Under the pieces are notes generated by a model. It made no database searches, was not told where the DNA came from, and worked only from the letters and a program-made list of their open reading frames with translations. A stretch of DNA of 64,000 bases, from NCBI RefSeq assembly GCF_025290835.2, contig NZ_JAOCQD020000002.1:558001-622000 (forward strand), in the 5' to 3' direction. Positions within the stretch are counted from its first letter, which is position 1, and the number at the start of each line of letters is the position of its first letter. Origin of the DNA: Aquabacterium sp. OR-4. GTDB lineage: Bacteria; Pseudomonadota; Gammaproteobacteria; Burkholderiales; Burkholderiaceae_C. The translations under genes and the position numbers were made by a program. This document shows positions 1-64,000 of this stretch, in pieces.

Positions 1-1016
1 ACGCGGTGTCCATCGCCCTCGCCTACCGCGGCAAGGTCGAGCAGGCGGTGGTGTACGACCCCAACCGCAACGACCTGTTCTACGCCTCCAAGGGCCGTGG
101 CGCGTTCCTCAATGACCGGCGCCTGCGCGTGTCCAAGCGCGTGCGCCTGGCCGATTCGCTGGTGGGCACGGGCTTTCCGTTCCGCCGCGGCGACAACTTC
201 CAGCGCTACCTGAAGATGTTCGAGAGCGTGATGCAGGCCTGCGCCGGCCTGCGCCGCCCGGGCTCGGCCGCGCTCGACCTGTGCTACGTGGCCGCCGGCT
301 GGTACGACGGCTTCTTCGAGACCGGCCTGTCGCCCTGGGACCTGGCCGCCGGCTCGCTGATGATCACCGAGGCCGGTGGCCTGGTGGGCAACTTCACCGG
401 CGAGGCCGATTTCCTGTACCAGCGCGAGCTGGTGGCCGGCAACCCGAAGGTCTATGCCCAGCTGGTGACGCTGCTGGCACCGTACTCGCGCGCCATCAGC
501 CGTGACGACGAAACCTCGGCCGAGGCCGGCGAGCACGGCACGGCCGACCAGCCCGCCGCCGCGCTGGCCGCGGCCCTGGGCGTGGGCGGCGAGGCCACCG
601 CCGAGCCGGCCGACGCCGCCGCGCCGGCCGTGCGCGAGCGCAAGCCGGTGCGCATCCGCAAGGCCGATGTCGAGGCCGAGGCCGCGGCGGCCGAAGGCCA
701 GGCCGACGGCGACGCCCAGCCCGGCGCCGAGCGCCCGCCCCGCGCGCCGCGCCCGGTGCCCACGGTGACGCACAAGCCGGCCGACCCGCGCGGCCCGCGC
801 ACCGGCGGTTTTGGTGACCGTGGCGACCGTGGCGATCGCGGTGGCCCCGGCGGCCCGCGCGGCCCGGCCCGCGGCGCACCGCAGGGTGACCGGCGTCCGC
901 CGGCCAAAACTGGCGCCGGCCCGCGCCCGGGCGGCAAGCCCGGCTTCAAGACCCCGGGCGGCCGCGGCGGCCAGGGTGGTGGCGGCGGCAGCCGTGGCGG
1001 CTCGGGCGGCTACTGA
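1..1016 (+). CDS. suhB: SuhB / inositol monophosphatase family protein, N-terminus outside window, with long RG-rich tail
   Basis: The gene is cut by the window edge. The first ~160 visible codons belong to the inositol-1-monophosphatase family (Mg-dependent phosphatase; SuhB of Proteobacteria also acts with NusA and RNA polymerase in rRNA antitermination). The family signature [15 protein letters not shown] is at visible residues 111-125 (counted from GTG at 6). After about residue 165 the protein becomes an Ala/Pro/Gly/Arg-rich, probably disordered tail of ~170 residues, ending in repeated GDRG and RGG units (coded around 811-1010). The usual family length is ~260-270 residues, so the tail is an addition. 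It reads toward mutS, the normal neighbour before the prophage inserted. Family assignment is firm; the tail's role is unknown, though RGG tails often bind RNA. Confidence 0.9.
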
Positions 1017-1170
1017 CGCCCTGGCCCTGCGCCGTGCCGAACCTGCGCTGACACTGCGCTGAACCCGCGCGTTTTCTCCAACGCCGCCTCTTCCTCAAGC
1101 TTTGCTGTCCTAGATGACTGGCACGCCCGCCACGCCTGACCGCGCCCTGCCCGACCTGTCGGCCCACACG

Positions 1171-1185
1171 CCCATGATGCAGCAG
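1171..1185. other. attL core of the prophage
   Basis: The 15-bp sequence CCCATGATGCAGCAG encodes PMMQQ of MutS and recurs exactly at 38850-38864. The six bases before it differ only silently between the copies (CACACG here, CATACT at the right end), both encoding His-Thr, so the phage att sequence mimics the protein-coding sequence of its target. Confidence 0.9.
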
Positions 1186-1229
1186 GGTATATGCCAGGGA
1201 GTTGGCGCGGTTTTCTTGAAACTCACGCC

Positions 1230-1241
1230 AAAACCTACGCC
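1230..1241 (+). other. Probable arm-type integrase site, left end
   Basis: The 12-mer AAAACCTACGCC lies 45 bp inside attL. The same 12-mer recurs at 38687-38698 at the other prophage end, with an inverted copy (GCGTAGGTTTT) at 38707-38717. Sequences shared by the two ends and close to the crossover core are expected for arm-type binding sites of a tyrosine integrase with an arm-binding N-terminal domain. Confidence 0.6.
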
Positions 1242-1298
1242 AATCACCTGAACAGGTGGCGCAGAATCTGAGCCACCCGCCGGCGCACATTGCCGGCC

Positions 1299-1520
1299 AT
1301 GAGCACCCTAGTCCTGTACCGCTGGCGCATCCGCGACCCCGCCACCGGCGACTGGCGCGTGACGCGCCACCGCGTGACCGAGGCCGATGCCCGCGCCGCC
1401 TACCCCGACGCGGAGCCAGTGGAGTGGTCGCGCGAGGAGCGCCAGGTGCCCGACGATCCGCTGTACGACGGCGCCACCAGCGTCTGGCGCCGCCGCAAAG
1501 AAGACAGCCCCGGGCCATGA
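1299..1520 (+). CDS. Small phage protein, unknown function
   Basis: A 73-residue charged protein (start ATG at 1299; the frame is open from a TTG at 1290) rich in Arg, Glu and Trp, without membrane segment or recognised domain. It is the first gene inside attL and is convergent with the late operon that ends at 1661. Its position outside the late operon suggests a gene with its own promoter, possibly expressed from the prophage. I do not recognise the family. Confidence 0.5.
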   Translation: MSTLVLYRWRIRDPATGDWRVTRHRVTEADARAAYPDAEPVEWSREERQVPDDPLYDGATSVWRRRKEDSPGP

Positions 1521-1636
1521 GGCGCCGGGGCTGGAACGGCAGCGGGTGCGGCGCTGCCGACGAGCTCAGGGAGGTGCGCTCGGGGCGTTGGGGCCCGCGG
1601 CAATGCTACCGCCTGGCCACCGCCTGATGCACCCCG

Positions 1637-1654
1637 ATGCCGGGGGCCCGGCAT
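1637..1654. terminator. Hairpin between convergent genes
   Basis: ATGCCGGG-GG-CCCGGCAT is a perfect inverted repeat sitting between the rightward gene ending at 1520 and the leftward late operon ending at 1661. No clear T-run follows on either strand, so a terminator role is only suggested by position. Confidence 0.3.
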
Positions 1655-1660
1655 GCTGGC

Positions 1661-1831
1661 TCACTGGCGGCCGGCCCAGGCAGCCCAGAGCAACGCCACA
1701 GATCCCGCACCCATGGCCGCATTGCTGGCGCGCCGCAGCACACCGGCGGCTGGGCCATCCATCTGCCAGGCGCAGTACAGCGCGCGGGCCAGGCCAATGA
1801 CGCCCAGCGCCGCCAGGATCAGGTGGATCAT
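1661..1831 (-). CDS. Small membrane protein, holin-like
   Basis: A 56-residue protein starting at ATG 1831, which overlaps the preceding gene's stop as ATGA; the frame is open further upstream but that overlap fixes the likely start. It has two hydrophobic stretches (about residues 2-18 and 36-52) separated by a short polar loop. It is the last gene of the leftward late operon. A holin or lysis accessory role is inferred from size, topology and position only; no endolysin is recognisable beside it. Confidence 0.5.
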   Translation of the reverse strand: MIHLILAALGVIGLARALYCAWQMDGPAAGVLRRASNAAMGAGSVALLWAAWAGRQ

Positions 1832-2229
1832 GTACTGCCCCCATTGCGACGCTCGAGCCATTGCCTGATCTGCCCCACGGCCCACTCACCGGCCACGCCC
1901 AGCCGGTCGGGCCAGGCCCAGGCGATGGCCAGCGCCACCAGCGCCATCACATCGTGCCGCCCGACGGGCCAACGCGCCGGCATCTCGGCCAGCACGATGG
2001 TGGCGCCGATGTTGCTGACCAGCAGCGCCAGTGCCAGGCACTGCGCCAGGTGCCACACGCCCAGCCACCACTGCCGCGTGGGCGCGCGCTGCAGGCTCAG
2101 CAGGCCACCGAACACGGCGCCGACCAGCACAATGGCCGCGTCCTGGTACACGGCGGCCAGGCTGCCCAGTGCCGCAGTCAGCAGCGCGGCCAGGATGGAT
2201 TCGTCACTCGGCGGCGGTTGGGGCGTCAT
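1828..2229 (-). CDS. Phage membrane protein, possible holin
   Basis: A 133-residue protein with three hydrophobic segments (roughly residues 9-24, 31-47 and 57-77) and a further hydrophobic patch near residue 100, ending in a charged tail. It overlaps both neighbours in the late operon. Its placement after the tail genes, among other small membrane proteins, is typical of phage lysis cassettes. I cannot assign a family. Confidence 0.5.
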   Translation of the reverse strand: MTPQPPPSDESILAALLTAALGSLAAVYQDAAIVLVGAVFGGLLSLQRAPTRQWWLGVWHLAQCLALALLVSNIGATIVLAEMPARWPVGRHDVMALVALAIAWAWPDRLGVAGEWAVGQIRQWLERRNGGST

Positions 2230-2581
2230 GGGGCCGTCTCCAGAGGCGCCGGGCGATCAGGGCCGCCGCGGCCAGGGATAGCAGGGCCTGGTACGGCTGA
2301 GCCCCGATGAGATTGACGCAGGCGTCACCGGCCGGCGGCATGGCCATGTGCGCCGCGCCGCATGCGGCCTGCTGTGCCCCCTCGAACTGCATAACGCAGC
2401 AGGCGAGCAGGCCAAAAAAGGTACGGGCGCGGCAGCGCAGCAGCCAGCCGGCGCCAGCCAGCAGCGCACCCTGGGCGGCGTAGTAGGCCCAGCGGCGGGC
2501 CAGATCGTCGCTCAGTGCGTAGTAGCCCCAGAAGGTGGCCACCACGGCCAGCAGGGCCAGCAGCTCGCGCCGGGCGGTCAT
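2204..2581 (-). CDS. Phage membrane protein of the lysis region
   Basis: A 125-residue protein whose ATG at 2581 overlaps the upstream stop codon (ATGA). Hydrophobic segments lie at about residues 7-24, 36-50 and 98-112; several Cys residues (about 50, 62, 63, 74 and 88) cluster in the middle, which could form disulphides if exposed to the periplasm. It overlaps the next gene by 26 bp. Likely part of the lysis or membrane module; no family recognised. Confidence 0.5.
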   Translation of the reverse strand: MTARRELLALLAVVATFWGYYALSDDLARRWAYYAAQGALLAGAGWLLRCRARTFFGLLACCVMQFEGAQQAACGAAHMAMPPAGDACVNLIGAQPYQALLSLAAAALIARRLWRRPHDAPTAAE

Positions 2582-2715
2582 TTCGGGCCGGGGCCGCCAC
2601 CGCCCAGCAGCTGGGCAGCGCGGGCGCGCCGCGTGCCGGCAGGCGCGTTGTTGAGCCAGGCCAGGGCGCCGCGGTAGGCGGCGGCGGTGGCGGCGATGGT
2701 CAGGGTGGTTAGCAT
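2578..2715 (-). CDS. 45-residue phage protein
   Basis: An ATG at 2715 opens a 45-codon frame ending in a TGA that overlaps the next gene's ATG (2578-2581). The product has an Ala/Thr-rich hydrophobic start followed by an Arg-rich segment and a GGGGPGPK end. The overlap with its neighbour is the main support. Function unknown; it may be a short membrane-associated peptide of the lysis region. Confidence 0.45.
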   Translation of the reverse strand: MLTTLTIAATAAAYRGALAWLNNAPAGTRRARAAQLLGGGGPGPK

Positions 2716-2727
2716 GGTGTGGTCCTG

Positions 2728-3054
2728 TCAGGTCGGGTTGAACTCGGCCACCACGGTGATGTCGTAGCACGTGGCGGTGCTGGCGCCGGTCACTGCACCG
2801 TAGAGCCCACAGATCACCGGGCTGCCGGCGCTTACGGCAAAGGTGCCGACCAGGCTGTACGGCAGGCGCCCAGCGCCCAGTGGCGTGGCGCCGTCGTAGG
2901 TGGTCGTGCCGCCTTGCTCGAGGAACACCATGGCCTGGGCTGCCGCGCCCCAGTCGCTACCACTGGCGCCCGCGCTGAAACTGGCGGTGACTTTGACCAC
3001 CCCCGCGCTCGGCGGCGTGAAAATCACGGTGTTGGGTCTGCCACTTGCTGCCAT
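2728..3054 (-). CDS. Small beta-rich tail-associated protein
   Basis: A 108-residue protein with alternating Thr/Ser/Val-rich segments typical of beta-sandwich tail-tip or fibre decoration proteins. It follows directly after the long host-specificity gene (3-bp gap) in the late operon. There is no signal peptide. A role at the tail tip or fibre is inferred from position. Confidence 0.5.
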   Translation of the reverse strand: MAASGRPNTVIFTPPSAGVVKVTASFSAGASGSDWGAAAQAMVFLEQGGTTTYDGATPLGAGRLPYSLVGTFAVSAGSPVICGLYGAVTGASTATCYDITVVAEFNPT

Positions 3055-3056
3055 GG

Positions 3057-5885
3057 TCAGCCGATCGTGCTGTACGTGACGGGGCCCGCCACGGTGTTTT
3101 TGTAGACCAGCGTGCCGCCTGGCGTGCCGGGATCACCCTGCTCGCCCTTGATCAGGCTCCAGGTGTAATCCGCCGGGTTCGTGCCCTCTGTGGCGCTGGT
3201 CTTGTTGGTCGCGACGCCCAGGTATGTCTGGCCGCTCCAGGCGCCTGTGGTGAACCCGCTGGATCCGTCCGAGCTGTTGGCGTAGGCGATCCAGGTGTAG
3301 GTGGTGGCACCGTCCTGCACCAGATCGCCGGCCAGCACAGTGGCCACAGCTGTGGCGGTGGCGCCCGACACATTGCCGGTGGTGTCGACATGCCGGGCAT
3401 AGCGCGTCAGCGTGCCGGCCACGGTCACCACCTCGGCCCACTGGCTGGCGCGGCCGCGGAACAGCGGCGCGCTGGCGCCGCCCCAGTCGGCATTGGTGGC
3501 ACGGATCTCGATCACGTCCCAGTCGGCATCCACGGGCACTGCCCAGCTCCACACCGCCCGGCCCTTGGACACACTGGCCGCGAAGCTGGCCACGTTGCTG
3601 GGCGGGGCCTGCTTGCCCACCACGGCATGCAACAGCGTGGCCGACCACGGGCCTTTGGCCATGGCGCTGTACGCGCGGGCCTTGATCAGGTACATGCGGC
3701 CGTCGTACACATCGGCCACGCGCACGGTGCCTGTCGCCTCGGGCGCGCGCACGGTGCGCCAGGTGCTTTCGGGCTCAGTGGCCAGGCCGTAGCGCACCTC
3801 CACGCCGCCGCCGCTCTCCACCACGTAGCGATCAGCGATCGGCGTCCAGGTGATGCGCAGCGTGCTCACCACGGTGCCATCAGCCTGGGTTTGCAGCTCG
3901 GCAGTGCCGCTGTAGGCGGCCAGGCCCTGCACGCTGGGCACATACCACGGCGACGGCAGCGTGGGCCGGGGTTGCGGATCGGCCGCGGCAAAGCTGGATC
4001 CGAGGGCCCAGATGCTGGCATCGGTCTCCTGCAGCTCGAGGCGGATGATGCCGCCGGGCGTCCACTGCGCATCCAGCACCTCGAACTGCTGACCTGCGAG
4101 GCCAAACCGGTCGAGTTGCACCTGCAACACGTCGAAGGGCTCGACAGCAAAGGCGCGCATGTTGCAAGGCAGGCTGAGGCGGCGGCCCCAGCGCTGGCGC
4201 CGCATGCGCACTGCCGCCACCTGCTGCGCCTGGCCCGAGAAGGGCACGGCGGGCAGGCTCATCTCGCGCGGTAGCTCGGCACGGTCGTCGTCGATGTACG
4301 TGGCACTGCGCACTGCGGGATAGTCGAGCTCTCGGTAGTGCCGATCCTCGTCGATGAACTTGCCTGTGACAGCGTTGAACGAGGCAGCCAGTGCGGCATG
4401 GCCCTGCACGGTGATCTCACCGTCTGCCAACCACGATGCATCGAGCGTTTGCAGCGGGGTCACTGGCGCGCCAGCGCGCAGCCGCAGCTGGCCATCCACC
4501 ACCACCCATTCGCCTGCCATGGCGTCGCACAGGTCATTCAGGTAGTCGGCCGGCCTGGCGCCGGCCTTCACCACCAGGCCGGCTGTGTAGCGCGGGCGGG
4601 TGTGCACGCGGCCGCTCAGCACGTATGCACTGACCTCATCGCATACGGTCGCCTGGGCAGCGATGTTGGCATCAGCCACCGCGCTGCCGGGCTGCATGCC
4701 CAGCAGCGGGTGCGTGGCGACGTAGCGGCACATCAGCGCGGGGTTCTCGCTCCAGCGGGTGGCACCGTCGCGCGGGTCGAACAGCAGTGCGCCGCGCAGC
4801 ACGGCGCTGATGTTGGGCAAGCCGCCGGGGAACGCATCAGGGTCATAGTCGCACTCGACCACCAGCGCCGCGGTGTCGGTGAGCGTGTGCAAGCCCGTCC
4901 AGATGCCGGGAAAGGCCGCCATCAACGCGGCATCGGCAGCCTGCCCGGGGGCGCCGGTGTAGGCACGAATGCGCATGCGCGGGACGCTGGCACTGCTGGC
5001 CTCGGTGCGATAGGTGATGTGCACCGGATACCCGGCCATGGCACCCGACAGGCCGCTGACAAACGCTGTTGCGCCGGTGATGGACACATTCGCAAGCACG
5101 TCGGTGGCCTGGTAGTCCTGCCCGGTCTGGTTGTTGCTGAGCACGGCGCGCACGCTGTCCACCACGGGCTCGCCGGCCAGCGCGATGGTGCAGTTGCCCG
5201 AACTGTCCAGCACACCACTGGCCTGCAGATCCATGCCGGTCGCCTGCTGCATCCACGGGTTGCTGGCCGGCTGGTACGTGATGACCAGGGTGCCCACGGT
5301 GCCTGCAGTGGCACCGGCCACACTGATGCTGGTGCCGCTGACAGCCGTGACGGTGAGCGGCACGGCTGTGCTGCCGTAAACCGCCTCTGCGCTGACGGTG
5401 CCCGAGGCCGGCTCTGCGGTGATGGTGACGGTGGCAGCAGCGGTGCTGATGGCGAATTCGTCGGTGCGCTGCAGGGCGATGACATTGCCCGCACCATCGA
5501 CGGTGGCCACCTCGTCGCCGATGTAGTAGCGCTCGAACCCATCGATCTGGTGCGCGGCCATCAGCACGACCATGCACAGCTTTTCGCGATGGGCCCCGGT
5601 GCTGCCAAGAAACGCGATGGGCCCCGAAACGCGCTGCCGGCCGAGCACAAACTGCCTGGGCTCGGTGGCGCCGCGCACCATCACGTAGCGGTCGCGCAGG
5701 CTGGCGTTGTAGGCGTCGCGGGACTGGTTCTTTTGCTTGCGCTGCTGGTCTGCGGTGACGGCCACCGACGACACCACGGCGACGGTGGCCGCGATTTCGA
5801 CGGAATACATCATCATGGCCGCGCCCATCGTGCCGCCGATCTCAGCGCCGATCCACGAGATGATTGCCGCTCCACCATCAGGCAT
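3057..5885 (-). CDS. Tail tip / host specificity protein (lambda gpJ-like)
   Basis: A 942-residue protein from ATG 5885 (8-bp overlap with the preceding gene), the longest of the phage. An early hydrophobic stretch is followed by a central tail-hub region (including the segment ADYLNDLCDAMAGEW) and C-terminal repeats resembling fibronectin-type beta domains, the order seen in gpJ-type central fibre proteins, which form the tail tip and contact the host receptor. It comes right after the DUF6950-like and DUF2163-like genes, as in lambda-like tails (K-I-J order). The C-terminal ~150 residues probably decide host range. Confidence 0.8.
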   Translation of the reverse strand: MPDGGAAIISWIGAEIGGTMGAAMMMYSVEIAATVAVVSSVAVTADQQRKQKNQSRDAYNASLRDRYVMVRGATEPRQFVLGRQRVSGPIAFLGSTGAHREKLCMVVLMAAHQIDGFERYYIGDEVATVDGAGNVIALQRTDEFAISTAAATVTITAEPASGTVSAEAVYGSTAVPLTVTAVSGTSISVAGATAGTVGTLVITYQPASNPWMQQATGMDLQASGVLDSSGNCTIALAGEPVVDSVRAVLSNNQTGQDYQATDVLANVSITGATAFVSGLSGAMAGYPVHITYRTEASSASVPRMRIRAYTGAPGQAADAALMAAFPGIWTGLHTLTDTAALVVECDYDPDAFPGGLPNISAVLRGALLFDPRDGATRWSENPALMCRYVATHPLLGMQPGSAVADANIAAQATVCDEVSAYVLSGRVHTRPRYTAGLVVKAGARPADYLNDLCDAMAGEWVVVDGQLRLRAGAPVTPLQTLDASWLADGEITVQGHAALAASFNAVTGKFIDEDRHYRELDYPAVRSATYIDDDRAELPREMSLPAVPFSGQAQQVAAVRMRRQRWGRRLSLPCNMRAFAVEPFDVLQVQLDRFGLAGQQFEVLDAQWTPGGIIRLELQETDASIWALGSSFAAADPQPRPTLPSPWYVPSVQGLAAYSGTAELQTQADGTVVSTLRITWTPIADRYVVESGGGVEVRYGLATEPESTWRTVRAPEATGTVRVADVYDGRMYLIKARAYSAMAKGPWSATLLHAVVGKQAPPSNVASFAASVSKGRAVWSWAVPVDADWDVIEIRATNADWGGASAPLFRGRASQWAEVVTVAGTLTRYARHVDTTGNVSGATATAVATVLAGDLVQDGATTYTWIAYANSSDGSSGFTTGAWSGQTYLGVATNKTSATEGTNPADYTWSLIKGEQGDPGTPGGTLVYKNTVAGPVTYSTIG

Positions 5886-6306
5886 TGCCCACCCTCCACG
5901 CAGCCAGCGCCGCACCAAGCGGCTGTGCAGCCAAGCCGGCCCCTGCGGCCGGGCTGAGCCAGACATCACCCACGCACACGCCCAGCAGCTCCCGCCCGCC
6001 GTGATGCAGCAAGCCCACATCTCCCACCCCGGCAGCAAGCGGCATGATCTGCGGCCCCGCATTGCTGGCCAGCGCACTCAGCCCCCCCAACCGGGCCAAC
6101 AGGCGCGCAGCGCCGGCAGCACAGTGGTAGCGCCCCCGCCAGGCGGCAGCGTGATCTTTGCCGGTGAGCGCCAGCGCGGCATCGGCCGCGAAGAGGCAGC
6201 AGTCGTGCCCACCCCAGACGAACGGCGCGGCGCGGCGTGCCTCGATCAGCGCAAAGAAGCGCGCCAGGCCAGCATCAGCCAGAGCGTGCGCGGGGTCGGC
6301 GCTCAT
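5878..6306 (-). CDS. DUF6950-like tail assembly protein
   Basis: A 142-residue protein starting at ATG 6306, which overlaps the upstream stop (ATGA). The N-terminal part carries FVWGGHDCCLFAAD, an NlpC/P60-like W-GG-DC motif seen in small phage tail proteins of the DUF6950 type. The second half contains a GVGDVGLL segment with conserved Gly. It sits between the hub gene and the gpJ-like gene, the place of lambda gpK. A peptidoglycan-hydrolytic function is possible but not shown by a complete Cys-His-His triad. Confidence 0.65.
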   Translation of the reverse strand: MSADPAHALADAGLARFFALIEARRAAPFVWGGHDCCLFAADAALALTGKDHAAAWRGRYHCAAGAARLLARLGGLSALASNAGPQIMPLAAGVGDVGLLHHGGRELLGVCVGDVWLSPAAGAGLAAQPLGAALAAWRVGNA

Positions 6307-6869
6307 TTGCGGAAGAAGCTGGCGGCGGGCCACTGGATCTGCTGGTCCACCTGGTCACTCATGTACTGCAGACTGGGGTCATTGCCGTAGAGGCGGCGTT
6401 GCTCGGTGTCGCTCCAATAGCTGGGCACCCCGCGCAGCAGATCCATGGCGCAGTGCTCGGCCGACACCTGGATGACTGCGGCACCGCCCTCTTCACGCAG
6501 CACCATCGCGTCGCCCCGGCCCTGCCAGCGCAGGCGCGGGGTGAGCGGCGCATTGCTGACCGGGTGAAACAGCAGGCTGTACACGGAAATGGCGCGGTTG
6601 CGCACCGGCTCGTTCAGCGCCATGGACACGGCAGCGCTGGACACGCCGCTCAGCTCGAAGCCAAGCGGCTTGATGTCGGCCACTGCTTCAGTCACCGCGT
6701 CGATGCGGCCCAGGCCGCGTGTGCCGTACCACACGGCGCCGCCCACCTCGAGATCCAGGCCGCTGGTGTTGAGCCGCACGGTGCTGGTCAGTTCCATCTG
6801 CACCAGCACGGCCATGCGCACCACCGGGGCCTGAAGCGCGGCCAGCTCGTCGGCGGAGAGGATGCGCAT
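6303..6869 (-). CDS. DUF2163-like tail hub protein
   Basis: A 188-residue protein lying between the fibre gene and the NlpC-like gene, matching the position and style of DUF2163 tail proteins, which form a hub or baseplate part in siphoviruses and gene-transfer agents. The C-terminal region (CAMDLLRG, then RRLYGNDPSLQYM) resembles the family's end. ATGA-type overlaps link it to both neighbours. Confidence 0.6.
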   Translation of the reverse strand: MRILSADELAALQAPVVRMAVLVQMELTSTVRLNTSGLDLEVGGAVWYGTRGLGRIDAVTEAVADIKPLGFELSGVSSAAVSMALNEPVRNRAISVYSLLFHPVSNAPLTPRLRWQGRGDAMVLREEGGAAVIQVSAEHCAMDLLRGVPSYWSDTEQRRLYGNDPSLQYMSDQVDQQIQWPAASFFRK

Positions 6870-7462
6870 CAGGCGCCACCCGCCTCCAGCGCGGCCACGC
6901 GACGGCGCAGCGCCTGCACCTCTGCCACCAGCAACGGCACCAGCTTGCTGTAGTCCACGCCCATCATTTCATCCGGGTTGATCGGCTGGTGCACAGCCTC
7001 GGGCAGCACCTGCACCAACTCCTGGGCCACAAAGCCCCAGCGCGTCAGCGCGCCATCGGCCCGCCAGTGGAAGCGCCGCACCTGCACGGCATCGAGCGTG
7101 GCGCCAGCCTCGCCTGCGGCGGTGATGCTGGTCTTGAGCCGTTCGTCGGACGTGGTGTTGTACAGCACCCCGGTGGTGCCGCTCTGCGTGATCGAACCAA
7201 TCACACCACCGGCGTACTGCCACACGGCGTAAGCCGTGCCGGCGCCGGTGCCAGAGGCGTGCCCGGTGCGCGAGTAGCTGCCCCCGGCGTTGAGCACCCA
7301 GGCAAAGCCCTGGGGCGTGGTGGACACATCCGATGTGCCGATTGACACCTCGCCGCCGACATGGCTGATCAAGTTGGCCGCGAAGCCGTACAGCTCGGCA
7401 GTCATGGTGTCGACCTCGGAAATCGGCACGCTGGCGCGGCCGGCCAGTGTTGTTCTTGGCAT
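6869..7462 (-). CDS. Tail fibre protein with peptidase S74 chaperone domain
   Basis: A 197-residue protein. The C-terminal half is an intramolecular chaperone of the S74 family: SDERLKTSI with the cleavage Ser near residue 106, then WGFVAQELVQVLPEAV and a coiled-coil end (LVAEVQALRRRVAALE). Such domains fold fibre trimers and cut themselves off. The N-terminal ~100 residues are a short Gly/Ser/Thr-rich beta region, so this is a short fibre rather than a large receptor-binding spike. It lies within the tail operon before the DUF2163-like gene. Confidence 0.75.
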   Translation of the reverse strand: MPRTTLAGRASVPISEVDTMTAELYGFAANLISHVGGEVSIGTSDVSTTPQGFAWVLNAGGSYSRTGHASGTGAGTAYAVWQYAGGVIGSITQSGTTGVLYNTTSDERLKTSITAAGEAGATLDAVQVRRFHWRADGALTRWGFVAQELVQVLPEAVHQPINPDEMMGVDYSKLVPLLVAEVQALRRRVAALEAGGA

Positions 7463-8142
7463 CAGGGCACCTCGACAAATTCAACGCTGCAGCCGTCGGC
7501 GACGCGGCCGGGCTGCCAGGTGGTGGGAACACCGCCGTCCTTCAGCATCACGGTGATGCGCGGGCGATCGGTGACGACAGGGCTGTACGCCGCCCAGGAG
7601 CGCCGCGCACGCGGCTGGAATTCCACCGTCACGCGGCCGGCGCTGTCGGCCGTGGCGTCTGCCATCACCCGCACTGTTTGCCCGGCCAGGCCCAGCATGT
7701 CGCCGGCCAGCACGGTGGCGCCGGGCAGCACCTGCAACAGCGCGGTGTTGGCGAACTGCGCCACCGCGGCGACAACCACGGGCGTGCCATCGGTCCAGGC
7801 CACGGGCCCGCCGCTGCCATCCGTCCAGGCCACGGTCCCGGGCGCGCCGGTCCATGACACGGGCGCGGTGGCGCCGATGGTTCCCAGCGGCTGTGGCGCG
7901 GCGAAGTGCCAGATCTCGACCTGGTGCGATGTGCCCTTGAAGCGATCAAAGAAGGCCTCGCGCTGCCGAACCTGGCGCTGCGTGATGGCCGGCGGCAGAC
8001 TGAACATGCCTACCCACCGCTCGCCCTGCAGATCCAGCGTCTGGGTGTCGGTGCTGTACGGCGAGGCGAACATCACCGTGTTGGCCCGCAACCGCAACTC
8101 GAAGGCGCTGGGCGTCTCGCCCAACCAGGCGTAGATGCTCAT
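7462..8142 (-). CDS. Phage tail protein, possibly distal tail
   Basis: A 226-residue protein directly after the tape measure gene (ATGA overlap), where distal tail or minor tail proteins lie. The start (residues 1-80) is beta-rich with a LDLQGERW motif; in the middle there is a short tandem duplication, VAWTDGSGGP followed by VAWTDGTPVV (residues ~104-123). The end is again beta-rich. I infer a structural tail part; the exact family is not recognised. Confidence 0.55.
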   Translation of the reverse strand: MSIYAWLGETPSAFELRLRANTVMFASPYSTDTQTLDLQGERWVGMFSLPPAITQRQVRQREAFFDRFKGTSHQVEIWHFAAPQPLGTIGATAPVSWTGAPGTVAWTDGSGGPVAWTDGTPVVVAAVAQFANTALLQVLPGATVLAGDMLGLAGQTVRVMADATADSAGRVTVEFQPRARRSWAAYSPVVTDRPRITVMLKDGGVPTTWQPGRVADGCSVEFVEVP

Positions 8143-10193
8143 CGCGTGACGACTCCCAGCTTGTGCAGACGCTTGAACACCTCGGCCACTGCAGCCTGCG
8201 ATGCCTGAGTTGTGGCCGAGTACATCTCGGCACGGCTGACGCCCTGGCCGGTGTTGTAGGTTGCGCCGCTCATGTCAATGTGCAGGCCGCCGGCCCCCGC
8301 CGATGAAGCTGCGGTGGCTGGCGTGACCTGGCCGCCCTGCTTGCCCATGACCAGGATGTGCCGACTGCCTACGCGCAGCAGCTCAGGCCCTTGTTCGACG
8401 ATGCCGTACATGCCGCCGGGCTGTGTGCCGCCCCCGGTGGCGCGCCCGCCGCCGAAGATGCTGCTGAGCCCACCGGTGAACGCTGATGCCAGGCTGCCCA
8501 GTGCGGACGCACCGCCTTTGCCCGCATCAGGGAACAGCATGCGCGTGAGATCTGCCGCGGCGGCATCGGTGGCCATGCGCAGCACCATGTTGGCCCACAG
8601 GGCGGCGATGCCGTCAAAGTCACCCTTGAGCGTGAGCCGCAGCGTGTCGCCCAAGGCGTTCTGGGTGTTCTTGGCAAACTCGGCCGTGAACTGGTCGAGC
8701 TGCGCGAACACGGGTTCAGCGGTCTCAGGGATGGCGCCCAACCCGCGGTAGACCTCGTCGATCGCTTCCTGGATCTGGCGCAGGCGGGCTGGGTCTTCCG
8801 TGCGGGCCAGCTCGGCGTTCAGGTCATCCACCAGCTGCCGGCCCTCGAGGTTGCGCGTGCTGGGCGTTGCCGCCAGGGCGGCGTTCATGCGCGCCATGCG
8901 CTCGGTCATGGCCTTGGCGGCCGGATCGAGCGCGTTGATCTGATCGATGGTGGCCTTGATGGCCTGGGCGATGGCTGGCTGGTTTGCGTCGGGCACCTTG
9001 CTGAGCAGCAGCAGCTCTTCGAGCTCAGTGCGCAGGACAGTCAGTTTGTAGGTGTCGGTTTGCTCCAGCGCCTTGAGCGCGGCCAGGCGCTCGGCCGGGA
9101 TCACAGGGCCGATGTCGGTGGCCGCGGTACGTGGGCCAGCGCGGCCGGCTTTGCCCTTGGGCGTTTCAGGCAACGTCGGGATCTGCGGGCGCTTTGCGGG
9201 GCTATCAGCCTGGTCTGGCAGGCTGGCGCCAGAGGCCCATTGCTTCAGCCACTGGTTCACCTCTGCGCCTTCGCGCTGCAGCTCACTGAACTCAGCGCGC
9301 AGGCCGCGCATCTTCCTTGTCATGTAGGCGTCACCGCCGCGGCGGTCCATCGTGGCCTGCAGGGATTCGATCTCGGCCGTCACCACGCGCAGGCGATCGC
9401 TGATCAGGTTGGCACGCAGCTCTTTGCCGATGCTGGCCCAGAAGCCGCCGGCCTTGTTCAGTGCCTGCAACTTGGCGAAGAACTCATTGAGCGCTGGCAG
9501 CATGGTGCCGGTGATGGCGCGCGCGGCGGCAGCCATGTTGGCGCCGAAGGCAGCCAGATGTTTGTTGAAGCGTTCGGCTTCTTCGGCCTGTTGGGCAGTC
9601 AGCTTGGCGTTCAGCTCCGAGGCGTCGGCCAGGTCGACCATGAAGGCGCCGGTTTCCTTCACGCTCTTGCCCAACAGCTCCTGCATGAAGCGCGCCTTGT
9701 TGCCGCCGTCCTCGAAGCCGGCCAGCGCCTTTGCCGTGCGGTGCAGCGCCTCGGCCAGGTCCATCTGGCGCAGCTCTTCGGCGTTCAGGCCGATGGCCTT
9801 GAGCATCTGCGCGTAGTCGCTGCCGGGCTTGGCCTCGGCCAGCACCTTGTTGAAGCGCAGCAGTGCCGCGCCCACGGTCTCCATGCTGGTACCGGTGCGG
9901 GCGGCGATGTCTTCCAGCGCGCTCAGGTTCTCGATGCTGGCGCCGGTGGAGTCCTTCAGGTCATTCAGCGCATCGACCCCATCGATGGTGGTGCGCAAGA
10001 ACGCCGCCAGGCCGGCCACCGACACCGCGCCGGCCAGCGCAGTGCCCACGCCGCTGGCCGCGGCGCTGAGCCGCGCGTAGCGGGCCTCGATGTCGGCCGC
10101 TTGCTTTTCGGCCAGGCGGCCGGCCCTGTCCATGCCGGCTTGCAGGCTGGCCAGCTGCGCGACGAGGTCGATTGAGAGAGTGGCAAGTGCCAT
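8139..10193 (-). CDS. Tail tape measure protein
   Basis: A 684-residue protein, strongly helical and Ala-rich, with a small hydrophobic segment near residues 50-66 and another Gly/Ala-rich one near 600. It starts MALATLSIDLVAQLA, typical for phage tail length tape measure proteins, and follows the tail chaperone frameshift pair as in lambda-like phages. At roughly 1.5 angstrom per residue, the usual relation, the tail would be near 100 nm. The stop overlaps the next start (ATGA). Confidence 0.85.
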   Translation of the reverse strand: MALATLSIDLVAQLASLQAGMDRAGRLAEKQAADIEARYARLSAAASGVGTALAGAVSVAGLAAFLRTTIDGVDALNDLKDSTGASIENLSALEDIAARTGTSMETVGAALLRFNKVLAEAKPGSDYAQMLKAIGLNAEELRQMDLAEALHRTAKALAGFEDGGNKARFMQELLGKSVKETGAFMVDLADASELNAKLTAQQAEEAERFNKHLAAFGANMAAAARAITGTMLPALNEFFAKLQALNKAGGFWASIGKELRANLISDRLRVVTAEIESLQATMDRRGGDAYMTRKMRGLRAEFSELQREGAEVNQWLKQWASGASLPDQADSPAKRPQIPTLPETPKGKAGRAGPRTAATDIGPVIPAERLAALKALEQTDTYKLTVLRTELEELLLLSKVPDANQPAIAQAIKATIDQINALDPAAKAMTERMARMNAALAATPSTRNLEGRQLVDDLNAELARTEDPARLRQIQEAIDEVYRGLGAIPETAEPVFAQLDQFTAEFAKNTQNALGDTLRLTLKGDFDGIAALWANMVLRMATDAAAADLTRMLFPDAGKGGASALGSLASAFTGGLSSIFGGGRATGGGTQPGGMYGIVEQGPELLRVGSRHILVMGKQGGQVTPATAASSAGAGGLHIDMSGATYNTGQGVSRAEMYSATTQASQAAVAEVFKRLHKLGVVTR

Positions 10194-10200
10194 GGGTGCT

Positions 10201-10811
10201 TCAGTTGGGCGCGACTGCCTTGTCGGGCGCGTCGGGCGGGCTGTGTTGTTTGATGACCAGCAGGCGGTGGATCAGGCCATCGACATCAACCACGCCGAGC
10301 CAGGCCACCACCATGGGCAGGCCGGCCCAGTCGATGCCGCCCATGCCGTTGGTGAGCAGGTTCCAGGCGCGGATGGCGATCTGGTCATCGGTGCTGGCTT
10401 GTGCTGGTGCTTCGCTGCGGTACTGGACGCCGGCCTGGGCATCCAGTACCGCAGTCAGTTTCCCGCTGCGGCCTGGCGCGCCTGCAGGTGGCTCTCGATG
10501 GCCTGGCCGATGGCCCGGGCCACCACCTGGATGCACTCGGCCTGGTCGCGCACCCACTCGGCCCACACGCTGGTCGAGAACGCCACTTCGTCCTCGGCGC
10601 CGATGCCGGCACCCAGCAGCGTGGCCTCGGTGAAGCCACGCCATCCGTCGACAGCCGCCGCCACATGATCGACCGTGATGCCCTGGGCAAAGCGGCCAAA
10701 CTCGGCCTCGGCCGGGCGTAGGATGCGCACCTCGGGATTGCCCGGCAGAGGCAGCGCCACCCAGCTCTGGCGCGCGCTGCGCAGCGCGGCGATGAGGGCC
10801 TGCTGTTCCAT
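10201..10811 (-). CDS. Tail assembly chaperone fusion GT made by -1 frameshift
   Basis: Frame 1 starts at ATG 10811 and stops at 10455. Just before the stop lies GGGAAAC (10464-10458) in the X-XXY-YYZ phase G-GGA-AAC. A -1 slip there continues as GKLTAVLDAQAG and remains open to 10201, adding ~85 residues. The extended frame has a protein-like sequence (NLLTNGMGGIDWAGLPMVV), unlike a shadow. This matches the lambda gpG/gpGT arrangement, in which the minor fusion binds tape measure and tail tube. The total fusion is ~203 residues. Confidence 0.8.
10455..10811 (-). CDS. Tail assembly chaperone (gpG-like), zero-frame product
   Basis: A 118-residue acidic/helical protein between the tail tube and tape measure genes. 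Normal termination at 10455-10457 gives this form; slippage at the preceding heptamer gives the longer fusion. It starts with ATG 10811, overlapping the tail tube stop by one base. Chaperones of this place coat the tape measure during tail assembly and are absent from the virion. Confidence 0.75.
   Translation of the reverse strand: MEQQALIAALRSARQSWVALPLPGNPEVRILRPAEAEFGRFAQGITVDHVAAAVDGWRGFTEATLLGAGIGAEDEVAFSTSVWAEWVRDQAECIQVVARAIGQAIESHLQARQAAAGN
10458..10464 (-). promoter_or_regulatory. Slippery heptamer GGGAAAC for -1 frameshift
   Basis: Read on the minus strand, GCG GGA AAC TGA ends the zero frame; the heptamer GGGAAAC lets both tRNAs re-pair one base back. The lambda G/T site is GGGAAAG, so the site and place are conserved between distant siphoviruses. 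Confidence 0.8.
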
Positions 10812-11461
10812 CAGGCGGCACCCTCGGTGACAAAGCCCTTCACGGTGACGCTGATGCTGCCGGTACCCACCTGGCCCTGCTGCACATCCCGGCCGGGCTT
10901 GCTGGGCTCGCCGCGGAACACCATCACGTCGCCGTTGTTCCAGGTGACGCGAAACACCAGCAGCTGGCTCCTGCGGGCTGCGCGCCGGATGATCTGCAGG
11001 GCCTCGCTGGCCAGGCTCTCAGCCAGCAGGCCGATGTTGAGCGTTTCGGCGGCCAGCAGTCCGTTTCGCTCCTGCCGGATGTTGTCGAGCAGGGTGGTGG
11101 TATTCAGCTTGTCGGCCTCGCCGCCACCTTCGGCAATGCTGGTGCTCTTGGCCAGCGTAGCCCAGGCGGTGATGGGTACGAAGCTGCCGCTGGTGAATGC
11201 GGGGTAGTCGGTGGTGTCAAGGTCACCCAGCGTGAACGTGTCGGTGGTGACGGCCGCCAGGCGCACAGCCTGGCCCTCGATGTTGACCATGCCCCCCACG
11301 TTGTTGAAGTAGCCCACGCTTTTGGCCGTGAGCGCGTGGGCCACGGACGTGGCCACGCACGGGTCGGCCAGGGTCATGCCGGTCACGGTCTTGGCCGTGC
11401 CTTCGGTCTTGCCGACTTCGACGCGGACACCGCGCCCGATGATGAGATCGCCTTGTGCCAT
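10811..11461 (-). CDS. Major tail tube protein
   Basis: A 216-residue beta-rich protein (MAQGDLIIGRGVRVEVGK start) between the tail completion gene and the tail chaperone, the fixed place of the tail tube subunit. Thr/Val/Gly-rich strands predominate, with a central helical stretch (residues ~125-165). The preceding 100 bp holds a strong hairpin (11510-11534) that may set the expression level of this abundant protein. Confidence 0.75.
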   Translation of the reverse strand: MAQGDLIIGRGVRVEVGKTEGTAKTVTGMTLADPCVATSVAHALTAKSVGYFNNVGGMVNIEGQAVRLAAVTTDTFTLGDLDTTDYPAFTSGSFVPITAWATLAKSTSIAEGGGEADKLNTTTLLDNIRQERNGLLAAETLNIGLLAESLASEALQIIRRAARRSQLLVFRVTWNNGDVMVFRGEPSKPGRDVQQGQVGTGSISVTVKGFVTEGAA

Positions 11462-11509
11462 TGTTGGCTCCTGTCATGTGTGCGGCGCGGGCCGCGGTTT
11501 CAGAAACGA

Positions 11510-11534
11510 CGAGGCCCGCGCTTGGCGGGCCTCG
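11510..11534 (-). terminator. Hairpin between tail completion and tail tube genes
   Basis: CGAGGCCCGC and GCGGGCCTCG form a 10-bp perfect stem with a 5-base loop. On the minus strand it is followed by TCGTTTCTG, a weak U-tract. It lies inside the late operon in the 100-bp gap before the tail tube gene, so it probably acts as an attenuator or mRNA end rather than a full stop. Confidence 0.5.
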
Positions 11535-11561
11535 TGGGAGAAAAGCAGACGTCTGTACGGC

Positions 11562-11924
11562 CTAGGCCCACCACTCGACGGTGAGAACCGTGGCATCGAG
11601 GCCGGTTTCTTCGTCGTACGCGCTGGCGCGGGCGGTCACGCAGGCGCCGTGGCGAGCAGGTGCCGTGGCTACCGCGGCCACCACGGCATCGGCCAGCGCT
11701 TCAGCCTCGGCAACTTTGCGGGCCCAGCACTGCACTGTGAGCACGCACTGATCGGCCAGCACGGTGTTGTCCAGGCCCAGCAGTCGGTCGTGCTGTGCCG
11801 TGAACACCACGTAAGGCGGTGCCACGCCCTGCCCAATGGCGTTGTGCGCGATGGCCGTACCGGCCAGGGCGATCACGCCGGCATCAGCGGCCAGCAACGC
11901 ACGAAAGTCGGTCTCGATGCTCAT
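11562..11924 (-). CDS. DUF3168 tail completion / terminator protein
   Basis: A 120-residue protein with the DUF3168 pattern: an N-terminal helix LRALLAADAGV, then PPYVVFTAQHD and a C-terminal strand LTVEWWA. The family caps the tail tube and joins it to the head (lambda gpU-like). It is preceded by the gp10-like gene with an ATGA overlap and followed by the hairpin before the tail tube gene. Confidence 0.75.
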   Translation of the reverse strand: MSIETDFRALLAADAGVIALAGTAIAHNAIGQGVAPPYVVFTAQHDRLLGLDNTVLADQCVLTVQCWARKVAEAEALADAVVAAVATAPARHGACVTARASAYDEETGLDATVLTVEWWA

Positions 11925-12388
11925 TGCGTGCCGCCCTTGCGGTTCATCTTGTCGATCTGTGGACCGACCACCTGCTTGAACTTCTCCAGGGCGTCGCTCA
12001 GCCGCTGACTGGCTGGCTGCAGGAACGGAATGGCCGCCATCTTCTTGGTGCCAAACTCGAGCCAGCGCCAGTAGTACGGATCGTGCGGGCTCTTGGCGCC
12101 GCGTTGGCCGCGCTTGGCAGGCCTGACGTTGACGAAAACGCCGACATCGCCTGCGCGACGCGCCGCTTTGCTGGTGCGCACCACGATGGCAGCGCGTACC
12201 GTGCCCGGCTTGCGCACCGGTGTCTTGAGCGTGGGCTGCAGCACCGGGGCACGTCGGCGAGCGTCGTCACGCACGATGCGCGCACCGGCCGCCAGTGCGT
12301 TGCGCAGCACCTGGCGGCGCAGCTTTGGCACCAGGCCAGCCAGTGCAGCCTTCAGCGCCGGAATGCCCTGCACCTTGGCGGAGATCAT
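11921..12388 (-). CDS. HK97 gp10-like head-tail protein
   Basis: A 155-residue basic protein from ATG 12388 (overlaps the upstream stop as ATGA). It has an N-terminal LKAALAGLVPKLRRQVLRNAL helix region, a central VGVFVNV strand and a YYWRWLEFGTKKMAAIPFLQPA motif, characteristic of HK97 gp10-type proteins. They form part of the neck/tail completion. Its place in the head-closure to tail gene order fits. Confidence 0.8.
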   Translation of the reverse strand: MISAKVQGIPALKAALAGLVPKLRRQVLRNALAAGARIVRDDARRRAPVLQPTLKTPVRKPGTVRAAIVVRTSKAARRAGDVGVFVNVRPAKRGQRGAKSPHDPYYWRWLEFGTKKMAAIPFLQPASQRLSDALEKFKQVVGPQIDKMNRKGGTQ

Positions 12389-12729
12389 CTCGCGTCCCTC
12401 ACGCCCGATTCGCACATCAGCTCCAGCGTGTGCCGGCGGCCATCCACATCGATCGGCGCGCCAGCCACGTCATATGCCACGCCGCGCCACAGCACACGAG
12501 TGGCGCTGAGCACATCCGGCCGGTATCGGATTGCGAAGCGCACCGACACCGACGCGCCGGCCGCAGCAGCCGCGAAGAAGTCACGCCCGCGCAGTGGTTC
12601 GCACTTGGCCCACAGCGTGGCGATGACTTGCCAGCTGGTGGAGCCCTGACCGTGGCTGTCGATGCCGGCGGCTGGTGCCTGCAGCGTGATCTGCTCGGTG
12701 AGGTCTGCGGCGGATACGAGCTTGCCCAT
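12385..12729 (-). CDS. Phage head closure protein
   Basis: A 114-residue beta-rich protein starting at ATG 12729. The features LTEQITLQ, then SWQVIATLWAKCEPLRGRDFF and an RYRPDVLSATRVLW segment, match the head-tail joining family (SPP1 gp16 / HK97 gp9-like), which closes the portal after DNA packaging. It is followed by the gp10-like gene with overlap. Confidence 0.75.
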   Translation of the reverse strand: MGKLVSAADLTEQITLQAPAAGIDSHGQGSTSWQVIATLWAKCEPLRGRDFFAAAAAGASVSVRFAIRYRPDVLSATRVLWRGVAYDVAGAPIDVDGRRHTLELMCESGVRDAR

Positions 12730-12731
12730 GA

Positions 12732-13295
12732 TCAGCTCCAGAGCCGCACCGGGTCGAGCAGCGCGCGCAGGAACGGTGCCTCGGCCAGGCTGTTGTGTGC
12801 GGCGGCGGCCGGGTTGTAGGCCCAGTGAGCAACCAGCGTCTTGATGAACAGCTTGACGCACTCGGGTACGTCGGCTGCGTCGTCAGCCCCGGCCGTCAAG
12901 TCGATGCGGACGCGCGGGCCTCCCGCCACGGCGCCCAGCGTGGGCCAGCTGGCGCCGACAGCAGGCGCGACACCGGTGCCGGTACTGAGCGGGTAGAAGG
13001 TAAACGCGCTGGCGGACATCGCCTGCGACCAGGTGCTGCCAGTCCAGTACGTGATGGCGCAGGCCGTGGCGCGGTGCGCGTGTAGCAGGTCATCGGCGGC
13101 CGGCCAGTCGGGCAGCTCGATGCGCCAGGTCTGCTCCATCAGCTGCCGGCCGGTCTCCTGCTCGGCCACCTGGCGGGCGGCGGCGATCAGGCCGGGCAGC
13201 ATCGGCTCCAGAGCGTCGCCCGAGCTGATGCGCGCGGCGAGCGCGGCCTCGGCCGTGGTGACGGGCTCGGCGGTGGGTGGGTTCAGGAGGTACAT
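12732..13295 (-). CDS. Head-tail connector (gp6-like)
   Basis: A 187-residue helical protein. The beginning PPTAEPVTTAEAALAARI and the segment AARQVAEQETGRQLMEQTW are typical for the phiE125 gp8/HK97 gp6 head-tail connector family, whose ring binds below the portal. The C-terminal half contains PECVKLFIKTLVAHWAYN, another family helix. It lies 3 bp before the head closure gene. Confidence 0.75.
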   Translation of the reverse strand: MYLLNPPTAEPVTTAEAALAARISSGDALEPMLPGLIAAARQVAEQETGRQLMEQTWRIELPDWPAADDLLHAHRATACAITYWTGSTWSQAMSASAFTFYPLSTGTGVAPAVGASWPTLGAVAGGPRVRIDLTAGADDAADVPECVKLFIKTLVAHWAYNPAAAAHNSLAEAPFLRALLDPVRLWS

Positions 13296-13323
13296 GGCAA
13301 TGTGCCGGTCTGAAGGGTGGGAT

Positions 13324-13863
13324 TCAGGCCGCGGCGGCCTCGGCCCACGGCACCAGCGGCGTGCTGTAGCCCAGCATCAACGGGTGCTTCGGATCATCCG
13401 AAGCGGTCAAGCCGAACGTCATGACCGGCTTGCCTGACGACACCAGTGCGTCCATCAGCACATCGAACGCGAAGCGCAGGCTCGGCGGCACCTTGTCGGT
13501 GTTGCCCCAGCAGGGCACCAGGATGTCGGCCGCGTTGATGATGTCGGTCGTGTGGTCGCCGATGTCGGGGCCGAATGGGTCATCGACCGCAGCCAGCACC
13601 TGCACATCGGTGGCACGGAAGGCGAACACGTTGCCGACGATGAATCGCGGCGCGCCCCACCGGGCACAGAAGCCCATCCACTTTCGGACGGTCGCATCGT
13701 TGAGCGTGGCATCGGCGGTGGATGGGTTGACGCCGAAGAATGCGACGGTCTTGCCCTGCAGCGAGCCGCCTCGGCCAAGCGCTTCCAGCACGGCGGGGTC
13801 GATGTCGCGCGACAGCCGATAGCGGTACAGGCTGCACGGGCTGATGACTGCGGAACTTTCCAT
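13324..13863 (-). CDS. DUF1643 family protein
   Basis: A 179-residue protein from ATG 13863. Motifs TVAFFGVNPSTADATLND and RWGAPRFIVGNVFAFRATDVQVL match DUF1643, a family of unknown function found in phages and defence or mobile regions. It is inserted among the head genes together with two small accessory ORFs, so it is probably a late-expressed accessory gene rather than a virion part. Confidence 0.8.
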   Translation of the reverse strand: MESSAVISPCSLYRYRLSRDIDPAVLEALGRGGSLQGKTVAFFGVNPSTADATLNDATVRKWMGFCARWGAPRFIVGNVFAFRATDVQVLAAVDDPFGPDIGDHTTDIINAADILVPCWGNTDKVPPSLRFAFDVLMDALVSSGKPVMTFGLTASDDPKHPLMLGYSTPLVPWAEAAAA

Positions 13864-13882
13864 GTTCACCTCTGGGTGCTGG

Positions 13883-14191
13883 TCAGTGCGCCTGGCCGGT
13901 GGCCTTGGCGATGGCGGCTTGCGCGGCATCGGTGCCGGCCGTGCCGGTGAACACCACCTCGGAGAGAAGCAGCCGCAACGCGTCCAGCAGCTCGGGCGCG
14001 GCGGCGATCAGGCGAGCGTCCTCGTCGGTGTAGACCGCGCCGAATGGCGTGGCCTCACCGCCGTCGTATCCGCCCTCGTGGACCACCGTCAGCAGCGACG
14101 TGCCGGTGGCGTCGATGGGCACCAGGTGGCGGATGCCGCCATCCTCCACCAGCGACAGGCGCCACGGCCCGGGGGTGTGCGATTTGCTCAT
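13883..14191 (-). CDS. Small phage protein of the HTPGPW type
   Basis: A 102-residue protein starting at ATG 14191 with MSKSHTPGPW and a conserved DARLIAAAPELLDALR helix. This combination is common in small accessory proteins of Burkholderiales and enterobacterial phages; the function is not established. Start chosen at the typical MSKSHTPGPW; the frame is open upstream to 14401 but that part has no protein character. Confidence 0.7.
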   Translation of the reverse strand: MSKSHTPGPWRLSLVEDGGIRHLVPIDATGTSLLTVVHEGGYDGGEATPFGAVYTDEDARLIAAAPELLDALRLLLSEVVFTGTAGTDAAQAAIAKATGQAH

Positions 14192-14198
14192 CGTCGGT

Positions 14199-14417
14199 TC
14201 ACCTCTGGGTGCTTGCGAGCGCGGCCAGCGCCGCGCGATCACGCCATGCCGCCCACAGCATGCGCGTGGTGACATCGTTGTAGTGACCGGCGATCCACTG
14301 GCCGGGCTTCCAGCAGTGGCCCTCCATCCATGCCTCAAACGCCAGGCGCTCTGCGTCGCACACCTGGCCGCCGGTGGCGCCCATCGCGCGGGCCGCATCA
14401 ATCGTCGGGGGGGTCAT
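14199..14417 (-). CDS. Small phage accessory protein
   Basis: A 72-residue protein with the pattern AFEAWMEGHCW followed by TRMLWAAWRDRAAL, seen in many short ORFs of siphophages of Proteobacteria. Function unknown. It lies 7 bp from the HTPGPW-type gene and probably forms one accessory unit with it. Confidence 0.65.
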   Translation of the reverse strand: MTPPTIDAARAMGATGGQVCDAERLAFEAWMEGHCWKPGQWIAGHYNDVTTRMLWAAWRDRAALAALASTQR

Positions 14418-14455
14418 GTCGGGCTCACCGGCAAGGTATGGGAATCAGCGGCACA

Positions 14456-15781
14456 TCACCACTTGCCAGACGCGGCCAGCGCGTCGGCCCACACCTGGGC
14501 GTACTCGGGGTACGCGGATGCCAGCAGGTGGGGCGCATTGGCGCCCACGATGGAGGTCGCAGGCGGTTCCGGGTAGGTGGGAGGTGTGCGCCCCCAATAG
14601 TCGTACAGGTCGCCGCCCGCGATGACTGACGCATTGCCCGCATAGGTGACGGTGAGCGCGTCATTGATGGCGAGCTGCAACGTGGCGAACTGGTCAGGGT
14701 AGGTCGGGTCAGCGAACACGGTGTAGTTCGGGCTGAAGCAGGTGAAGCCCAGCGCCACCCTGTAGCCCTGGGCCACGAAGTAGTCCACCATCGACTCGAC
14801 GGCCTGCTTGTACCAACTGCGAATGGTCGGCTGGTTGGCCAGGGACGCCTGGGCGTCTGACTGGCCGTTGGCCATGAAGACCCAGCGTTCGCTCACGCCG
14901 CTGATGGCGTCCAGATTGGTCTTGGTGCGAGCCAGCAGGCCCAGTGGATCAAAGCCGAAATCCCCCGACCGCAGCACCTTGAATGCCGCCATCGACCCCA
15001 CAGAGGTAGCGACGCACGTCCAGGTGATCGTGTTGTCCACGATGTCGTCATTGACCGCAGCGGTGGCAAATGCGGCCGGCTTTGTGGCGCCCGTCACCTG
15101 GGTGGCAGTCGGGGTGATGATGTAGTCGATATTGGTCGCGCCGCTGCCAGAAGGGATGGCCACGCCACTGGCGTTCGTGGCGTAGCGTGGCCGACCGACC
15201 TTGCAGCGAAAGACGCGCCCACTGTCCACGATCACATCGCCGTAATCGCCCGCGTCACCAGTCCCCAGGCTGGCCCGCTGGCCGAAGAATGCGGCATTGG
15301 CCGCCCATTGCGTAGCCTGGCCCGCCCACTGCTTGATGAACGACGATCCGCCGACGGCACAGTTGCGCCACTGTAGTGACCAGCCGCGGTTGCGCAGCCG
15401 GGCGTGTAGGTGCGGGATCACACTGCCCAGGGCGCTGACGGACGGGGCAATAGGGTCCGCGAGGCCAAGCCCGTCGAAGGTCACGTCGGTGGCCACGCTG
15501 CCGGGGCCGGCCCAGTTGCGGGCGCCGCTGCGCTCATTGCTCTGCCCGACCTGGGCCACGCCGCGCTTGCCGGCGCCCCCCGCAATCCCATGTGCTGACA
15601 CCAAGCCTTTGCCGGCGATCTTCTCTGCGGCGCTGAACGTCGGTGTGTAGCCGTCCATCCCGGCGGTGTAGCTGCGCGCGAGCCCCAGGCCGATCAGGCG
15701 GGTCTCTTCGCTGCCACTGAGGGTCGACACCACCTGGCCGGCTTCGAAGCCGTTCCACTGGGCCCGCATCTGGATGGTCAT
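14456..15781 (-). CDS. SGNH-hydrolase-like protein in the head module
   Basis: A 441-residue protein directly after the 74-residue ORF behind the capsid gene (ATGA overlap). The N-terminal ~55 residues resemble short head-associated phage proteins. Then follows GQSNERSG (residues ~79-86), a block-I-like SGNH nucleophile motif (catalytic Ser in GxSN), and near the C-terminus NAPHLL, a possible block-V His. SGNH enzymes remove acyl groups from sugars. A virion-bound esterase that deacetylates host capsule or LPS would fit, but no signal or cleavage data exist; the Gly and Asn blocks (II, III) are not clear to me. Confidence 0.6.
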   Translation of the reverse strand: MTIQMRAQWNGFEAGQVVSTLSGSEETRLIGLGLARSYTAGMDGYTPTFSAAEKIAGKGLVSAHGIAGGAGKRGVAQVGQSNERSGARNWAGPGSVATDVTFDGLGLADPIAPSVSALGSVIPHLHARLRNRGWSLQWRNCAVGGSSFIKQWAGQATQWAANAAFFGQRASLGTGDAGDYGDVIVDSGRVFRCKVGRPRYATNASGVAIPSGSGATNIDYIITPTATQVTGATKPAAFATAAVNDDIVDNTITWTCVATSVGSMAAFKVLRSGDFGFDPLGLLARTKTNLDAISGVSERWVFMANGQSDAQASLANQPTIRSWYKQAVESMVDYFVAQGYRVALGFTCFSPNYTVFADPTYPDQFATLQLAINDALTVTYAGNASVIAGGDLYDYWGRTPPTYPEPPATSIVGANAPHLLASAYPEYAQVWADALAASGKW

Positions 15782-16002
15782 GCTTGTTCTCCGGTGCGCT
15801 TGCTGCGCTTGGCGGCGGGCTTGGCCGCGGTTTCCTGGGTCTCGACAGGTGCAGACGCCTGCACGGTGTCAACGAAGCGGGCGCAGCCCACGTCCTCGAC
15901 GAAGTGGCGGGCCATCTCGTCGTCGATGCGGGCCGTGTCGCCAGGGGCGAAGCCGCCCACGATGGGCGAACTGCCGTAGGTGGTGAACTCGATCTTGCGC
16001 AT
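15778..16002 (-). CDS. Small phage head-region protein
   Basis: A 74-residue protein with a beta-type N-terminal half (MRKIEFTTYGSSPIVGGFAPGD) and a Lys/Ala-rich end (AAKPAAKRSKR). It lies between the capsid gene and the SGNH-like gene. The N-terminal pattern resembles that of short head-decoration or head-to-tail ORFs; the exact role is unknown. Confidence 0.55.
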   Translation of the reverse strand: MRKIEFTTYGSSPIVGGFAPGDTARIDDEMARHFVEDVGCARFVDTVQASAPVETQETAAKPAAKRSKRTGEQA

Positions 16003-16058
16003 GGGCTGCAGGGCGGCGCCGTTGCCAGCGCCGCCCGTCTCGCTTCAGGGGTTGACGA

Positions 16059-17216
16059 TCAGGCCGGGGTCAGGTCGCCGTAGCGCACCGCCGCCGGGCG
16101 CTCCACGGCCAGCATGCAGCGGCGGAAGGCGCGCAGCGTGACCAGCAGCTTCTGGAAGTTGTCGTTGTCCTGTTCGGACATGCCGACTTCCATCGCCTCG
16201 CGGTTGTAGAACGTGCCGGCTTGGGTGGTGTTCATCGTCAGCACGTTGTCGGCCGTGATGGCGTTCGACAGGATCACCGGCACGCCGAACAGCGCGGGCG
16301 CGATCGTCTGGCCAGGGTCGCCCAGCAGGTAGCGGTTCTGGCTGTCCTTGGCCAGGCGCATCGTCCACCAGTCCGTGGGGTTCAGACAGATCACGTCCGC
16401 CGGGTAGTCGCCGGCCTGGCTGTCGCCCAGCATCTTGCCGATCAGGTCGAAGCGGTTGTTCAGCAGGCCGGCACCGGTCAGGCTGGCCGCGGTGTAGCCG
16501 TGGGCGGTGAAGTTGCCCGACTTGGTCAGGCCGCTCATGTTCGGCGCGGTGCCATTGCCGGCGAAGATCTGGTTTTCGACGCGCAGGTCGACGCCGTAGC
16601 GCATGCGCAGGTCGATGTACCGGGCCAGCGCGGCTTGGTCGGCGGCCAACTGCCGGCTGATCTTGATGAAGTGGCCGACGGTGGCCACCGACTCGGTCAC
16701 CAGCGTGGTGGTGACGGCCGACTCGGGCAGCGCGTTGCCTTCGGTCGCTTCCGCCGCGCTGTTCGTGAACACGTTCTCGCGCACGTACTCGATGGCGTTC
16801 GAGCTCGTGGGCACGCTGGCGAGCAGGCGTTCCAGCGTGAACTGGCGGAAAGCGCCGCCGACCATCGGACGCAACTCGGGCTGGGTGTTGCCCACGGTGT
16901 TGGTGACGGTGTTCTTCAGCTCGACCGAGACCGACTTGGCGCCGCGGTTGAAGTTCTCGAAGGCGGCGTTCTTCACGAACTGCTGGCCGATCGATTCGCC
17001 CGCGCCATCGTTGGCGGGCGGGGTCAGGCCCTTCTGCTCCAGCGACAGCAGGCGGTCGGCCAGCTCGCGCTGCTGCACGCCCAGGTTGTCGATGGCCGAC
17101 TTGGTGTCGGTCGTGACCTTGCCGAGGGTGGCGGCTTCGCCGGTGGCCTTCTCGTCCATCTTCTGCAGACGGGCCTCCAGGGCGTCCAGCGCCTTGGTGA
17201 CTTGTTCAAACGACAT
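16059..17216 (-). CDS. Major capsid protein, HK97 fold
   Basis: A 385-residue protein starting at ATG 17216. The first ~75 residues form a coiled-coil delta/scaffold domain (LDALEARLQKMDEKA), expected to be removed by the prohead protease; the rest has HK97 capsid features such as TLERLLASVPTSSNAIEYVREN and, near the end, QDNDNFQKLLVTLRAFRRCMLAVERPAA. It stands after portal and protease genes in the canonical order. Confidence 0.9.
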   Translation of the reverse strand: MSFEQVTKALDALEARLQKMDEKATGEAATLGKVTTDTKSAIDNLGVQQRELADRLLSLEQKGLTPPANDGAGESIGQQFVKNAAFENFNRGAKSVSVELKNTVTNTVGNTQPELRPMVGGAFRQFTLERLLASVPTSSNAIEYVRENVFTNSAAEATEGNALPESAVTTTLVTESVATVGHFIKISRQLAADQAALARYIDLRMRYGVDLRVENQIFAGNGTAPNMSGLTKSGNFTAHGYTAASLTGAGLLNNRFDLIGKMLGDSQAGDYPADVICLNPTDWWTMRLAKDSQNRYLLGDPGQTIAPALFGVPVILSNAITADNVLTMNTTQAGTFYNREAMEVGMSEQDNDNFQKLLVTLRAFRRCMLAVERPAAVRYGDLTPA

Positions 17217-17259
17217 GGTGTTTCCTTCCAGGATTGCTGCGGGGTGGGGGTTTGCGCGT

Positions 17260-17946
17260 TCAGGCGAGGGCCAGGCGCTGCAGCCGTGCGGCCAGCTGCT
17301 GGACCTGCGCCGCCTCGTCGTCGGCCTTGACTGCGGCAGGCTCCCCCTGCAGCGCCAGCGCCTTGACGCGGGCCACCAGCGCGGAGGCGGCCCCTTTGCT
17401 GAGCCCGGCTGCATCCCGCAGCAGTTGCTCCAGTTCACGGATGGTGGCCACTTCGGCCAGAGCGTCGAGCATGTCGGCGCCCTTCACTTCTTGCACACGG
17501 GCGGCGCCGTCGGCCGGGAAGACCACGGGCGAGATCTCGACCAGGCGCGACCACTTGCGGATCACGCGGCCCTGCTCGGTGGCGTCGTAGTCGCCCTGCT
17601 TCACGAAGCCGCCGACGCTCAGCCCGCCCAGCGTGCCGTGTTTCATCGCGGCGTACACGGCATCGGCGGCGACCAGGCCGGGCGTGAACTCACCCTCGAC
17701 GTAGAGGCCATGCTCGTCTTCGACGGCCTTGGTCCACTTGCCCACGGGGATGCTGCGCCAGTCGTGGTTGAAGAACATCTTCGGCATGCCGTTCTGGCGC
17801 AGGGTGCTGGCGAACGCGCCACGCACGATGGTGTCGCCGACTGAGTCGACGCCGCCGAAGACGCTGGAATAGCCGCTGAACGTGCCGGCCGGCCCTTCGG
17901 CCTTCAGTTTCACGTCACTGAGCGGTAGGTGCTTGTGCAGGAGCAT
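17260..17946 (-). CDS. Prohead protease (HK97 family, U35)
   Basis: A 228-residue protein. GYSSVFGGVDSVGDTIVRGAF is followed by MFFNHDW with catalytic His61 and by GTLGGLSVGG with catalytic Ser110, the His-Ser pair of HK97-type prohead proteases, which cleave the scaffold domain of the capsid protein. The C-terminal ~75 residues are helical and dispensable in the family. It overlaps the portal gene by 32 bp. Confidence 0.9.
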   Translation of the reverse strand: MLLHKHLPLSDVKLKAEGPAGTFSGYSSVFGGVDSVGDTIVRGAFASTLRQNGMPKMFFNHDWRSIPVGKWTKAVEDEHGLYVEGEFTPGLVAADAVYAAMKHGTLGGLSVGGFVKQGDYDATEQGRVIRKWSRLVEISPVVFPADGAARVQEVKGADMLDALAEVATIRELEQLLRDAAGLSKGAASALVARVKALALQGEPAAVKADDEAAQVQQLAARLQRLALA

Positions 17947-19162
17947 TGCTGCCTCCGGTTTGCAGGCCCAGGGAATCCACGGGCAGAAGGTTCGATTGCG
18001 CCGTCAGCATCTGGCTGCCGCGGCTGCGGCGCTGCGGTAGGTTCTCCAGCTGGCGAACCTCGTCGCGATCCATCCAGCCGTTCTGCACGGCCTGGGAGTA
18101 GTAGGCTGAGCGCGCGGCGGTGTCGCCCCGCAGCAGGGCGTCGGCGTTGAACTCGACGGCCAGGCGGGCGCGCTGGGCAGGGGTCAGCACACGCTTGGTG
18201 ACGGCCTGCTCGATGCTGACCAGCATGGGCAGGATGGTGAAGGTGTAGAAGCCGCGGGTCAGCTGCTCGATGCCGCTGCCCCAGCTGGTGACGTTGGCGT
18301 GGTGCACCAGCACCGGCGGCACATCGAACCAGCGGCAGATCTCTTCCACGCCGAAGCGGCGGGTCTCCAGAAGCTGCTGGTCCTCGGGGCTGAGGCTTAG
18401 CTGCTGGTACTTCATGTTGGCTTCGAGCACGTACAGGCGCGCGGTGCTGCCGGTCGCCATCTCGCCGAAGCGTTCCTTCACGGCGGCGCGCTGGTCGGCC
18501 TTGAGCACCGAGTCAACCATCAGCACGCCTGTGGGCTTGCCGGCCGCGCCGAACAGCTTGCTGGCCGCTTCCATGGCGTTCGCCGACTCGGCCGCGGTGG
18601 CACGCATGAAGGCGAGCTTGTCCAGCGGCGTGGTGCCGTTGCCCAGGCCCTTGATGGCCAGCACGTTCTCTTCGGCCAGCACGGCCACGTCGGCGCCGAT
18701 GCGGTACTCGTAGACCATGGCGCCGTCGTCGAGCAGCACCGGCGTCACCTGCGAGGTGGGCATCGGCCAAAGGGCCACCGCCTCGCCGGTGCGGACATCG
18801 CGGTCGATGCGCGCATACGCGGCGTTGCGCAGATCGTGGTTCAGCATCATGGCCATCCAGAATTCGCTGGGGGTCATGCGGCTGTTGGGCGAGTCGTGCA
18901 GCAGCTGGTAGAGGCGGCTGTCACGGGCTAGCGTCTTGTCGCCGTTGGTCTGGCGCTGATAGGCGAACAGCGGCAGCGTGGCCACGATGCGGCCGCGGCG
19001 CTCGGCGCAAGCCCACACGGTGGACAGCTGCAGCACCTGGTCGTCGGTCAGGCTGCGGGCATCGTCGACCAGCTGCAGGCCGGGCGTGCCGCGCTGCGGG
19101 CCGCGGTGTTCGGCCAGGCCGGTGCCGAACCAGCTGCTGATCAGTCGTGTGAGGAAGGACAT
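17915..19162 (-). CDS. Portal protein, HK97 family
   Basis: A 415-residue protein with the family hallmarks VWACAERRGRIVATLPLFAY, LNHDLRNAAYARIDRD, and GVEEICRWFDVPPVLV. It forms the dodecameric DNA channel at the head vertex. Length and order (terminase-portal-protease-capsid) are normal. The stop region overlaps the protease start; its first codon overlaps the end of terL. Confidence 0.9.
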   Translation of the reverse strand: MSFLTRLISSWFGTGLAEHRGPQRGTPGLQLVDDARSLTDDQVLQLSTVWACAERRGRIVATLPLFAYQRQTNGDKTLARDSRLYQLLHDSPNSRMTPSEFWMAMMLNHDLRNAAYARIDRDVRTGEAVALWPMPTSQVTPVLLDDGAMVYEYRIGADVAVLAEENVLAIKGLGNGTTPLDKLAFMRATAAESANAMEAASKLFGAAGKPTGVLMVDSVLKADQRAAVKERFGEMATGSTARLYVLEANMKYQQLSLSPEDQQLLETRRFGVEEICRWFDVPPVLVHHANVTSWGSGIEQLTRGFYTFTILPMLVSIEQAVTKRVLTPAQRARLAVEFNADALLRGDTAARSAYYSQAVQNGWMDRDEVRQLENLPQRRSRGSQMLTAQSNLLPVDSLGLQTGGSNAPAQAPTAQ

Positions 19163-20889
19163 CAGGCGATCAGCGGGGCTGAGAGGAAGTCATCGAGCGG
19201 CGGTGTTTCGGGTGTCTTCGCCGCGCTGGCGTAGGCCATCACGGTGGCCACCATCAAGTCGATGCGACCGGTGGCCTTCGCCTTGTTCAGCTTGCGATTG
19301 CCGGCCGGGTCAGAGTCGGTCACCGCGTTGGCGGCGCACCAGGTCAGCACCGGGTGACCGTTGTGGGCCACGGTCTGGTTCAGGATGGCGGTCTCGAACT
19401 CGTCGATGGCCGGCGACATGTCCTTGAAGCCCTGGCCAAAGTCCAGCAGCGGCGGCAGCGTGATGCCTTCGTCGTCGGCGATCTGGCGGAAGTCTTCGAG
19501 GCGCCAGCGGTCTGCGGCGATGCTCTGCACATCGAACTCGGCGCAGATCAGCGCCACGCGCTGCAGAACGGCGCGTTTGCTGATGGCGGCGCCGGGCGTG
19601 GTCTCCAGGTGGCCAGCCTGCTTCCACGCGGCGTAGTCGACGCGGTCGCGTTCTGACCGCTTGCGCAGGTCCATGTCGGGCCCACCCTCTGGCAGCCAGC
19701 ACCAGGGCAAGATCGCCCAGGGCTCGCCGGCTTCGACTGGCTCGATCAGCAGCACGAAGGCAGTCAGGTCGGTGGTGCTCGACAGGTCCAGGCCGGCGTA
19801 GGCGCGGCGGCCGCGGAACTGGGCGGCGGTGAAGGCGCGTTGGCACGGGTCCCACACGGCGGCCGACAACCACGGATTGATGGCGGCGGTCCACTGGCAG
19901 AAGTTCAGCCGGCGCACGATGGCTTCTTTGGCCGGCATGCCGCGCGCCTCGGTCACCTGCTCGCGCAGGTATTGCAGGCCCGGCAGGCTGTTGAACTGCA
20001 GCGACGGGTTTGCCTTGGCCCAGCACGATTCGTCGACCATCGGGTCGTCGCCTTTGTCCAGGCCACACACGAAGCCGAAGAAGGCGTCATCCACGCGGCT
20101 GCCGGCGGCCACGTCGGCGGCGTAGTCGTGGTAAATGCCGCAGGGCGTGTTCTTGCCGGCGCCGCTGTTTGTGATCATGAAGATCAGCGCCTGGCGACGG
20201 CTTTTCGTACCGGCGCGCATCAGCTCGACGATCTGGGCGGTCTTGTGTTCGTGCACTTCGTCCAGTAGCGCCACGTGGGGCCGCGGGCCAGATTGGCCTT
20301 CGTCGGCGCTGATGGGGCGGAAGAAGCTGCCTTGCGCGCGAAACGCCAGGTTCCACACCGCCTCGCCGCGGCCGCTGGTGGTGAGCCGGCGTTGCAGGCC
20401 TGGGCTGTGCTGGTACATCGCCACCGCGTCGCGGAAGAGGACCATGGCCTGGTCCTTTTTGGTCGCCGCGGCGTAGATCTCGGCGCGGTTTTCGCGGTCG
20501 GCCACTAGGCCCTTCATGCCCACGCCGGCGGCCAGCGGGCTCTTGCCGGAACCCTTGCCGGTCTCAACGTACACCACGCGGAAGCGGCGCAGCCACGCCT
20601 GGTGCTCTTCGTCGAAGCGCATCCACCCGTAGATGCTGCCGACGATGAAGGCCTGCCAGCCATCGAGGATGAAAGGCTTGCCCTCGAACTCGCCGCCGTT
20701 CAGGCAGAGCTCTTGCTCGAAGAAGGCGATGGCCTTGGCCGCGGTGCCGGCGTCGAAGGCGAGGTCGCGGGCCTCGCCTTCCACCAGGTCGCGCATGTGG
20801 CGGGCGCAGGCGTCGCGCACATGCGGCCCGGCGATGATCTCGCCGGCCAGCACGCGCTGGGCGTAGGTGGTGACGCGGTCTTCGTTCAT
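19162..20889 (-). CDS. terL: Terminase large subunit
   Basis: A 575-residue protein starting at ATG 20889, which overlaps the small subunit stop (ATGA). Walker A GKGSGKS at residues 111-117 and Walker B VALLDE at 206-211 give the packaging ATPase; the nuclease part has YAGLDLSSTTDLTAF (Asp ligand) near residue 360 and a C-terminal GRIDLMVATVMA Asp. These are the features of phiE125/HK97-type large terminases, which pump DNA into the head. Confidence 0.92.
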   Translation of the reverse strand: MNEDRVTTYAQRVLAGEIIAGPHVRDACARHMRDLVEGEARDLAFDAGTAAKAIAFFEQELCLNGGEFEGKPFILDGWQAFIVGSIYGWMRFDEEHQAWLRRFRVVYVETGKGSGKSPLAAGVGMKGLVADRENRAEIYAAATKKDQAMVLFRDAVAMYQHSPGLQRRLTTSGRGEAVWNLAFRAQGSFFRPISADEGQSGPRPHVALLDEVHEHKTAQIVELMRAGTKSRRQALIFMITNSGAGKNTPCGIYHDYAADVAAGSRVDDAFFGFVCGLDKGDDPMVDESCWAKANPSLQFNSLPGLQYLREQVTEARGMPAKEAIVRRLNFCQWTAAINPWLSAAVWDPCQRAFTAAQFRGRRAYAGLDLSSTTDLTAFVLLIEPVEAGEPWAILPWCWLPEGGPDMDLRKRSERDRVDYAAWKQAGHLETTPGAAISKRAVLQRVALICAEFDVQSIAADRWRLEDFRQIADDEGITLPPLLDFGQGFKDMSPAIDEFETAILNQTVAHNGHPVLTWCAANAVTDSDPAGNRKLNKAKATGRIDLMVATVMAYASAAKTPETPPLDDFLSAPLIA

Positions 20890-21371
20890 GCGTCGTAGTG
20901 CCCGCCGTCGGTGCCGGTGCCGGCCGGCTCTTTTCCGAATAGCTCGCCCTGCGGGTCGATGGTGACGCGGGAACGGGCGGAAGGCGTGGCACCGAACTCG
21001 CGCAGCACGGCCAGGGCCTGCTTGTAGGCCATGGACTTCACCATGGCCCAGGGGCTGAGGCTGATGCTGCCGGTCTCGGCGTTCTTCTGCAGCAGGCGGC
21101 CCTCGGCCGTCTTCTCCATGCACAGGCGGAAGGTGGCGATGGCATCGCAGGCCATCTCGAGCGCGGGCGTGTCGATGGTGGTCAGTACGCCGGCCTTCTT
21201 CAGCTGCGGCGCGAGCTGGTTCCACACGGCGGCTGTGGCTGCAGGCAGGTGAGCCGGCGCGGCCAGATCCTGCAGCACGTCGGGCTCGGGTTCCTTGTCG
21301 TTGCGTGCACGCTTGCCGGGGTTGCCCCGCAGCTGGTGCACGTTCGACGGCAGCGGCGGTCTACCGGCCAT
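20886..21371 (-). CDS. terS: Terminase small subunit, P27 family
   Basis: A 161-residue protein starting MAGRPPLPSNVHQLRGNPGKR, the P27-family opening, followed by a helix-rich middle and an Asp/Gly-rich end (GTGTDGGHYDA). It recognises the packaging site and hands the DNA to TerL. Its start lies only a few bases inside the end of the phospholipase-D-like gene. Confidence 0.88.
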   Translation of the reverse strand: MAGRPPLPSNVHQLRGNPGKRARNDKEPEPDVLQDLAAPAHLPAATAAVWNQLAPQLKKAGVLTTIDTPALEMACDAIATFRLCMEKTAEGRLLQKNAETGSISLSPWAMVKSMAYKQALAVLREFGATPSARSRVTIDPQGELFGKEPAGTGTDGGHYDA

Positions 21372-22059
21372 AGGGTGCCCAGCCGGTGAAGTTGTCGTTG
21401 AACGAGTGCACGGCGTCGAAGAAGTCGGCGTAGTGCCAGAACAGGCCCGCGTCGGCCGTCACGGTGGTCTGTTCGGTGCGCGGGTTCGTGTTCACGTTTG
21501 CGCTGCTCTCGATCACCAGATGGCGATGGAAGGCGCGGTTCTGCAGCAGCATCACCTTGCTGTGGTTGCGGAACGTGGCCACGCGGCCGCTGTGGCGGCG
21601 CACGGCCTGGCACATCAGGGCGAAGGCATCGGCGTACTGGCTGGGGAAAATCTCGCCGGTGTAGACGTCCAGGTGCTTCAGGCTGCCGGTGTCAAGCCAC
21701 TCGGCCAGCTGGCGCACATCGTCCATGGCCATGCACCAGGTCGACACCAGCATGCGGTCGAAGGTCTCATGCTCCATCAGGTGCTTGGCGAACGACAGGC
21801 TGTCGATGTCGCCGCCGCTGATCACGTGCCAGCTGTCGCCAGCCTCGACGAAGGGCGGCAGCAGGTCGGCCAGCAGGGCTTCCGACTTGGCGCGGCGCAC
21901 GCTGATGCGGGTACGGGTGCGTTGGGCCCGGGCGATCACCCGGCGGGCGGCGCGCTTGGCGCTCAGCTCGGGATCGTCGAACTCCGACAGATCCGCGAAG
22001 AGGTCGGCGTCGTCGACTGCCTGCACCTCCATACCCTCGAACGCCTCCCCCCTATCCAT
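21361..22059 (-). CDS. Phospholipase-D-like (HKD) phage protein
   Basis: About 232 residues from ATG 22059; another candidate start is ATG 22104, which has GGAGG just upstream. The C-terminal half has NHSKVMLL, the H-x-K part of an HKD motif, followed by IESSANVNTNPRTEQ, as in PLD-superfamily enzymes; only one HKD unit is present, so a dimer would be needed for a full active site. Such genes are often found next to TerS and HNH genes in siphophages of Proteobacteria, where their role is undefined (nuclease or packaging helper). Confidence 0.7.
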   Translation of the reverse strand: MDRGEAFEGMEVQAVDDADLFADLSEFDDPELSAKRAARRVIARAQRTRTRISVRRAKSEALLADLLPPFVEAGDSWHVISGGDIDSLSFAKHLMEHETFDRMLVSTWCMAMDDVRQLAEWLDTGSLKHLDVYTGEIFPSQYADAFALMCQAVRRHSGRVATFRNHSKVMLLQNRAFHRHLVIESSANVNTNPRTEQTTVTADAGLFWHYADFFDAVHSFNDNFTGWAPYGR

Positions 22060-22456
22060 TTCGCGGTTCTGCAAACGGAGGGAGGGGAGCGGTCCGGCAG
22101 GCATCGCCTCCAGACTTCTGACCCGCCCCCCCTTGGGTGATGGGGCGGTGCCAGGGGTGAGCGCCGTCCAGCGGCTTGCCGTCGAGGCCAGCGCCGCGCA
22201 GCACTCCGTCGGCGTTGTGCTCCTGCGCCTGCTTGTGCGCATCGTGGCAGGGCTTGCACAGGGTCTGCAGATTGCCGTCGCTGAAGAAGAGCTCGAGGTC
22301 ACCACGATGCGGCCGCACGTGGTCAACGACCCCACCGGCCACCGTGCGCCCAAGCTTCAGGTGGAAGCAGCACAGCGGGTGCAGCTGCAGCTGCTGCTTG
22401 CGCAGTTTCTGCCAGCGGGCTGTCTTGTAGAGGTGGTGGTAGTCGGAGCGGGCCAT
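22052..22456 (-). CDS. HNH endonuclease beside terminase
   Basis: A 134-residue protein. HPLCCFHL...VVDHVRPHRGD and NLQTLCKPCHDAHK give the Cys pair, the catalytic DH and the second Cys pair of HNH nucleases. In HK97-like phages an HNH protein next to terminase is needed for specific cleavage during DNA packaging. The tail after residue ~95 is unrelated low-complexity sequence. Confidence 0.85.
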   Translation of the reverse strand: MARSDYHHLYKTARWQKLRKQQLQLHPLCCFHLKLGRTVAGGVVDHVRPHRGDLELFFSDGNLQTLCKPCHDAHKQAQEHNADGVLRGAGLDGKPLDGAHPWHRPITQGGAGQKSGGDACRTAPLPPFAEPRNG

Positions 22457-22460
22457 ACGA

Positions 22461-22496
22461 ACGAAAGCCCGCGCACCTTGCGGTGGCGGGCTTCGT
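22461..22496 (-). terminator. Terminator-like hairpin before the late genes
   Basis: On the minus strand ACGAA-GCCCGC and GCGGGC-TTTCGT form a stem (one bulged base) followed by TCGT just before the HNH start. Together with the promoter-like pair upstream and the Q-like gene before it, it resembles the PR'-tR' arrangement where an antiterminator opens the late operon. Confidence 0.5.
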
Positions 22497-22554
22497 GGGC
22501 GTGGACAGGATCAAGAGGGAGTCAGAATCGCGCAGGAAAAACCAGCGTGCCTGA

Positions 22555-22582
22555 ACTGTAGGGGTTCGCGATAACTCGTAAA
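22555..22582 (-). promoter_or_regulatory. Putative late promoter
   Basis: On the minus strand TTTACG, 16 bp, TACAGT gives 4 of 6 consensus matches at both hexamers. It lies in the 137-bp gap between the Q-like gene and the HNH gene, upstream of the hairpin at 22461-22496. It is the only sizeable gap before the 20-kb late operon. Confidence 0.35.
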
Positions 22583-22593
22583 ACCCCCGTCGC

Positions 22594-22965
22594 TCAGGTG
22601 AGGCCCTCAGCCATCCGCGCCAGCAGCCGCTTCGCCTCCACCACCCGCGCGCGCACCGTGCTGGCTTGGCAGTCGAGTCGGTAGACCTGCTCGTCGGGCC
22701 TGGCCCGGTCGAGGTACACCACCACCAGCGTGTTTTGCAGGCGCACGCTCAGCGCCAGGATGTCGCGATGCGTCTGCTGCTGCTGGACATCGCCGCAGCT
22801 GGGAGCGCTGCGCATTGTGGGCGTCTGCCCTGGTGTCGGTGGCATCCAGCTCTCGTGCAGCACGCTCTTGGTCGGGTAGCCCGCGCTGGTGTGCCCACCC
22901 TTCACCCACGCAGCCCAGGCCAGTAGCCGCTGCTCCATCACATCCACCGTGGTCGCGTCACGCAT
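22594..22965 (-). CDS. Q-like late regulator, probable
   Basis: A 123-residue protein from ATG 22965. The start VMEQRLLAWAAWVKGG and the end VYRLDCQASTVRARVVEAKRLLARM suggest a sigma-70-region-4-like HTH of the type found in small Q/antitermination-like proteins of Burkholderiales phages; middle residues 60-80 (QQQQTHRDIL) are a linker. It lies just before the putative late promoter and terminator, as Q does in lambda. Assignment rests on size, HTH-like end and position. Confidence 0.55.
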   Translation of the reverse strand: MRDATTVDVMEQRLLAWAAWVKGGHTSAGYPTKSVLHESWMPPTPGQTPTMRSAPSCGDVQQQQTHRDILALSVRLQNTLVVVYLDRARPDEQVYRLDCQASTVRARVVEAKRLLARMAEGLT

Positions 22966-24271
22966 GGCCCGCGCCCTCCATGCGCTGGGTGGCACCATCG
23001 AACCACAGCTGTACCGTGTCGCACGGGCCATTCTTGTTCTTGGCGAGCTCGAGCTGAGCGTGGTGCTTGTTCTCGGGTGTGGGCCTGGCCCGGCCCGCGC
23101 GCCACAGCAGGCCGATGATGTCAGCCGCCTGCTCAATGCCGCCGCTCTCGGCCAGATGGTCGATGCGTGGCGGGCCTCCGCCTTCGTCGGCCTTGCGGCT
23201 CAGCTGGCTCAGCAGCACCACCGCGCACCGAAGTTCTTTGGCCAGGCGCTTCAGGCCGCGTGCGATGCGGTTCAGCTCGTAGGCCCTGCTTTCGTCGTTG
23301 CCCTTGCCTTCCATCAGCTGCAGGTAGTCCACGATCATCACGCCCAGGTCGCCCTGGCGTGCAGCCACCCCCTGGGCCTTGCGCCGCACCGTCTCCAAGC
23401 TCAGCGCTGGCTGGTCATCCACGTGGATCGGCAGGCCGCGCAGCGCGTCCAGGCCACGCGTCACGCCATCCCACAGCGGGCCGCGCGCGCGCGCCGGGTT
23501 GCGCAGATCGGCCAGGTTCACCAGACCGGCGGCTGCCACCTGCCGGCTCACCAGCATCTGCAAGCTGTCCTCCATGCTCAGCACCAGCACCGGCGCGGTG
23601 CGCGCCATGTTGCGCGCCAGCATGTGACACAGCGCCGTCTTGCCCATGCTGGGCCGGCTGCCGATCACCATCAGCTCACCGCGGCGCAGCCCGCCGGCCA
23701 GCAGTTCGTCTACATCGCCCAGGCCAGTCGGGATGGCATCGAGCTCGCCAGCCTCGCGCGCTTGCAACTCCTCTACCCACACCGGCAGCAGGTCATCCAG
23801 CGGTCGCGGGTCGTTCTCGCCGCGCCCCTGGCTGAGCGCCAGCAGCGCCACCATGGCTGAGTCGATGGCCACCAGCGCATCATCGCCACGCCACACCGCG
23901 CCCGCCATCTCATCGGCCAGCGCGATCACGCGCCGCGCACGCGCACGCTCAGCCACGATGTCAGCGTAGCCGCGCACGTTCGTTGCGCTGGCGACGCTCT
24001 GCGCCAGATCGTTCAGGTAGGCCAGGCCACCCGCATCATCGGCCCGACCCGTGCGCTGCAGCGCCTCGAAGACCGTGATCACGTCGGCCGGCTTGCTGGC
24101 CATCACCAGCGACGTTATGGCGTCCCAGATCAGCTGATGCTCGTACCGGTAGAACGCCGCCGCGTTGAGCACGGCCGCCGCCTTGTCGAAAGCCATGTCA
24201 TCCAGCAGCAGCGCGCCCAGCACGCTCTGCTCGGCCTCGAGGCTGTGGGGGGGGACGCGCAGCTCAGCCAT
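22958..24271 (-). CDS. dnaB-like: Replicative DNA helicase, DnaB family
   Basis: A 437-residue protein from ATG 24271. It has the DnaB N-terminal primase-interaction domain (PHSLEAEQSVLGALL), Walker A GSRPSMGKT at ~204-212, Walker B-type VMIVDYLQLM, and the C-terminal arginine-finger region. It would be the phage's replisome helicase. The preceding gene is likely its loader or initiator; overlaps (ATGA-type) on both sides indicate one operon. Confidence 0.9.
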   Translation of the reverse strand: MAELRVPPHSLEAEQSVLGALLLDDMAFDKAAAVLNAAAFYRYEHQLIWDAITSLVMASKPADVITVFEALQRTGRADDAGGLAYLNDLAQSVASATNVRGYADIVAERARARRVIALADEMAGAVWRGDDALVAIDSAMVALLALSQGRGENDPRPLDDLLPVWVEELQAREAGELDAIPTGLGDVDELLAGGLRRGELMVIGSRPSMGKTALCHMLARNMARTAPVLVLSMEDSLQMLVSRQVAAAGLVNLADLRNPARARGPLWDGVTRGLDALRGLPIHVDDQPALSLETVRRKAQGVAARQGDLGVMIVDYLQLMEGKGNDESRAYELNRIARGLKRLAKELRCAVVLLSQLSRKADEGGGPPRIDHLAESGGIEQAADIIGLLWRAGRARPTPENKHHAQLELAKNKNGPCDTVQLWFDGATQRMEGAGHA

Positions 24272-24752
24272 GGCGCCCGCCTTGCCGTTGCGCCTGGATG
24301 CGCGCCAGCAGCCGGGCGCGCGCCGCGGCTTCCGCCGCCGGATCCACAGCCGGCGCCAGCGGCTCGGCGGCCGGGGGCGGCAGGGCCACCAGGGCGCGCA
24401 GCGCGTCGCCCTTTTCGGCCCAGCGCTCAATGCGCGCCTCGCGTGCCATCAGCCACTCGATCTCGCGCATGGCGTCGCGCATGCGGTCACGCGCGGCCTG
24501 CGACTCGCCGCCCACAGCGTCCAGCGGGTCGGCCGCCATGCCCTCCACGGCGGCCATCAGCATTTCGGTGTCGTACCCCATCGCCAGCGCGGCCTGGATG
24601 GCCATGCGCCGCGTCGGGCCCATCTTGCAGCGGCGCGGGTTGCGGCTGTTGACGAACAGCCAGTGCTCGAACACGCGCCGCGCGGGGTCGGTGGTGCCGA
24701 GATTGAAGCCTGGTGCCTGTGAATCCACAATTCTGAGCTGGTGTAGTGCCAT
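24264..24752 (-). CDS. Phage replication-associated protein, possible helicase loader/initiator
   Basis: A 162-residue protein from ATG 24752, before the DnaB gene (8-bp overlap). Residues 25-80 (RVFEHWLFVNSRNPRRCKMGPTRR and AIQAALAMGYDTEMLMAAVEGMAADPL) match small replication-linked proteins of Burkholderiales phages. A C-terminal Ala/Arg-rich helix follows. The frame is open up to 24929; a longer form cannot be excluded but that part reads less like protein. Confidence 0.55.
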   Translation of the reverse strand: MALHQLRIVDSQAPGFNLGTTDPARRVFEHWLFVNSRNPRRCKMGPTRRMAIQAALAMGYDTEMLMAAVEGMAADPLDAVGGESQAARDRMRDAMREIEWLMAREARIERWAEKGDALRALVALPPPAAEPLAPAVDPAAEAAARARLLARIQAQRQGGRHG

Positions 24753-25089
24753 CCTGCTGTCCCTTGCCTTGATCTGTGCCCATTGGTGAGTGCTTGAGCA
24801 AAGCGGGGCCTTTCCCGTGGCCACGCGCCACAGGTTCGCCACCGCTTTTGCGAGGTGCATGCCCATCGGAGCCGTGCCGTCGCATCGCGTCGCCCAGACT
24901 TGCACCGCAGCGCGAATGGCAAAAGCCATCCCGCCGCGGTGTCCCGCGGGCTCTGGGCTCTGAGCCCACCCTGCCAGCTTTGCGTGCCCGAGTTCGCTGG
25001 CTTGTGACGGTCGCGCTGCCCCTCGGTCGGCCCAGGCAGCGCAGTTCAGGCGGGCTACATGGCGGCCTCCATCGTCTGCTCCATGGCGG
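24753..25089. other. 337-bp stretch without a convincing gene
   Basis: Short frames exist on both strands but none has a plausible start and composition. I see no strong promoter or terminator, nor a clear iteron set. Between an HTH gene and the replication genes, a replication origin would be reasonable, but no direct repeats support it. Confidence 0.4.
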
Positions 25090-25392
25090 TCAAGCAGCGA
25101 TGGCCGCCGGGCGCACCCAGGCGGCGATCAGGCTGATCAGCGGCGCGGCATCGTTGGCCGCGGCCGCATCGGCCCGGCGGATGGCGCGGTGGTACACCGG
25201 CACGGGCCGGCGCACGCCAGCCACACGCACTGGCGCACCCTTGCGGGCATCGCCCGCCTTGCACATGTTGTCGAGCGCCATGCGCGTGAGCCCGATGCTC
25301 CAGCCCGTGCGCTGCGCCAGCTGCCGGGTGGTGCCTGGGCCGTCCAGCAGCGCGGCGGCCAGGGTGACGCGGATCTCGGACTGTGGGCGCAT
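25090..25392 (-). CDS. Winged-helix-like phage protein
   Basis: A 100-residue protein with an N-terminal winged-helix pattern: AALLDGPGTTRQLAQRTGWSIGLTRMALDNMCKAGD, where a recognition helix and wing could lie at residues 18-50. The C-terminal half is Ala-rich. It follows the CII-like gene by 2 bp and was probably co-transcribed with it; it may regulate replication or early genes. Confidence 0.6.
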   Translation of the reverse strand: MRPQSEIRVTLAAALLDGPGTTRQLAQRTGWSIGLTRMALDNMCKAGDARKGAPVRVAGVRRPVPVYHRAIRRADAAAANDAAPLISLIAAWVRPAAIAA

Positions 25393-25394
25393 GG

Positions 25395-25799
25395 TCAGGC
25401 CACCGCCTTCAGGCCGGTACTGCCCGGCGGCAGCGAGCCCATCAAGGCCTCAATGCGCTGCAGCATGGCGGCCTGCTCGCTCAGGGATGCGTGGAACGCG
25501 CGCTGCAGCTCTGCCAACTCTTGCTGCGGCTCACGCGGCACCGGCGTGGCGTAGTGCAGCCGGCGGGCGCAGTGCTCCATGTAGGCATGGCATCCAGCCT
25601 GGCGGGCCAACAAGGCCACCTGCAGCACCTTGTCGGGCGTGAGGTTGTGCGGACGGTCGTCGTTCAGGCAGTCGAGCAGCTTGCGCTGAGCCTGGTCGAT
25701 CAGCAGATCGGGAAACAGCTTCGCGCCCACCACCTTGGCGCCGCCGGCGGCCGCCACACACTCCACCAGCACCTCGGTCAGTGTCTGCATTTCAGGCAT
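25395..25799 (-). CDS. CII-like phage regulator (Phage_CP76 family)
   Basis: A 134-residue protein from ATG 25799. The segments KVVGAKLFPDLLIDQAQRKLLDCLNDDRPHNLTPDKVL and RQAGCHAYMEHCARRLHYATPVP match the phage CII/CP76 regulator family, DNA-binding proteins that set lysis versus lysogeny. Directly upstream are five TTCGCA-type half-sites (25800-25845), a likely operator for this or a partner protein. Confidence 0.75.
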   Translation of the reverse strand: MPEMQTLTEVLVECVAAAGGAKVVGAKLFPDLLIDQAQRKLLDCLNDDRPHNLTPDKVLQVALLARQAGCHAYMEHCARRLHYATPVPREPQQELAELQRAFHASLSEQAAMLQRIEALMGSLPPGSTGLKAVA

Positions 25800-25845
25800 T
25801 GCGAACCCTTGCGAATTTTTCGCAGCCGTTCGCATGTGCTGCGAA
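25800..25845. promoter_or_regulatory. Cluster of five TTCGCA/TGCGAA half-sites
   Basis: TGCGAA at 25800, 25810 and 25840, and TTCGCA at 25819 and 25829, all within 46 bp. They form two palindromes: TGCGAA-TTT-TTCGCA (25810-25824) and TTCGCA-TGTGC-TGCGAA (25829-25845). The cluster ends at the start codon of the CII-like gene and is followed on its far side by an A-run (25849-25857). It is probably an operator with several repressor sites. Confidence 0.65.
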
Positions 25846-26083
25846 AGGCAAAAAAAAGAGACTGGCGGCATGACGCACACCAGTCCGATCTCGCGGGAAG
25901 AAGCGGGCCCGGCCAGCCACGGCCAGCCGGGCCACGAAACCACGCGAGCACGAGGAGACGCCGCTCACCGGATCGGCCGGCACCAGTGCGTGGAGGGCGC
26001 TGCCCTGCTGGCAGATGGGTGGCCGCCCTGCCTGCAGTACGCTGGGGGCTCTCACACCCACCCAACGCCACAGGAGGGCGACC

Positions 26084-26326
26084 ATGACTGTCAAGACACT
26101 TCCCCAAGTTGGACGAATCGAGGGCGTGTCACTGCTCGGCCAGGGATCAGATCCCAGCCGCCTGAAGGTCGAGCTGCAATACACCGGCCCAGGACCAGAC
26201 GCCGGCACGTGGTACTCGACCACGATGCCGCTGCTGGATGCGCTGTACCTGCTGAACTTGCTGGAAGCCCTGTCGCAGCAAGGCGGGCTCGACCATCTGC
26301 GTCGGCCGCCTGGCGCAGCGCAATAG
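26084..26326 (+). CDS. Small phage protein of the immunity region
   Basis: An 80-residue protein, start ATG 26084 with GGAGG 6 bases upstream. Acidic middle (DPSRLKVELQYTG) and a Leu-rich helix (LLDALYLLNLLEALSQQ). It is read opposite to the two regulators around it (CII-like and Cro-like). Function unknown; may be an anti-repressor or a prophage-expressed protein by position. Confidence 0.55.
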   Translation: MTVKTLPQVGRIEGVSLLGQGSDPSRLKVELQYTGPGPDAGTWYSTTMPLLDALYLLNLLEALSQQGGLDHLRRPPGAAQ

Positions 26327-26364
26327 CGCCAAGCGCCACCAACGCGATGCGGCGGGAGACATGT

Positions 26365-26655
26365 TCACGCCGCATCGCGCACCACCTCAAGTTGGGCACC
26401 CGGGGTGCCGATAGCGTGGGGAGTGCTGGCGCCTGCTGCGCCGCCTCCGGTCGATTGCTGATCAACCATGCTTTCGAGTTCGGCCAGAATGTTGGTGGGC
26501 AGGTGTTTGCGCGCCAGCGCCGCCAACACCCGGTCTGCGATCCGAGCGGGCAACGGGTCAGGCCACTGGTTTACGGCCTGAACCGAAACACCGACTTCAC
26601 GCGCCACAAGGGCGGGCGAGCCACCAAGTAAGCGAAGGGCGGTCTGCTTTTGCAC
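26365..26655 (-). CDS. Cro-like HTH regulator (YdaS type)
   Basis: A 96-residue protein from GTG 26655. Residues 1-45 hold an HTH (LLGGSPALVAREVGVSVQAVNQW) as in Cro/YdaS proteins. It is divergent from the CI-like gene, with 37 bp between start codons filled by two operators. A promoter TTGCGA-17-TTCAAT (26690-26662) would start transcription at or within 1-2 bases of the GTG, so the mRNA may be leaderless. Confidence 0.7.
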   Translation of the reverse strand: MQKQTALRLLGGSPALVAREVGVSVQAVNQWPDPLPARIADRVLAALARKHLPTNILAELESMVDQQSTGGGAAGASTPHAIGTPGAQLEVVRDAA

Positions 26656-26661
26656 CCTTCT

Positions 26662-26690
26662 ATTGAACCATGCTTTAACTCACATCGCAA
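26662..26690 (-). promoter_or_regulatory. Putative leftward early promoter (cro side)
   Basis: On the minus strand TTGCGA (26690-26685), a 17-bp spacer and TTCAAT (26667-26662). Both hexamers are covered by the two operators, so the CI-like protein would block it. Confidence 0.5.
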
Positions 26691-26701
26691 CCATGCTTGA
26701 C
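26663..26701. promoter_or_regulatory. Operator pair between cro-like and cI-like genes
   Basis: TTGAACCATGCTTTAA (26663-26678) and CGCAACCATGCTTGAC (26686-26701), two versions of the palindrome TTCAA-n-CATG-n-TTGAA, spaced 23 bp start to start. The same motif pair with the same 23-bp spacing recurs at 27611-27649. Confidence 0.75.
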
Positions 26702-27175
26702 TTCGACGCACTTAACGTCATCGGTGTGAGTAAGTTCGCCGATCGCTTGAAGGACGCCATTGCGCTGGCCGGGTCACCGCCGGTCGCTGATCTGGCGCGA
26801 GTGCTCATCAACGGGGATGGCCAACTTGGCGCGTCTGAACAGGCCGTTTACGCCGCCCTGAAGGGCACGACCAAGTCCTTCACCGCGGAGAACTGCGCAC
26901 GCGCTGCGCGCTTCCTTGGGGTGGATGGGTATTGGTTGGCCACGGGTGTTGGCCACGCCAAGCGCCAGGATCCACAGTCACTGGATCCAGACCAGGCATA
27001 TGTCGTCGAGAAGATGCGCACGCTCAACCGCTACCAGCTGGACATGCTCATCGTGGTCGTCGACGCCTTCACAGGCCCATCAGGCGACCGCGCAACTGTG
27101 TCGATTTCCTACGCTCAGCGTGCCGCGCAGCCCAGCGCAGCCCATCTTCCAGGTGTCGAAACACCTGGCGATTGA
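26693..27175 (+). CDS. CI-like repressor, short form without S24 peptidase domain
   Basis: About 160 residues from ATG 26693 (other starts: TTG 26663, GTG 26726). An N-terminal HTH (FADRLKDAIALAG, then SEQAVYAALKGTTKSFTAENCARAARFLGV) and a C-terminal ~60 residues without the S24 LexA-type cleavage domain. Repressors lacking it are not cut by RecA and need another induction signal. Operators flank the gene on both sides, as with lambda OR and OL. Confidence 0.7.
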   Translation: MLDFDALNVIGVSKFADRLKDAIALAGSPPVADLARVLINGDGQLGASEQAVYAALKGTTKSFTAENCARAARFLGVDGYWLATGVGHAKRQDPQSLDPDQAYVVEKMRTLNRYQLDMLIVVVDAFTGPSGDRATVSISYAQRAAQPSAAHLPGVETPGD

Positions 27176-27407
27176 TTGCGGCCGTAGCTACTTCTCCGGC
27201 ATAGCGCAGGAAGACTTCTTCCTGCAATTCCGTTGCCACCAAGGCCACCGGCAACCTTTGCGCGGGCTCTGGCAGCTGCCGCGCCCACACAGCCAACTGG
27301 CCACCGGTCACAAACACGGCTGCGCCCGTGTAGTCCACGACAGCGGCCGTGGTGCACGCACCCTCGCGCTGAATGATTGCCGCGTGGATGCTCGACATGC
27401 TTGACAT
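27069..27407 (-). CDS. Small prophage-region protein, unknown
   Basis: A 112-residue protein from ATG 27407 with GGAGG 9 bases upstream. The core reads like a folded protein (VVDYTGAAVFVTGGQLAVWARQL, then LPVALVATELQEEVFLRYA). Its 3' end overlaps the CI-like gene's end by 107 bp on the opposite strand, so one of the two C-termini may be shorter than drawn. It could be a prophage-expressed accessory (moron) gene; no family known to me. Confidence 0.5.
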   Translation of the reverse strand: MSSMSSIHAAIIQREGACTTAAVVDYTGAAVFVTGGQLAVWARQLPEPAQRLPVALVATELQEEVFLRYAGEVATAAINRQVFRHLEDGLRWAARHAERRKSTQLRGRLMGL

Positions 27408-27610
27408 GGTCACCACGCCTCCAGCCCTTACGAGCAAGACCCCTGAGTGCAGGCGCTGGTAGCGCGCCGTGGCCATGGCCACCTGAATCGACGACATCCG
27501 TTCCTCTCGGCTGTGGGATACGACGGCCGCTGGTATCGCCGGGCGGTACTCGCCAACCCGTGTCAGAAACGCAACGCGACCACCCCAAGTGTGCTGAAAT
27601 CTTACCTCGC

Positions 27611-27649
27611 TTCAACCATGCTTGTATTTTTCATTGAAGCATGATTGAA
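27611..27649. promoter_or_regulatory. Second operator pair with rightward promoter
   Basis: TTCAACCATGCTTGTA (27611-27626) and TTGAAGCATGATTGAA (27634-27649) are the same palindrome as at 26663-26701, again 23 bp apart. A promoter TTGTAT (27622-27627), 17 bp, TTGAAT (27645-27650) lies across them and points right, toward the operon that leads into the integron cassettes. Confidence 0.7.
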
Positions 27650-27690
27650 TAGCTTCACCGCCGACGCACGGCTCGGCGTGGGAGCACAAG

Positions 27691-28134
27691 GTGTTTCAAC
27701 CGCTACAGGCTATTTCCGCCGCTGGCTCAGAAACCGAGCCACCCCCTCAGATCTGTGCTGTAGAGGCATCCAGCCCCGCGCCGGGCATCCCCTCGGCTGT
27801 GGATGCCGGCCGCACGATCAGCGTCGACCACCTGCACCTGGCCCTGATGGCGCGCCGGCACAACCTGGGCACCGGCGGCACGCGCTGGGCGGCCATGTCC
27901 AACGGCGCCATCGATCAGGGCTGCACGCACCGCCACGGCGCAGGCGGCTATCGCCTGCCGCGCCCGCCGCTGCTGTCGCCGATGGACCGCGGCCGCATCA
28001 CCTGCGTCATCGACCGCGTGCGATTCCATGGCCGCAGCGAGGTGCACCGCACCTTCGGCTGCGGCATCCGCGCCCTGATGGCCAGCGTGCCCAGCAGTGC
28101 TGAGGGCGGGCCAATGAGCGCCGTCACTGGGCAA
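27691..28134 (+). CDS. First gene of the rightward operon, 3' end uncertain
   Basis: GTG 27691 with GGGAG 6 bases before it opens a frame that stays open to 28707. Residues 40-140 read as protein (SVDHLHLALMARRH, DRGRITCVIDRVRFHGRSEVHRTFGCG). Beyond about 28134 the frame lies opposite a well-formed lipoprotein gene (28135-28533) and loses protein character, so I limit the call to the supported part; either the gene really runs to 28707 or a frame change is missed. No family recognised. Confidence 0.4.
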
Positions 28135-28533
28135 TCAGGTCAACGGGCATGCTGCCTCGCCGCGCGTCCAGGACTGAACTGCATCCGCCAAGGCGGGCAC
28201 ACCGCGCAGGTGGGCGATCTGCAACTGCGCCCCCCCCTCGGGGCCTGGACTGACGTCGACGACCAGCAGCGCTTGAATGCTCAGCGACGTTTTGCTGGAG
28301 AAGGAGACGCGCCCCACCCGCTCGGCCGGGAAGAAGTCGGCCACGATCTCCCAGGGCGAGTAGCAGGTGCGCATGCCTTGCACCACTTTGCGATACGCGA
28401 TTTCGGGCTGATCCGCCACCACCACCATCCTTGTCTCGCCTTTTTCCGCGAGCTGGTGTGGCGCGGTCGAGCACCCAGCGTGCGCAACGAGCGCAAAGCC
28501 GGCCAGGGCCGCGCGCAATCTCCAGTCGTTCAT
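28135..28533 (-). CDS. Putative lipoprotein read against the operon (moron candidate)
   Basis: A 132-residue protein from ATG 28533 with AGGAGAGG just upstream. The N-terminus has Arg residues, a hydrophobic stretch (ALAGFALVAHAG) and Cys at 21, a lipobox-like site (imperfect at -3). The mature part resembles BPTD_2524-like lipoproteins of Burkholderiales (RKVVQGMRTCYSPWEIVADFFP). Being on the opposite strand inside the early operon with its own ribosome site, it may be expressed from the prophage and alter the host surface. Confidence 0.6.
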   Translation of the reverse strand: MNDWRLRAALAGFALVAHAGCSTAPHQLAEKGETRMVVVADQPEIAYRKVVQGMRTCYSPWEIVADFFPAERVGRVSFSSKTSLSIQALLVVDVSPGPEGGAQLQIAHLRGVPALADAVQSWTRGEAACPLT

Positions 28534-28563
28534 GACCTCTCCTTTCGCCGCCACCGCGGCGGC

Positions 28564-28707
28564 GTGGCTCATTTTGCGCACAAGACATTGCGGCGGCTGA
28601 CCCTGGCCACCTGCATGGCGCTCACCGCCTGCGGCGGCGGCGACCCCGAACCCGAGAAGCAGATCGGCCCGCCCGACTGCAAGGCACGGCCCGAGCTGTG
28701 CGCCTGA
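28564..28707 (+). CDS. Small phage lipoprotein
   Basis: A 47-residue product (GTG 28564; TTG 28588 is possible). A hydrophobic stretch ends in LTAC-GGG, a perfect lipobox with Cys23, then a Pro/Glu/Asp/Cys-rich end (DCKARPELC). Very short lipoproteins like this are common in Burkholderiales phages, some as Rz1-type spanins, but this lies in the early operon, so that role is unproven. In frame with the longer frame starting at 27691. Confidence 0.5.
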   Translation: MAHFAHKTLRRLTLATCMALTACGGGDPEPEKQIGPPDCKARPELCA

Positions 28708-28784
28708 TGCGCACCGCCCTGCCCTGGCTGGCCGCGGCGGCGGCCCACCTGATCGTCGGCGCGCTGCAGGCCGCCGGCATCTGA
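28707..28784 (+). CDS. 25-residue membrane peptide
   Basis: ATG 28707 overlaps the lipoprotein stop (TGATG). The peptide is one hydrophobic helix (LPWLAAAAAHLIVGALQAAG). Translational coupling supports its reality; it may help the lipoprotein or act alone in the membrane. Confidence 0.35.
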   Translation: MRTALPWLAAAAAHLIVGALQAAGI

Positions 28785-28814
28785 CCTCCCCCAACTGCCT
28801 GCCTGGAGCACACG

Positions 28815-29108
28815 ATGAACCTGAGCACACTGGACGCGGCCGTGTCCGCACACATGGCGCACGGCGCCATGGCCCTTGACGCCCCCCTCACCACCGCGCT
28901 GTGCGACCAGTTCTGCGCGCCTGAGGGCGCCCAGCCGGCCGTCGCGGCCGGCGCGGGCCTCACGCCCACGCAGCAGGCCGCACTGGCTGAGGCTGACAGC
29001 GACCCGTGGCTGTGGCGTTTGGCGCCGCTGGCGGTTCTGCTGGGCCTGTGCACCGGCGCGCGCGCCGCAGGGGATGTTCTGGGCATAGCGCGGGACTGGC
29101 TGGCATGA
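28815..29108 (+). CDS. Early-operon protein with one membrane segment
   Basis: A 97-residue protein. The first two thirds are soluble and Ala-rich with two Cys (CDQFC); near the C-terminus LAPLAVLLGLCTGARAA forms one membrane segment, preceded by DPWLWR. The end overlaps the next gene's start (ATGA). Unknown function. Confidence 0.5.
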   Translation: MNLSTLDAAVSAHMAHGAMALDAPLTTALCDQFCAPEGAQPAVAAGAGLTPTQQAALAEADSDPWLWRLAPLAVLLGLCTGARAAGDVLGIARDWLA

Positions 29109-29926
29109 GAGCGCTGATCGAAGCCCGTGCGGTGCTGGCCAGCCGGCCCGAAGGTTACATCTGCAAGGATCTGGCAGCGGCGCTGCAGATCAAGGCCGGT
29201 GCCGCATCCAAGCGCCTTGGCAAGATGGTGACGTTGCAGCTCTGCATCGTGGTGGGCAGCTGTCCGCGGTATGCGCGCTACTTTGCCACGCAGGCGCAGG
29301 CCGACTCATGGGCTGCGGCCAATCCGGCGTTGGCGCACCGACCGGTGCGTTCACGCGCGCAGCGAACCGCCGAGCGCGCTACCGCCCGTGCGGCCCGCGA
29401 GGCTGCGCCCACCATCATTCACCGCGTGGGCCAGGCCGTGGCGGCCGCCGGCGCGGTCGGGACAGTTTCCACTCAGCTGCGGCATGCGCTGAGGCTGACC
29501 AGCACGCAGGTCTACACCGCGCTCACCACGCTGCAGCAGGACGGGCTGGTGCTGTGCCAGGTGTACAAGATGCGCCGCTTGTGCTGGCCAGGCAAGGTCG
29601 TGCCCAGCGATGCCGCCGTGTCCGCTCTGCAGCGCCAGGTAGATGCCGCTGTGCTGGCCAACGGACGCGCTAGCGCCTGCGTGCGCTGGGGCCTCAACCC
29701 CGAAGATCCGCTGCGCCGCACTCAGCCCGCGCCCATGAGCATCAGCCCGGCCCGGCTGCAAGGCGAGGCCGACACCAGCCGCGCCCACATCACCCGCGCC
29801 GCACCCATCCCGTACACGGCGCGGCACCAGTATTTGCAGCTGCCGGCCGACCCGCGCTGGCCGTCGTTCAGCTCCATCCCGCTGGGCGCCACGCTCAGCG
29901 CCACCCACCAGCAGGAGGCCGCCTGA
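29105..29926 (+). CDS. Phage protein with two winged-helix units
   Basis: A 273-residue protein from ATG 29105 (ATGA overlap). A winged-helix pattern appears near residues 10-45 (GYICKDLAAALQIKAGAASKRLGKM) and again near 120-170 (GTVSTQLRHALRLTSTQVYTALTTLQQDGLVLC). Such duplicated HTH proteins occur in Burkholderiales phage early operons, likely binding phage DNA. The C-terminal ~60 residues are Pro-rich. Confidence 0.6.
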   Translation: MRALIEARAVLASRPEGYICKDLAAALQIKAGAASKRLGKMVTLQLCIVVGSCPRYARYFATQAQADSWAAANPALAHRPVRSRAQRTAERATARAAREAAPTIIHRVGQAVAAAGAVGTVSTQLRHALRLTSTQVYTALTTLQQDGLVLCQVYKMRRLCWPGKVVPSDAAVSALQRQVDAAVLANGRASACVRWGLNPEDPLRRTQPAPMSISPARLQGEADTSRAHITRAAPIPYTARHQYLQLPADPRWPSFSSIPLGATLSATHQQEAA

Positions 29927-30249
29927 TGCCTACCACGCACCACTTCGTCGGCCAGCTGGTCGAGGCCGATTGCACTCCCCTGGATGGCATCCACCAGCTC
30001 AGCGTGCGCCTGATCGACGACGACGGCACCAGCCACATCGCCTACATGGTGCACGGCCGCGGCGCAGATGCCGCGCGGCGCAGCGAGCAGGCCTTCAGCG
30101 CGCTGCAGATCGGCCAGCGCTACCACGGCAGCGCCACGCTGAAGCGCGTCGGCGAGCCGCACACCTACCACTTTGGCAGCGTTGCGCTGGCAGCCGACCG
30201 GCGCCGCGCCCGCTATGAGCCGGCGCAGGGCTGGATGGCCGCCGCATGA
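29926..30249 (+). CDS. Small early phage protein
   Basis: A 107-residue protein, start overlapping the preceding stop (TGATG). Beta-rich, possibly an OB-like barrel: VGQLVEADC, then LSVRLIDDDGTSHIAYMVHG and YHGSATLKRVGEPHTYHFGSV. A small nucleic-acid-binding or single-strand-binding accessory is imaginable but unproven. Confidence 0.5.
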   Translation: MPTTHHFVGQLVEADCTPLDGIHQLSVRLIDDDGTSHIAYMVHGRGADAARRSEQAFSALQIGQRYHGSATLKRVGEPHTYHFGSVALAADRRRARYEPAQGWMAAA

Positions 30250-30383
30250 GCGCCGACCTGATTGGCCTGACCGGCCACGCCGGTGCGGGCAAAGACAGCG
30301 TGGCCACCGGCGACCGCATGGAGCGCGACGGCACGCAGGTGATCGCGTGGGCAGACATGCCGGCGGGGAGCCGGGCATGCTGA
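30246..30383 (+). pseudogene. Remnant of a phage deoxynucleoside-monophosphate kinase
   Basis: Starts by ATGA overlap at 30246. LIGLTGHAGAGKDSVAT is the P-loop (G-x-x-G-x-G-K-D-S) found at the start of phage dNMP kinases, but only 45 codons follow before TGA and the kinase body is missing. The remainder may have been lost when the following ORF was joined. Alternatively a short peptide that is kept for coupling. Confidence 0.5.
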
Positions 30384-30640
30384 GCCCCGCCCCCGCCCCC
30401 GCCCCCGCCCCCGACCCCGACCACCAGCACGCCGAGTTCGTCGCCCACGCCGCCGCCGGCCACCTGGACGCACTGGGCCAGCCGTTCAGCCGCTGGCGCT
30501 TGGCCCGCTACCACGACGACGGCCGCGCCGTGCGTGATGCCAACGGCCACCAGGTGTTCGAGAGGCAGGCCGACTGGCTGGCGCGCCGCGGCGGCGCGAT
30601 CAACAAGCTGCCGGCGCCGGTGCAGCAAGAGATGTTCTGA
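30377..30640 (+). CDS. Small early phage protein with Pro-Ala repeat start
   Basis: An 87-residue protein from ATG 30377. The beginning (LSPAPAPAPAPDPDHQH) is coded by a run of CCCCCG hexamers (30384-30416), which may vary in length in-frame. The rest is polar (HVFERQADWLARRGG). The TGATG end couples it to the next gene. Function unknown. Confidence 0.45.
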   Translation: MLSPAPAPAPAPDPDHQHAEFVAHAAAGHLDALGQPFSRWRLARYHDDGRAVRDANGHQVFERQADWLARRGGAINKLPAPVQQEMF

Positions 30641-31023
30641 TGACCGACCCCACCAACGACCACAGCCGCGTGAGCCCGCAAGGCCGCGCGATGGGCAAGA
30701 GCGCGGCGCGCCTCGCGGATCTGGGCCTCGCGCGCTTGGCCGAGCTGGGCCTGGATGGCGTGAAGGGCCCCGGCCTGCGCGACGAGATGTGCAAGAGCTG
30801 CGCATGCCGCCTGGGCGCCGTGCCGAACGGATGCCTGCAGACGCAGATGGACCTGCTCAAGGCTGCGGCCGAGGGCAAGCCGTTTCAGTGCCACGCGCCA
30901 CGCAATGGCCAGCTGTGCGCCGGCTGGGTGCGGGTGCGCGCTGAGCTGGTGGCGAACCCTCTGCCGCCGCAGGCGCTGGCGCTGCTGGCGCAGTGGGAAT
31001 TTAGCCCGGCGGATGAGGATTGA
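30640..31023 (+). CDS. Cys-rich early phage protein
   Basis: A 127-residue protein. Cys residues in CKSCACRLG, GCLQ, QCHAP and QLCAGW suggest a small metal-binding domain at residues 50-100. It sits before the AlpA-like regulator. Function unknown; similar Cys-rich proteins occur at this place in Burkholderiales phages. Confidence 0.5.
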   Translation: MTDPTNDHSRVSPQGRAMGKSAARLADLGLARLAELGLDGVKGPGLRDEMCKSCACRLGAVPNGCLQTQMDLLKAAAEGKPFQCHAPRNGQLCAGWVRVRAELVANPLPPQALALLAQWEFSPADED

Positions 31024-31025
31024 CC

Positions 31026-31277
31026 ATGGCCACCAAGACCCCCACGACTGCCGCCACCATCGTCCGCATCGAGCCCATCGGCGTGGGCCGCGACGATGCC
31101 GCCTTGCTGCTGGGCATCGGCCTCTCCACGTTTGAGGCTCACGTGACCCGAGGCACGCTGCCGCGGCCGCGGCAGCTGGGCGGCCGCGCACTGTGGTTGG
31201 TGGACGAGCTGCGCCAGGCCGCTCATGCGCTGCCGGTGAGCGACCTGCTACCGCCGCCGAGTGCGCAGGCAGCCTAA
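31026..31277 (+). CDS. AlpA/MerR-type HTH regulator at the integron border
   Basis: An 83-residue protein. GRDDAALLLGIGLSTFEAHVTRGTLPRPRQLGGRALWLVDEL is an AlpA-like winged helix, as in phage excisionases and transcription regulators. It is the last gene of the phage operon before the integron; its TAA stop forms part of the outer core site (GCCTAAC, 31272-31278) of the first attC. It may regulate int or excision. Confidence 0.65.
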   Translation: MATKTPTTAATIVRIEPIGVGRDDAALLLGIGLSTFEAHVTRGTLPRPRQLGGRALWLVDELRQAAHALPVSDLLPPPSAQAA

Positions 31278-31330
31278 CGACCAGGTTAAGCCGGCCCGCC
31301 GTGCGGGCTCGGCTTGAACCGCCAGTTCGG
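31272..31330 (-). repeat. attC_A
   Basis: 59 bp. On the minus strand: R'' GCCGAAC, L'' GGTTCAAGCCG, loop stem GCCCGC, L' CGGCTTAACC, R' GTTAGGC. The L'' arm has the extra C (GTT-C-AAGCCG), as in the classic aadA1 attC. R' overlaps the stop codon of the AlpA-like gene. It is the outermost site of the array. Confidence 0.85.
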
Positions 31331-31362
31331 CTGGCGGAAGACGCAACAGAAGGAGGCCAGCG

Positions 31363-32151
31363 ATGGCAGAGACGACAGGCATTGCATGGACTGACAGCAC
31401 GTTCAATCCGTGGATCGGGTGCACGAAGGTAAGCCCGGGCTGCGACAACTGCTATGCATCGGTGAGCACACCGGCGCGCAGCATGCGCATCGTATGGGGC
31501 GCTGGCCAGCCGCGCCACCGCACCAGCGCGCAGAACTGGAAGACGCCCGAATTCTGGAACAGCCAGCACGAGGCGTTCAAGGCCGCGCACGGACGGCGCC
31601 GCCGTGTGTTCTGTGCCAGCTTGGCGGACGTGTTCGACAACGAGGTGCCGAACCAGTGGCGCGCGGACCTGTTCGCGTTGATTGACCGCACGCCGCACCT
31701 GGACTGGCTGCTGCTGACGAAGCGCGTGGGCAACGTGCTGCCGATGCTGCTGGAGATTGGCCGCGAGCGCCTGCCGGTGAACGTGTGGCAGGGAATTAGC
31801 GCCGTGAATCAGGACGAGGCCCGCCGCGACCTGCCGAAGCTGGCGCGGCTGGACGCCACGGTGCGCTGGGTGAGCTACGAACCCGCGCTGGGCGAACTTG
31901 ACCTGTTCGACATGGTGATGACCAAGGACGGCCCGCACCAGTTGATCGAGGGCCTGGACTGGGTGATTGCCGGCGGCGAGAGCGGCCCGAAGGCCAGGCC
32001 GATCCGGCGCGAGTGGGTTGACCTACTGCGCGAGCAGTGCGCTCGCTGCGGCGTTGCGTTCTTCTTCAAGCAGTGGGGAGGCATCAACGCGACGGCCGGC
32101 GGCTGCGAGCTGGACGGCGCAGAGGTCAAGGCATGGCCCGCCACCACCTGA
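31363..32151 (+). CDS. Cassette A: DUF5131 (phage Gp37/Gp68) family protein
   Basis: A 262-residue protein preceded by GGAGG. The start (WTDSTFNPWIGCTKVSPGCDNCYA), TKRVGNVLP, NVWQGISA, and VIAGGESGPKARP with FFFKQWGG are hallmarks of the DUF5131/Gp37-Gp68 family. The three Cys near the start may bind metal or a cluster. The family is spread among phages and mobile elements, and is linked with three-Cys-motif partner proteins (TcmP), none of which is here. It ends one base before the cassette boundary 7-mer GCCGAAC. Confidence 0.85.
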   Translation: MAETTGIAWTDSTFNPWIGCTKVSPGCDNCYASVSTPARSMRIVWGAGQPRHRTSAQNWKTPEFWNSQHEAFKAAHGRRRRVFCASLADVFDNEVPNQWRADLFALIDRTPHLDWLLLTKRVGNVLPMLLEIGRERLPVNVWQGISAVNQDEARRDLPKLARLDATVRWVSYEPALGELDLFDMVMTKDGPHQLIEGLDWVIAGGESGPKARPIRREWVDLLREQCARCGVAFFFKQWGGINATAGGCELDGAEVKAWPATT

Positions 32152-32152
32152 A

Positions 32153-32216
32153 GCCGAACGCCGGCAATTAGCGGGACGCCCGCCAGGGCGGCTCCGCTGC
32201 ATTGGCACTGTTAGGC
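32153..32216 (-). repeat. attC_B
   Basis: 64 bp. On the minus strand R'' GCCTAAC, arm GCCAATGCAGCGG with the extra base, arm CCGCTAATTGC, R' GTTCGGC. It separates cassette A from B. Confidence 0.75.
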
Positions 32217-32239
32217 CGTATTTTCTGAGAGGACAACAA

Positions 32240-32395
32240 ATGCTTGCATGGTGGGCTGAACTAATGCCGCTGTTTGCGGTGCGGTGGCTTGCGCGGCGAT
32301 ATTGCGAAAGCATCGCGGCGCACCCGCACGTTTGCAAAACTGCGCGCCCTGATGTGCTGCTGGTTGTGATGACCACAAGAATGAGAAAGCATTGA
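32240..32395 (+). CDS. Cassette B, first ORF: 51-residue protein
   Basis: ATG 32240 follows GAGAGG. Start MLAWWAELMPLFAVRWLARRY is amphipathic, perhaps membrane-attached; the remainder is basic. The TGA overlaps the next ATG, so the two ORFs are translated together. Unknown family. Two-gene cassettes with an overlap can be toxin-antitoxin pairs, but no known pair is recognised here. Confidence 0.45.
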   Translation: MLAWWAELMPLFAVRWLARRYCESIAAHPHVCKTARPDVLLVVMTTRMRKH

Positions 32396-32673
32396 TGCCC
32401 TGCTACATGAAAGACCAGCCAGATGGCCGCATGTTCATTTGCGGCGACCTGGGCGACCACTGCGCCGAATGCGGCTGGGTTGGTGAGTACCTGTGCGACT
32501 ACCCAGTTGGCGAAGGCAAGACCTGCGACCGCCCGCTGTGTGAGACGCACGCAAACGATATTGGCCCAGACCTGCACTACTGCGCAGCGCACCTGGGCAT
32601 GTGGAAAGCCTACCGGGACAGCGGCGGGGTGCAGCGCGAGCTGGACAACGTGGTGCCGTTCCGTGGGGCCTAA
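32395..32673 (+). CDS. Cassette B, second ORF: Cys/His-rich protein
   Basis: A 92-residue protein from ATG 32395. Cys/His pairs (FICGD, HCAECGW, LCDY, CDRPLCETH, YCAAH) suggest one or two zinc sites of a treble-clef or RING-like kind. Its TAA stop is part of the boundary 7-mer GCCTAAC. No characterised relative recognised. Confidence 0.6.
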   Translation: MPCYMKDQPDGRMFICGDLGDHCAECGWVGEYLCDYPVGEGKTCDRPLCETHANDIGPDLHYCAAHLGMWKAYRDSGGVQRELDNVVPFRGA

Positions 32674-32726
32674 CACCGAAGTTCAGCGGCCCGCGTAGCG
32701 GGTCGCGCTGCAACGCAGAGTTAGAC
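32668..32726 (-). repeat. attC_C
   Basis: 59 bp. On the minus strand R'' GTCTAAC, arm GCGTTGCAGCG (extra base), arm CGCTGAAC, R' GTTAGGC. It separates cassettes B and C. Confidence 0.75.
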
Positions 32727-32743
32727 GCGTTTGAGAGGAAGCA

Positions 32744-33376
32744 ATGAGAAATTCGACCGAGAGGATCAACAGACGCCGCGCCGGCACAGCCCCACCAGCT
32801 GGTGGGATGACTGGACACGCCAGCACCACGAGGCCCCTGACGGCCTCCACTGGGAAAGTGCATCTTGACTGCGCAGAGTGCGGGATTGGGTTTGAGCGAT
32901 ACGCATGCCATGTGAAGGGGAGAAACCTCACCTACCCGGCGACCTGCAGTCGAGCGTGCGCTGCGGCAATACGCCACATGTACAACACTGAGGTGACTTG
33001 CTTGATTTGCTCGACGCCGATGATGTTGACGCCCAGCCAACTGGGCAAGAAGGTCACCTGCTGCCGCATCTGCTCTGCCGCGAACAAGCGCGGACCCAAC
33101 CCATCACTGCGTGGGTCTGCCGCCTACCTTGCTGCCGCTGACGAGTTGCGCGCCCGCCAACACCATTGCAGTGGGTGCGGGCTGGTTGATGCCCCACTGT
33201 TCGTGCGTGGACTCGTTGCAACCTTGGATGAATACGGCATCCCCGTCGTTGACTCCAAGTCGGCTCGGCTGATCTGCCGAGCCTGCCACTTGGCGGAACA
33301 ACATCCGCTTGCTGTCGCGGCTAGGAGAACCGCCGCAGCAAAGAGGCGAGCATCTAACGCTGAGGTAAGCAGGTGA
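32744..33376 (+). CDS. Cassette C: zinc-finger-like protein
   Basis: A 210-residue protein after GAGAGGAA. Repeated Cys pairs: CAECGIGFERYACHVKGR with CSRAC, then CLICSTPM and CCRICSAA, later CSGCGLVDAP with CRACHLAEQHP. The last part resembles an HNH-like or zinc-ribbon fold (C-x2-C ... C-x2-C-H). The frame runs 25 bp into attC_D. It may bind DNA; the family is unknown. Confidence 0.6.
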   Translation: MRNSTERINRRRAGTAPPAGGMTGHASTTRPLTASTGKVHLDCAECGIGFERYACHVKGRNLTYPATCSRACAAAIRHMYNTEVTCLICSTPMMLTPSQLGKKVTCCRICSAANKRGPNPSLRGSAAYLAAADELRARQHHCSGCGLVDAPLFVRGLVATLDEYGIPVVDSKSARLICRACHLAEQHPLAVAARRTAAAKRRASNAEVSR

Positions 33377-33451
33377 CAACGGCGCTACAAATGCAAGACG
33401 AAGCCACCAGCGGTGCCGCCGTTGGCGCTCTGCTTGACCGACGTGTTATGC
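33352..33451 (-). repeat. attC_D
   Basis: 100 bp, the longest of the set. On the minus strand R'' GCATAAC, arm GGTCAAGCAG with the extra C, long loop with CAACGGCG/CGCCGTTG pairing, arm CTGCTTACC, R' GTTAGAT. It contains the stop of cassette C's gene and the start of cassette D's gene. Confidence 0.75.
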
Positions 33452-34107
33452 CCCGCCGCGCGCCACGTTGCCTGGACTTGTTTTGTGGCGCTGGCGGTGC
33501 TGGCATGGGCCTGCACCGCGCCGGCTTTGAAGTGGTGGGCGTGGACATTCACCCGCAGCCTTACTACCCTTTCACGTTCCGCCAGGGTGACGCGCTGGAC
33601 GCAGACCTAGAGGGGTTTGATCTGGTGTGGGCTTCGCCGCCGTGCCAGGCGTACACCGAGATGCAGCGCATGCACAAGAACAGCGCCGCACACAAGGACT
33701 TGGTGGCGCCGATGCGGGCGAAGCTGCAAGCGTGGGGAGGCTTGTGGATCATGGAGAACGTGGCCGGTAGCCCGCTGCGCGAAAGCCTGATGCTCTGCGG
33801 CTCGATGTTCGGGCTGCGGATTGCGAAGCACCGATTCTTTGAGGCTAGCTTTGAACTTCCGCTGCTGATGCCGCCCTGCGACCACCGCGACCTGTACGAC
33901 CCGTGGCACGGCAAAGGCCGCACGGCAGACAAGATGCGCGCGGCGCAGGGCACGCCCTGGATGCCGAGCAGCGGCGGCGCTTCGCGGAAGCGGGGCGAGA
34001 CAGGCGACACGAACAACGCGATACCGCCCGCGTACTCTGAATTTCTAGGCTCGCACGCCCTAGTGGTGATTGCGGGGCCTAACGTTGGAGCTAAGGCGCC
34101 GACGTAG
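33448..34107 (+). CDS. Cassette D: DNA (cytosine-5) methyltransferase-like protein
   Basis: A 219-residue protein from ATG 33448, which lies in the 7-mer GTTATGC. Motif I LDLFCGAGGAGMGLHRAGF, motif IV SPPCQAY with the catalytic Cys, and motif VI MENVAGSP are present, with IPPAYSEFLG like motif X. It is shorter than typical C5 enzymes and has little room for a target-recognition domain, as in some phage solo methyltransferases. A frame upstream to 33373 is open but runs through attC. The frame's end passes into attC_E (stop 34105). It may protect phage DNA from host restriction. Confidence 0.8.
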   Translation: MPRRAPRCLDLFCGAGGAGMGLHRAGFEVVGVDIHPQPYYPFTFRQGDALDADLEGFDLVWASPPCQAYTEMQRMHKNSAAHKDLVAPMRAKLQAWGGLWIMENVAGSPLRESLMLCGSMFGLRIAKHRFFEASFELPLLMPPCDHRDLYDPWHGKGRTADKMRAAQGTPWMPSSGGASRKRGETGDTNNAIPPAYSEFLGSHALVVIAGPNVGAKAPT

Positions 34108-34150
34108 GGCCGCAGGCCCGTAGGAGGTCGCCTTGAGCGACCAGTTAGGC
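34077..34150 (-). repeat. attC_E
   Basis: 74 bp. On the minus strand R'' GCCTAAC, arm GCTCAAGGCG (extra C), arm CGCCTTAGC, R' GTTAGGC; a GGGCC/GGCCC inner hairpin. It carries the last ~30 bp of the methyltransferase frame. Confidence 0.85.
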
Positions 34151-34192
34151 CCCATGTTTCCGGGGCGCGAACCTGTAAGAAGGACTTACAAG

Positions 34193-34246
34193 ATGGCTGA
34201 ACTGAACACCGAAGACGAAAGGACAGACGATGAGCAACCAAGCTGA
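34193..34246 (+). CDS. Cassette E: possible 17-residue leader ORF
   Basis: ATG 34193 with AGGA at -12 codes for a very acidic 17-residue peptide (MAELNTEDERTDDEQPS) that overlaps the start of the next ORF in another frame. It could act as a leader or be chance. Confidence 0.25.
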   Translation: MAELNTEDERTDDEQPS

Positions 34247-34496
34247 AGCAATGATTTACACGCAAGCAGACCTTGACGCGGCAAGACGAGCGGCCACAAG
34301 GGATGCGCGTGAAGATTCCCGAGCCGAGGTGGAGGCCGCAGATGCCGCGCTCGATGTTGCGGCCTCCGAGGTCTCCAGGCTGCGGGGCGTCGTTGACGTG
34401 GCGCGCCAGGCTGTGGCCGCCAGAGACCGCTTCGGCTGGAGCCCGGAGGCTGATGCGGCCATTGGCAGACTGCGCGATGTGGTGGGGCTGCGATGA
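34230..34496 (+). CDS. Cassette E, first long ORF: coiled-coil-like protein
   Basis: An 88-residue protein, start ATG 34230 after AAAGGA. Ala/Glu/Arg/Asp-rich from residue 12 to 60 with heptad-like Val/Leu spacing (EVSRLRGVVDVARQAV), so a coiled coil. The stop overlaps the next start (ATGA). Unknown function. Confidence 0.55.
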   Translation: MSNQAEAMIYTQADLDAARRAATRDAREDSRAEVEAADAALDVAASEVSRLRGVVDVARQAVAARDRFGWSPEADAAIGRLRDVVGLR

Positions 34497-34684
34497 CGTG
34501 GCCGAAGCTTGCAGAGCACCCGACGGTGAGAGACATTCCGGCCGGGACATTTTGGGCAAAGAACGTCAATGACCAGTGGGTGATTCAGCTCCGGCGCACG
34601 GGCGAGGAAATTGCAGCGAGCGCATCACTACGAACGGCCATCCTACGGGCGCGCGAAGTGCTGGACAGCCGCATTGGGGCCTAA
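34493..34684 (+). CDS. Cassette E, second ORF
   Basis: A 63-residue protein (TWPKLAEHPTVRDIPAGTFWAKNV, then QWVIQLRRTGEEIAASASLRTAI). The TAA is within the boundary 7-mer GCCTAAC. Coupled to the preceding coiled-coil ORF, they may form a complex. Family unknown. Confidence 0.5.
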   Translation: MTWPKLAEHPTVRDIPAGTFWAKNVNDQWVIQLRRTGEEIAASASLRTAILRAREVLDSRIGA

Positions 34685-34741
34685 CACTGGCGCTAACCGG
34701 GAGCCACGCCAGGGGCGATCCGGTTGAGCGGCCTGTTGGGC
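34679..34741 (-). repeat. attC_F
   Basis: 63 bp. On the minus strand R'' GCCCAAC, arm CGCTCAACCGG (extra C), arm CCGGTTAGCG, R' GTTAGGC. Among the best formed sites of the array. Confidence 0.85.
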
Positions 34742-34780
34742 GGCTGTAGCCGGAGCGCGAAAGACCACACGCCGCGTTTA

Positions 34781-34823
34781 GGTATTACCACAAGTGCTTG
34801 TGTGCTGCTGCTTTCGGTATTAC
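34781..34823. promoter_or_regulatory. Cassette F upstream operator with palindrome and repeated octamer
   Basis: CACAAG-TG-CTTGTG (34789-34802) is a perfect inverted repeat; GGTATTAC occurs at 34781-34788 and 34816-34823 on either side of it, and GGTA-T-TACC (34781-34789) is itself palindromic. It lies 48 bp before the first ORF of cassette F, in the longest non-coding lead of any cassette here (~130 bp), so this cassette likely has its own regulated promoter. Confidence 0.55.
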
Positions 34824-34870
34824 AGTAACACCACTGCAGCAAGACGCCGCAGCAACCCAAGGAGAGCACC

Positions 34871-35047
34871 ATGAGCAAGTACGAAGTCAGCAACAGCAAG
34901 TCGGCCCACTCTTTCGGCGTGTACGAAGCCGAGAGCGCCGAAGCCGCCATCGAAGCCGCATGTAAAGACGCTGGCTATGACAGCAAGGCCGCCGCAGAAG
35001 CGGCGATGGGCCGCGACTCCGAGTTGGTCGCGGTCGAAGTCAAGTGA
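34871..35047 (+). CDS. Cassette F, first ORF: 58-residue acidic protein
   Basis: ATG 34871 after AAGGAGAG. The protein starts SKYEVSNSKSAHSFGVYEA and is rich in Glu/Ala. The stop overlaps the GTG start of the next ORF. With its own operator region and a basic partner, an antitoxin-like or regulator role is possible but unproven. Confidence 0.6.
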   Translation: MSKYEVSNSKSAHSFGVYEAESAEAAIEAACKDAGYDSKAAAEAAMGRDSELVAVEVK

Positions 35048-35202
35048 GCGAGCAGGCCGCCAAGAAGACCGGGCGGCCTGAAAAGGCCCCCGAAGAAAAG
35101 CTGAAGCCTGTCCCTGTGCGGCTGACCGATGCGCAAAAAGCCAAGCTGCAACGAATCGGGCCGCAGCGGCTGCGCGACTGGCTGGACCGGGTCAAGGAAT
35201 GA
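35044..35202 (+). CDS. Cassette F, second ORF: 52-residue basic protein
   Basis: GTG 35044 overlaps the preceding stop. The sequence PVPVRLTDAQKAKLQRIGPQRLRDWLDR looks like a ribbon-helix-helix DNA-binding unit (strand, then two helices), preceded by a Lys-rich linker. It may bind the palindrome upstream of its own cassette. Ends 2 bases before the boundary 7-mer GCCCAAC. Confidence 0.6.
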   Translation: MSEQAAKKTGRPEKAPEEKLKPVPVRLTDAQKAKLQRIGPQRLRDWLDRVKE

Positions 35203-35203
35203 C

Positions 35204-35285
35204 GCCCAACGCCCAAGCTCAGGCGCCCCCGTAAGCGGAGCCGAAGGCGTAGCTGTAGGGGCTCGCCTGGAGCGCAGTGTTAGGC
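35204..35285 (-). repeat. attC_G
   Basis: 82 bp. On the minus strand R'' GCCTAAC, arm GCTCCAGGCG (extra C), arm CGCCTGAGC, R' GTTGGGC. It separates cassettes F and G. Confidence 0.8.
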
Positions 35286-35310
35286 CACTGGTTGAAAACT
35301 GAGAGGAAAT

Positions 35311-35736
35311 ATGCAAGCCACGTATTTGGAAGTGTGCGCCCAGGTGCGCTACTGGGAAGACGCCACAGTGAACGGCGCCGAAGACACAGAGGGAACGCTG
35401 ATACCTGCGCGCGTGAATGAAAGCTGGCGCCCGGTGATCCGGCTGGCCGATGGGCTGGTGATGGACTGGCCGCAGGGGACAACGGCTGACATTCACTACA
35501 AGGTGTGCGACGCTGGCGAGTATTGGCTGCTGGACGACGAGCGCAAGCGCGTTGCCAAGTGGGCCGGCTTCTATGTGCCGGGCGACTTCCTGTGCCACGG
35601 TGACAACGGCTACGGCGACTACATCATTCTCAAGGTGGGCGCCGACGGCCTGATTGAGAAGTACCGCGCGCCCAAGATCGAGATGAACTGCGGCTGCGAC
35701 GAGGACGATCAATCTGGATGGGCTTTAGTGGCCTAA
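35311..35736 (+). CDS. Cassette G: hypothetical protein
   Basis: A 141-residue acidic protein after GAGAGGAA. It has no recognised domain: VRYWEDATVNG, WRPVIRLADGLVMDWPQG, VCDAGEYWLLDDERKRVAKWAGFYVPGDF and an end NCGCDEDD. The YWLLDDE/VPGDF part resembles uncharacterised cassette proteins. The TAA is in the boundary 7-mer GCCTAAC. Confidence 0.6.
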   Translation: MQATYLEVCAQVRYWEDATVNGAEDTEGTLIPARVNESWRPVIRLADGLVMDWPQGTTADIHYKVCDAGEYWLLDDERKRVAKWAGFYVPGDFLCHGDNGYGDYIILKVGADGLIEKYRAPKIEMNCGCDEDDQSGWALVA

Positions 35737-35784
35737 CGCAAAAGCTCACCGGCCCGCAGGGTCCGGTGCAGCGACGGGTTAGCC
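35731..35784 (-). repeat. attC_H
   Basis: 54 bp, the shortest of the set. On the minus strand R'' GGCTAAC, arm GCTGCACCGG with the extra base, arm CCGGTGAGC, R' GTTAGGC. It closes the cassette nearest to intI. Confidence 0.75.
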
Positions 35785-35818
35785 GGCCCCGTGAAAACCG
35801 GCACAACCGAGGAATGAC

Positions 35819-36034
35819 ATGGAAATGATGAACCGCGCTATTGATGGCGCCGCACTGTTCAAGGACATGATGCAGAAGGTTGAGGCCGGCGCCGTTCCTG
35901 CTGCGCCGGCTGACCCCGAGGTGGCCGCCTGGAATGCTGAAGTGGATCGCGCCAGGGCCGAGAAGCTGGAACGCAGGATGAAGGCGAGCGACAGCGCATT
36001 GCGTGCTGAACTGGCGAAGGCCAGCCAGCGATGA
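35819..36034 (+). CDS. Cassette H, first ORF: helical protein
   Basis: A 71-residue protein: LFKDMMQKVEAG, AAWNAEVDRARAEKLERRMKAS and SALRAELAKASQR, likely two helices with coiled-coil tendency. The stop overlaps the next ATG (ATGA). Unknown family. Confidence 0.55.
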   Translation: MEMMNRAIDGAALFKDMMQKVEAGAVPAAPADPEVAAWNAEVDRARAEKLERRMKASDSALRAELAKASQR

Positions 36035-36288
36035 GCGCCAGCGCCCGCCTGAGCGTGCGACTGCAGGACATTGCACAGTCGCTGGCCGAAGTGCTGGACG
36101 AGGTGGCCGGCGAGCCCATAGCGTTTGTGCTGGTACTGCAGGCCGACCAGGCCGCGCAGTACGTGAGCAACGCCAGCCGCCATGACGGGCGCGAGCTGCT
36201 GAAGAGCCTGATGGATCGGTGGGACGCGAAGCGCGCCGACATCCCGGCGCACTACAACCCCGATCTTCGCCCGCAGCAGGCCGGCTAA
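36031..36288 (+). CDS. Cassette H, second ORF
   Basis: An 85-residue protein starting by ATGA overlap. SVRLQDIAQSLAEVLDEVAGEPIAFVLVLQADQAAQYVSNASRHDGRELLKSLMDRWD suggests an alpha/beta fold. Its TAA is in the attI-side 7-mer GGCTAAC. Similar short proteins occur in phages; no function known. Confidence 0.55.
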   Translation: MSASARLSVRLQDIAQSLAEVLDEVAGEPIAFVLVLQADQAAQYVSNASRHDGRELLKSLMDRWDAKRADIPAHYNPDLRPQQAG

Positions 36289-36289
36289 C
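36283..36289 (-). other. attI-like core site beside intI
   Basis: On the minus strand GTTAGCC, the R' core GTTRRRY except for the sixth base (C for R). No attC body surrounds it, it stands 57-63 bp before the likely intI start, and it is the exact complement of the other end of cassette H (GTTAGCC at 35778-35784 on the plus strand). This is where an attI site should be. Confidence 0.65.
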
Positions 36290-36345
36290 GCAATTTCTAC
36301 GACACCCACATGACCCACCAAGTCATGTATCCAGGATCGAATGCG

Positions 36346-37398
36346 ATGGACACCCCAGCACCAGCCGACAGCGTGCCGGTTATCACGACAGGTCTGGCGC
36401 AGATACACGACACGGCGCGGCCGGTCTCTACGTCCGCCCCGAACTTGTGGGACCGCATCGCCATTGCCTGCCGAGCACGGCACTTCAGCCTGAGCACCGA
36501 GCGCAGCTATGTGCATTGGGCAAAGCGGCTCGCCGCGTGGCATGGCCGTGTGCACCCGGCCAAACTGGGGGCCGACGACGTGCAGGCCTTCCTGAACCAT
36601 TTGGCTGTCGAAAAGCGCTGCGCGCCGAGTACCTGCAAGCAGGCTCTATGCGCGCTGCAGTTTCTCTATCGTCACGTGCTGGGGTCCGATCTGCCCTGGC
36701 TGAATGACCTGGCCCGCCCGCGCGGCCAGCCGCGGCTGCCGGTGGTGCTGAGCGTGCGCGAAGTGCAGGCCGTGCTGGCACACACCAGCGGCACGCCGCG
36801 GCTGATCCTGGCCCTGCTGTACGGCAGCGGCATGCGCATGATGGAGGCACTGCGCCTGCGCGTGAAGGATCTTGATCTGGAGCGCCGCACCATTACTGTC
36901 CGCGAGGGCAAAGGAGGGAAGGACCGCACGACGATGGTGCCGGAATCCCTGGTTCAGCCCCTGCATGACGTGCTGCAGCATCGGCGCCGGCTGCATGACA
37001 TTGACAGAGCGCGCGGCATGGCCGATGTGGAACTGCCGCATGCCATGGAGGCCAAAAGCCCGCGCGCCGGCCAGCAGTGGCCGTGGCAGTTTGTGTTCTG
37101 CTCGCCCGACTACGCCACATGCCCACGCACCGGCGCGATCCGCCGGCATCATCTGCACGAGGTCAACGTGCAGCGCGCCATGCGGCGAGCCGTGCAGCTG
37201 GCCGGCATCCAGAAGCGCGCCACCGTGCACACGCTGCGCCACAGCTTTGCCACCCACCTGCTGGAGGCAGGCTATGACATCCGCACCGTGCAGGAACTAC
37301 TCGGGCACAGCGATGTGAGCACCACAATGGTCTACACGCACGTTCTCAATCGAGGCAGCCACGCCGCACTCAGCCCGCTGGACCGCTTGTCGGCCTGA
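36346..37398 (+). CDS. intI: Integron integrase (IntI-type tyrosine recombinase)
   Basis: About 350 residues from ATG 36346 (AGGA at -12; the frame is open from ATG 36310). SAM-like N-terminal domain, then GSGMRMMEALRLRVKDLDLE with catalytic Arg, HTLRHSFATHLLE, GYDIRTVQELLGHSDVSTT and nucleophile Tyr in MVYTHVLNRG. Between boxes I and II is the IntI-specific insert (VELPHAMEAKSPRAGQQWPWQFVF and TGAIRRHHLHE), which is absent from XerC/D and phage integrases. It reads away from the array, with the attI-like site at its 5' side. It ends exactly where the phage integrase's stop begins. Confidence 0.92.
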   Translation: MDTPAPADSVPVITTGLAQIHDTARPVSTSAPNLWDRIAIACRARHFSLSTERSYVHWAKRLAAWHGRVHPAKLGADDVQAFLNHLAVEKRCAPSTCKQALCALQFLYRHVLGSDLPWLNDLARPRGQPRLPVVLSVREVQAVLAHTSGTPRLILALLYGSGMRMMEALRLRVKDLDLERRTITVREGKGGKDRTTMVPESLVQPLHDVLQHRRRLHDIDRARGMADVELPHAMEAKSPRAGQQWPWQFVFCSPDYATCPRTGAIRRHHLHEVNVQRAMRRAVQLAGIQKRATVHTLRHSFATHLLEAGYDIRTVQELLGHSDVSTTMVYTHVLNRGSHAALSPLDRLSA

Positions 37399-38676
37399 TC
37401 ACCGCGCTGCAGCAGACTCCCAGCGCGCGGCAAGCCGCGTGATCCACTCGCGCCGCTCGGCGTCATAGCTGTGCCGGTTGTAGACCCCGGCCACGCCGGG
37501 CGGAATGTGGCCCAGCACCGCCTCAGCCACCGCATCAGGGCAGCCCATCGCGGCCAGGTGCGTGCGCACCGTGCGCCGCAGATCGTGCGGCGCCCAGTCC
37601 ACCACCGGCCAGCGCGCGCGCACCTGCTGCTTGCGGATCGTGCAACGCGGCATGTGCCAGTAGACGCCCACACCCACCACCTTCTGATCGACGTGCGCCG
37701 CCTCTCCCGACACCGACGGGAACAGGTGGCCGGTGTGCACATCCATGCGCGTGCGCACCACCTCCATCGCACGGCCCACCAACGGCACCCGCAGATCGGT
37801 GACGAGCTCGTGGCGCCGCATCTTCTGTTTCGCCTTCGGCAGCGTCCACCACCAGCCATCCGCCTCCTCGGCGACCTCGCCGGCCTCGATCTGCACCAGC
37901 TCGCCACCGCGGCAGCCGGTCCACAGGTAGAGCGTCAGCAGATCCGCCACCAGGCGCGAGGTGTGCGGCAGGAAGCGGACCACTGTCCCCACCTCCTCCA
38001 GCGACAGTGCGCGCTTGACCACGCCCTGGTGCTGGCCGCCGACGATCTTGCCCGCGCTGGGCAGCTTGCCGCGCAAGATCAGCCGCCACCAGTTCGGCAC
38101 GTCCTCGCTCAGCCGACCGCTGTCGTGCGCCCAGTCCCAGGCGGCACCCAGTTCGCGGCGCAGGCTCCGGGCCTGCACCGGCGCGGCCCTCTGCGCGTCG
38201 ATCAGGTCATAAGCCACCGAGCGCGTCACCTCGGTCGGCAGCCTGTCGGCGATGCTGGCCGCGCCCTTGTCCAGCGTGCGCTTGAGCTCGGCCATGCCCT
38301 TGGGCGCGCGCTGCTGGGCGGCGTGGAACTCAGCCAGCAGCCGGCCGACCGTGTAGCGGCCGTGGCGGGCCTCGTCGCGCTCAGCGGCTACCTGGGCCTG
38401 CTGCTCATGCCGAGCCTGGCGCCGCTCCTGCGCCGGATCATGGCCCGCATCGCGCAGCGCCCGCAGGCGCTCCCACTCACCGCCGGCCGCCGCCGCCGAC
38501 ACCGCCGGCCAGGCGCCGATCTTCAGCTGCCGCATCCTGCCGTCCGTCGGGCTCTTGAACCGGTACGTCCAGGCCCAGCCCGCAGCCGATCGCACCAGGC
38601 GCAGCCCGGGCGCATCTGCCACCGTCATATGATCGCCAGCTTTGAGCAGCCGCGCCGCACGTGGATCGAATTGCAC
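37399..38676 (-). CDS. int: Prophage integrase, P4-type tyrosine recombinase
   Basis: 425 residues from GTG 38676 (ATG 38628 is an alternative). The N-terminus (residues ~10-100) is an arm-binding domain of the DUF4102 type ([26 protein letters not shown]). Catalytic residues: Arg256 (GCRGGEL), His364/Arg367 (HDLRR), His390 (LGH), and Tyr399 or Tyr404. It is the last gene before attR and reads leftward, away from mutS. It should carry out insertion into and excision from mutS. Confidence 0.9.
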
Positions 38677-38686
38677 CCCACCCCCA

Positions 38687-38717
38687 AAAACCTACGCCGG
38701 CCGGCAGCGTAGGTTTT
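38687..38717. other. Arm-type integrase sites, right end
   Basis: AAAACCTACGCC at 38687-38698 and its inverted copy GCGTAGGTTTT at 38707-38717 make a near-palindrome just upstream of the int start. The direct copy recurs at 1230-1241. Further partial copies are seen at 38738 and 38750. They may double as int autoregulation sites because they lie in its promoter region. Confidence 0.6.
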
Positions 38718-38849
38718 GCGCCAGCCGACCCGAAAAGTTACGCCGAAAGTGTAGGCGAAGACGGGCAGGGGCTAGGCGAGGAAAGGGACTCGCAGAGCGC
38801 CCTACGAGGGAAACAGGCCAAATCGTGCCAGGCCTCGGGGGAACATACT

Positions 38850-38864
38850 CCCATGATGCAGCAG
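38850..38864. other. attR core of the prophage
   Basis: Exact copy of the attL 15-mer CCCATGATGCAGCAG. It supplies the two in-frame ATG codons (38853 and 38856) of the right-hand mutS part, and the six phage bases before it also encode His-Thr. Confidence 0.9.
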
Positions 38865-41414
38865 TACCTGCGCATCAAGGCCGAGTTTCCCGACACGCTC
38901 GTCTTCTACCGGATGGGCGATTTCTACGAGCTGTTCTTCGACGACGCGCGCAAGGCCAACCGCCTGCTCGACATCACCATCACCACCCGCGGCCAGAGCG
39001 CCGGCGAGCCGGTGGTGATGGCCGGCGTGCCGGTGCACTCGGTCGAGAACTACCTGGCGCGCCTGATCAAGCTGGGCGAGGCCGTGGCCATTGCCGAGCA
39101 GGTGGGCGATGTGGCCACCGCCAAGGGCCCGGTCGAGCGCAAGGTGGTGCGCGTGGTGACGCCCGGCACCGTGACCGACAGCGAGCTGCTGGCCGACCGG
39201 GTGGACACCTTGCTGCTGGCCATCACCAGGCAGCGCGCCACCTGGGGCCTGGCCTGGCTGGGCCTGGCCAGCGGCCACCTGGGCTCAACAGAGTGCGGCG
39301 AGCGTGAACTGGCCGGCTGGCTGGCACGGCTCGACCCCGCCGAGCTGCTGCTGCCGCAGGAGCTGGCGGCCAACCCCGGCACGCTGCCGGCCGCCATCAC
39401 CCAGCACCGCGCCGCGCGCACCGTGCGGCCCGACTGGCAGTTCGACACCGCGCTGGGCCTGCGCAAGCTCACCGCGCTGCTCAAGGTGGCCTCGTTGCAG
39501 GGCTTCAATGCCCAGGATCTGCCGGTGGCCCAGGCCGCCGGCGCCGCGCTGCTGGCCTATGCCGAGCACACGCAGGGCCAGGCACTGGCCCATGTGACCG
39601 CGCTGACCGTGGAGCGCGCCACCGAGCTGCTGGATCTGCCGCCCGCCACCCACCGCAACCTCGAACTCACCCAGACCCTGCGCGGCGAAGAGGCGCCCAC
39701 GCTGCTGTCGCTGCTGGACAGCTGCCGCACCGGCATGGGCAGCCGCGCGCTGCGCCACTGGCTCACCCATCCGTTGCGCGAGCGCCAGACGGCCACCGCG
39801 CGGCACGAGGCGATTGCGGTGCTGATCGCCGCCGGCGAGGCCCGCGACGGCCCGCTGCGCCAGGCGCTGCGCCAGATCAGCGATGTGGAGCGCATCACCG
39901 CCCGGCTGGCGCTGCGCCAGGTGCGCCCGCGCGAGCTGTCGGGCCTGCGCGCCACGCTGCTGGCGCTGCCGGCGCTGCGCGATCTGGCCCCGCGCGGGGC
40001 GCCGCTGCTCGACAGCGTGCACGCCGGCCTGGCGCCTGAAGCCGCGCTGGCCGCGCTGCTGGCCACATCGATTGCCGAAGAACCGGCGGTGCTGCTGCGC
40101 GATGGTGGCGTGATCGCCACCGGCTTCGATGCCGAGCTCGACGAGCTGCGCGCCATCGGCCAGAACTGCGACGCCTTCCTGATCGACCTCGAGCAGCGCG
40201 AGCGCGCGCGCACCGGCATCACCAACCTGCGCGTGCAGTTCAACCGCGTGCACGGCTTCTACATCGAGGTCACCAGCAGCGGGCTCGACAAGGTGCCGGC
40301 CGATTACCAGCGCCGCCAGACGATGAAAAACGCCGAGCGTTTCATCACGCCCGAGCTGAAGGCCTTTGAAGACAAGGCGCTGAGCGCGCAAGACCGCGCG
40401 CTGGCCCGTGAGAAGTGGCTGTTCGAGCAGCTGCTGGACGGCCTGCAGGCCTACCTGCCGGTGCTGGGCACGCTGGCCCGCGCGCTGGCCACGCTGGATG
40501 CGCTGGCCGCGCTGGCCGAGCGCGCGGCCACGCTCGATTGGTGCCGCCCGCAGTTCGTGCCGCAGCCGTGCATCGAGATCACGCGGGGCCGCCACCCGGT
40601 GGTGCAGGCGCGCCTGGCCGAGACCGGCGGGCCCGACTTCATCGCCAACGACTGCCGCATGGACGCGCGCACCCGCATGCTGGTGATCACCGGCCCCAAC
40701 ATGGGCGGCAAGAGCACCTTCATGCGCCAGGTGGCGCTGATCGCGCTGCTGGCGGCGATGGGCAGCTACGTGCCAGCGCAGGCCTGCCGGCTGGGCCCGG
40801 TGGACGCCATCCACACCCGCATCGGCGCCGCCGACGACCTGGCCAACGCGCAATCCACCTTCATGCTGGAGATGACCGAGGCCGCCGCCATCCTGCATGC
40901 CGCCACCGAGCACAGCCTGGTGCTGATGGACGAGATCGGCCGCGGCACCAGCACCTTTGACGGCCTGGCGCTGGCCGGCGCCATCGCCAGCCACCTGCAC
41001 GACCGCAACCGCGCCTTCACGCTGTTTGCCACGCACTACTTCGAGCTGACCGAGTTTCCGGCCAGGCACACGCAGGCCCAGAACATGCATGTCTCGGCGG
41101 TGGAAAGCGGGCACGACATCGTGTTTCTGCATGCCATCGAGCCCGGCCCGGCCAGCCGCAGCTACGGCGTGCAGGTGGCGCGCCTGGCCGGCATGCCGGC
41201 CACGCTGCTGCGCCAGGCACGCCATGCGCTCGAGCTGCTGGAAGCCCAGGCCCGTGCCGGCGATGCGCAGGTCGACCTGTTTGCCGCGCCGCCCGAGGCG
41301 GCGGCCCCCGAACCCAGCCGCGTGGAGGCCGCCCTGGCCGCCATCGATCCCGACAGCCTGACCCCGCGCGAAGCGCTGGACGCGCTGTACCGTCTCAAGC
41401 ACCTGCAGCCCTGA
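38853..41414 (+). CDS. mutS: DNA mismatch repair protein MutS, 5' end replaced by prophage
   Basis: About 853 residues from ATG 38853. MutS recognises mismatches and starts repair: mismatch-binding GDFYELF (F-x-E) at residues 22-28, core and clamp, then the ATPase with [10 protein letters not shown] at ~614-623, [25 protein letters not shown] and FATHYFELT. Native codons 1-20 are lost to the left of the prophage. The frame continues upstream through phage DNA to a GTG at 38661, but the only ATGs are in attR. A weak GGGGGA lies 11 bases before ATG 38853. Whether a phage promoter drives it is open; if not, the lysogen is a mutator. Confidence 0.92.
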
Positions 41415-41441
41415 GCCTGCATTCACCCGGACTGACCCGCC

Positions 41442-42314
41442 ATGACCTACTGCATCGGCATCCGCCTGAACGCCGGCCTGGTGTTCCTCAGCGACAGCCG
41501 CACCAACGCCGGCATCGACCAGATCAGCACCTTCCGCAAGATGATGGTCTATGAAAGCGCGCCGCGCCCGGCACAAGACCCGGCCGCGCCCGAGCCGCTC
41601 GCCAGCCACGACCGCTTCATGGTGCTGCTGTCGGCCGGCAACCTGTCGATCAGCCAGAGCGTGCGCGAGATCCTGCAGCTCGAGAAGCTCGACCGCGGCC
41701 CCGACCTGCCGCCGCTGACCATCTGGAACGCCGAAAGCATGTTCGACGCCGTGCGCGTGCTGGGCGCCGCGGTGCGCCGGGTGTACGAGCAGGATGCGAC
41801 CTCGCTGCGCAATGCCGGCATCGACTTCAACGCCAGCTTCATCTTCGGCGGCCAGATCAAGGGCGAGGCCATGCGCCTGTTCCTGGTGTATTCGGCCGGC
41901 AACTTCATCGAGGCCACGCGCGAGACCTGTTACTTCCAGGTGGGCGAAAGCAAGTACGGCAAGCCCATCCTCGACCGCATCCTCACGCCCGACACGCCGC
42001 TCGACGAAGCCGCCAAGTGCGCCCTGGTGTCGATGGACTCCACGCTCAAGTCGAACCTGGGCGTGGGCCTGCCGCTGGACCTGCTGGTGTACGAGCAAGG
42101 CAGCTTCCGCAGCGCCCAGCATGTGTGCATCGACGAACACAACGCCTACTTCCGCATGATCCGCAACACCTGGGGCCAGCGCCTGCACGAGGTGTTCGAG
42201 GCCATCGACGACCCGCGCTGGGACGGCGGCGACACCGCCCATCCGCTGATGGGCGGCAGTGCCCGCTACGAGCCGATGCGCAAGATCACCCAGCCAGGCG
42301 ACCGGATCGTGTAA
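41442..42314 (+). CDS. Anbu-type proteasome-like peptidase
   Basis: A 290-residue protein starting MTYCIGIRLNAGLVFLSDSRTNAGID. This N-terminus with Thr2 as presumed nucleophile matches Anbu (ancestral beta subunit; proteasome/HslV-like) proteins of Betaproteobacteria. Other family regions: FIFGGQIKGEAMRLFLVYSAGNFIEA and SMDSTLKSNLGVGLPLDLLVYE. It forms an open ring in known cases; substrates are unclear. It lies 27 bp after mutS, probably an independent gene. Often Anbu stands with transglutaminase-like, alpha-E and ATP-grasp genes; these are not here. Confidence 0.85.
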   Translation: MTYCIGIRLNAGLVFLSDSRTNAGIDQISTFRKMMVYESAPRPAQDPAAPEPLASHDRFMVLLSAGNLSISQSVREILQLEKLDRGPDLPPLTIWNAESMFDAVRVLGAAVRRVYEQDATSLRNAGIDFNASFIFGGQIKGEAMRLFLVYSAGNFIEATRETCYFQVGESKYGKPILDRILTPDTPLDEAAKCALVSMDSTLKSNLGVGLPLDLLVYEQGSFRSAQHVCIDEHNAYFRMIRNTWGQRLHEVFEAIDDPRWDGGDTAHPLMGGSARYEPMRKITQPGDRIV

Positions 42315-42445
42315 GGCGTCGCAGTTTTCGGGTTTGCCCCCATCATGCTGCAGCGCTCCGGTGTCGAAGGAACACCAGCGCCCGGGCCTGAAGCTGGTTG
42401 AAGTGGGTCGGCGCACATTGCACCCAATGCCCGCCAAGGACCGCC

Positions 42446-43273
42446 ATGGACCGACAAGACCCCTATCTGCAGCAAGCTGCCGCGATGCCGGCAATGCCCG
42501 AGGTGGCGCGCAAGCTGCTCAACTCGTTCGACCGCGACGATCTGGCCATCGGTGAGCTCACCCGCCTGATCGGCCAGGACCAGACCCTCTCGGCCAAGGT
42601 GCTGCGCCTGGCCAACTCGGCCCGCTACGCGCCCACGCGCACCATCGCCGCCCTGCCCGACGCGGCCGCCTGCCTGGGCCTGCGCACGCTGCGCGACCTG
42701 ACGCTGTCGGCCTCGATGACCGGCGCCTTCCCGGCCCTGCCGGGCTTTGACCGCCTGGCCTTCTGGCGCGACAACCTGGCCAATGCCGCCTATGCCCAGG
42801 GCCTGGCCCATGCCCTGTCGGTGGATGCCGATGTGGCCTACCTCGGCGGCCTGATGCTGCGCACCGGCCAGGTGCTGATGGCCATGGTGAGCCCCGGGCC
42901 GATGGCCGAGGTGGCCCGCCACACCGTCGAGCTGGACAGCCGCATCGGCTTCGAGCAGTCGATCATCGGCCGCGCGCATCCGGCCGTCACGGCGGCCCTG
43001 GCGCGGCACTGGAAGTTTCCCGAATCACTGGCCCTGGCCTTCGACGCCGCCGCCGATCCGCTGGCCGCACGCCCCTTCTGCCGCATGGGCGCGGTGCTGC
43101 GCCTGGCCTGCGTGGTGACCGAGTCGCGCGACCGCGGCCTCAGCGCCAGCGAAGGCCTGCAAACCGCCCAGCCCGCGCTGGTGGAACACCTGCAGCTCGA
43201 TCTGGCGTGGGTCGAGACCCACCTGCCCAGCCACGCGCTGGCCACCGCCGGCGCCGACATGATGATGGGCTGA
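42446..43273 (+). CDS. HDOD domain protein
   Basis: A 275-residue protein from ATG 42446 (AAGGA upstream). HDOD features: LPQ-like start MPAMPEVARKLLNSF, IGQDQTLSAKVLRLANSA, and LRTLRDLTLS, then a helical part with SIIGRAHPAVTAALARHWKFP. HDOD proteins take part in signalling of stress, motility or type IV pili; there is no second (GGDEF or EAL) domain here. It probably stands alone, convergent with the PEP-CTERM gene. Confidence 0.8.
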   Translation: MDRQDPYLQQAAAMPAMPEVARKLLNSFDRDDLAIGELTRLIGQDQTLSAKVLRLANSARYAPTRTIAALPDAAACLGLRTLRDLTLSASMTGAFPALPGFDRLAFWRDNLANAAYAQGLAHALSVDADVAYLGGLMLRTGQVLMAMVSPGPMAEVARHTVELDSRIGFEQSIIGRAHPAVTAALARHWKFPESLALAFDAAADPLAARPFCRMGAVLRLACVVTESRDRGLSASEGLQTAQPALVEHLQLDLAWVETHLPSHALATAGADMMMG

Positions 43274-43299
43274 AGCCCGGCGCCTGCCCGGCCGCGCGC

Positions 43300-44172
43300 T
43301 CAGCGCCTGGCCTGCCGTGCGCGCAGCGCCAGCAGCAGGCCGCCGGCCAGCAGCAGCGCCCAGGTGCCCGGCTCGGGCACGGCCGCGGCGCTGAAGTCGT
43401 AGCCACTTTCGCCCAGCGTGCTGAGGCCGGCCACCGAGGGCGCCAAGGTGTAGCCCGCCGAGTGGTAGAAGTCGACCTCGGCGCTGCGTGCCACCAGCGC
43501 ACCGGCGGCCACGTAGGTGCCCGCGTAGAGCATGCCCAGGATGGCCAGCCTGTGGCCCACCGCGGTTTGCACCGTGAGCGAAAACACGCCGGTGTCCTGC
43601 CGGCGCGCATCCCAGCTGAAATTGGCCGCGGCGCCGGTGCTCAGGTCGCGCAGGCCGGCCTCGGCCAGGGCATCGGCGCTGTAGCGTCCACCGCTCTCGA
43701 AGTTCGGGCGGGTCACCGTGCCCGACAAGCGCAGGTCGAGCCGGTAGCTCACCGGCGTGCCGTCGGCCAGGCCGGCGCCCTGCACCAGCACTTCGTCGTA
43801 GAAGCGGCCCTGCACCGTGGCATCGGCATAGCCGTCGTGCACCGTGGTGCCACCGATGCAGCAATAGGCGTAATCGGACGTGGCATAGGCCTTCAGCAGG
43901 CCGATGCGGCCCAGGAACCTGGCCGTGGCGCTGCCGTGGTCGTTGCTGGCGTGGGTGTCGAGCGCTTGCAGCTGGCCGGCGCCGGGCTTGTTCAGCAGGT
44001 TCACGTCCAAATCATCGGTGCCGCCCAGGCCAGGCACCGGCGCGGTGGTGGTGGCATGGGCACGCGCCATGCCATACAGCTGGTAGGTGGCCTGCGCCGG
44101 CAGCGGCAGGCCGGCGGCCAGGCCGCAGGTCAGTGACAGGGCCAGGTGCGCGCTCAGGCGTTGAAGCGTCAT
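43300..44172 (-). CDS. PEP-CTERM sorting domain protein
   Basis: A 290-residue secreted protein from ATG 44172: signal peptide (LALSLTCGLAAGLPLPAQA), a Gly/Thr/Asp-rich beta domain, and a C-terminal VPEPGTWALLLAGGLLLALRAR, the PEP-CTERM motif, membrane anchor and Arg cluster processed by an exosortase. Such proteins are exported with exopolysaccharide in Burkholderiales. The function of this beta domain is unknown; two neighbouring Cys (YCCIG) are notable. Confidence 0.88.
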   Translation of the reverse strand: MTLQRLSAHLALSLTCGLAAGLPLPAQATYQLYGMARAHATTTAPVPGLGGTDDLDVNLLNKPGAGQLQALDTHASNDHGSATARFLGRIGLLKAYATSDYAYCCIGGTTVHDGYADATVQGRFYDEVLVQGAGLADGTPVSYRLDLRLSGTVTRPNFESGGRYSADALAEAGLRDLSTGAAANFSWDARRQDTGVFSLTVQTAVGHRLAILGMLYAGTYVAAGALVARSAEVDFYHSAGYTLAPSVAGLSTLGESGYDFSAAAVPEPGTWALLLAGGLLLALRARQARR

Positions 44173-44450
44173 GACGGGGTCTCCGTGGTCGAAAGAATCT
44201 GGACACCGCTGCGGCGGCCGATACGGCGCCGCAGCGGCCCGGCCAGGCCGGTCGGTGGCCCGGGTCGCCGCAGCGCCGGGTTGTTGATCGCCATGCACAA
44301 GGCGCCATCCGGTGCGAAGCGCGCATGCTGACGCGCCGGCCGGCGCACGCCCATCCCACATCTGCCAGCCAATGCAGCGCCGCGGCCGGCCGGGCGCCTG
44401 GACGCCGCACTCCAAAGTGCCGCGGCGGCCTGCCGCGACAATGGGCGGCC

Positions 44451-45296
44451 ATGTCCCTGCCCCCGCCCGTGCCGCTGTCCAACGCCCCCCACGACACCCC
44501 CACCCTGGTGTTTGCCCATGCCAACGGCTTTCCGGCCTGCAGCTACCGCCAGCTGTTCGAGGCCTGGCGCGCTGCCGGCTGGCGCGTGGTGGCACCGCCG
44601 CTGCTGGGCCACGACCCGGCCTACCCGGTGGCCAGCAACTGGGGCCGGCTGCGCGACCAGCTGGCCGATTTCATGCTGCACGAGGCGCCGGCCGGCGCCT
44701 GGCTGGTGGGCCACTCGCTGGGCGGGCTGCTGAGCCTGATGGTGGCCTGCAAGTACCCCGATCGGGTGCGTGGCCTGGTGCTGCTGGATTCGCCGGTGGT
44801 CACCGGCTGGCGCGCGCACAGCGTGCAGGTGCTCAAGGCCAGCCGGCTGATGCCGCGGGTGTCGCCCGGCAAGGTCTCGCAGTCGCGCCGCATCGCCTGG
44901 GCCAGCCGCGAGGCGGCGTTTGCGCACTACGCGGCCAAGCGCAAGTTCGCGCGCTGGGCGCCGGGCGTGCTGGCCGACTACCTGAGCGAGGGCCTGGTGG
45001 ACGCTGCCGATGGCGGCGTCACCCTGGCCTTCACGCGCGAGATCGAAACGCGCATCTACAACACCTTGCCGCACCACCTGGGCACCCTGCTGCGCCGCCA
45101 CCCGCTGCGCTGCCCGCTGGGCTTCGTGGCCGGCACGCGCTCGCGCGAGGTGCGCCAGGGCGGGCTGGACACCGCCCGCCGCCTGGCCGGCGAGCGCCTG
45201 GCCTGGATCGAGGGCACGCACCTGTACCCGATGGAGCGGCCCGACGAGACGGCTGCGCAGGTGCTGGCGCTGCTGGCGGGCATGGTCGCGGTCTGA
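44451..45296 (+). CDS. Alpha/beta hydrolase
   Basis: A 281-residue protein from ATG 44451. LVFAHANGFPACSY (oxyanion region), LVGHSLGGLLSLM with nucleophile Ser, and the later GTHLYPME with the likely catalytic His. The substrate cannot be told from sequence; the HANGFPA motif is common in esterases/lipase-like proteins of Betaproteobacteria. It is divergent from the PEP-CTERM gene. Confidence 0.82.
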   Translation: MSLPPPVPLSNAPHDTPTLVFAHANGFPACSYRQLFEAWRAAGWRVVAPPLLGHDPAYPVASNWGRLRDQLADFMLHEAPAGAWLVGHSLGGLLSLMVACKYPDRVRGLVLLDSPVVTGWRAHSVQVLKASRLMPRVSPGKVSQSRRIAWASREAAFAHYAAKRKFARWAPGVLADYLSEGLVDAADGGVTLAFTREIETRIYNTLPHHLGTLLRRHPLRCPLGFVAGTRSREVRQGGLDTARRLAGERLAWIEGTHLYPMERPDETAAQVLALLAGMVAV

Positions 45297-45433
45297 TCCA
45301 GGTCAAGCGCCCGGCACAAAGCGGCGCCGGCCCCTGAGCGCAGCGGCCCGCGCCGGCGCCGGCCTGTGGGAACTACGCACGCCAAGGGCCTCTTCGGCCG
45401 CGCATCATGCGCGCCCGTAGTGGAAAACCCTAT

Positions 45434-46792
45434 ATGACCGCCGTCCCCCTGCCCACCCCTGCCGCCGCGGCCCCGCGCACGCCCTTCTACCGCTCGCTGT
45501 ATGCCCAGGTGCTGGCGGCCATTGCCGCCGGCGTGCTGCTGGGCCACTTCTGGCCCGACACCGGCGCCGCGATGAAGCCGCTGGGCGACGGCTTCATCAA
45601 GCTGATCAAGATGATCATCGCGCCGATCATCTTCTGCACCGTGGTGGTGGGCATCGCCGGCATGGAAGACATGAAGAAGGTGGGCAAGACCGGCGGTCTG
45701 GCGCTGCTGTACTTCGAGATCGTCAGCACGCTGGCACTGGTGATCGGCCTGCTGATCGTCAACCTGGTGCAGCCGGGCGCCGGCATGCACATCGACGCCG
45801 CCACGCTCGACACCAAGGCCATCGCCGCCTACACCGCGCCGGGCAAGATGACCGGCACCACCGAGTTTTTGCTCAACGTCATTCCCAGCAGCGTGGTCGA
45901 TGCCTTCGCCAAGGGCGACATCCTGCAGGTGCTGCTGTTCTCGGTGCTGTTCGGCTTTGCGCTGCATGCCTTTGGCGGCCGCGGCACGCTGGTCTTCGAC
46001 CTGATCGAGAAGACCTCGCATGTGCTGTTTCGCATCGTCGGCTTCATCATGAAGGTGGCGCCGATCGGTGCCTTTGGCGCGATGGCCTTCACCATCGGCA
46101 AGTACGGCGTGGGCTCGCTGGCCCAACTGGGCCAGCTGATGGCCACCTTCTACGCCACCTGCCTGGTGTTCGTGTTCGGCGTGCTGGGCCTGATCGCCCG
46201 CGCGCACGGCTTTTCGATCTGGCGCTTCATCAAGTACATCAAGGAAGAGCTGTTGATCGTGCTGGGCACCAGCAGCAGCGAAAGCGTGCTGCCGCGCATG
46301 ATGGCCAAGCTGGAGAACCTGGGCGCGGGCAAGAGCACCGTGGGCCTGGTGGTGCCCACCGGCTACAGCTTCAACCTCGACGGCACCAGCATCTACCTGA
46401 CCATGGCCGCGGTGTTCATCGCCCAGGCCACCGACACGCCGATGACGCTGACCCAGCAGCTCACGCTGCTGGCCGTGCTGCTGCTCACCAGCAAGGGCGC
46501 GGCCGGCGTCACCGGCTCGGGCTTCATCGTGCTGGCGGCCACGCTCAGCGCGGTGGGCAATGTGCCGGTGGCCGGCCTGGCGCTGATCCTGGGCATCGAC
46601 CGCTTCATGAGCGAGGCCCGCGCGCTGACCAATCTGGTGGGCAACGGCGTGGCCACGCTGGTGGTGGCCAAGTGGTGCGGCGAGCTGGACAGCGACCGCC
46701 TGGATCACCAGCTGAGCCACGAGACCGCGCTGGACGGCGAGGCGCCCGAAGCGGTGCTGGACGCCGCCGACGCGCACATGCCCACGCGCTGA
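45434..46792 (+). CDS. dctA: C4-dicarboxylate transporter DctA
   Basis: A 452-residue membrane protein from ATG 45434. [21 protein letters not shown] start, [32 protein letters not shown] (serine-rich hairpin), [12 protein letters not shown] and [13 protein letters not shown] are the signatures of glutamate/dicarboxylate symporters of the DctA group. It imports succinate, fumarate and malate with protons. In this locus it could complement the 2-oxoglutarate yield of the arabinose pathway, but it may be unrelated. Confidence 0.92.
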
Positions 46793-46848
46793 TCCCGCGC
46801 CGGCACGCCGGCTTGCCGATCCAGCCGGCCGGCGCGCCGGCTGCCCCG

Positions 46849-47070
46849 CTACCCGAGCGTGCCGGCCAATGCCTGCGCCAGCGCGCGGCGGCGGTTGCGC
46901 CAGGCGGTGCCGGCCTGCTGCGCGCAGATGCGCTCCACCGCCTGCTCGGCCCCCACGGCGCGCAGCTTGTCGAGGGAATCCAGGCCCACCTGCTCGAGCC
47001 GCTCGAGCACGCGCGGGCCCAGGCCGCGCGCCACCATCAGGCGCTGGCGTTCGATCGGCGCGAAAGCCAT
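46849..47070 (-). CDS. Small helix-hairpin-helix protein (TfoX C-terminal-like)
   Basis: A 73-residue protein whose start overlaps the galM stop (TGATG). RGLGPRVLERLEQVGLDSLDKLRAVGAEQAVERIC resembles the TfoX C-terminal domain or other HhH units (x-GLG-x-LE-x-GI). It is the last gene of the leftward operon. In this family it is usually fused or stands alone; a DNA-binding or protein-interaction role is likely. Confidence 0.65.
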   Translation of the reverse strand: MAFAPIERQRLMVARGLGPRVLERLEQVGLDSLDKLRAVGAEQAVERICAQQAGTAWRNRRRALAQALAGTLG

Positions 47071-48203
47071 CAGGCCGCCTGCGGGCCGGTCGCCGCGGCC
47101 ACGCCGGGTGCCGCCGCCGGCTCGGTGCCAAAGCGGTAGAGCGTGCGGCTGCGCCACACCTGGCCCGGGCGCAGCAACGGCTGCAGCATGTCGGGCCGGT
47201 TGATGGCATTGGGCGCGTGCTGCGGCTCCAGGCACAGGCCATTGCCGCGCGCATGGCGGCCGCCCCCCGGCGCCGGCAGGCTGCCATCGAGAAAGTTGCC
47301 GCTGTAGAACTGCAGGCCCGGTGCGGTGGTCAGCAGGCACATCGTGCGCCCGCTCAGCGGATCGGCCAGCCAGGCCGCCGCCACCGGCTCGGGCGAGCCC
47401 GCCGCGGCCGGCGCGTCCAGGTGCCAGTGGTGGTCGTAGCCCCTGGCCAGCGCCATCTGCGCGTCGCCCGCGGCGGCGCCGGCGGCCAGGCCATCGGCCA
47501 CGATGGCACCCTGGCGCAGATCGAAGGGCGTGCCCGCCACCGCGCACACCTGCTGCGGAATCAGCGTGGCGTCCACCGCGTCGTAGCGGCTGGCCGCGAT
47601 GCGCAGCCGGTGGCCCAGCGCGCTGCCGCCGCCGGCCAGGTTGAAGTAGGCATGCTGGGTGAGGCTGACCACGGTGGCCGCATCGGTGGTGGCGGCATAG
47701 TCCACCGCCCAGGTGTGGGCGTCGGGCAGGCTGTAGCGCACCTCGGCCAGCAGCGCGCCGGGGTAGCCTTCTTCGCCGGCCGGGCTGCGGTAGCGCAGGC
47801 ACAGCACGGCGCCCACGTCGGCCGCGCCGGTCTCCACCTCGGCCTGCCACAGGCGCTGGCCAAAGCCCTGGTGGCCGCCGTGCAGGCTGTTGGGGCCGTC
47901 GTTGCAGCTCAGCTGCACCGCCTGGCCATCGAGCATGAAGCGGCCGCCGGCCACGCGGTTGCACAGCCGCCCGGTCAGGGTGCCGAAGTGCGGGTTGCGC
48001 GTGGCGTAGTCCTGCAGCGCATCAAAGCCCAGCACCACGTTGGCCACGCGGCCGGCGCGGTCGGGCACCTCGAGCCGGGTGACGATGCCGCCCAGCGTGA
48101 TGGCGGTGAGCGACAGCGCGCCGCGCTGCAGCGTGTAGGCCGCCACGGCACGGCCGTCGGGCAGCGTGCCGGCATCGCGGCAGGAGATGGTGGTGGCAGT
48201 CAT
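47070..48203 (-). CDS. galM: Aldose 1-epimerase (mutarotase)
   Basis: A 377-residue protein from ATG 48203. Family features: GFDALQDY, HFGTLTGRLCNRVAGGRF, SLHGGHQGFGQRLW, LTQHAYFNLAG with a catalytic His, and CLEPQHAPNAIN with the catalytic Glu. It interconverts sugar anomers, which speeds entry of L-arabinose into its 1-dehydrogenase reaction. Its place behind the arabinose genes fits this use. A C-terminal Ala/Pro tail (residues ~355-377) is nonconserved. Confidence 0.88.
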   Translation of the reverse strand: MTATTISCRDAGTLPDGRAVAAYTLQRGALSLTAITLGGIVTRLEVPDRAGRVANVVLGFDALQDYATRNPHFGTLTGRLCNRVAGGRFMLDGQAVQLSCNDGPNSLHGGHQGFGQRLWQAEVETGAADVGAVLCLRYRSPAGEEGYPGALLAEVRYSLPDAHTWAVDYAATTDAATVVSLTQHAYFNLAGGGSALGHRLRIAASRYDAVDATLIPQQVCAVAGTPFDLRQGAIVADGLAAGAAAGDAQMALARGYDHHWHLDAPAAAGSPEPVAAAWLADPLSGRTMCLLTTAPGLQFYSGNFLDGSLPAPGGGRHARGNGLCLEPQHAPNAINRPDMLQPLLRPGQVWRSRTLYRFGTEPAAAPGVAAATGPQAA

Positions 48204-48309
48204 CGGCAAGTTGGACAAAAAAAACCTCGGGCCGCAGCCCGCCGGAAGTGGCAGGGTCGGTGATGGCCCTGCGTGAAACATCTGCGCGGTCGCCGCGCGG
48301 GTGCCAAGC

Positions 48310-49671
48310 CTAATGCCGCGCGCTGAGCCTGGCCGCACGCACCCAGCCCAGCCCGTGCCAGCGGCGCAGCAGCAGCAGGCCGCGCAACCATTCGTCGACG
48401 ATGAAGGCGCACCACAGGCCCAGCAGCCCGCCGCCCAGGCGGGTGCCCAGCAACCAGCCGCCGCCGGCCATCACCAGCCAGTGCGACACCAGGCCCAGGC
48501 GCAGCGCATAACGCAGATCGCCCGCGGCCCGCAGCGAGGCGCCCAGCACCAGGTTGAAGGCCCGGCCGGGCTCGAGCAGCAGGCCCAGCCACAGCAGCAG
48601 CGCACCGGTGTGCAGCACCTCGGGCGTGGTGGTGAAGGCCGCCAAAACGCGCGGGCCCAGCACACCGCCGGCCAGCGCTGCCAGCGTGGCCAGCGGCAGC
48701 GCCAGGCGCAGGTTGCGCAAGACCTCGTCGCGCGCCGCGCGGCGCTGGCCGGCCCCCACCAGCCGGCCCACCCGCAGCTCGCTGGCCTGTGACAGCGCGG
48801 CCGAGAACAGGATCACCAGCGAGGCCACCTGCATCACGTAGTTCTGCGTGGCCAGCGGGCCCTCGCCCATGCGCGCGCTGAGCGCGGTGACCAGCATGAA
48901 GGCACCGAACCAGCTGGCGTTCTGCAGCGTGGCCGGCACGCCAAAGGCCAGCAGGCGGCGCAGGTCGTCGCCGCGGATGGCCCACAGGTCGGCCCAGCGC
49001 AGGCGCAGGCCGATGCGCCCCGAGGCCGCCCACCACAGCGCCGCGCAGGCCGCCGCGCGGCTGGCGGCACCGGCGATGGCCACGCCGCTGGCATGCGCCG
49101 TCCAGTCGGCCCAGGGGCCGTGCAGGGCCAGCGCAATGCCGCCGGCATTGACCGCGTTCTGCAGCGCCATCACCACCATCACGGTGCGCGTGGCGCCGTG
49201 GGCACGCAGCGCCGCCGAGAGGCCGAAGTTCATCGACTCGAGAAACAGCGTGGCCGCCATCCACTGCAGATACGGCAGGGCATGCGACATCGGCCCCGGC
49301 GGCAGCTGCACCAGGCGCAGCAGCCAGGGCGCGGCCGGCAGCAGCGCCAGGCCGATGGCGCCACCCAGCCACAGGCTGGTGGCCACCGCGCCCCGCGCCA
49401 GGCGCCGTGCGCCCTCGGTGTCGCCGCGGCCCAGGTGGTGGCTGATGACCGTGGAGGCGCCCACCGCCAGCGCGCCAAACACCATCATCAGCAGCCACAG
49501 CACCTGGCCGGCGCTGCCCAGGCCGCCCACCGCGCCGTCCGACAGATGGCCCACCATCAGCGTGGCCACCACACCGGTGCTGACATGCAGCAGGTGCTCG
49601 GTGAAGATCGGCCAGGCCAGGCGCCACAGCGTGGGCGGGGGCACGGGCCGCGGCGGCGGCGGCGCGCTCAC
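48310..49671 (-). CDS. MATE family efflux transporter
   Basis: A 453-residue membrane protein with ~12 segments, starting at GTG 49671, which overlaps the GH127 stop. LAWPIFTEHLLHVSTGVVATLMVGHLSDGAVGG and the symmetric FGVPATLQNASWFGAFMLVTALSARMG give the two MATE halves. It exports cations or drugs with Na+ or H+. Its translational coupling to a glycosidase gene is unusual; sugar-related export is possible but not shown. Confidence 0.85.
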   Translation of the reverse strand: MSAPPPPRPVPPPTLWRLAWPIFTEHLLHVSTGVVATLMVGHLSDGAVGGLGSAGQVLWLLMMVFGALAVGASTVISHHLGRGDTEGARRLARGAVATSLWLGGAIGLALLPAAPWLLRLVQLPPGPMSHALPYLQWMAATLFLESMNFGLSAALRAHGATRTVMVVMALQNAVNAGGIALALHGPWADWTAHASGVAIAGAASRAAACAALWWAASGRIGLRLRWADLWAIRGDDLRRLLAFGVPATLQNASWFGAFMLVTALSARMGEGPLATQNYVMQVASLVILFSAALSQASELRVGRLVGAGQRRAARDEVLRNLRLALPLATLAALAGGVLGPRVLAAFTTTPEVLHTGALLLWLGLLLEPGRAFNLVLGASLRAAGDLRYALRLGLVSHWLVMAGGGWLLGTRLGGGLLGLWCAFIVDEWLRGLLLLRRWHGLGWVRAARLSARH

Positions 49672-52280
49672 TTCAGCAGGCGCAGGCCGTACAGGCCGCC
49701 GGCCACCGAGCCGGGCTCGGCGATCACGCGCAGCACCAGGCGGCCCTGCGCGTCGGTGGCATCGGGCGGCAGCGGCACATCCAGCAGGTAGAAGGCCTCG
49801 GGCGCATCGGGGCGCAGCGGCGGACGCGGCAGCGGCCGGCCGTTGAGCTCAAGCCGCCACTGGCGCCCGGCGTCGCCGGTGTGCAGGGTGAGCTGCAGCG
49901 TGCGCGCCTGGCGCTGCGGATCGCGCAGCGTGTAGCCAAACCAGGCGCTGGCATGGCGCCAGCGCCGGCCCAGGTGCAGGCCGGTGTCGCCGCCCTCGGC
50001 GGCATAGGCATGGTCGGCCTCGGGCTGCTGCTCGCCAGGGGCCACGGCATCGACGGTGCGCGCGGCCAGCGCGGCCTGGGCCTCGGCCTGGCGCTGCCGC
50101 TCGGCCTGCCGGCGCTCGAGCTCGGCGCTGTCGAGCACCGGCCACAGCAGCTGGTAGCGGGCCTCGTGCAGGCGGAAGAACGGCTCCAGCGTGACCGCCG
50201 CCCGGGCGCCCCGCCGCGCCCCGGCCGGCGCCAGCGCACGGGTGGTGAAGTGCAGCGGCTGGCCGGGCAGCGGGTAGATGTCGCGCAGCAGCTGGGCCGG
50301 ATCGCGCAGCACCAGCGTGGCCTCGGGCCGGCTCAGCGGGCCGTGGGCGATGTGGCCCATGCGGGTGTCGTCGCCAAAGTGCCGGGGTTCGGCCGTGGCG
50401 GCCGCCGTGGCGGGGGCGCTGGAGGGGCTGGAAGCGCCGGGTGTGCCGGGTGTGCCGGGTGTGCCGGGTGTGCCGGGAGCGTCGCCGCCTGCGGCTGACG
50501 CCTCGGCCGCAGGGGTGTGCGCAGCCGCAGCCTCGGCCGCATGGCTGCGCGCCGGCCCGCCCAGCGCCGCAAAGCCGGCCAGCGCCGGCGCGCTGCGCGC
50601 GGCCAGCAGGATGGGGCCGTGCAGCACGCTGCGCTGGGCCGAGCCGTCGGGCAGGCCTTCAAGCCAGGTGTGCATGCGCAGCTGCAGCGTGATGCGGTCG
50701 CCGGCGCGCCAGGGGCCGGCCAGACGCACATAGCCATCGGCCCCCAGCGGGCGCTGGGCGGCCGGCAGGTCGCGGCCGTTGCGCTGCACCGACCAGGCGC
50801 CCGGCGCCACCCAGGCCGGCAAGCGCAGCGCCACTGCGCGGTGGCTGGGCGCCAGCCACTCGAGGCTGCTGCGGGCGCGGTCTGGAAAGTCGCTGCGCTG
50901 GCGCAGCTGCAGGCCCAGCCCGGGCGCGTGCAGCGTGGCCGAGGCCTGCAGGTTGACCCACAGCGTGTCGGCGTCGTGGCCGAAGATCAGCTCGCCGTGG
51001 CGGCCGTGCACCTCGATGCCGGTGCCCACGCAGCACCACATGCCCTCGTGCACCGTGGAGTACACGCGGTGGTGGTGCGGGCGCAGCGGCGTGAAGTACA
51101 CCAGGCCGCCGGTGCGCGGATGCTGGGCCGACAGCACATGGTTGAACAGCGTGCGCTCGACATGGTCCATCGGCTCGCGCGAGGGCGCGCGCTGCCACAG
51201 CATGGCGTCGAGCAGCAGCATGTTCACGCTGTTGCAGCTCTCGGGGCCTTCCACCGCCTCGGTCAGCGACGAGAAGTCGGCGCTGTCGTGAAAGTGCTCG
51301 CGCACGCCATGGCCGCCCAGGGCCACGCTGCGGTGGCGCACCACGCGCTGCCAAAAGAAGCGCGCCGCGGCCTCGCCCTCGGGCAGCGCGCCCAGCTCGC
51401 CCAGGCGCTGGTAGGCCAGCACCTTGGGCAGCTGGGTGTTGGCATGCAGGCCGGTGAGCCGGTCTTCACCGGCGGCCAGCGGCAGCAGCAGGCTGCGGTC
51501 GACAAAGCCGATGGCCAGCGCGCGGATGCGGGCATCGCCGGTGGCGGCGGCCACGTCGGCCAGCACCTCGGCCATGCCGCCGTGCTCGGTGCGCAGCATG
51601 GCCTGCATCTGCGCCTGGCTGAGCTGCGCGGTGATGCGCGCCACCCAGGCCACCAGCGGCATCAGCAGGGCCTGGGCGCGTGACTCACCGGCCTGCAGCC
51701 AGGCGTCGCGCAGGCCGGCCAGGGTCTTGTGCAGGTTGTACCAGGGCACCCAGCGGCCATTGAGTTGAAAGCTGTCGGCCTGCACCTCGCCACGTGCCAG
51801 CGCCGCCCAGGCCGCACGGCCGTCCGGAATGCCGCCCAGGTAGCCGGCCATCAGCGCATCGCCGGCCACCGCCTGCTGGCATTCGGCCAGGCCGTCGAGC
51901 ATCTGGCGCAGCCGCGCCTGCAGGCGCGGGTCGCTGGTGGCGGCCCACGACAGGGCCAGCGCGCTGAGCACATGGCCGGCCATGTGGCCGTCCAGGCCGG
52001 TGGACTCCCAGCTGCCGTAGCCGGCCGCGGTGGCCAGGCCGGCGCTGCGCCGAAACGGCGCCAGCAGCCGCTGCGGATCAAGCGCCAGCAGGTAGGCGAT
52101 GTTGCGCTGCTGCGCCTCGCCCAGCACCCCGCCCTGCAGGCGCACGGCCTGCAGCGGCAACAGGCGCGCGCCGCCGCCTGGCGCCGCCGCAGCAGAAGCC
52201 GCAGCAGCAGCGGGCGCGGCCAGGCCCAGCCCGGCACCCAGCAGCGGCGCGGACATCATCTGGCGGCGGGTGACGACCAT
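49668..52280 (-). CDS. GH127-type beta-L-arabinofuranosidase, exported
   Basis: An 870-residue protein from ATG 52280. A Tat-like signal (VTRRQMMSAPLLGAGLGLAAPA) ends near residue 30. The (alpha/alpha)6 domain has E347-x-C349 (ESCNSVN) and MWCC (C416/C417), the zinc ligands and the nucleophilic Cys of GH127. C-terminal beta domains carry an inserted flexible linker with GTPGTPGTPGTPG coded by 9-bp repeats. GH127 removes beta-L-arabinofuranose from glycans. The gene lies downstream of the SDR in the leftward operon. Confidence 0.85.
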   Translation of the reverse strand: MVVTRRQMMSAPLLGAGLGLAAPAAAAASAAAAPGGGARLLPLQAVRLQGGVLGEAQQRNIAYLLALDPQRLLAPFRRSAGLATAAGYGSWESTGLDGHMAGHVLSALALSWAATSDPRLQARLRQMLDGLAECQQAVAGDALMAGYLGGIPDGRAAWAALARGEVQADSFQLNGRWVPWYNLHKTLAGLRDAWLQAGESRAQALLMPLVAWVARITAQLSQAQMQAMLRTEHGGMAEVLADVAAATGDARIRALAIGFVDRSLLLPLAAGEDRLTGLHANTQLPKVLAYQRLGELGALPEGEAAARFFWQRVVRHRSVALGGHGVREHFHDSADFSSLTEAVEGPESCNSVNMLLLDAMLWQRAPSREPMDHVERTLFNHVLSAQHPRTGGLVYFTPLRPHHHRVYSTVHEGMWCCVGTGIEVHGRHGELIFGHDADTLWVNLQASATLHAPGLGLQLRQRSDFPDRARSSLEWLAPSHRAVALRLPAWVAPGAWSVQRNGRDLPAAQRPLGADGYVRLAGPWRAGDRITLQLRMHTWLEGLPDGSAQRSVLHGPILLAARSAPALAGFAALGGPARSHAAEAAAAHTPAAEASAAGGDAPGTPGTPGTPGTPGASSPSSAPATAAATAEPRHFGDDTRMGHIAHGPLSRPEATLVLRDPAQLLRDIYPLPGQPLHFTTRALAPAGARRGARAAVTLEPFFRLHEARYQLLWPVLDSAELERRQAERQRQAEAQAALAARTVDAVAPGEQQPEADHAYAAEGGDTGLHLGRRWRHASAWFGYTLRDPQRQARTLQLTLHTGDAGRQWRLELNGRPLPRPPLRPDAPEAFYLLDVPLPPDATDAQGRLVLRVIAEPGSVAGGLYGLRLLK
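50434..50481. repeat. Tandem 9-bp repeat coding Gly-Thr-Pro
   Basis: About five units of CCGGGTGTG (plus strand) in the GH127 gene. They encode GTP triplets on the minus strand, so slippage would change linker length in-frame. Confidence 0.8.
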
Positions 52281-52401
52281 CGCAGCGTGTTCAGTGGTTC
52301 GGTGCCGGCCAACCCAGCGGCCGCCGCGGAACCGGCTCTGCCGGGCCGTGGGCGGCGCCCCCTCGAGGGCGAGGCGGCGAAGCCGCTTCGGCGGCGAGCC
52401 A

Positions 52402-53250
52402 TCACACCCAGCCACCGTCGACGACGAAGGTCTGCGCGGTGCACATGCGGCTGTCGTCGGCGGCCAGAAACAGCGCCATGTGGGCGATGTGCTCGGGCAG
52501 CACCGGCTCGCCGATGCACTGGTTGCGGCGGATCTCGTGCTCGGTCTCGGCGGTCACCCACAGGCGGCGCTGCTTGTCGGTCATGGTCCAGCCCGGCACC
52601 AGGGTGTTGACGCGGATGCCGTGCGTGCCCAGGTCGCGCGCCAGCGTGCGCGTCAGGCCCTGCATCGCGGCCTTGGACGAGGCGTAGGCCGCCAGATCGC
52701 CCTGGCGCAGCATCCAGCTCACCGAGCCGAAGTTGATGATGCTGCCGGCGTGCGCCGCGCGCATGTCGGGCGCCACCGCCTGGGCGGCAAAAAACGCGTG
52801 CCGCATGTTCACCGCCACCGCGCTGTCCCAGAACTCGGGCGTGACCTCGTCGATGGTGTGGCGGCGGTCGTTGGCGGCGTTGTTCAGCAGCGCCAGCACC
52901 GGGCCGAAGGCCTCGCGCACCTGGGCGATGGCGGCGCGCAGCGCGGTCACGTCGGTGATGTCGCAGGGCACGAACAGCGGCGTGGTGAGCGGCCCGTTCA
53001 GGCCGGCCCCGCCGCGCTGGGCGGCCTGCCCGGCCAGGCGCTGCACCAGGGCCTGGCCGGCGTCGAGCGCGATGTCGCAAAAGCCCACGCGCGCGCCCTG
53101 GGCCATGAACTGCTCGACCAGGCACTCGCCAATGCCGGTGGCGCCGCCGCTGATGAACACGCAGCGGCCCTGCAGGCTGGGGTGGCGGGCATAGGCCGCA
53201 GCAGGCGGGGCGGCCGCGCTGGCGTGGGCCGTGGCAGGTGTTGAACTCAT
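52402..53250 (-). CDS. Short-chain dehydrogenase, probable L-arabinose 1-dehydrogenase
   Basis: A 282-residue protein from ATG 53250 (GGAG 8 bases upstream). Rossmann motif FISGGATGIGECLVEQF, LLNNAAND, and catalytic Ser in SVSW with YASSK; the C-terminal VVDGGWV is typical. It is divergent from the arabonate dehydratase gene, sharing the control region 53251-53414. In such loci an SDR oxidises L-arabinose (or D-xylose) to the lactone; the exact sugar is inferred from the neighbours. Confidence 0.8.
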   Translation of the reverse strand: MSSTPATAHASAAAPPAAAYARHPSLQGRCVFISGGATGIGECLVEQFMAQGARVGFCDIALDAGQALVQRLAGQAAQRGGAGLNGPLTTPLFVPCDITDVTALRAAIAQVREAFGPVLALLNNAANDRRHTIDEVTPEFWDSAVAVNMRHAFFAAQAVAPDMRAAHAGSIINFGSVSWMLRQGDLAAYASSKAAMQGLTRTLARDLGTHGIRVNTLVPGWTMTDKQRRLWVTAETEHEIRRNQCIGEPVLPEHIAHMALFLAADDSRMCTAQTFVVDGGWV

Positions 53251-53309
53251 GCGCATGTCTCCGTACGGGCTGTTCTCGGGCTGCATTGGCCGCGAGCGCT
53301 GATGATAAG

Positions 53310-53386
53310 TAGTCTGACTATTAAAGGCAATGAAGTCATACTATTCGGGTAGTCCCTCATGCAAAACATCGATTAGTCATACTTTA
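53310..53386. promoter_or_regulatory. Three AGTC-nn-ACT operator-like sites between SDR and dehydratase
   Basis: tAGTCTGACTa (53310-53320), aAGTCATACTa (53333-53342) and tAGTCATACTt (53374-53384), in the one AT-rich stretch of this chromosomal part. The first is a perfect 11-bp palindrome. The pattern, centred in the divergent gap, suggests a GntR- or LacI-type regulator of the pathway; its gene is not in the window. Confidence 0.6.
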
Positions 53387-53414
53387 ATTCAGTCCAACAC
53401 GAGATCCCCTGCCC

Positions 53415-55160
53415 ATGAGCCTGCCGCCCAAGAAACCCCTCCGCTCCGCCGCCTGGTTCGGCACCGCCGACAAGAACGGCTTCATGTACCGCAGCTGGAT
53501 GAAGAACCAGGGCATCCCCGACCATGTGTTCCAGGGCAAGCCCATCATCGGCATCTGCAACACCTGGAGCGAGCTGACGCCCTGCAACGCCCACTTCCGC
53601 GAGCTGGCCGAGAGCGTCAAGCGCGGCGTGATCGAGGCCGGTGGCTACCCGGTGGAGTTTCCGGTGTTCAGCAACGGCGAGAGCAATCTGCGGCCCACCG
53701 CCATGTTCACCCGCAACCTGGCCAGCATGGACGTGGAGGAAGCCATCCGCGGCAACCCCATCGACGCCGTGGTGCTGATGGTGGGATGCGACAAGACCAC
53801 CCCGGCGCTGCTGATGGGCGCGGCCAGCTGCAACCTGCCGGCCATCGTGGTGACCGGCGGGCCCATGCTCAACGGCAAGCACAAGGGCAAGGACATCGGC
53901 TCGGGCACGGTGGTGTGGCAGCTGCATGAGCAGGTCAAGGCCGGCACCATCAGCATGAACGAGTTCATGGCCGCCGAGGCCGGCATGTCGCGCAGCGCCG
54001 GCACCTGCAACACCATGGGCACGGCCAGCACCATGGCCTGCATGGCCGAGGCGCTGGGCACCTCGCTGCCGCACAACGCGGCCATTCCGGCGGTGGACGC
54101 GCGCCGCAAGGTGCTGGCCCACCTGAGCGGCATGCGCATCGTCGAGATGGTGGCCGAAGACCTCACGCTGGCCAAGCTGCTCACCCGCGAGGCCTTCGAG
54201 AACGCCATCCGCGCCATCGCCGCCATCGGCGGCAGCACCAACGCGGTGATCCACCTGAAGGCGATTGCCGGACGCATCGGCGTCGACCTGGGCCTGGACG
54301 ACTGGACCAGCGTGGGCCGCGGCACGCCCACCATCGTCGACCTGCAGCCCTCGGGCCGCTTCCTGATGGAGGAGTTCTACTACGCCGGTGGCCTGCCGGC
54401 GGTGCTGCGCCGCCTGGGCGAGGCCGGCCTGCTGCCGCATCCGCAGGCGCTCACTGCCAACGGCCGCACCGTGTGGCAGAACGTGCACGACGCCGAGATC
54501 CACGACGACGAGGTGATCCGCCCGCTCAGCAAGCCGCTGGTGGCCGACGGCAGCCTGCGCATCCTGCGCGGCAACCTGGCGCCACGCGGCGCGGTGCTCA
54601 AGCCCTCGGCGGCCAGTGCCCACCTGCTCAGGCACCGCGGCCCGGCGGTGGTGTTCGAGGACTTCGACCACTACAAGAAGCGCATCGACGACCCCGAGCT
54701 GCCGGTCACGCCCGACAGCGTGCTGGTGATGAAGAACTGCGGCCCCAAGGGCTACCCCGGCATGGCCGAGGTGGGCAACATGGGCCTGCCGCCCAAGATC
54801 CTGGCCCAGGGCGTGACCGACATGGTGCGCATCAGCGACGCCCGCATGAGCGGCACCGCCTACGGCACGGTGGTGCTGCATGTGGCGCCCGAGGCGCGCG
54901 CCGGCGGCCCGCTGGCCGTGGTGCGCGACGGCGACTGGATCGAGCTCGACGCCGACACCGGCCGCCTGCACCTGGACATCTCTGACGAGGAGATGGCCCG
55001 CCGCCTGGCCGAGTGGGCCGCGCAGCAGCAGCCCGACGCCGCCGATGCCAGCGGCTACCGCAGCCTGTACGTGGGCCATGTGCTGCAGGCCGACCAGGGC
55101 TGCGACTTCGACTTCCTGGTCGGCTGCCGCGGCGCCCCGGTGCCGCGCCACTCGCACTGA
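53415..55160 (+). CDS. L-arabonate dehydratase (IlvD/Edd family)
   Basis: A 581-residue protein. Fe-S ligands Cys48 (GICNTW), Cys125 (VGCDKTTPA) and Cys198 (GTCNTMGTAST) are all present, as in sugar-acid dehydratases with a [2Fe-2S] cluster. AAIGGSTNAVIHL and CGPKGYPGMAEVG are further family signatures. It makes 2-keto-3-deoxy-L-arabonate. D-xylonate or related acids are possible substrates, but length and the next gene favour L-arabonate. Confidence 0.85.
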   Translation: MSLPPKKPLRSAAWFGTADKNGFMYRSWMKNQGIPDHVFQGKPIIGICNTWSELTPCNAHFRELAESVKRGVIEAGGYPVEFPVFSNGESNLRPTAMFTRNLASMDVEEAIRGNPIDAVVLMVGCDKTTPALLMGAASCNLPAIVVTGGPMLNGKHKGKDIGSGTVVWQLHEQVKAGTISMNEFMAAEAGMSRSAGTCNTMGTASTMACMAEALGTSLPHNAAIPAVDARRKVLAHLSGMRIVEMVAEDLTLAKLLTREAFENAIRAIAAIGGSTNAVIHLKAIAGRIGVDLGLDDWTSVGRGTPTIVDLQPSGRFLMEEFYYAGGLPAVLRRLGEAGLLPHPQALTANGRTVWQNVHDAEIHDDEVIRPLSKPLVADGSLRILRGNLAPRGAVLKPSAASAHLLRHRGPAVVFEDFDHYKKRIDDPELPVTPDSVLVMKNCGPKGYPGMAEVGNMGLPPKILAQGVTDMVRISDARMSGTAYGTVVLHVAPEARAGGPLAVVRDGDWIELDADTGRLHLDISDEEMARRLAEWAAQQQPDAADASGYRSLYVGHVLQADQGCDFDFLVGCRGAPVPRHSH

Positions 55161-55195
55161 GCCCCCTTGTCCACCCCTTGCCGCAAGACCCCGAG

Positions 55196-56128
55196 ATGAC
55201 CGCAACCCGCAGCAACCCCCGCTACCGCGGCGTGTTTCCGGTGGTGCCCACCAGCTTTCATGCCGACGGCACGCTGGATCTGGACAGCCAGAAGCGCGTG
55301 CTCGACTTCATGATCGACGCCGGCTCCACCGGCCTGTGCATCCTGGCCAACTTCAGCGAGCAGTTCGTGCTGAGCGACGACGAGCGCGACACGCTGGCCC
55401 GCGTGATGCTGGAGCACGTGGCCGGCCGCGTGCCGGTGATCGTGACCACCACGCACTTCAGCACCGACATCTGCATCGCCCGCAGCCAGCGCGCGCAGGC
55501 CCTCGGCGCGGCCATGGTGATGGCCATGCCGCCCTACCACGGCGCCACGCTGCGCGTGGGCGAGGCCGCGGTGGGCGAGTTCTATCGCCGCCTGTCTGAC
55601 GCGCTGCGCATCCCGATCATGGTGCAGGACGCGCCGATGGCCGGCACGCCGATGTCGGCCGCCTTCCTGGCCCGCCTGGCGCAAGACACCGAGAACGTGC
55701 GCTACTTCAAGATCGAGGTGCCCGGCGCCGCCAACAAGCTGCGCGAGCTGATCGCCCTCGGCGGCGAGGCCATCGAAGGCCCGTGGGACGGCGAGGAGGC
55801 CATCACCCTGCTGGCAGACCTGCACGCCGGCTGCACCGGCGCGATGACCGGCGGCGGCTTCCCGGACGGCATCCGCCAGATCATGGACGCCTGGCAGGCC
55901 GGCCGCCACGACGAGGCCGCCGCCCAGTACGGCCGCTGGCTGCCGCTGATCAACCACGAGAACCGCCAGGGCGGCATCCTGACCGCCAAGGCGCTGATGC
56001 TGGCCGGCGGCGTGATCGCCTGCGATGCGCCGCGCCACCCCTTCCCGGCCATGCACCCGGGCACCCGCGAGCTGCTGCTGGCGCTGGCCCGGCCGCTGAA
56101 CCCCTTGGTGCTGCGCTGGAGCCGTTGA
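55196..56128 (+). CDS. L-2-keto-3-deoxyarabonate dehydratase (DHDPS/NAL superfamily)
   Basis: A 310-residue protein from ATG 55196. RGVFPVVPTSFHADGTLDLDSQKRVL is the typical start; GLCILANFSEQFVLSDDE is the substrate loop; the Schiff-base Lys is in RYFKIEVPG, and CTGAMTGGGFPDGIRQI follows. The family of this length and place converts KDA to 2-oxoglutarate semialdehyde. It follows the dehydratase by 35 bp and is followed by the semialdehyde dehydrogenase. Confidence 0.85.
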   Translation: MTATRSNPRYRGVFPVVPTSFHADGTLDLDSQKRVLDFMIDAGSTGLCILANFSEQFVLSDDERDTLARVMLEHVAGRVPVIVTTTHFSTDICIARSQRAQALGAAMVMAMPPYHGATLRVGEAAVGEFYRRLSDALRIPIMVQDAPMAGTPMSAAFLARLAQDTENVRYFKIEVPGAANKLRELIALGGEAIEGPWDGEEAITLLADLHAGCTGAMTGGGFPDGIRQIMDAWQAGRHDEAAAQYGRWLPLINHENRQGGILTAKALMLAGGVIACDAPRHPFPAMHPGTRELLLALARPLNPLVLRWSR

Positions 56129-56159
56129 GCACGCCGCCCTTGCCCAATTTCACGACGAG

Positions 56160-57605
56160 ATGACGATGAAGCCCAACCTGATCGGCGGCCAATGGCTGGA
56201 CGGCGAGCGCGCCAGCCGCAACATCAACCCCAGCGACACGCGCGACCTGGTGGGTGAATACGCCCAGGCCAGCCGCAGCCAGACCGAGGCCGCCATCGCC
56301 GCGGCCAGCGCCGCCTTCCCGGCCTGGAGCCTCTCCACGCCGCAGCAGCGCTTCGACATCCTGGACGCCGCCGGCAGCGAGATCCTGGCGCGCCGCAACG
56401 AGCTGGGCGACCTGCTGGCGCGCGAAGAGGGCAAGACCCTGCCCGAGGCCATCGGCGAGGTGGTGCGGGCCGGCAACATCTTCAAGTTCTTTGCCGGCGA
56501 GGCGCTGCGCCCGGGCGGTGAAACCATGCCCTCGGTGCGCCCCGGCGTGGGCGTGGAGGTCACGCGCGAGGCCATCGGCGTGGTCGGCCTGATCACGCCC
56601 TGGAACTTTCCGATCGCGATTCCCGCCTGGAAGATCGCGCCGGCGCTGGCCCATGGCAACTGCGTGGTCTTCAAGCCGGCCGATCTGGTGCCCGGCAGCG
56701 CCTGGGCACTGGCCGAGATCCTGCACCGCGCGGGCGTGCCGGCCGGCGTGTTCAACCTGGTGATGGGCCGCGGCTCGGAGGTGGGCCAGGTGCTGCTCGA
56801 CGACGCCCGCATCGCCGGCATCAGCTTCACCGGCAGCACCGCCACCGGTGCGCGCGTGGCCCAGGCCTGCGTGGCGCGCGGCGCCCGCTACCAGCTGGAG
56901 ATGGGCGGCAAGAACCCCTTCGTGGTGCTGGACGACGCCGACCTGGGCGTGGCCGTCAACTGCGCCATCAACAGCGGCTTCTTCAGCACCGGCCAGCGCT
57001 GCACGGCCAGCAGCCGGGTGATCGTCACCGAGGGCATCCACGACCGCTTCGTGGCCGCCATGGCCGAGCGCATGGCCACGCTGAAGGTCGACGACGCGCG
57101 CCTGGCCGGCACCGACATCGGCCCGGTGGTCGACGAGCGCCAGCTGGCGCAAGACCTCGAGTACATCGCCATCGGCCAGGCCGAAGGCGCGCGCCTGGTG
57201 GCCGGTGGCCAGGCCCTGCCCAGCAGCGGCGCGGGGGCGCCCGGCCACTACCTGCGCCCGGCGCTGTTTGCCGACACCACGGCGGCCATGCGCATCAACC
57301 GCGAAGAGATCTTCGGCCCGGTGGTCAGCGTGATGCGCGCCAGAAACTACGACGAAGCCCTGGCCCTGGCCAACGACACGCCCTTCGGCCTGGCCAGCGG
57401 CATTGCCACCACCAGCCTGAAACACGCCACGCACTTCAAGCGCCAGGCCCAGGCCGGCATGGTGATGGTGAACCTGCCCACCGCGGGGGTGGATTACCAC
57501 GTGCCCTTCGGCGGCCGCAAGGCCAGCAGCCACGGCCCGCGCGAGCAGGGCCGCCATGCCGCCGAGTTCTACACCACGGTGAAGACCGCCTACACCCAGG
57601 CTTGA
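56160..57605 (+). CDS. 2-oxoglutarate semialdehyde dehydrogenase (ALDH family)
   Basis: A 481-residue protein (ATG 56160 or 56166). ITPWNFPIAIPAWKIAPAL (NAD site), FTGSTATGARV, LEMGGKNPFVVLDDADL with the Glu base, and GQRCTASSR with Cys281 as nucleophile; then EEIFGPVVSV. It oxidises the semialdehyde to 2-oxoglutarate as the last pathway step. 31 bp separate it from the previous gene. Confidence 0.88.
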   Translation: MTMKPNLIGGQWLDGERASRNINPSDTRDLVGEYAQASRSQTEAAIAAASAAFPAWSLSTPQQRFDILDAAGSEILARRNELGDLLAREEGKTLPEAIGEVVRAGNIFKFFAGEALRPGGETMPSVRPGVGVEVTREAIGVVGLITPWNFPIAIPAWKIAPALAHGNCVVFKPADLVPGSAWALAEILHRAGVPAGVFNLVMGRGSEVGQVLLDDARIAGISFTGSTATGARVAQACVARGARYQLEMGGKNPFVVLDDADLGVAVNCAINSGFFSTGQRCTASSRVIVTEGIHDRFVAAMAERMATLKVDDARLAGTDIGPVVDERQLAQDLEYIAIGQAEGARLVAGGQALPSSGAGAPGHYLRPALFADTTAAMRINREEIFGPVVSVMRARNYDEALALANDTPFGLASGIATTSLKHATHFKRQAQAGMVMVNLPTAGVDYHVPFGGRKASSHGPREQGRHAAEFYTTVKTAYTQA

Positions 57606-57642
57606 GCGGCACGCCGCACCGAGAACAAGAAGTCAAACCGCC

Positions 57643-58791
<1,149 letters not shown>

Positions 58792-58821
58792 CGCCGCGCC
58801 GCCCGACCCGCCCGCCACGCC

Positions 58822-59763
58822 ATGAGCGCCTCCGCCACCCTCTCCGCCACTGCCGCCGACAGCGCGCACCCGGCCAGCGCCACGCAGGCCGGCGTGCGCC
58901 GCAGCCAGGCCAGCAATGCGCTGTTTGTCCTGCCCTTTCTGGCCGCGCACGTGCTGCTGGTCACCTGGCCGCTGCTGCACGGCATCTACATCAGCTTCCA
59001 CGACCACGACCTGCTGGCCGACGACAGCCACTTCATCGGGCTGGAGAACTTCCGCAACCTGCTCGACGACGACATCTTCCACCAGGTACTGGTCAACACC
59101 CTGCGCTTCGTGGGCTTCACGGTGCCGGCCTGCGTGCTGCTGGGCCTGGGCCTGGCGCTGGCGCTCAACCGTCCGGGCCGGCTCTACACCGGTCTGCGCG
59201 CGCTGTTCTTCGGCGCCTCGGTGCTGTCGGTGAGCGTGGTGTCACTGGTGTGGATGCTGGCGATGATGCCCGACCGCGGCCTGATCTCGCAGATGGCCGC
59301 GGCCATCGGCATCCACGATCTGGCGCTGCTCACCACGCAAGGCACGGCCATGCCCAGCCTGGCCTTCGTGACCACCTGGTGGGTCATCGGCCTGCCGATG
59401 ATGCTGTTTCTCTCGGCGCTGCAGCAGATCCCGCACGAGCTGTACGAAGCCGCCGCGCTCGACAACGCCGGCCGCTGGCGCACCTTCTGGCGCATCACCC
59501 TGCCCAGCCTGCGCCGCACCGTGGTGCTGGTGGTGGTGATCGAGATCCTGCGCCAGATCCAGGTGTTTCCGCAGGTCATGCTGCTCACCGCCGGCGGGCC
59601 CAGCAACAGCACCCGGCCGATCGTGCAGTTCATCTACGAGCAGGGCTTCGTGGCGCTGACGCTGGGCTATGCCTCGGCCGCCACCCAGGTGCTGCTGGTG
59701 GCCATGCTGGCCGGCGTCTCGCTGCAGCTGTGGCTGGAACGGGCGCCGAAGGGAGGCCGCTGA
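58822..59763 (+). CDS. CUT1 ABC transporter permease, MalF type
   Basis: A 313-residue protein with six membrane segments. The EAA loop (YEAAALDNAGRWRTFWRITLP) is at residues ~213-233. It pairs with the next gene to form the import channel. The initial ~30 residues are polar and Ala/Ser/Thr-rich. Confidence 0.9.
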   Translation: MSASATLSATAADSAHPASATQAGVRRSQASNALFVLPFLAAHVLLVTWPLLHGIYISFHDHDLLADDSHFIGLENFRNLLDDDIFHQVLVNTLRFVGFTVPACVLLGLGLALALNRPGRLYTGLRALFFGASVLSVSVVSLVWMLAMMPDRGLISQMAAAIGIHDLALLTTQGTAMPSLAFVTTWWVIGLPMMLFLSALQQIPHELYEAAALDNAGRWRTFWRITLPSLRRTVVLVVVIEILRQIQVFPQVMLLTAGGPSNSTRPIVQFIYEQGFVALTLGYASAATQVLLVAMLAGVSLQLWLERAPKGGR

Positions 59764-59764
59764 G

Positions 59765-60601
59765 ATGGCCGCGCTGCAACAACGGCCGCTGGCCGACCGC
59801 CTGGTGCTGTGGGGCGTGATGGCCCTGGCCCTGCTGTGGCTGGCGCCCATGGTGTGGGTGCTGGCGCTCTCGTTCAAGCCCAACGAGCTGCTGATGTCGC
59901 GCGCCGACGTGTTTCTCGGCCCGCCCTACACGCTGGAGAACTTTGGCGACATCCTGCAGGCCTCGCTGGTGTTTCGCTGGCTGGCCAACAGCGCCATCGT
60001 CTCGCTGGTGCAGACCGCCGGCGTGCTGGTGCTCAGCAGCCTGGCCGGCTACGGCTTTGCGCGCACCGAGTTCCCGGGCCGGCGCTGGCTGTATGCGCTG
60101 GTGCTGATCGGCCTGGCGGTGCCCGGCCAGGCCATCTTCATCCCGCTGCACCGGCTGATGTCGGCGCTCGATCTGCAGAACACCCATGCCGGCCTGATCC
60201 TGCCGGGCCTGGCCGGGCCGTTTGGCGTGTACCTGATGACGCAGTACTTCCGCGCCATCCCCACCGAGCTGGAAGAGGCCGCGCTGCTCGACAACGCCAG
60301 CCGCTTCAAGGTGTTCTGGCGGGTCACGCTGCCGCTCACGCTGCCGGCGCAGGCCACGCTGGGCATCTTCACCTTCCTGGGCTCGTGGAACGACTATGTG
60401 TGGCCGCTGGTCATCGCCACCAAGCCCGAGATATACACGCTGACCCGCGGCCTGGCCTCGATGCAGTCGAACTACGCGCAATCCGAGGGCCTGGGCTTTC
60501 TGATGGCGCAGGCGGTGTTCGCCGCGCTGCCGGTGCTGCTGGTCTACGCCTTCTTCCAGAAGTACCTGGTCACCGCCGTGGCCGGCACGGGCCGGCATTG
60601 A
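59765..60601 (+). CDS. CUT1 ABC transporter permease, MalG type
   Basis: A 278-residue protein from ATG 59765, one base after the preceding stop. Six membrane segments and the EAA loop (LEEAALLDNASRFKVFWRVTLPL) at residues ~170-190. AraQ-like permeases of arabino-oligosaccharide systems have the same build. Confidence 0.9.
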   Translation: MAALQQRPLADRLVLWGVMALALLWLAPMVWVLALSFKPNELLMSRADVFLGPPYTLENFGDILQASLVFRWLANSAIVSLVQTAGVLVLSSLAGYGFARTEFPGRRWLYALVLIGLAVPGQAIFIPLHRLMSALDLQNTHAGLILPGLAGPFGVYLMTQYFRAIPTELEEAALLDNASRFKVFWRVTLPLTLPAQATLGIFTFLGSWNDYVWPLVIATKPEIYTLTRGLASMQSNYAQSEGLGFLMAQAVFAALPVLLVYAFFQKYLVTAVAGTGRH

Positions 60602-60614
60602 GCGGGCCGTCACG

Positions 60615-61991
60615 ATGAACATCCTGCGCCCCTTCCACCGCCGCAACCTGCTGGCCGCCGCCGCCCTGGTGGCCGCCGCCTCGCTGCCTACTGCACTGGC
60701 CACGCCGGCCCCGGCCGCGCCCTCGCTGAAGGGCACCGAGATCACGCTGATGCGCTTTTTCGGCAGCTGCGAGGCCAAGTACGGCCGCACCACCGATGCG
60801 CGCCAGGCCAGCGGCGAGTGCGGCATCGTCACCGCGCTGGTCAACCGCTTCAACGCCACCAATCCCGATGGCATCGTGGTCAAGACCCAGGTCACCGAAT
60901 GGGGGCCCTACTACGACCAGCTCAACGCCCGCCTGGTGGCCAAGGACGCGCCCACCCTCTCGGTGATGCACGAATCGCTGCTGGGCGACTACGTGCGCCG
61001 CAAGCTGGTGCTGCCGCTGGACGAAGGCCTGCGCGCCGAAGGCGTGGACGTGGCCGACTTCACCGAGCACGCCCACCGCGGCGTCACAGTGGCCGGCCAG
61101 ACCTATGCGCTGCCCTTCGACACCTGGTCGTGGCTGTGGCACATCAACCTGAACCTGATGCGCAAGGCCGGCCTGGTGCAGGCCGACGGCAAGCCGCTGC
61201 TGCCGCGCAACCCCGACGAGCTGCTGGCCCAGGCCCAGCGCTTCAAACAGGCCACCGGCAAGCCCTACTTCGCGTGGGCGGTGGCCAACGAGACGGTGGC
61301 CCACACGCGCACCTTTCTCACCCTCGTCTACCAGCAGGGCGGCCAGCTGTTCGGGGCCGACGGGCGCAGCATCTCGGTCAGCGGCCCCGAGGCGCGCACC
61401 GCCTTCGCGCTGATGAAGCGCCTGTACGACGAAGGCCACATCAAGCGCAATGCCGACTACGGCGGCGCCAACCGCGCCTGGCTCAATGGCGAGGCCGGCA
61501 CCATCGTGGTGGGCACCTGGACCATCGACCAGTTCATGGCCGAGGCCGAGAAGGCCGACTCGCCGCTGCACAAGGGCTACCACGTGCTGCCCTTTCCGCA
61601 GCTGTATGCCAAGCCGGCGCTGTTTGCCGACGGCCATGCCTGGGTGCTGATGCGCCACGGCAACCAGGACGAGCGCCAGCGCCGCGCGGCGTTCAAGCTG
61701 CTCAAGTTTCTCTATGACAACGACGTGGCCTGGGCCCGCACCGGCCACCTGCCCACCAGCCGCGCCCAGGCCGCCAGCCCGGCCTTCACCAGCCTGCCGT
61801 TTCGCGACGGTCTGCTGTCGATCACCCGCAACGGCCAGGGCCTGCCGCCCGAGGTGCCGGTGCAGCGCACCGTCGAAAACCTGATCGGCGAGGAGATCAC
61901 CAACCTGATCATCGCCGGCAAGCCGCTCGAGCAGGTGATCACCAGCATCGAGAAGCGCGTCAACGTGGCGCTGCGCAAGGCGCGGCGCTGA
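60615..61991 (+). CDS. Sugar ABC transporter substrate-binding protein
   Basis: A 458-residue periplasmic protein. Signal peptide RRNLLAAAALVAAASLPTALA, with no lipobox. The mature part is a CUT1 binding protein (ITLMRFFGSCEAKYG, YYDQLNARLVAKDAPTLSVMH, AWLNGEAGTIVVGTWTIDQFM). Two Cys in GSCEAKYG and SGECG may form a disulphide. It probably binds arabinose oligosaccharides released by GH127/GH43. Confidence 0.9.
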   Translation: MNILRPFHRRNLLAAAALVAAASLPTALATPAPAAPSLKGTEITLMRFFGSCEAKYGRTTDARQASGECGIVTALVNRFNATNPDGIVVKTQVTEWGPYYDQLNARLVAKDAPTLSVMHESLLGDYVRRKLVLPLDEGLRAEGVDVADFTEHAHRGVTVAGQTYALPFDTWSWLWHINLNLMRKAGLVQADGKPLLPRNPDELLAQAQRFKQATGKPYFAWAVANETVAHTRTFLTLVYQQGGQLFGADGRSISVSGPEARTAFALMKRLYDEGHIKRNADYGGANRAWLNGEAGTIVVGTWTIDQFMAEAEKADSPLHKGYHVLPFPQLYAKPALFADGHAWVLMRHGNQDERQRRAAFKLLKFLYDNDVAWARTGHLPTSRAQAASPAFTSLPFRDGLLSITRNGQGLPPEVPVQRTVENLIGEEITNLIIAGKPLEQVITSIEKRVNVALRKARR

Positions 61992-62076
61992 GCCGGCGGC
62001 CCGCCGCCCCGGCACCGGACGCTGACCCAGACAGAACGCTGACCCAACCCATTAGCTCCCCAACCAAGCACCACCG

Positions 62077-63669
62077 ATGTTCCAAGCCTCCCTCACCGTC
62101 GACCGCGACTTCGCCATTGCCCCGCTCGACCGCCGCGTGTTCGGCGTGTTCGTCGAGCACATGGGCCGCTGCGTCTACACCGGCATCTACGAGCCCGGCC
62201 ACCCCAGCGCCGACGAGCAGGGCTTCCGGCAGGACGTGATCGAGCTCACCCGCGAGCTGGGCGCCACCATCGTGCGCTACCCCGGCGGCAACTTCATGTC
62301 GGGCTACAACTGGGAAGACGGCGTCGGCCCCAAGGACCAGCGCCCCACCCGGCTCGACCTGGCCTGGTTCAGCACCGAGACCAACCAGGTCGGCACCAAC
62401 GAGTTCGTCGACTGGTGCCGCAAGGTGGGCATCTCGCCGATGTACGGCGTCAACCTGGGCACCCGCGGCCCCGACGAGGCGCGCCACTACATCGAGTACT
62501 GCAACCACCCCGGCGGCACCACGCTGAGCCAGCAGCGCCAGGCGCACGGCTATGCCCAGCCGCACGACGTGAAGCTGTGGTGCCTGGGCAATGAGATGGA
62601 CGGCCCCTGGCAGATCTGCCGCAAGACGGCCGAGGAGTACGGCCGCATCGCGCTCGAGACCGGCAAGCTGATGAAGATGGTCGACCCGACCATCGAGCTG
62701 GCCGCCTGCGGCAGCTCGGCCCACGACATGCCCACCTACGGCCACTGGGAAGAAACCGTGCTGGAGCACTGCTTCGAGGTGGCCGACTACATCTCGCTGC
62801 ACACCTACTTCAGCAAGTACAACAACCACGCGGCCATGGCCCGCGCCTCCACCGAGGCGGCCGACTACCGCAGCACCGGCGAGTACCTGGCCCAGGTCGA
62901 AACCACCGGCCAGTTCATCGAGGAGATCGTGGCCGTGGCCGATGCCGTGGCCGCGCGCAAGCACAGCGCCAAGCGCATCCACCTCTCGTTCGACGAGTGG
63001 AACGTGTGGTACCGCGCCCGCCACGGCGAGCACCTGCGCCCCACGGGCTGGCCGGTGGCGCCGCGCCTGCTGGAAGAGGTGTACACGATGGAAGACGCGC
63101 TGCTGGTCGGCGGCGTGCTCACCACGCTGATCAACCATGCCGACCGCGTGAAGATCGCCTGCATGGCCCAGCTGGTCAACGTGATCGGCCCGATCATGAC
63201 CGAGCCCGGCGGCGCCGCCTGGCGCCAGACCATCTTCCACCCCTTTGCCCAGGCCGCCAAATGGGGCCGCGGCACGGTGCTCAAGCCGGTGCTGCGCTCG
63301 CCCGGCTATGCCCACGCCACGCTGGGCGAGCTGCCCTACCTGGTGGCCAGCGTGGTCGACGATGCCGAGACCGGCACCACGGCGCTGTTCGTGCTGAACC
63401 GCCACCTCAGCGAGCCGATGGACCTGCAGGTGGCCCTGCGTGGCCTGGGGGCTGATCGGCTGCTGGTCGAATCGCTGACGCTGCACCACGCCAACCTGGA
63501 GGCCATCAACACCGCCAGCGCCCCGGCCAACGTGGCCCCGCAGTCGCTGGACGGCGTGCAGCTCGACGGCGAGGCCCTGCGCGCCACGCTGCCGCCGGCC
63601 TCGTGGAACGTGATCGTCACCCGGTCGGCCGGGCGCGCTGCCAGCAGCGCCCCGCCGATCACCGCCTGA
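62077..63669 (+). CDS. abfA: GH51 alpha-L-arabinofuranosidase, cytoplasmic
   Basis: A 530-residue protein with no signal peptide, so it acts on imported oligosaccharides. Acid/base Glu173 (GNEMDG) and nucleophile Glu307 (SFDEWNVWY) are clear. RYPGGNFMSGYNWEDGVGP and FSKYNN are family regions. It releases L-arabinose for the SDR and the rest of the pathway. Confidence 0.92.
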   Translation: MFQASLTVDRDFAIAPLDRRVFGVFVEHMGRCVYTGIYEPGHPSADEQGFRQDVIELTRELGATIVRYPGGNFMSGYNWEDGVGPKDQRPTRLDLAWFSTETNQVGTNEFVDWCRKVGISPMYGVNLGTRGPDEARHYIEYCNHPGGTTLSQQRQAHGYAQPHDVKLWCLGNEMDGPWQICRKTAEEYGRIALETGKLMKMVDPTIELAACGSSAHDMPTYGHWEETVLEHCFEVADYISLHTYFSKYNNHAAMARASTEAADYRSTGEYLAQVETTGQFIEEIVAVADAVAARKHSAKRIHLSFDEWNVWYRARHGEHLRPTGWPVAPRLLEEVYTMEDALLVGGVLTTLINHADRVKIACMAQLVNVIGPIMTEPGGAAWRQTIFHPFAQAAKWGRGTVLKPVLRSPGYAHATLGELPYLVASVVDDAETGTTALFVLNRHLSEPMDLQVALRGLGADRLLVESLTLHHANLEAINTASAPANVAPQSLDGVQLDGEALRATLPPASWNVIVTRSAGRAASSAPPITA

Positions 63670-63806
63670 GCGTGGCCGGCCGGGCCCGAACGGCAGCTTC
63701 CGCCAAATCCCCCCAGACCCACCACCCGCGCCTTGCACGACGCCGGGTGGTCAGGGCAGCGCTTTGCCTGCCGCTCACACCGCTGTTGACTCCGCCGCTC
63801 GCCACG

Positions 63807-64000
63807 ATGACCGCCTGCACCACCGCACCCAGCACCGACGCCGCAACCGCCACCGCCGCCGCCGCTGCCGACTGGCAGCACCCGCTGGTGCCGCAGCGGG
63901 CCGACCCGCACATCGGCCTGCACGGCAGCCGCTACTGGTTCACGGCCTCGGTGCCCAGCTACGACGCCATCGAGCTGCGCAGCGCCGCCCACATCGGCGG
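63807..64000 (+). CDS. GH43 family glycosidase, start only (cut by window edge)
   Basis: From ATG 63807 the frame is open to the edge. After a Thr/Ala-rich start (~20 residues) the protein reads WQHPLVPQRADPHIGLH, then YWFTASVPSYDAIELR, typical for the first blade of GH43 arabinanases/arabinofuranosidases with the catalytic base Asp in ADPH. Whether it is secreted is not clear from this part. Confidence 0.8.
   Translation, partial: MTACTTAPSTDAATATAAAAADWQHPLVPQRADPHIGLHGSRYWFTASVPSYDAIELRSAAHIG

Follow-up and report, generated by a model that had tools for sequence, protein, structure and literature searches.

An integron with reversed cassette genes inside a prophage and its relatives in viral sequences

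Is an integron found within a prophage a module of the phage or host DNA that the phage picked up? This question is raised by the window (the whole 64-kb stretch of DNA analyzed here), in which a complete integron lies inside a prophage. Its intI, core site, and attC sites are arranged as usual, and only the cassette genes are reversed. Similar integrons are present in dozens of other viral sequences, and single cassettes have been gained and lost there. The explanation that we favor, and regard as very likely, is that a temperate phage carries the integron as a phage module, with the reversed cassettes read from the phage side and accessory genes exchanged between phages.

The prophage and its integron

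The prophage is ~37.7 kb long and is bounded by an exact 15-bp repeat at the start codon of mutS (Table 1). The initial annotation had stated that phage genes, a phage integrase, and att sites enclose the integron; the array does lie within the repeat ends, and the junction in congeners agrees with them. When positions 1171-38849 are omitted, 157 bp separate the ORFs of mutS and of IMPase (the left neighbor) in the window, and the corresponding matches are ~150 bp apart in congener G020 and ~575 bp apart in G013. Among genomes with both matches on one contig, only these two had them near each other. Elsewhere the spacing was ~1.6 kb (G027), 3.6 kb (G018), 3.8 kb (G016), 11 kb (G011), 14 kb (G025), 15 kb (G009), or 30 kb (G017), and this neighborhood therefore appears to be often occupied. 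For the comparison with the uninterrupted site, the sequence itself was inspected in G020, G013, and G018: the joined window flanks closely resemble the congener sequence, with the congener core differing at few bases. Structural genes, an integrase, att repeats, and an uninterrupted site in relatives were all found, as expected of a prophage.

The ORF adjoining the array had been called a true integron integrase, and model searches bear this out. The TIGR02249 integron integrase model scored 412 bits against a cutoff of 265, well above the XerA-type (171), XerD (151), and XerC (151) models; a second integron integrase model, PRK15417, scored 362, which is below its own cutoff of 435. A LexA-like site (CTG-N10-CAG) was absent from positions 36001 to 36600. 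A custom, structure-aware finder that combines R boxes, the L-box bulge, and arm pairing (score of at least 9; ~0.2 hits per 10 kb of shuffled sequence) called exactly eight attC sites in the whole window. These coincide to the base with the eight attC-like sites proposed earlier, and GGCTAAC is, as also proposed, the single core site next to the integrase. All eight sites have an R box, an L box, and an extra-helical base; Rfam at its gathering threshold gave zero matches in the window.

Polarity, read from the extra-helical L-box base with an explicit bulge test, was minus at all eight attC sites, and intI is on the plus strand; the sites point away from the intI/attI end. Because the polarity is minus throughout, the cassette ORFs are reversed relative to attC and read toward intI. 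By codon score, seven of the eight intervals are reversed and one, that of cassette 6 (32668-33352; plus, 0; minus, 7.4), scores the usual way. Co-direction of cassette genes with attC, which is usual for integrons though not strictly defining, is not the pattern in the window, and with seven of eight intervals reversed we therefore term the integron a variant. The initial annotation, in describing attC sites that alternate with compact ORF blocks, was right about the integron but overlooked the minus polarity and the reversed genes. The ORFs of cassettes 6 and 5 extend 19 and 25 bases, respectively, beyond the cut.

The integron could be a relic, i.e., a formerly working system reduced to consecutive phage genes between which the attC sites are decaying. 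Four of the eight attC sites depart by one base from the R-box consensus, and IntI activity in the window phage is putative. However, the bulged L stem is retained at all eight sites, the IntI reading frame is open, and HTLRH, LLGH, and YTH, which we take to be the catalytic motifs, are invariant across six sequences (the window and five viral relatives). Together with recent single-cassette changes in viral relatives (see below), these features make it improbable that the integron is a relic.

Table 1. Features of the prophage and its integron (window positions)
Feature	Coordinates	Strand	Basis
Left prophage end, 15-bp repeat CCCATGATGCAGCAG	1171-1185		Exact repeat; congener comparison
Phage tail, connector, head, portal, and terminase (TerL) genes	3057-21225	-	PHROGs
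DnaB-like replicative helicase	22958-24430	-	phrog_19
Phage ORFs leading into array (four called, last with HTH match)	29006-31277	+	ORFs
attC of cassette 8 (distal)	31272-31331	-	Score 14.3
Cassette 8 (31278-32158): DUF5131/phrog_2045 gene	31363-32151	+	Family match
attC of cassette 7	32153-32216	-	Score 11.1
Cassette 7 (32159-32673): small ORF	32392-32673	+	Relative in Pseudomonas phage PARCL1pr
attC of cassette 6	32668-32726	-	Score 12.6
Cassette 6 (32674-33357): 210-aa Cys-rich ORF	32744-33376	+	ORF call
attC of cassette 5	33352-33451	-	Score 12.3
Cassette 5 (33358-34082): DNA methyltransferase	33448-34107	+	phrog_363; weak Pfam C5 match
attC of cassette 4	34077-34150	-	Score 14.4
Cassette 4 (34083-34684): two small ORFs	34230-34684	+	ORF call
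attC of cassette 3	34679-34741	-	Score 14.3
Cassette 3 (34685-35209): two small ORFs	34871-35202	+	ORF call
attC of cassette 2	35204-35285	-	Score 13.7
Cassette 2 (35210-35736): 141-aa ORF	35311-35736	+	Relative in Pseudomonas phages
attC of cassette 1 (nearest intI)	35731-35784	-	Score 12.8
Cassette 1 (35737-36288): two ORFs	35819-36288	+	ORF call
Single core site GGCTAAC (36283-36289), presumed attI side	36283-36309	-	Sequence
Integron integrase IntI, 5' end adjoining array	36310-37398	+	TIGR02249, 412 bits
Phage tyrosine integrase	37399-38676	-	Pfam PF13356 and PF00589
Right prophage end CCCATGATGCAGCAG, over mutS start codon (38853)	38850-38864		Exact repeat; congener comparison

An IntI clade dominated by viral sequences

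To place the window IntI, 80 of 246 viral and 80 of 498 genome relatives were taken in. One of the 80 viral loci (L011), whose intI starts at a contig end, lay outside the survey, and the trees were built without L151, L153, L154, L155, and seven genome loci, in which the translated match held a stop. In a FastTree phylogeny of 152 rows, the window IntI formed a clade with 63 viral rows and two bacterial-genome loci (SH-like support, 98). The 51 clade rows among the 99 rows of an IQ-TREE phylogeny again formed one group, with SH-aLRT support under this better model of only 81. Of 69 clade loci, near-copies included, 20 gave no attC call with a score of at least 9 upstream of intI; in 17 of these 20, the contig extends less than 1.6 kb in that direction. 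Matches to IntI at an E value of ≤1e-20 were found in 10 of 50,697 deposited phage records, all with <60% identity. An order-wide search yielded 10 of 399 genomes at an E value of ≤1e-114, the host's own genome included; when five loci from four of the nine others were placed in the tree, only one (G174:C13) joined the clade. The integron is not a one-off capture, a point that the initial annotation had also missed: the clade that contains its IntI consists almost entirely of viral contigs and is distant from the chromosomal integron of the host.

This placement bears on the possibility that faulty excision picked up a piece of a sedentary chromosomal integron of the host, with no function for the phage, as proposed for Vibrio anguillarum phages. 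The host's chromosomal integron (G000:C2:1091192) is indeed located on the same contig, and in the V. anguillarum record MK672802 the integrase lies beside thrS, infC, rpmI, and rplT, which looks like host DNA. In its IntI and cassettes, however, the window integron is unlike that of its host. Its IntI shares 56% identity with the chromosomal IntI of the host and lies within the viral clade, its attC sites are 54 to 100 bp long, compared with 111 to 129 bp in the host array, and its genes run the opposite way in seven of eight intervals. When 184 phage-cassette ORFs were compared with 78 genome loci, a single one had a relative (E value of ≤1e-8); the comparison covered 19 kb of the host array and yielded no relative there. 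It is thus very unlikely that the phage captured a host integron.

The viral contigs themselves might be misfiled chromosomal integrons, in which case the phage lineage would be an artifact of IMG/VR and only the window would be real. Ten of the 44 viral records searched had none of the three TerL families, and four viral-set rows (L176 to L178 and L180) group with chromosomal IntIs. Against this, TerL was present in the other 34 records, G001 and G003 contain portal, tail, and integrase genes, and the bacterial contig that holds clade member L021 has a TerL gene at a distance of 14 kb from the L021 intI. The gene direction is also unlike that of chromosomal arrays (see below). We give misfiling hardly any credence.

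Direction of cassette genes across the clade

The reversal extends beyond the window. By codon score, 114 intervals in the clade could be scored, of which 108 have genes in the direction of intI and 6 against it; of 67 intervals in bacterial genomes outside the clade, 19 follow intI and 48 run against it. These counts include near-copies, as well as L151, L153, L154, and L155, which were assigned to the clade by DNA similarity. With those four dropped, nine near-copies removed (some kin pairs remain), and the codon model retrained, the counts were 98 versus 6 in the clade and 20 versus 51 in outside genomes. Exceptions occur on both sides: within the clade, the usual direction is seen in the 6 intervals and in 2 of the 44 arrays that could be scored, and outside it, five genome arrays are mostly reversed. 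The codon score is blunt: in the host control array, in which all 11 called attC sites point away from its intI, three intervals scored the usual way, one reversed, and six undecided. Stop codons at the boxes agree weakly with reversed cassette genes: of 142 phage-clade sites, 70 have one on the intI strand and 46 in the usual direction, compared with 38 and 91, respectively, of 181 genome sites.

The features common to the window integron and sedentary chromosomal integrons such as the host's are an IntI, the fold of attC and its polarity (away from intI), an intI 5' end that adjoins the array, and one or two small genes per cassette. The two differ in that the window cassette genes read toward intI, its IntI lies elsewhere in the tree, its attC sites are shorter than the host's, and the whole is within a phage. 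In Treponema-type integrons, too, intI and the cassette genes share a strand (PMC3607928); in the available part of that report, intI reads toward attI, whereas the window intI is directed away from the core site, and the reversal, relative to attC, is that of the cassette genes. We rejected a Treponema-type assignment, since the intI 5' end adjoins the array and intI is not transcribed toward attI. Class 1 mobile integrons are likewise carried on a mobile element; their IntI (P1 record) is ~54% identical to that of the window, and no resistance gene was among the cassette family matches made.

The initial annotation knew of no described phage with such an integron, but phage integrons had already been published. 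As given in the accessible portion of Qi et al. 2023 (PMC9892861), 10,705 phage genomes contained three complete integrons, one cassette-less intI, and 17 attC clusters; the integrases were of the Vibrio, Shewanella, and P1 class 1 types. Those integrons and clusters similarly lie within phage genomes and include methyltransferase cassettes; the same portion reports no phage-specific IntI lineage, reversed cassettes, or turnover between near-identical phages. A literature search with preprints excluded found no phage IntI lineage or reversed-cassette layout of this kind.

We infer the following mode of action for the window phage. The core site adjoining the 5' end of intI would be where IntI recombines the attC sites, which are folded and of minus polarity, and, because recombination would occur there, cassettes would enter next to intI and older ones would shift leftward. 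The cassettes carry their genes backwards, which those of most bacterial integrons do not, with attC at the 5' side and the gene reading toward intI. Transcription would enter from the phage genes on the left (29 to 31.3 kb) and cross the cassettes into intI, with the integron promoter not used; the cassettes would presumably be expressed during infection and be of benefit. A promoter scan was at chance level, as were terminator-like sites in the region from 25500 to 38900 (8, with 7.7 expected).

Cassette turnover and gene content

Three single cassettes distinguish L149 from L150, two viral contigs that are otherwise nearly identical. Each of these differences is cut at AA|C (G|TT on the other reading), exactly the predicted site, and the event flanks are 99.5 to 100% identical over 427 to 500 bp per side; these three events between viral relatives are the cassette movements observed, with none from the window phage itself. 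The pair L130 and L131 may represent a fourth event; we did not accept it as a clean one, as no attC was called in its ~547-bp insert and the similarity of the right flank is 92%. The DUF5131 cassette gene of the window is 88.6% identical at the DNA level to that of L161/L162, a phage with an IntI only ~52% alike.

The most likely reading of these data is an integron lineage that is adapted to phages and in which accessory genes are traded; it would swap short genes among phages, some of them probable counter-defense or DNA-modification genes. Somewhat more tentatively, we think it probable that tailed phages evolved an integron class of their own, with one IntI lineage across different packaging genes, cassettes turned for phage transcription that continues into intI, and a shared, swappable store of counter-defense and DNA-modification genes, a viral mirror of bacterial defense-gene integrons. 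If so, integrons are not only bacterial platforms that are occasionally phage-borne, and unrelated phages have a concrete mechanism for trading small accessory genes singly. Expression of the array from its distal end would become testable, and there would be a defined place to seek new phage accessory genes, possibly anti-defense genes.

Most cassette genes had no family match in scans of plus-strand ORFs; of the 147 cassette-cluster representatives, 26 that were short had been excluded from these scans by hand. Matches include DNA methyltransferases, Mom, and Lar, along with weak anti-defense matches. The phrog_363 and Pfam matches of the window's cassette 5 methyltransferase were obtained with a longer ORF, starting at 33373. 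A role in defense is as plausible as one in counter-defense, because several cassette ORFs match bacterial defense-gene models too. A PADLOC search of 121 cassette ORFs gave matches to 90 families, which among the matches listed were mostly methyltransferases, with SspD in three; the DUF5131 cassette gene matches two candidate PADLOC models.

The integron and its prophage

A custom attC finder, which required R boxes, pairing of the arms, and a one-base bulge in the L box (cutoff score of at least 9) and which was tuned on the window's own sites, recovered all eight of the attC sites claimed in the initial annotation and no others in the 64-kb window; its background on shuffled sequence was ~0.2 matches per 10 kb. 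The ORF described there as a true integron integrase scored 412 bits with TIGR02249 (cutoff, 265), against 171 bits for an XerA-type model and 151 for XerC and XerD; by these model scores it is an integron integrase. The claim that the integron lies inside a prophage was likewise borne out. The array falls within limits bounded at both ends by CCCATGATGCAGCAG, with structural genes inside and a tyrosine integrase gene adjoining intI. With 1171-38849 removed, the IMPase and mutS ORFs were 157 bp apart; the corresponding matches were separated by ~150 bp in congener G020 and ~575 bp in congener G013, and in other congeners they were 1.6 to 30 kb apart or on separate contigs. The joined flanks closely resembled three congeners (G013, G018, and G020) across the site, the core differing at a few bases. 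Together, the repeat ends and the comparison with congeners indicate that the integron is inside the phage.

Among congeners of the host, the length of the IMPase-mutS stretch ranged between about 150 bp and 30 kb, and this variation suggests a possible insertion hotspot. The prophage lies over the start codon of mutS, keeping the gene's reading frame and cutting off its upstream DNA. Its excision could alter mismatch repair via mutS, by analogy with mobile elements at mutS and mutL that are described, in excerpts from two papers, as changing mismatch repair (PMC5296598, PMC3430984).

Coordinates of features in the window
Feature	Position	Strand or remark
Left prophage end (CCCATGATGCAGCAG)	1171	
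Tail, connector, head, portal, terminase, and helicase genes	3057-24430	
Eight attC sites	31272-35784	minus-strand polarity
Interval whose codon score favors the minus strand	32668-33352	
Core site, GGCTAAC	36283-36289	
ORF scored as intI	36310-37398	plus
Right prophage end (CCCATGATGCAGCAG)	38850-38864	over mutS start codon
mutS start codon	38853	

Direction of attC sites and cassette genes

Cassette genes read away from intI have the usual direction, and we call reversed those read the same way as intI. In the textbook attC site, it is the 5' arm of the L stem that bears the extra base, a rule that one typed example fitted. Scored by this base, polarity was on the minus strand at all eight window sites, with bulge scores of 7 to 10 on that strand versus 1 to 7 on the other. 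The host's own chromosomal integron (L018, G000:C2:1091192-1092145), which has the usual layout, served as an inner control, and 11/11 called attC pointed away from its intI. Thus, the two integrons share the usual order of intI, core site, and attC.

The two window cassette genes with good family matches, for a DUF5131 protein and a DNA methyltransferase, are both on the plus strand, like intI, and are reversed relative to their attC sites. Codon scores placed coding on the intI strand in seven of eight window intervals; the interval listed in the table favored minus, yet a 210-amino-acid Cys-rich ORF is present there on plus. On the host control array, the same score called three intervals usual, one reversed, and six undecided. 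Of nine box positions (the core site plus eight attC boxes, including the distal one), five had a plus-strand ORF ending in TAA exactly at the predicted cut (RYYYAA/C); two further plus-strand ORFs stopped 7 bases short of it, and two ORFs overran it, by 19 and 25 bases.

A phage-associated IntI lineage

A first scan of viral contigs with the window IntI found 12 relatives, 8 of them 53 to 72% identical; the closest bacterial-genome IntI was 60% identical, among the matches listed (80 of 498 loci), and full-length matches within the genus were 52 to 56% identical. A second scan, with a six-sequence alignment as the query, gave 246 viral relatives, of which 80 were kept. FastTree analysis of 152 integrases put the window in a 66-row group (support, 98), the phage clade, consisting of 63 viral rows, the window, and two genome loci (L021 and L041); the contig of L021 carries a terminase gene 14 kb from intI. 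With IQ-TREE (99 rows), the 51 clade rows stayed one group (SH-aLRT, 81). A further member, in bacterial genome G174, has an IntI 92% like a viral row and seven attC, and all three of its scorable intervals were reversed.

We surveyed 79 viral and 80 genome loci, locating attC upstream of intI and taking, for each interval, the strand with the better coding score. The 69 loci of the phage clade had 150 attC sites of usual polarity and 8 of the opposite one, and among their 147 intervals genes ran with intI in 108 and against it in 6. For genomes outside the clade (78 loci), polarity was usual at 181 and opposite at 11; genes ran with intI in 19 of 180 intervals versus 48 against. The 12 viral loci outside the clade supplied 10 attC and 4 intervals with intI versus 0 against. 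When nine near-copies were dropped and the codon model was trained only on intI genes, the counts were 98 with versus 6 against (134 clade intervals) and 20 versus 51 (180 intervals in genomes outside it). By array, the clade had 37 reversed, 2 usual, and 1 tie, versus 5, 27, and 3 in the other genomes (Fisher P of about 2e-12, only a guide because the rows are still related). Since five genome arrays outside the clade were also reversed, this layout may have originated, or been passed on, on more than one occasion. Cassette genes also run along intI in a second group of IntIs that falls outside the clade (viral locus L159, 4 versus 0; genome locus L068, 3 versus 0); the L159 record has weak terminase matches.

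TerL was sought in records of 44 of the 79 viral loci, hand-chosen and 17 to 55 kb long; three (L159, L189, and L191) are outside the clade and two (L153 and L155) absent from the tree. Families phrog_9 (10 records), phrog_2 (7), and phrog_15 (21) together covered 34 records, and portal phrog_12 was found in 10 of the 44. These different TerL families indicate that the phages carrying this one IntI lineage differ in their packaging genes. Portal, tail, and integrase genes were present in G001, whose IntI is nearest the window's in the tree, and in G003.

Excerpts from Qi et al. 2023 (PMC9892861) give three complete integrons, one cassette-less intI, and 17 attC clusters from 10,705 phage genomes. 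In MK672802 (L020), the published V. anguillarum phage integron, thrS, infC, L35, and L20 genes lie beside the integron integrase, so host chromosome is probably part of that record. In Treponema integrons, as excerpted from PMC3607928, intI is turned and the cassettes are not, whereas in the window phage the cassette genes are turned. We found no report of a phage-specific IntI lineage or of reversed cassettes in literature other than preprints.

Cassette cargo and exchange

Bacterial integrons store antiphage defense genes. Among 121 cassette ORFs, scanned on the plus strand only, at most 27 matched Pfam: N6/N4 methylase (three), Dam (two), PAPS-reductase (two), and 20 families once each, among them DUF5131, Mom, Lar restriction alleviation, and C5 and D12 methylases. 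Matches to Acb2/Tad1 (E, 1e-4) and Tad2-like (E, 2.5e-4) domains were weak. PHROGs added an exonuclease and a reverse transcriptase, and the matches to PADLOC defense models were mostly methyltransferases, with SspD in three and two candidate models matching DUF5131. The cassette ORF set A3 had single matches to bAvd-like (Pfam) and phage reverse transcriptase (PHROGs) families, a hint that a diversity-generating element may lie close to an array; the locus did not turn up in a motif search. With matches to both antidefense and PADLOC defense models, the family names suggest that the cassettes might act against host defense or might protect the lysogen.

Loci L149 and L150 have identical IntI and arrays that differ at several places. 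Three differences were clean: L149 alone had cassettes of 616 and 757 bp and L150 alone had one of 451 bp, all cut at AA/C of the left box, with flanks 99.5 to 100% identical over 427 to 500 bp on each side. No full copy of any of the three was present elsewhere in the other contig. The left-box cuts independently support minus attC polarity. An Rv2179c-like exoribonuclease gene, on the same strand as intI, is almost entirely contained in the 616-bp cassette. L130 versus L131 may represent a fourth, less clean event.

Cassette DNA was also shared between unlike phages. The window DUF5131 gene was 88.6% identical in DNA to that of L161/L162 over 798 bp, the match ending at most 2 bases from the cassette cut, while the IntIs were about 52% identical. 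Cassette DNA common to L182/L184, L010/L184, and L135/L165 was 78 to 88% identical, while IntIs were 56 to 63% identical. Only 1 of 184 phage-cassette ORFs had a relative (E of ≤1e-8) in the 78 genome loci and the host array; ordinary phages hold relatives of cassette genes. Three of the closest viral contigs (L101, L103, and L105) end within the array or next to it, which would be expected of arrays that vary in the population sampled.
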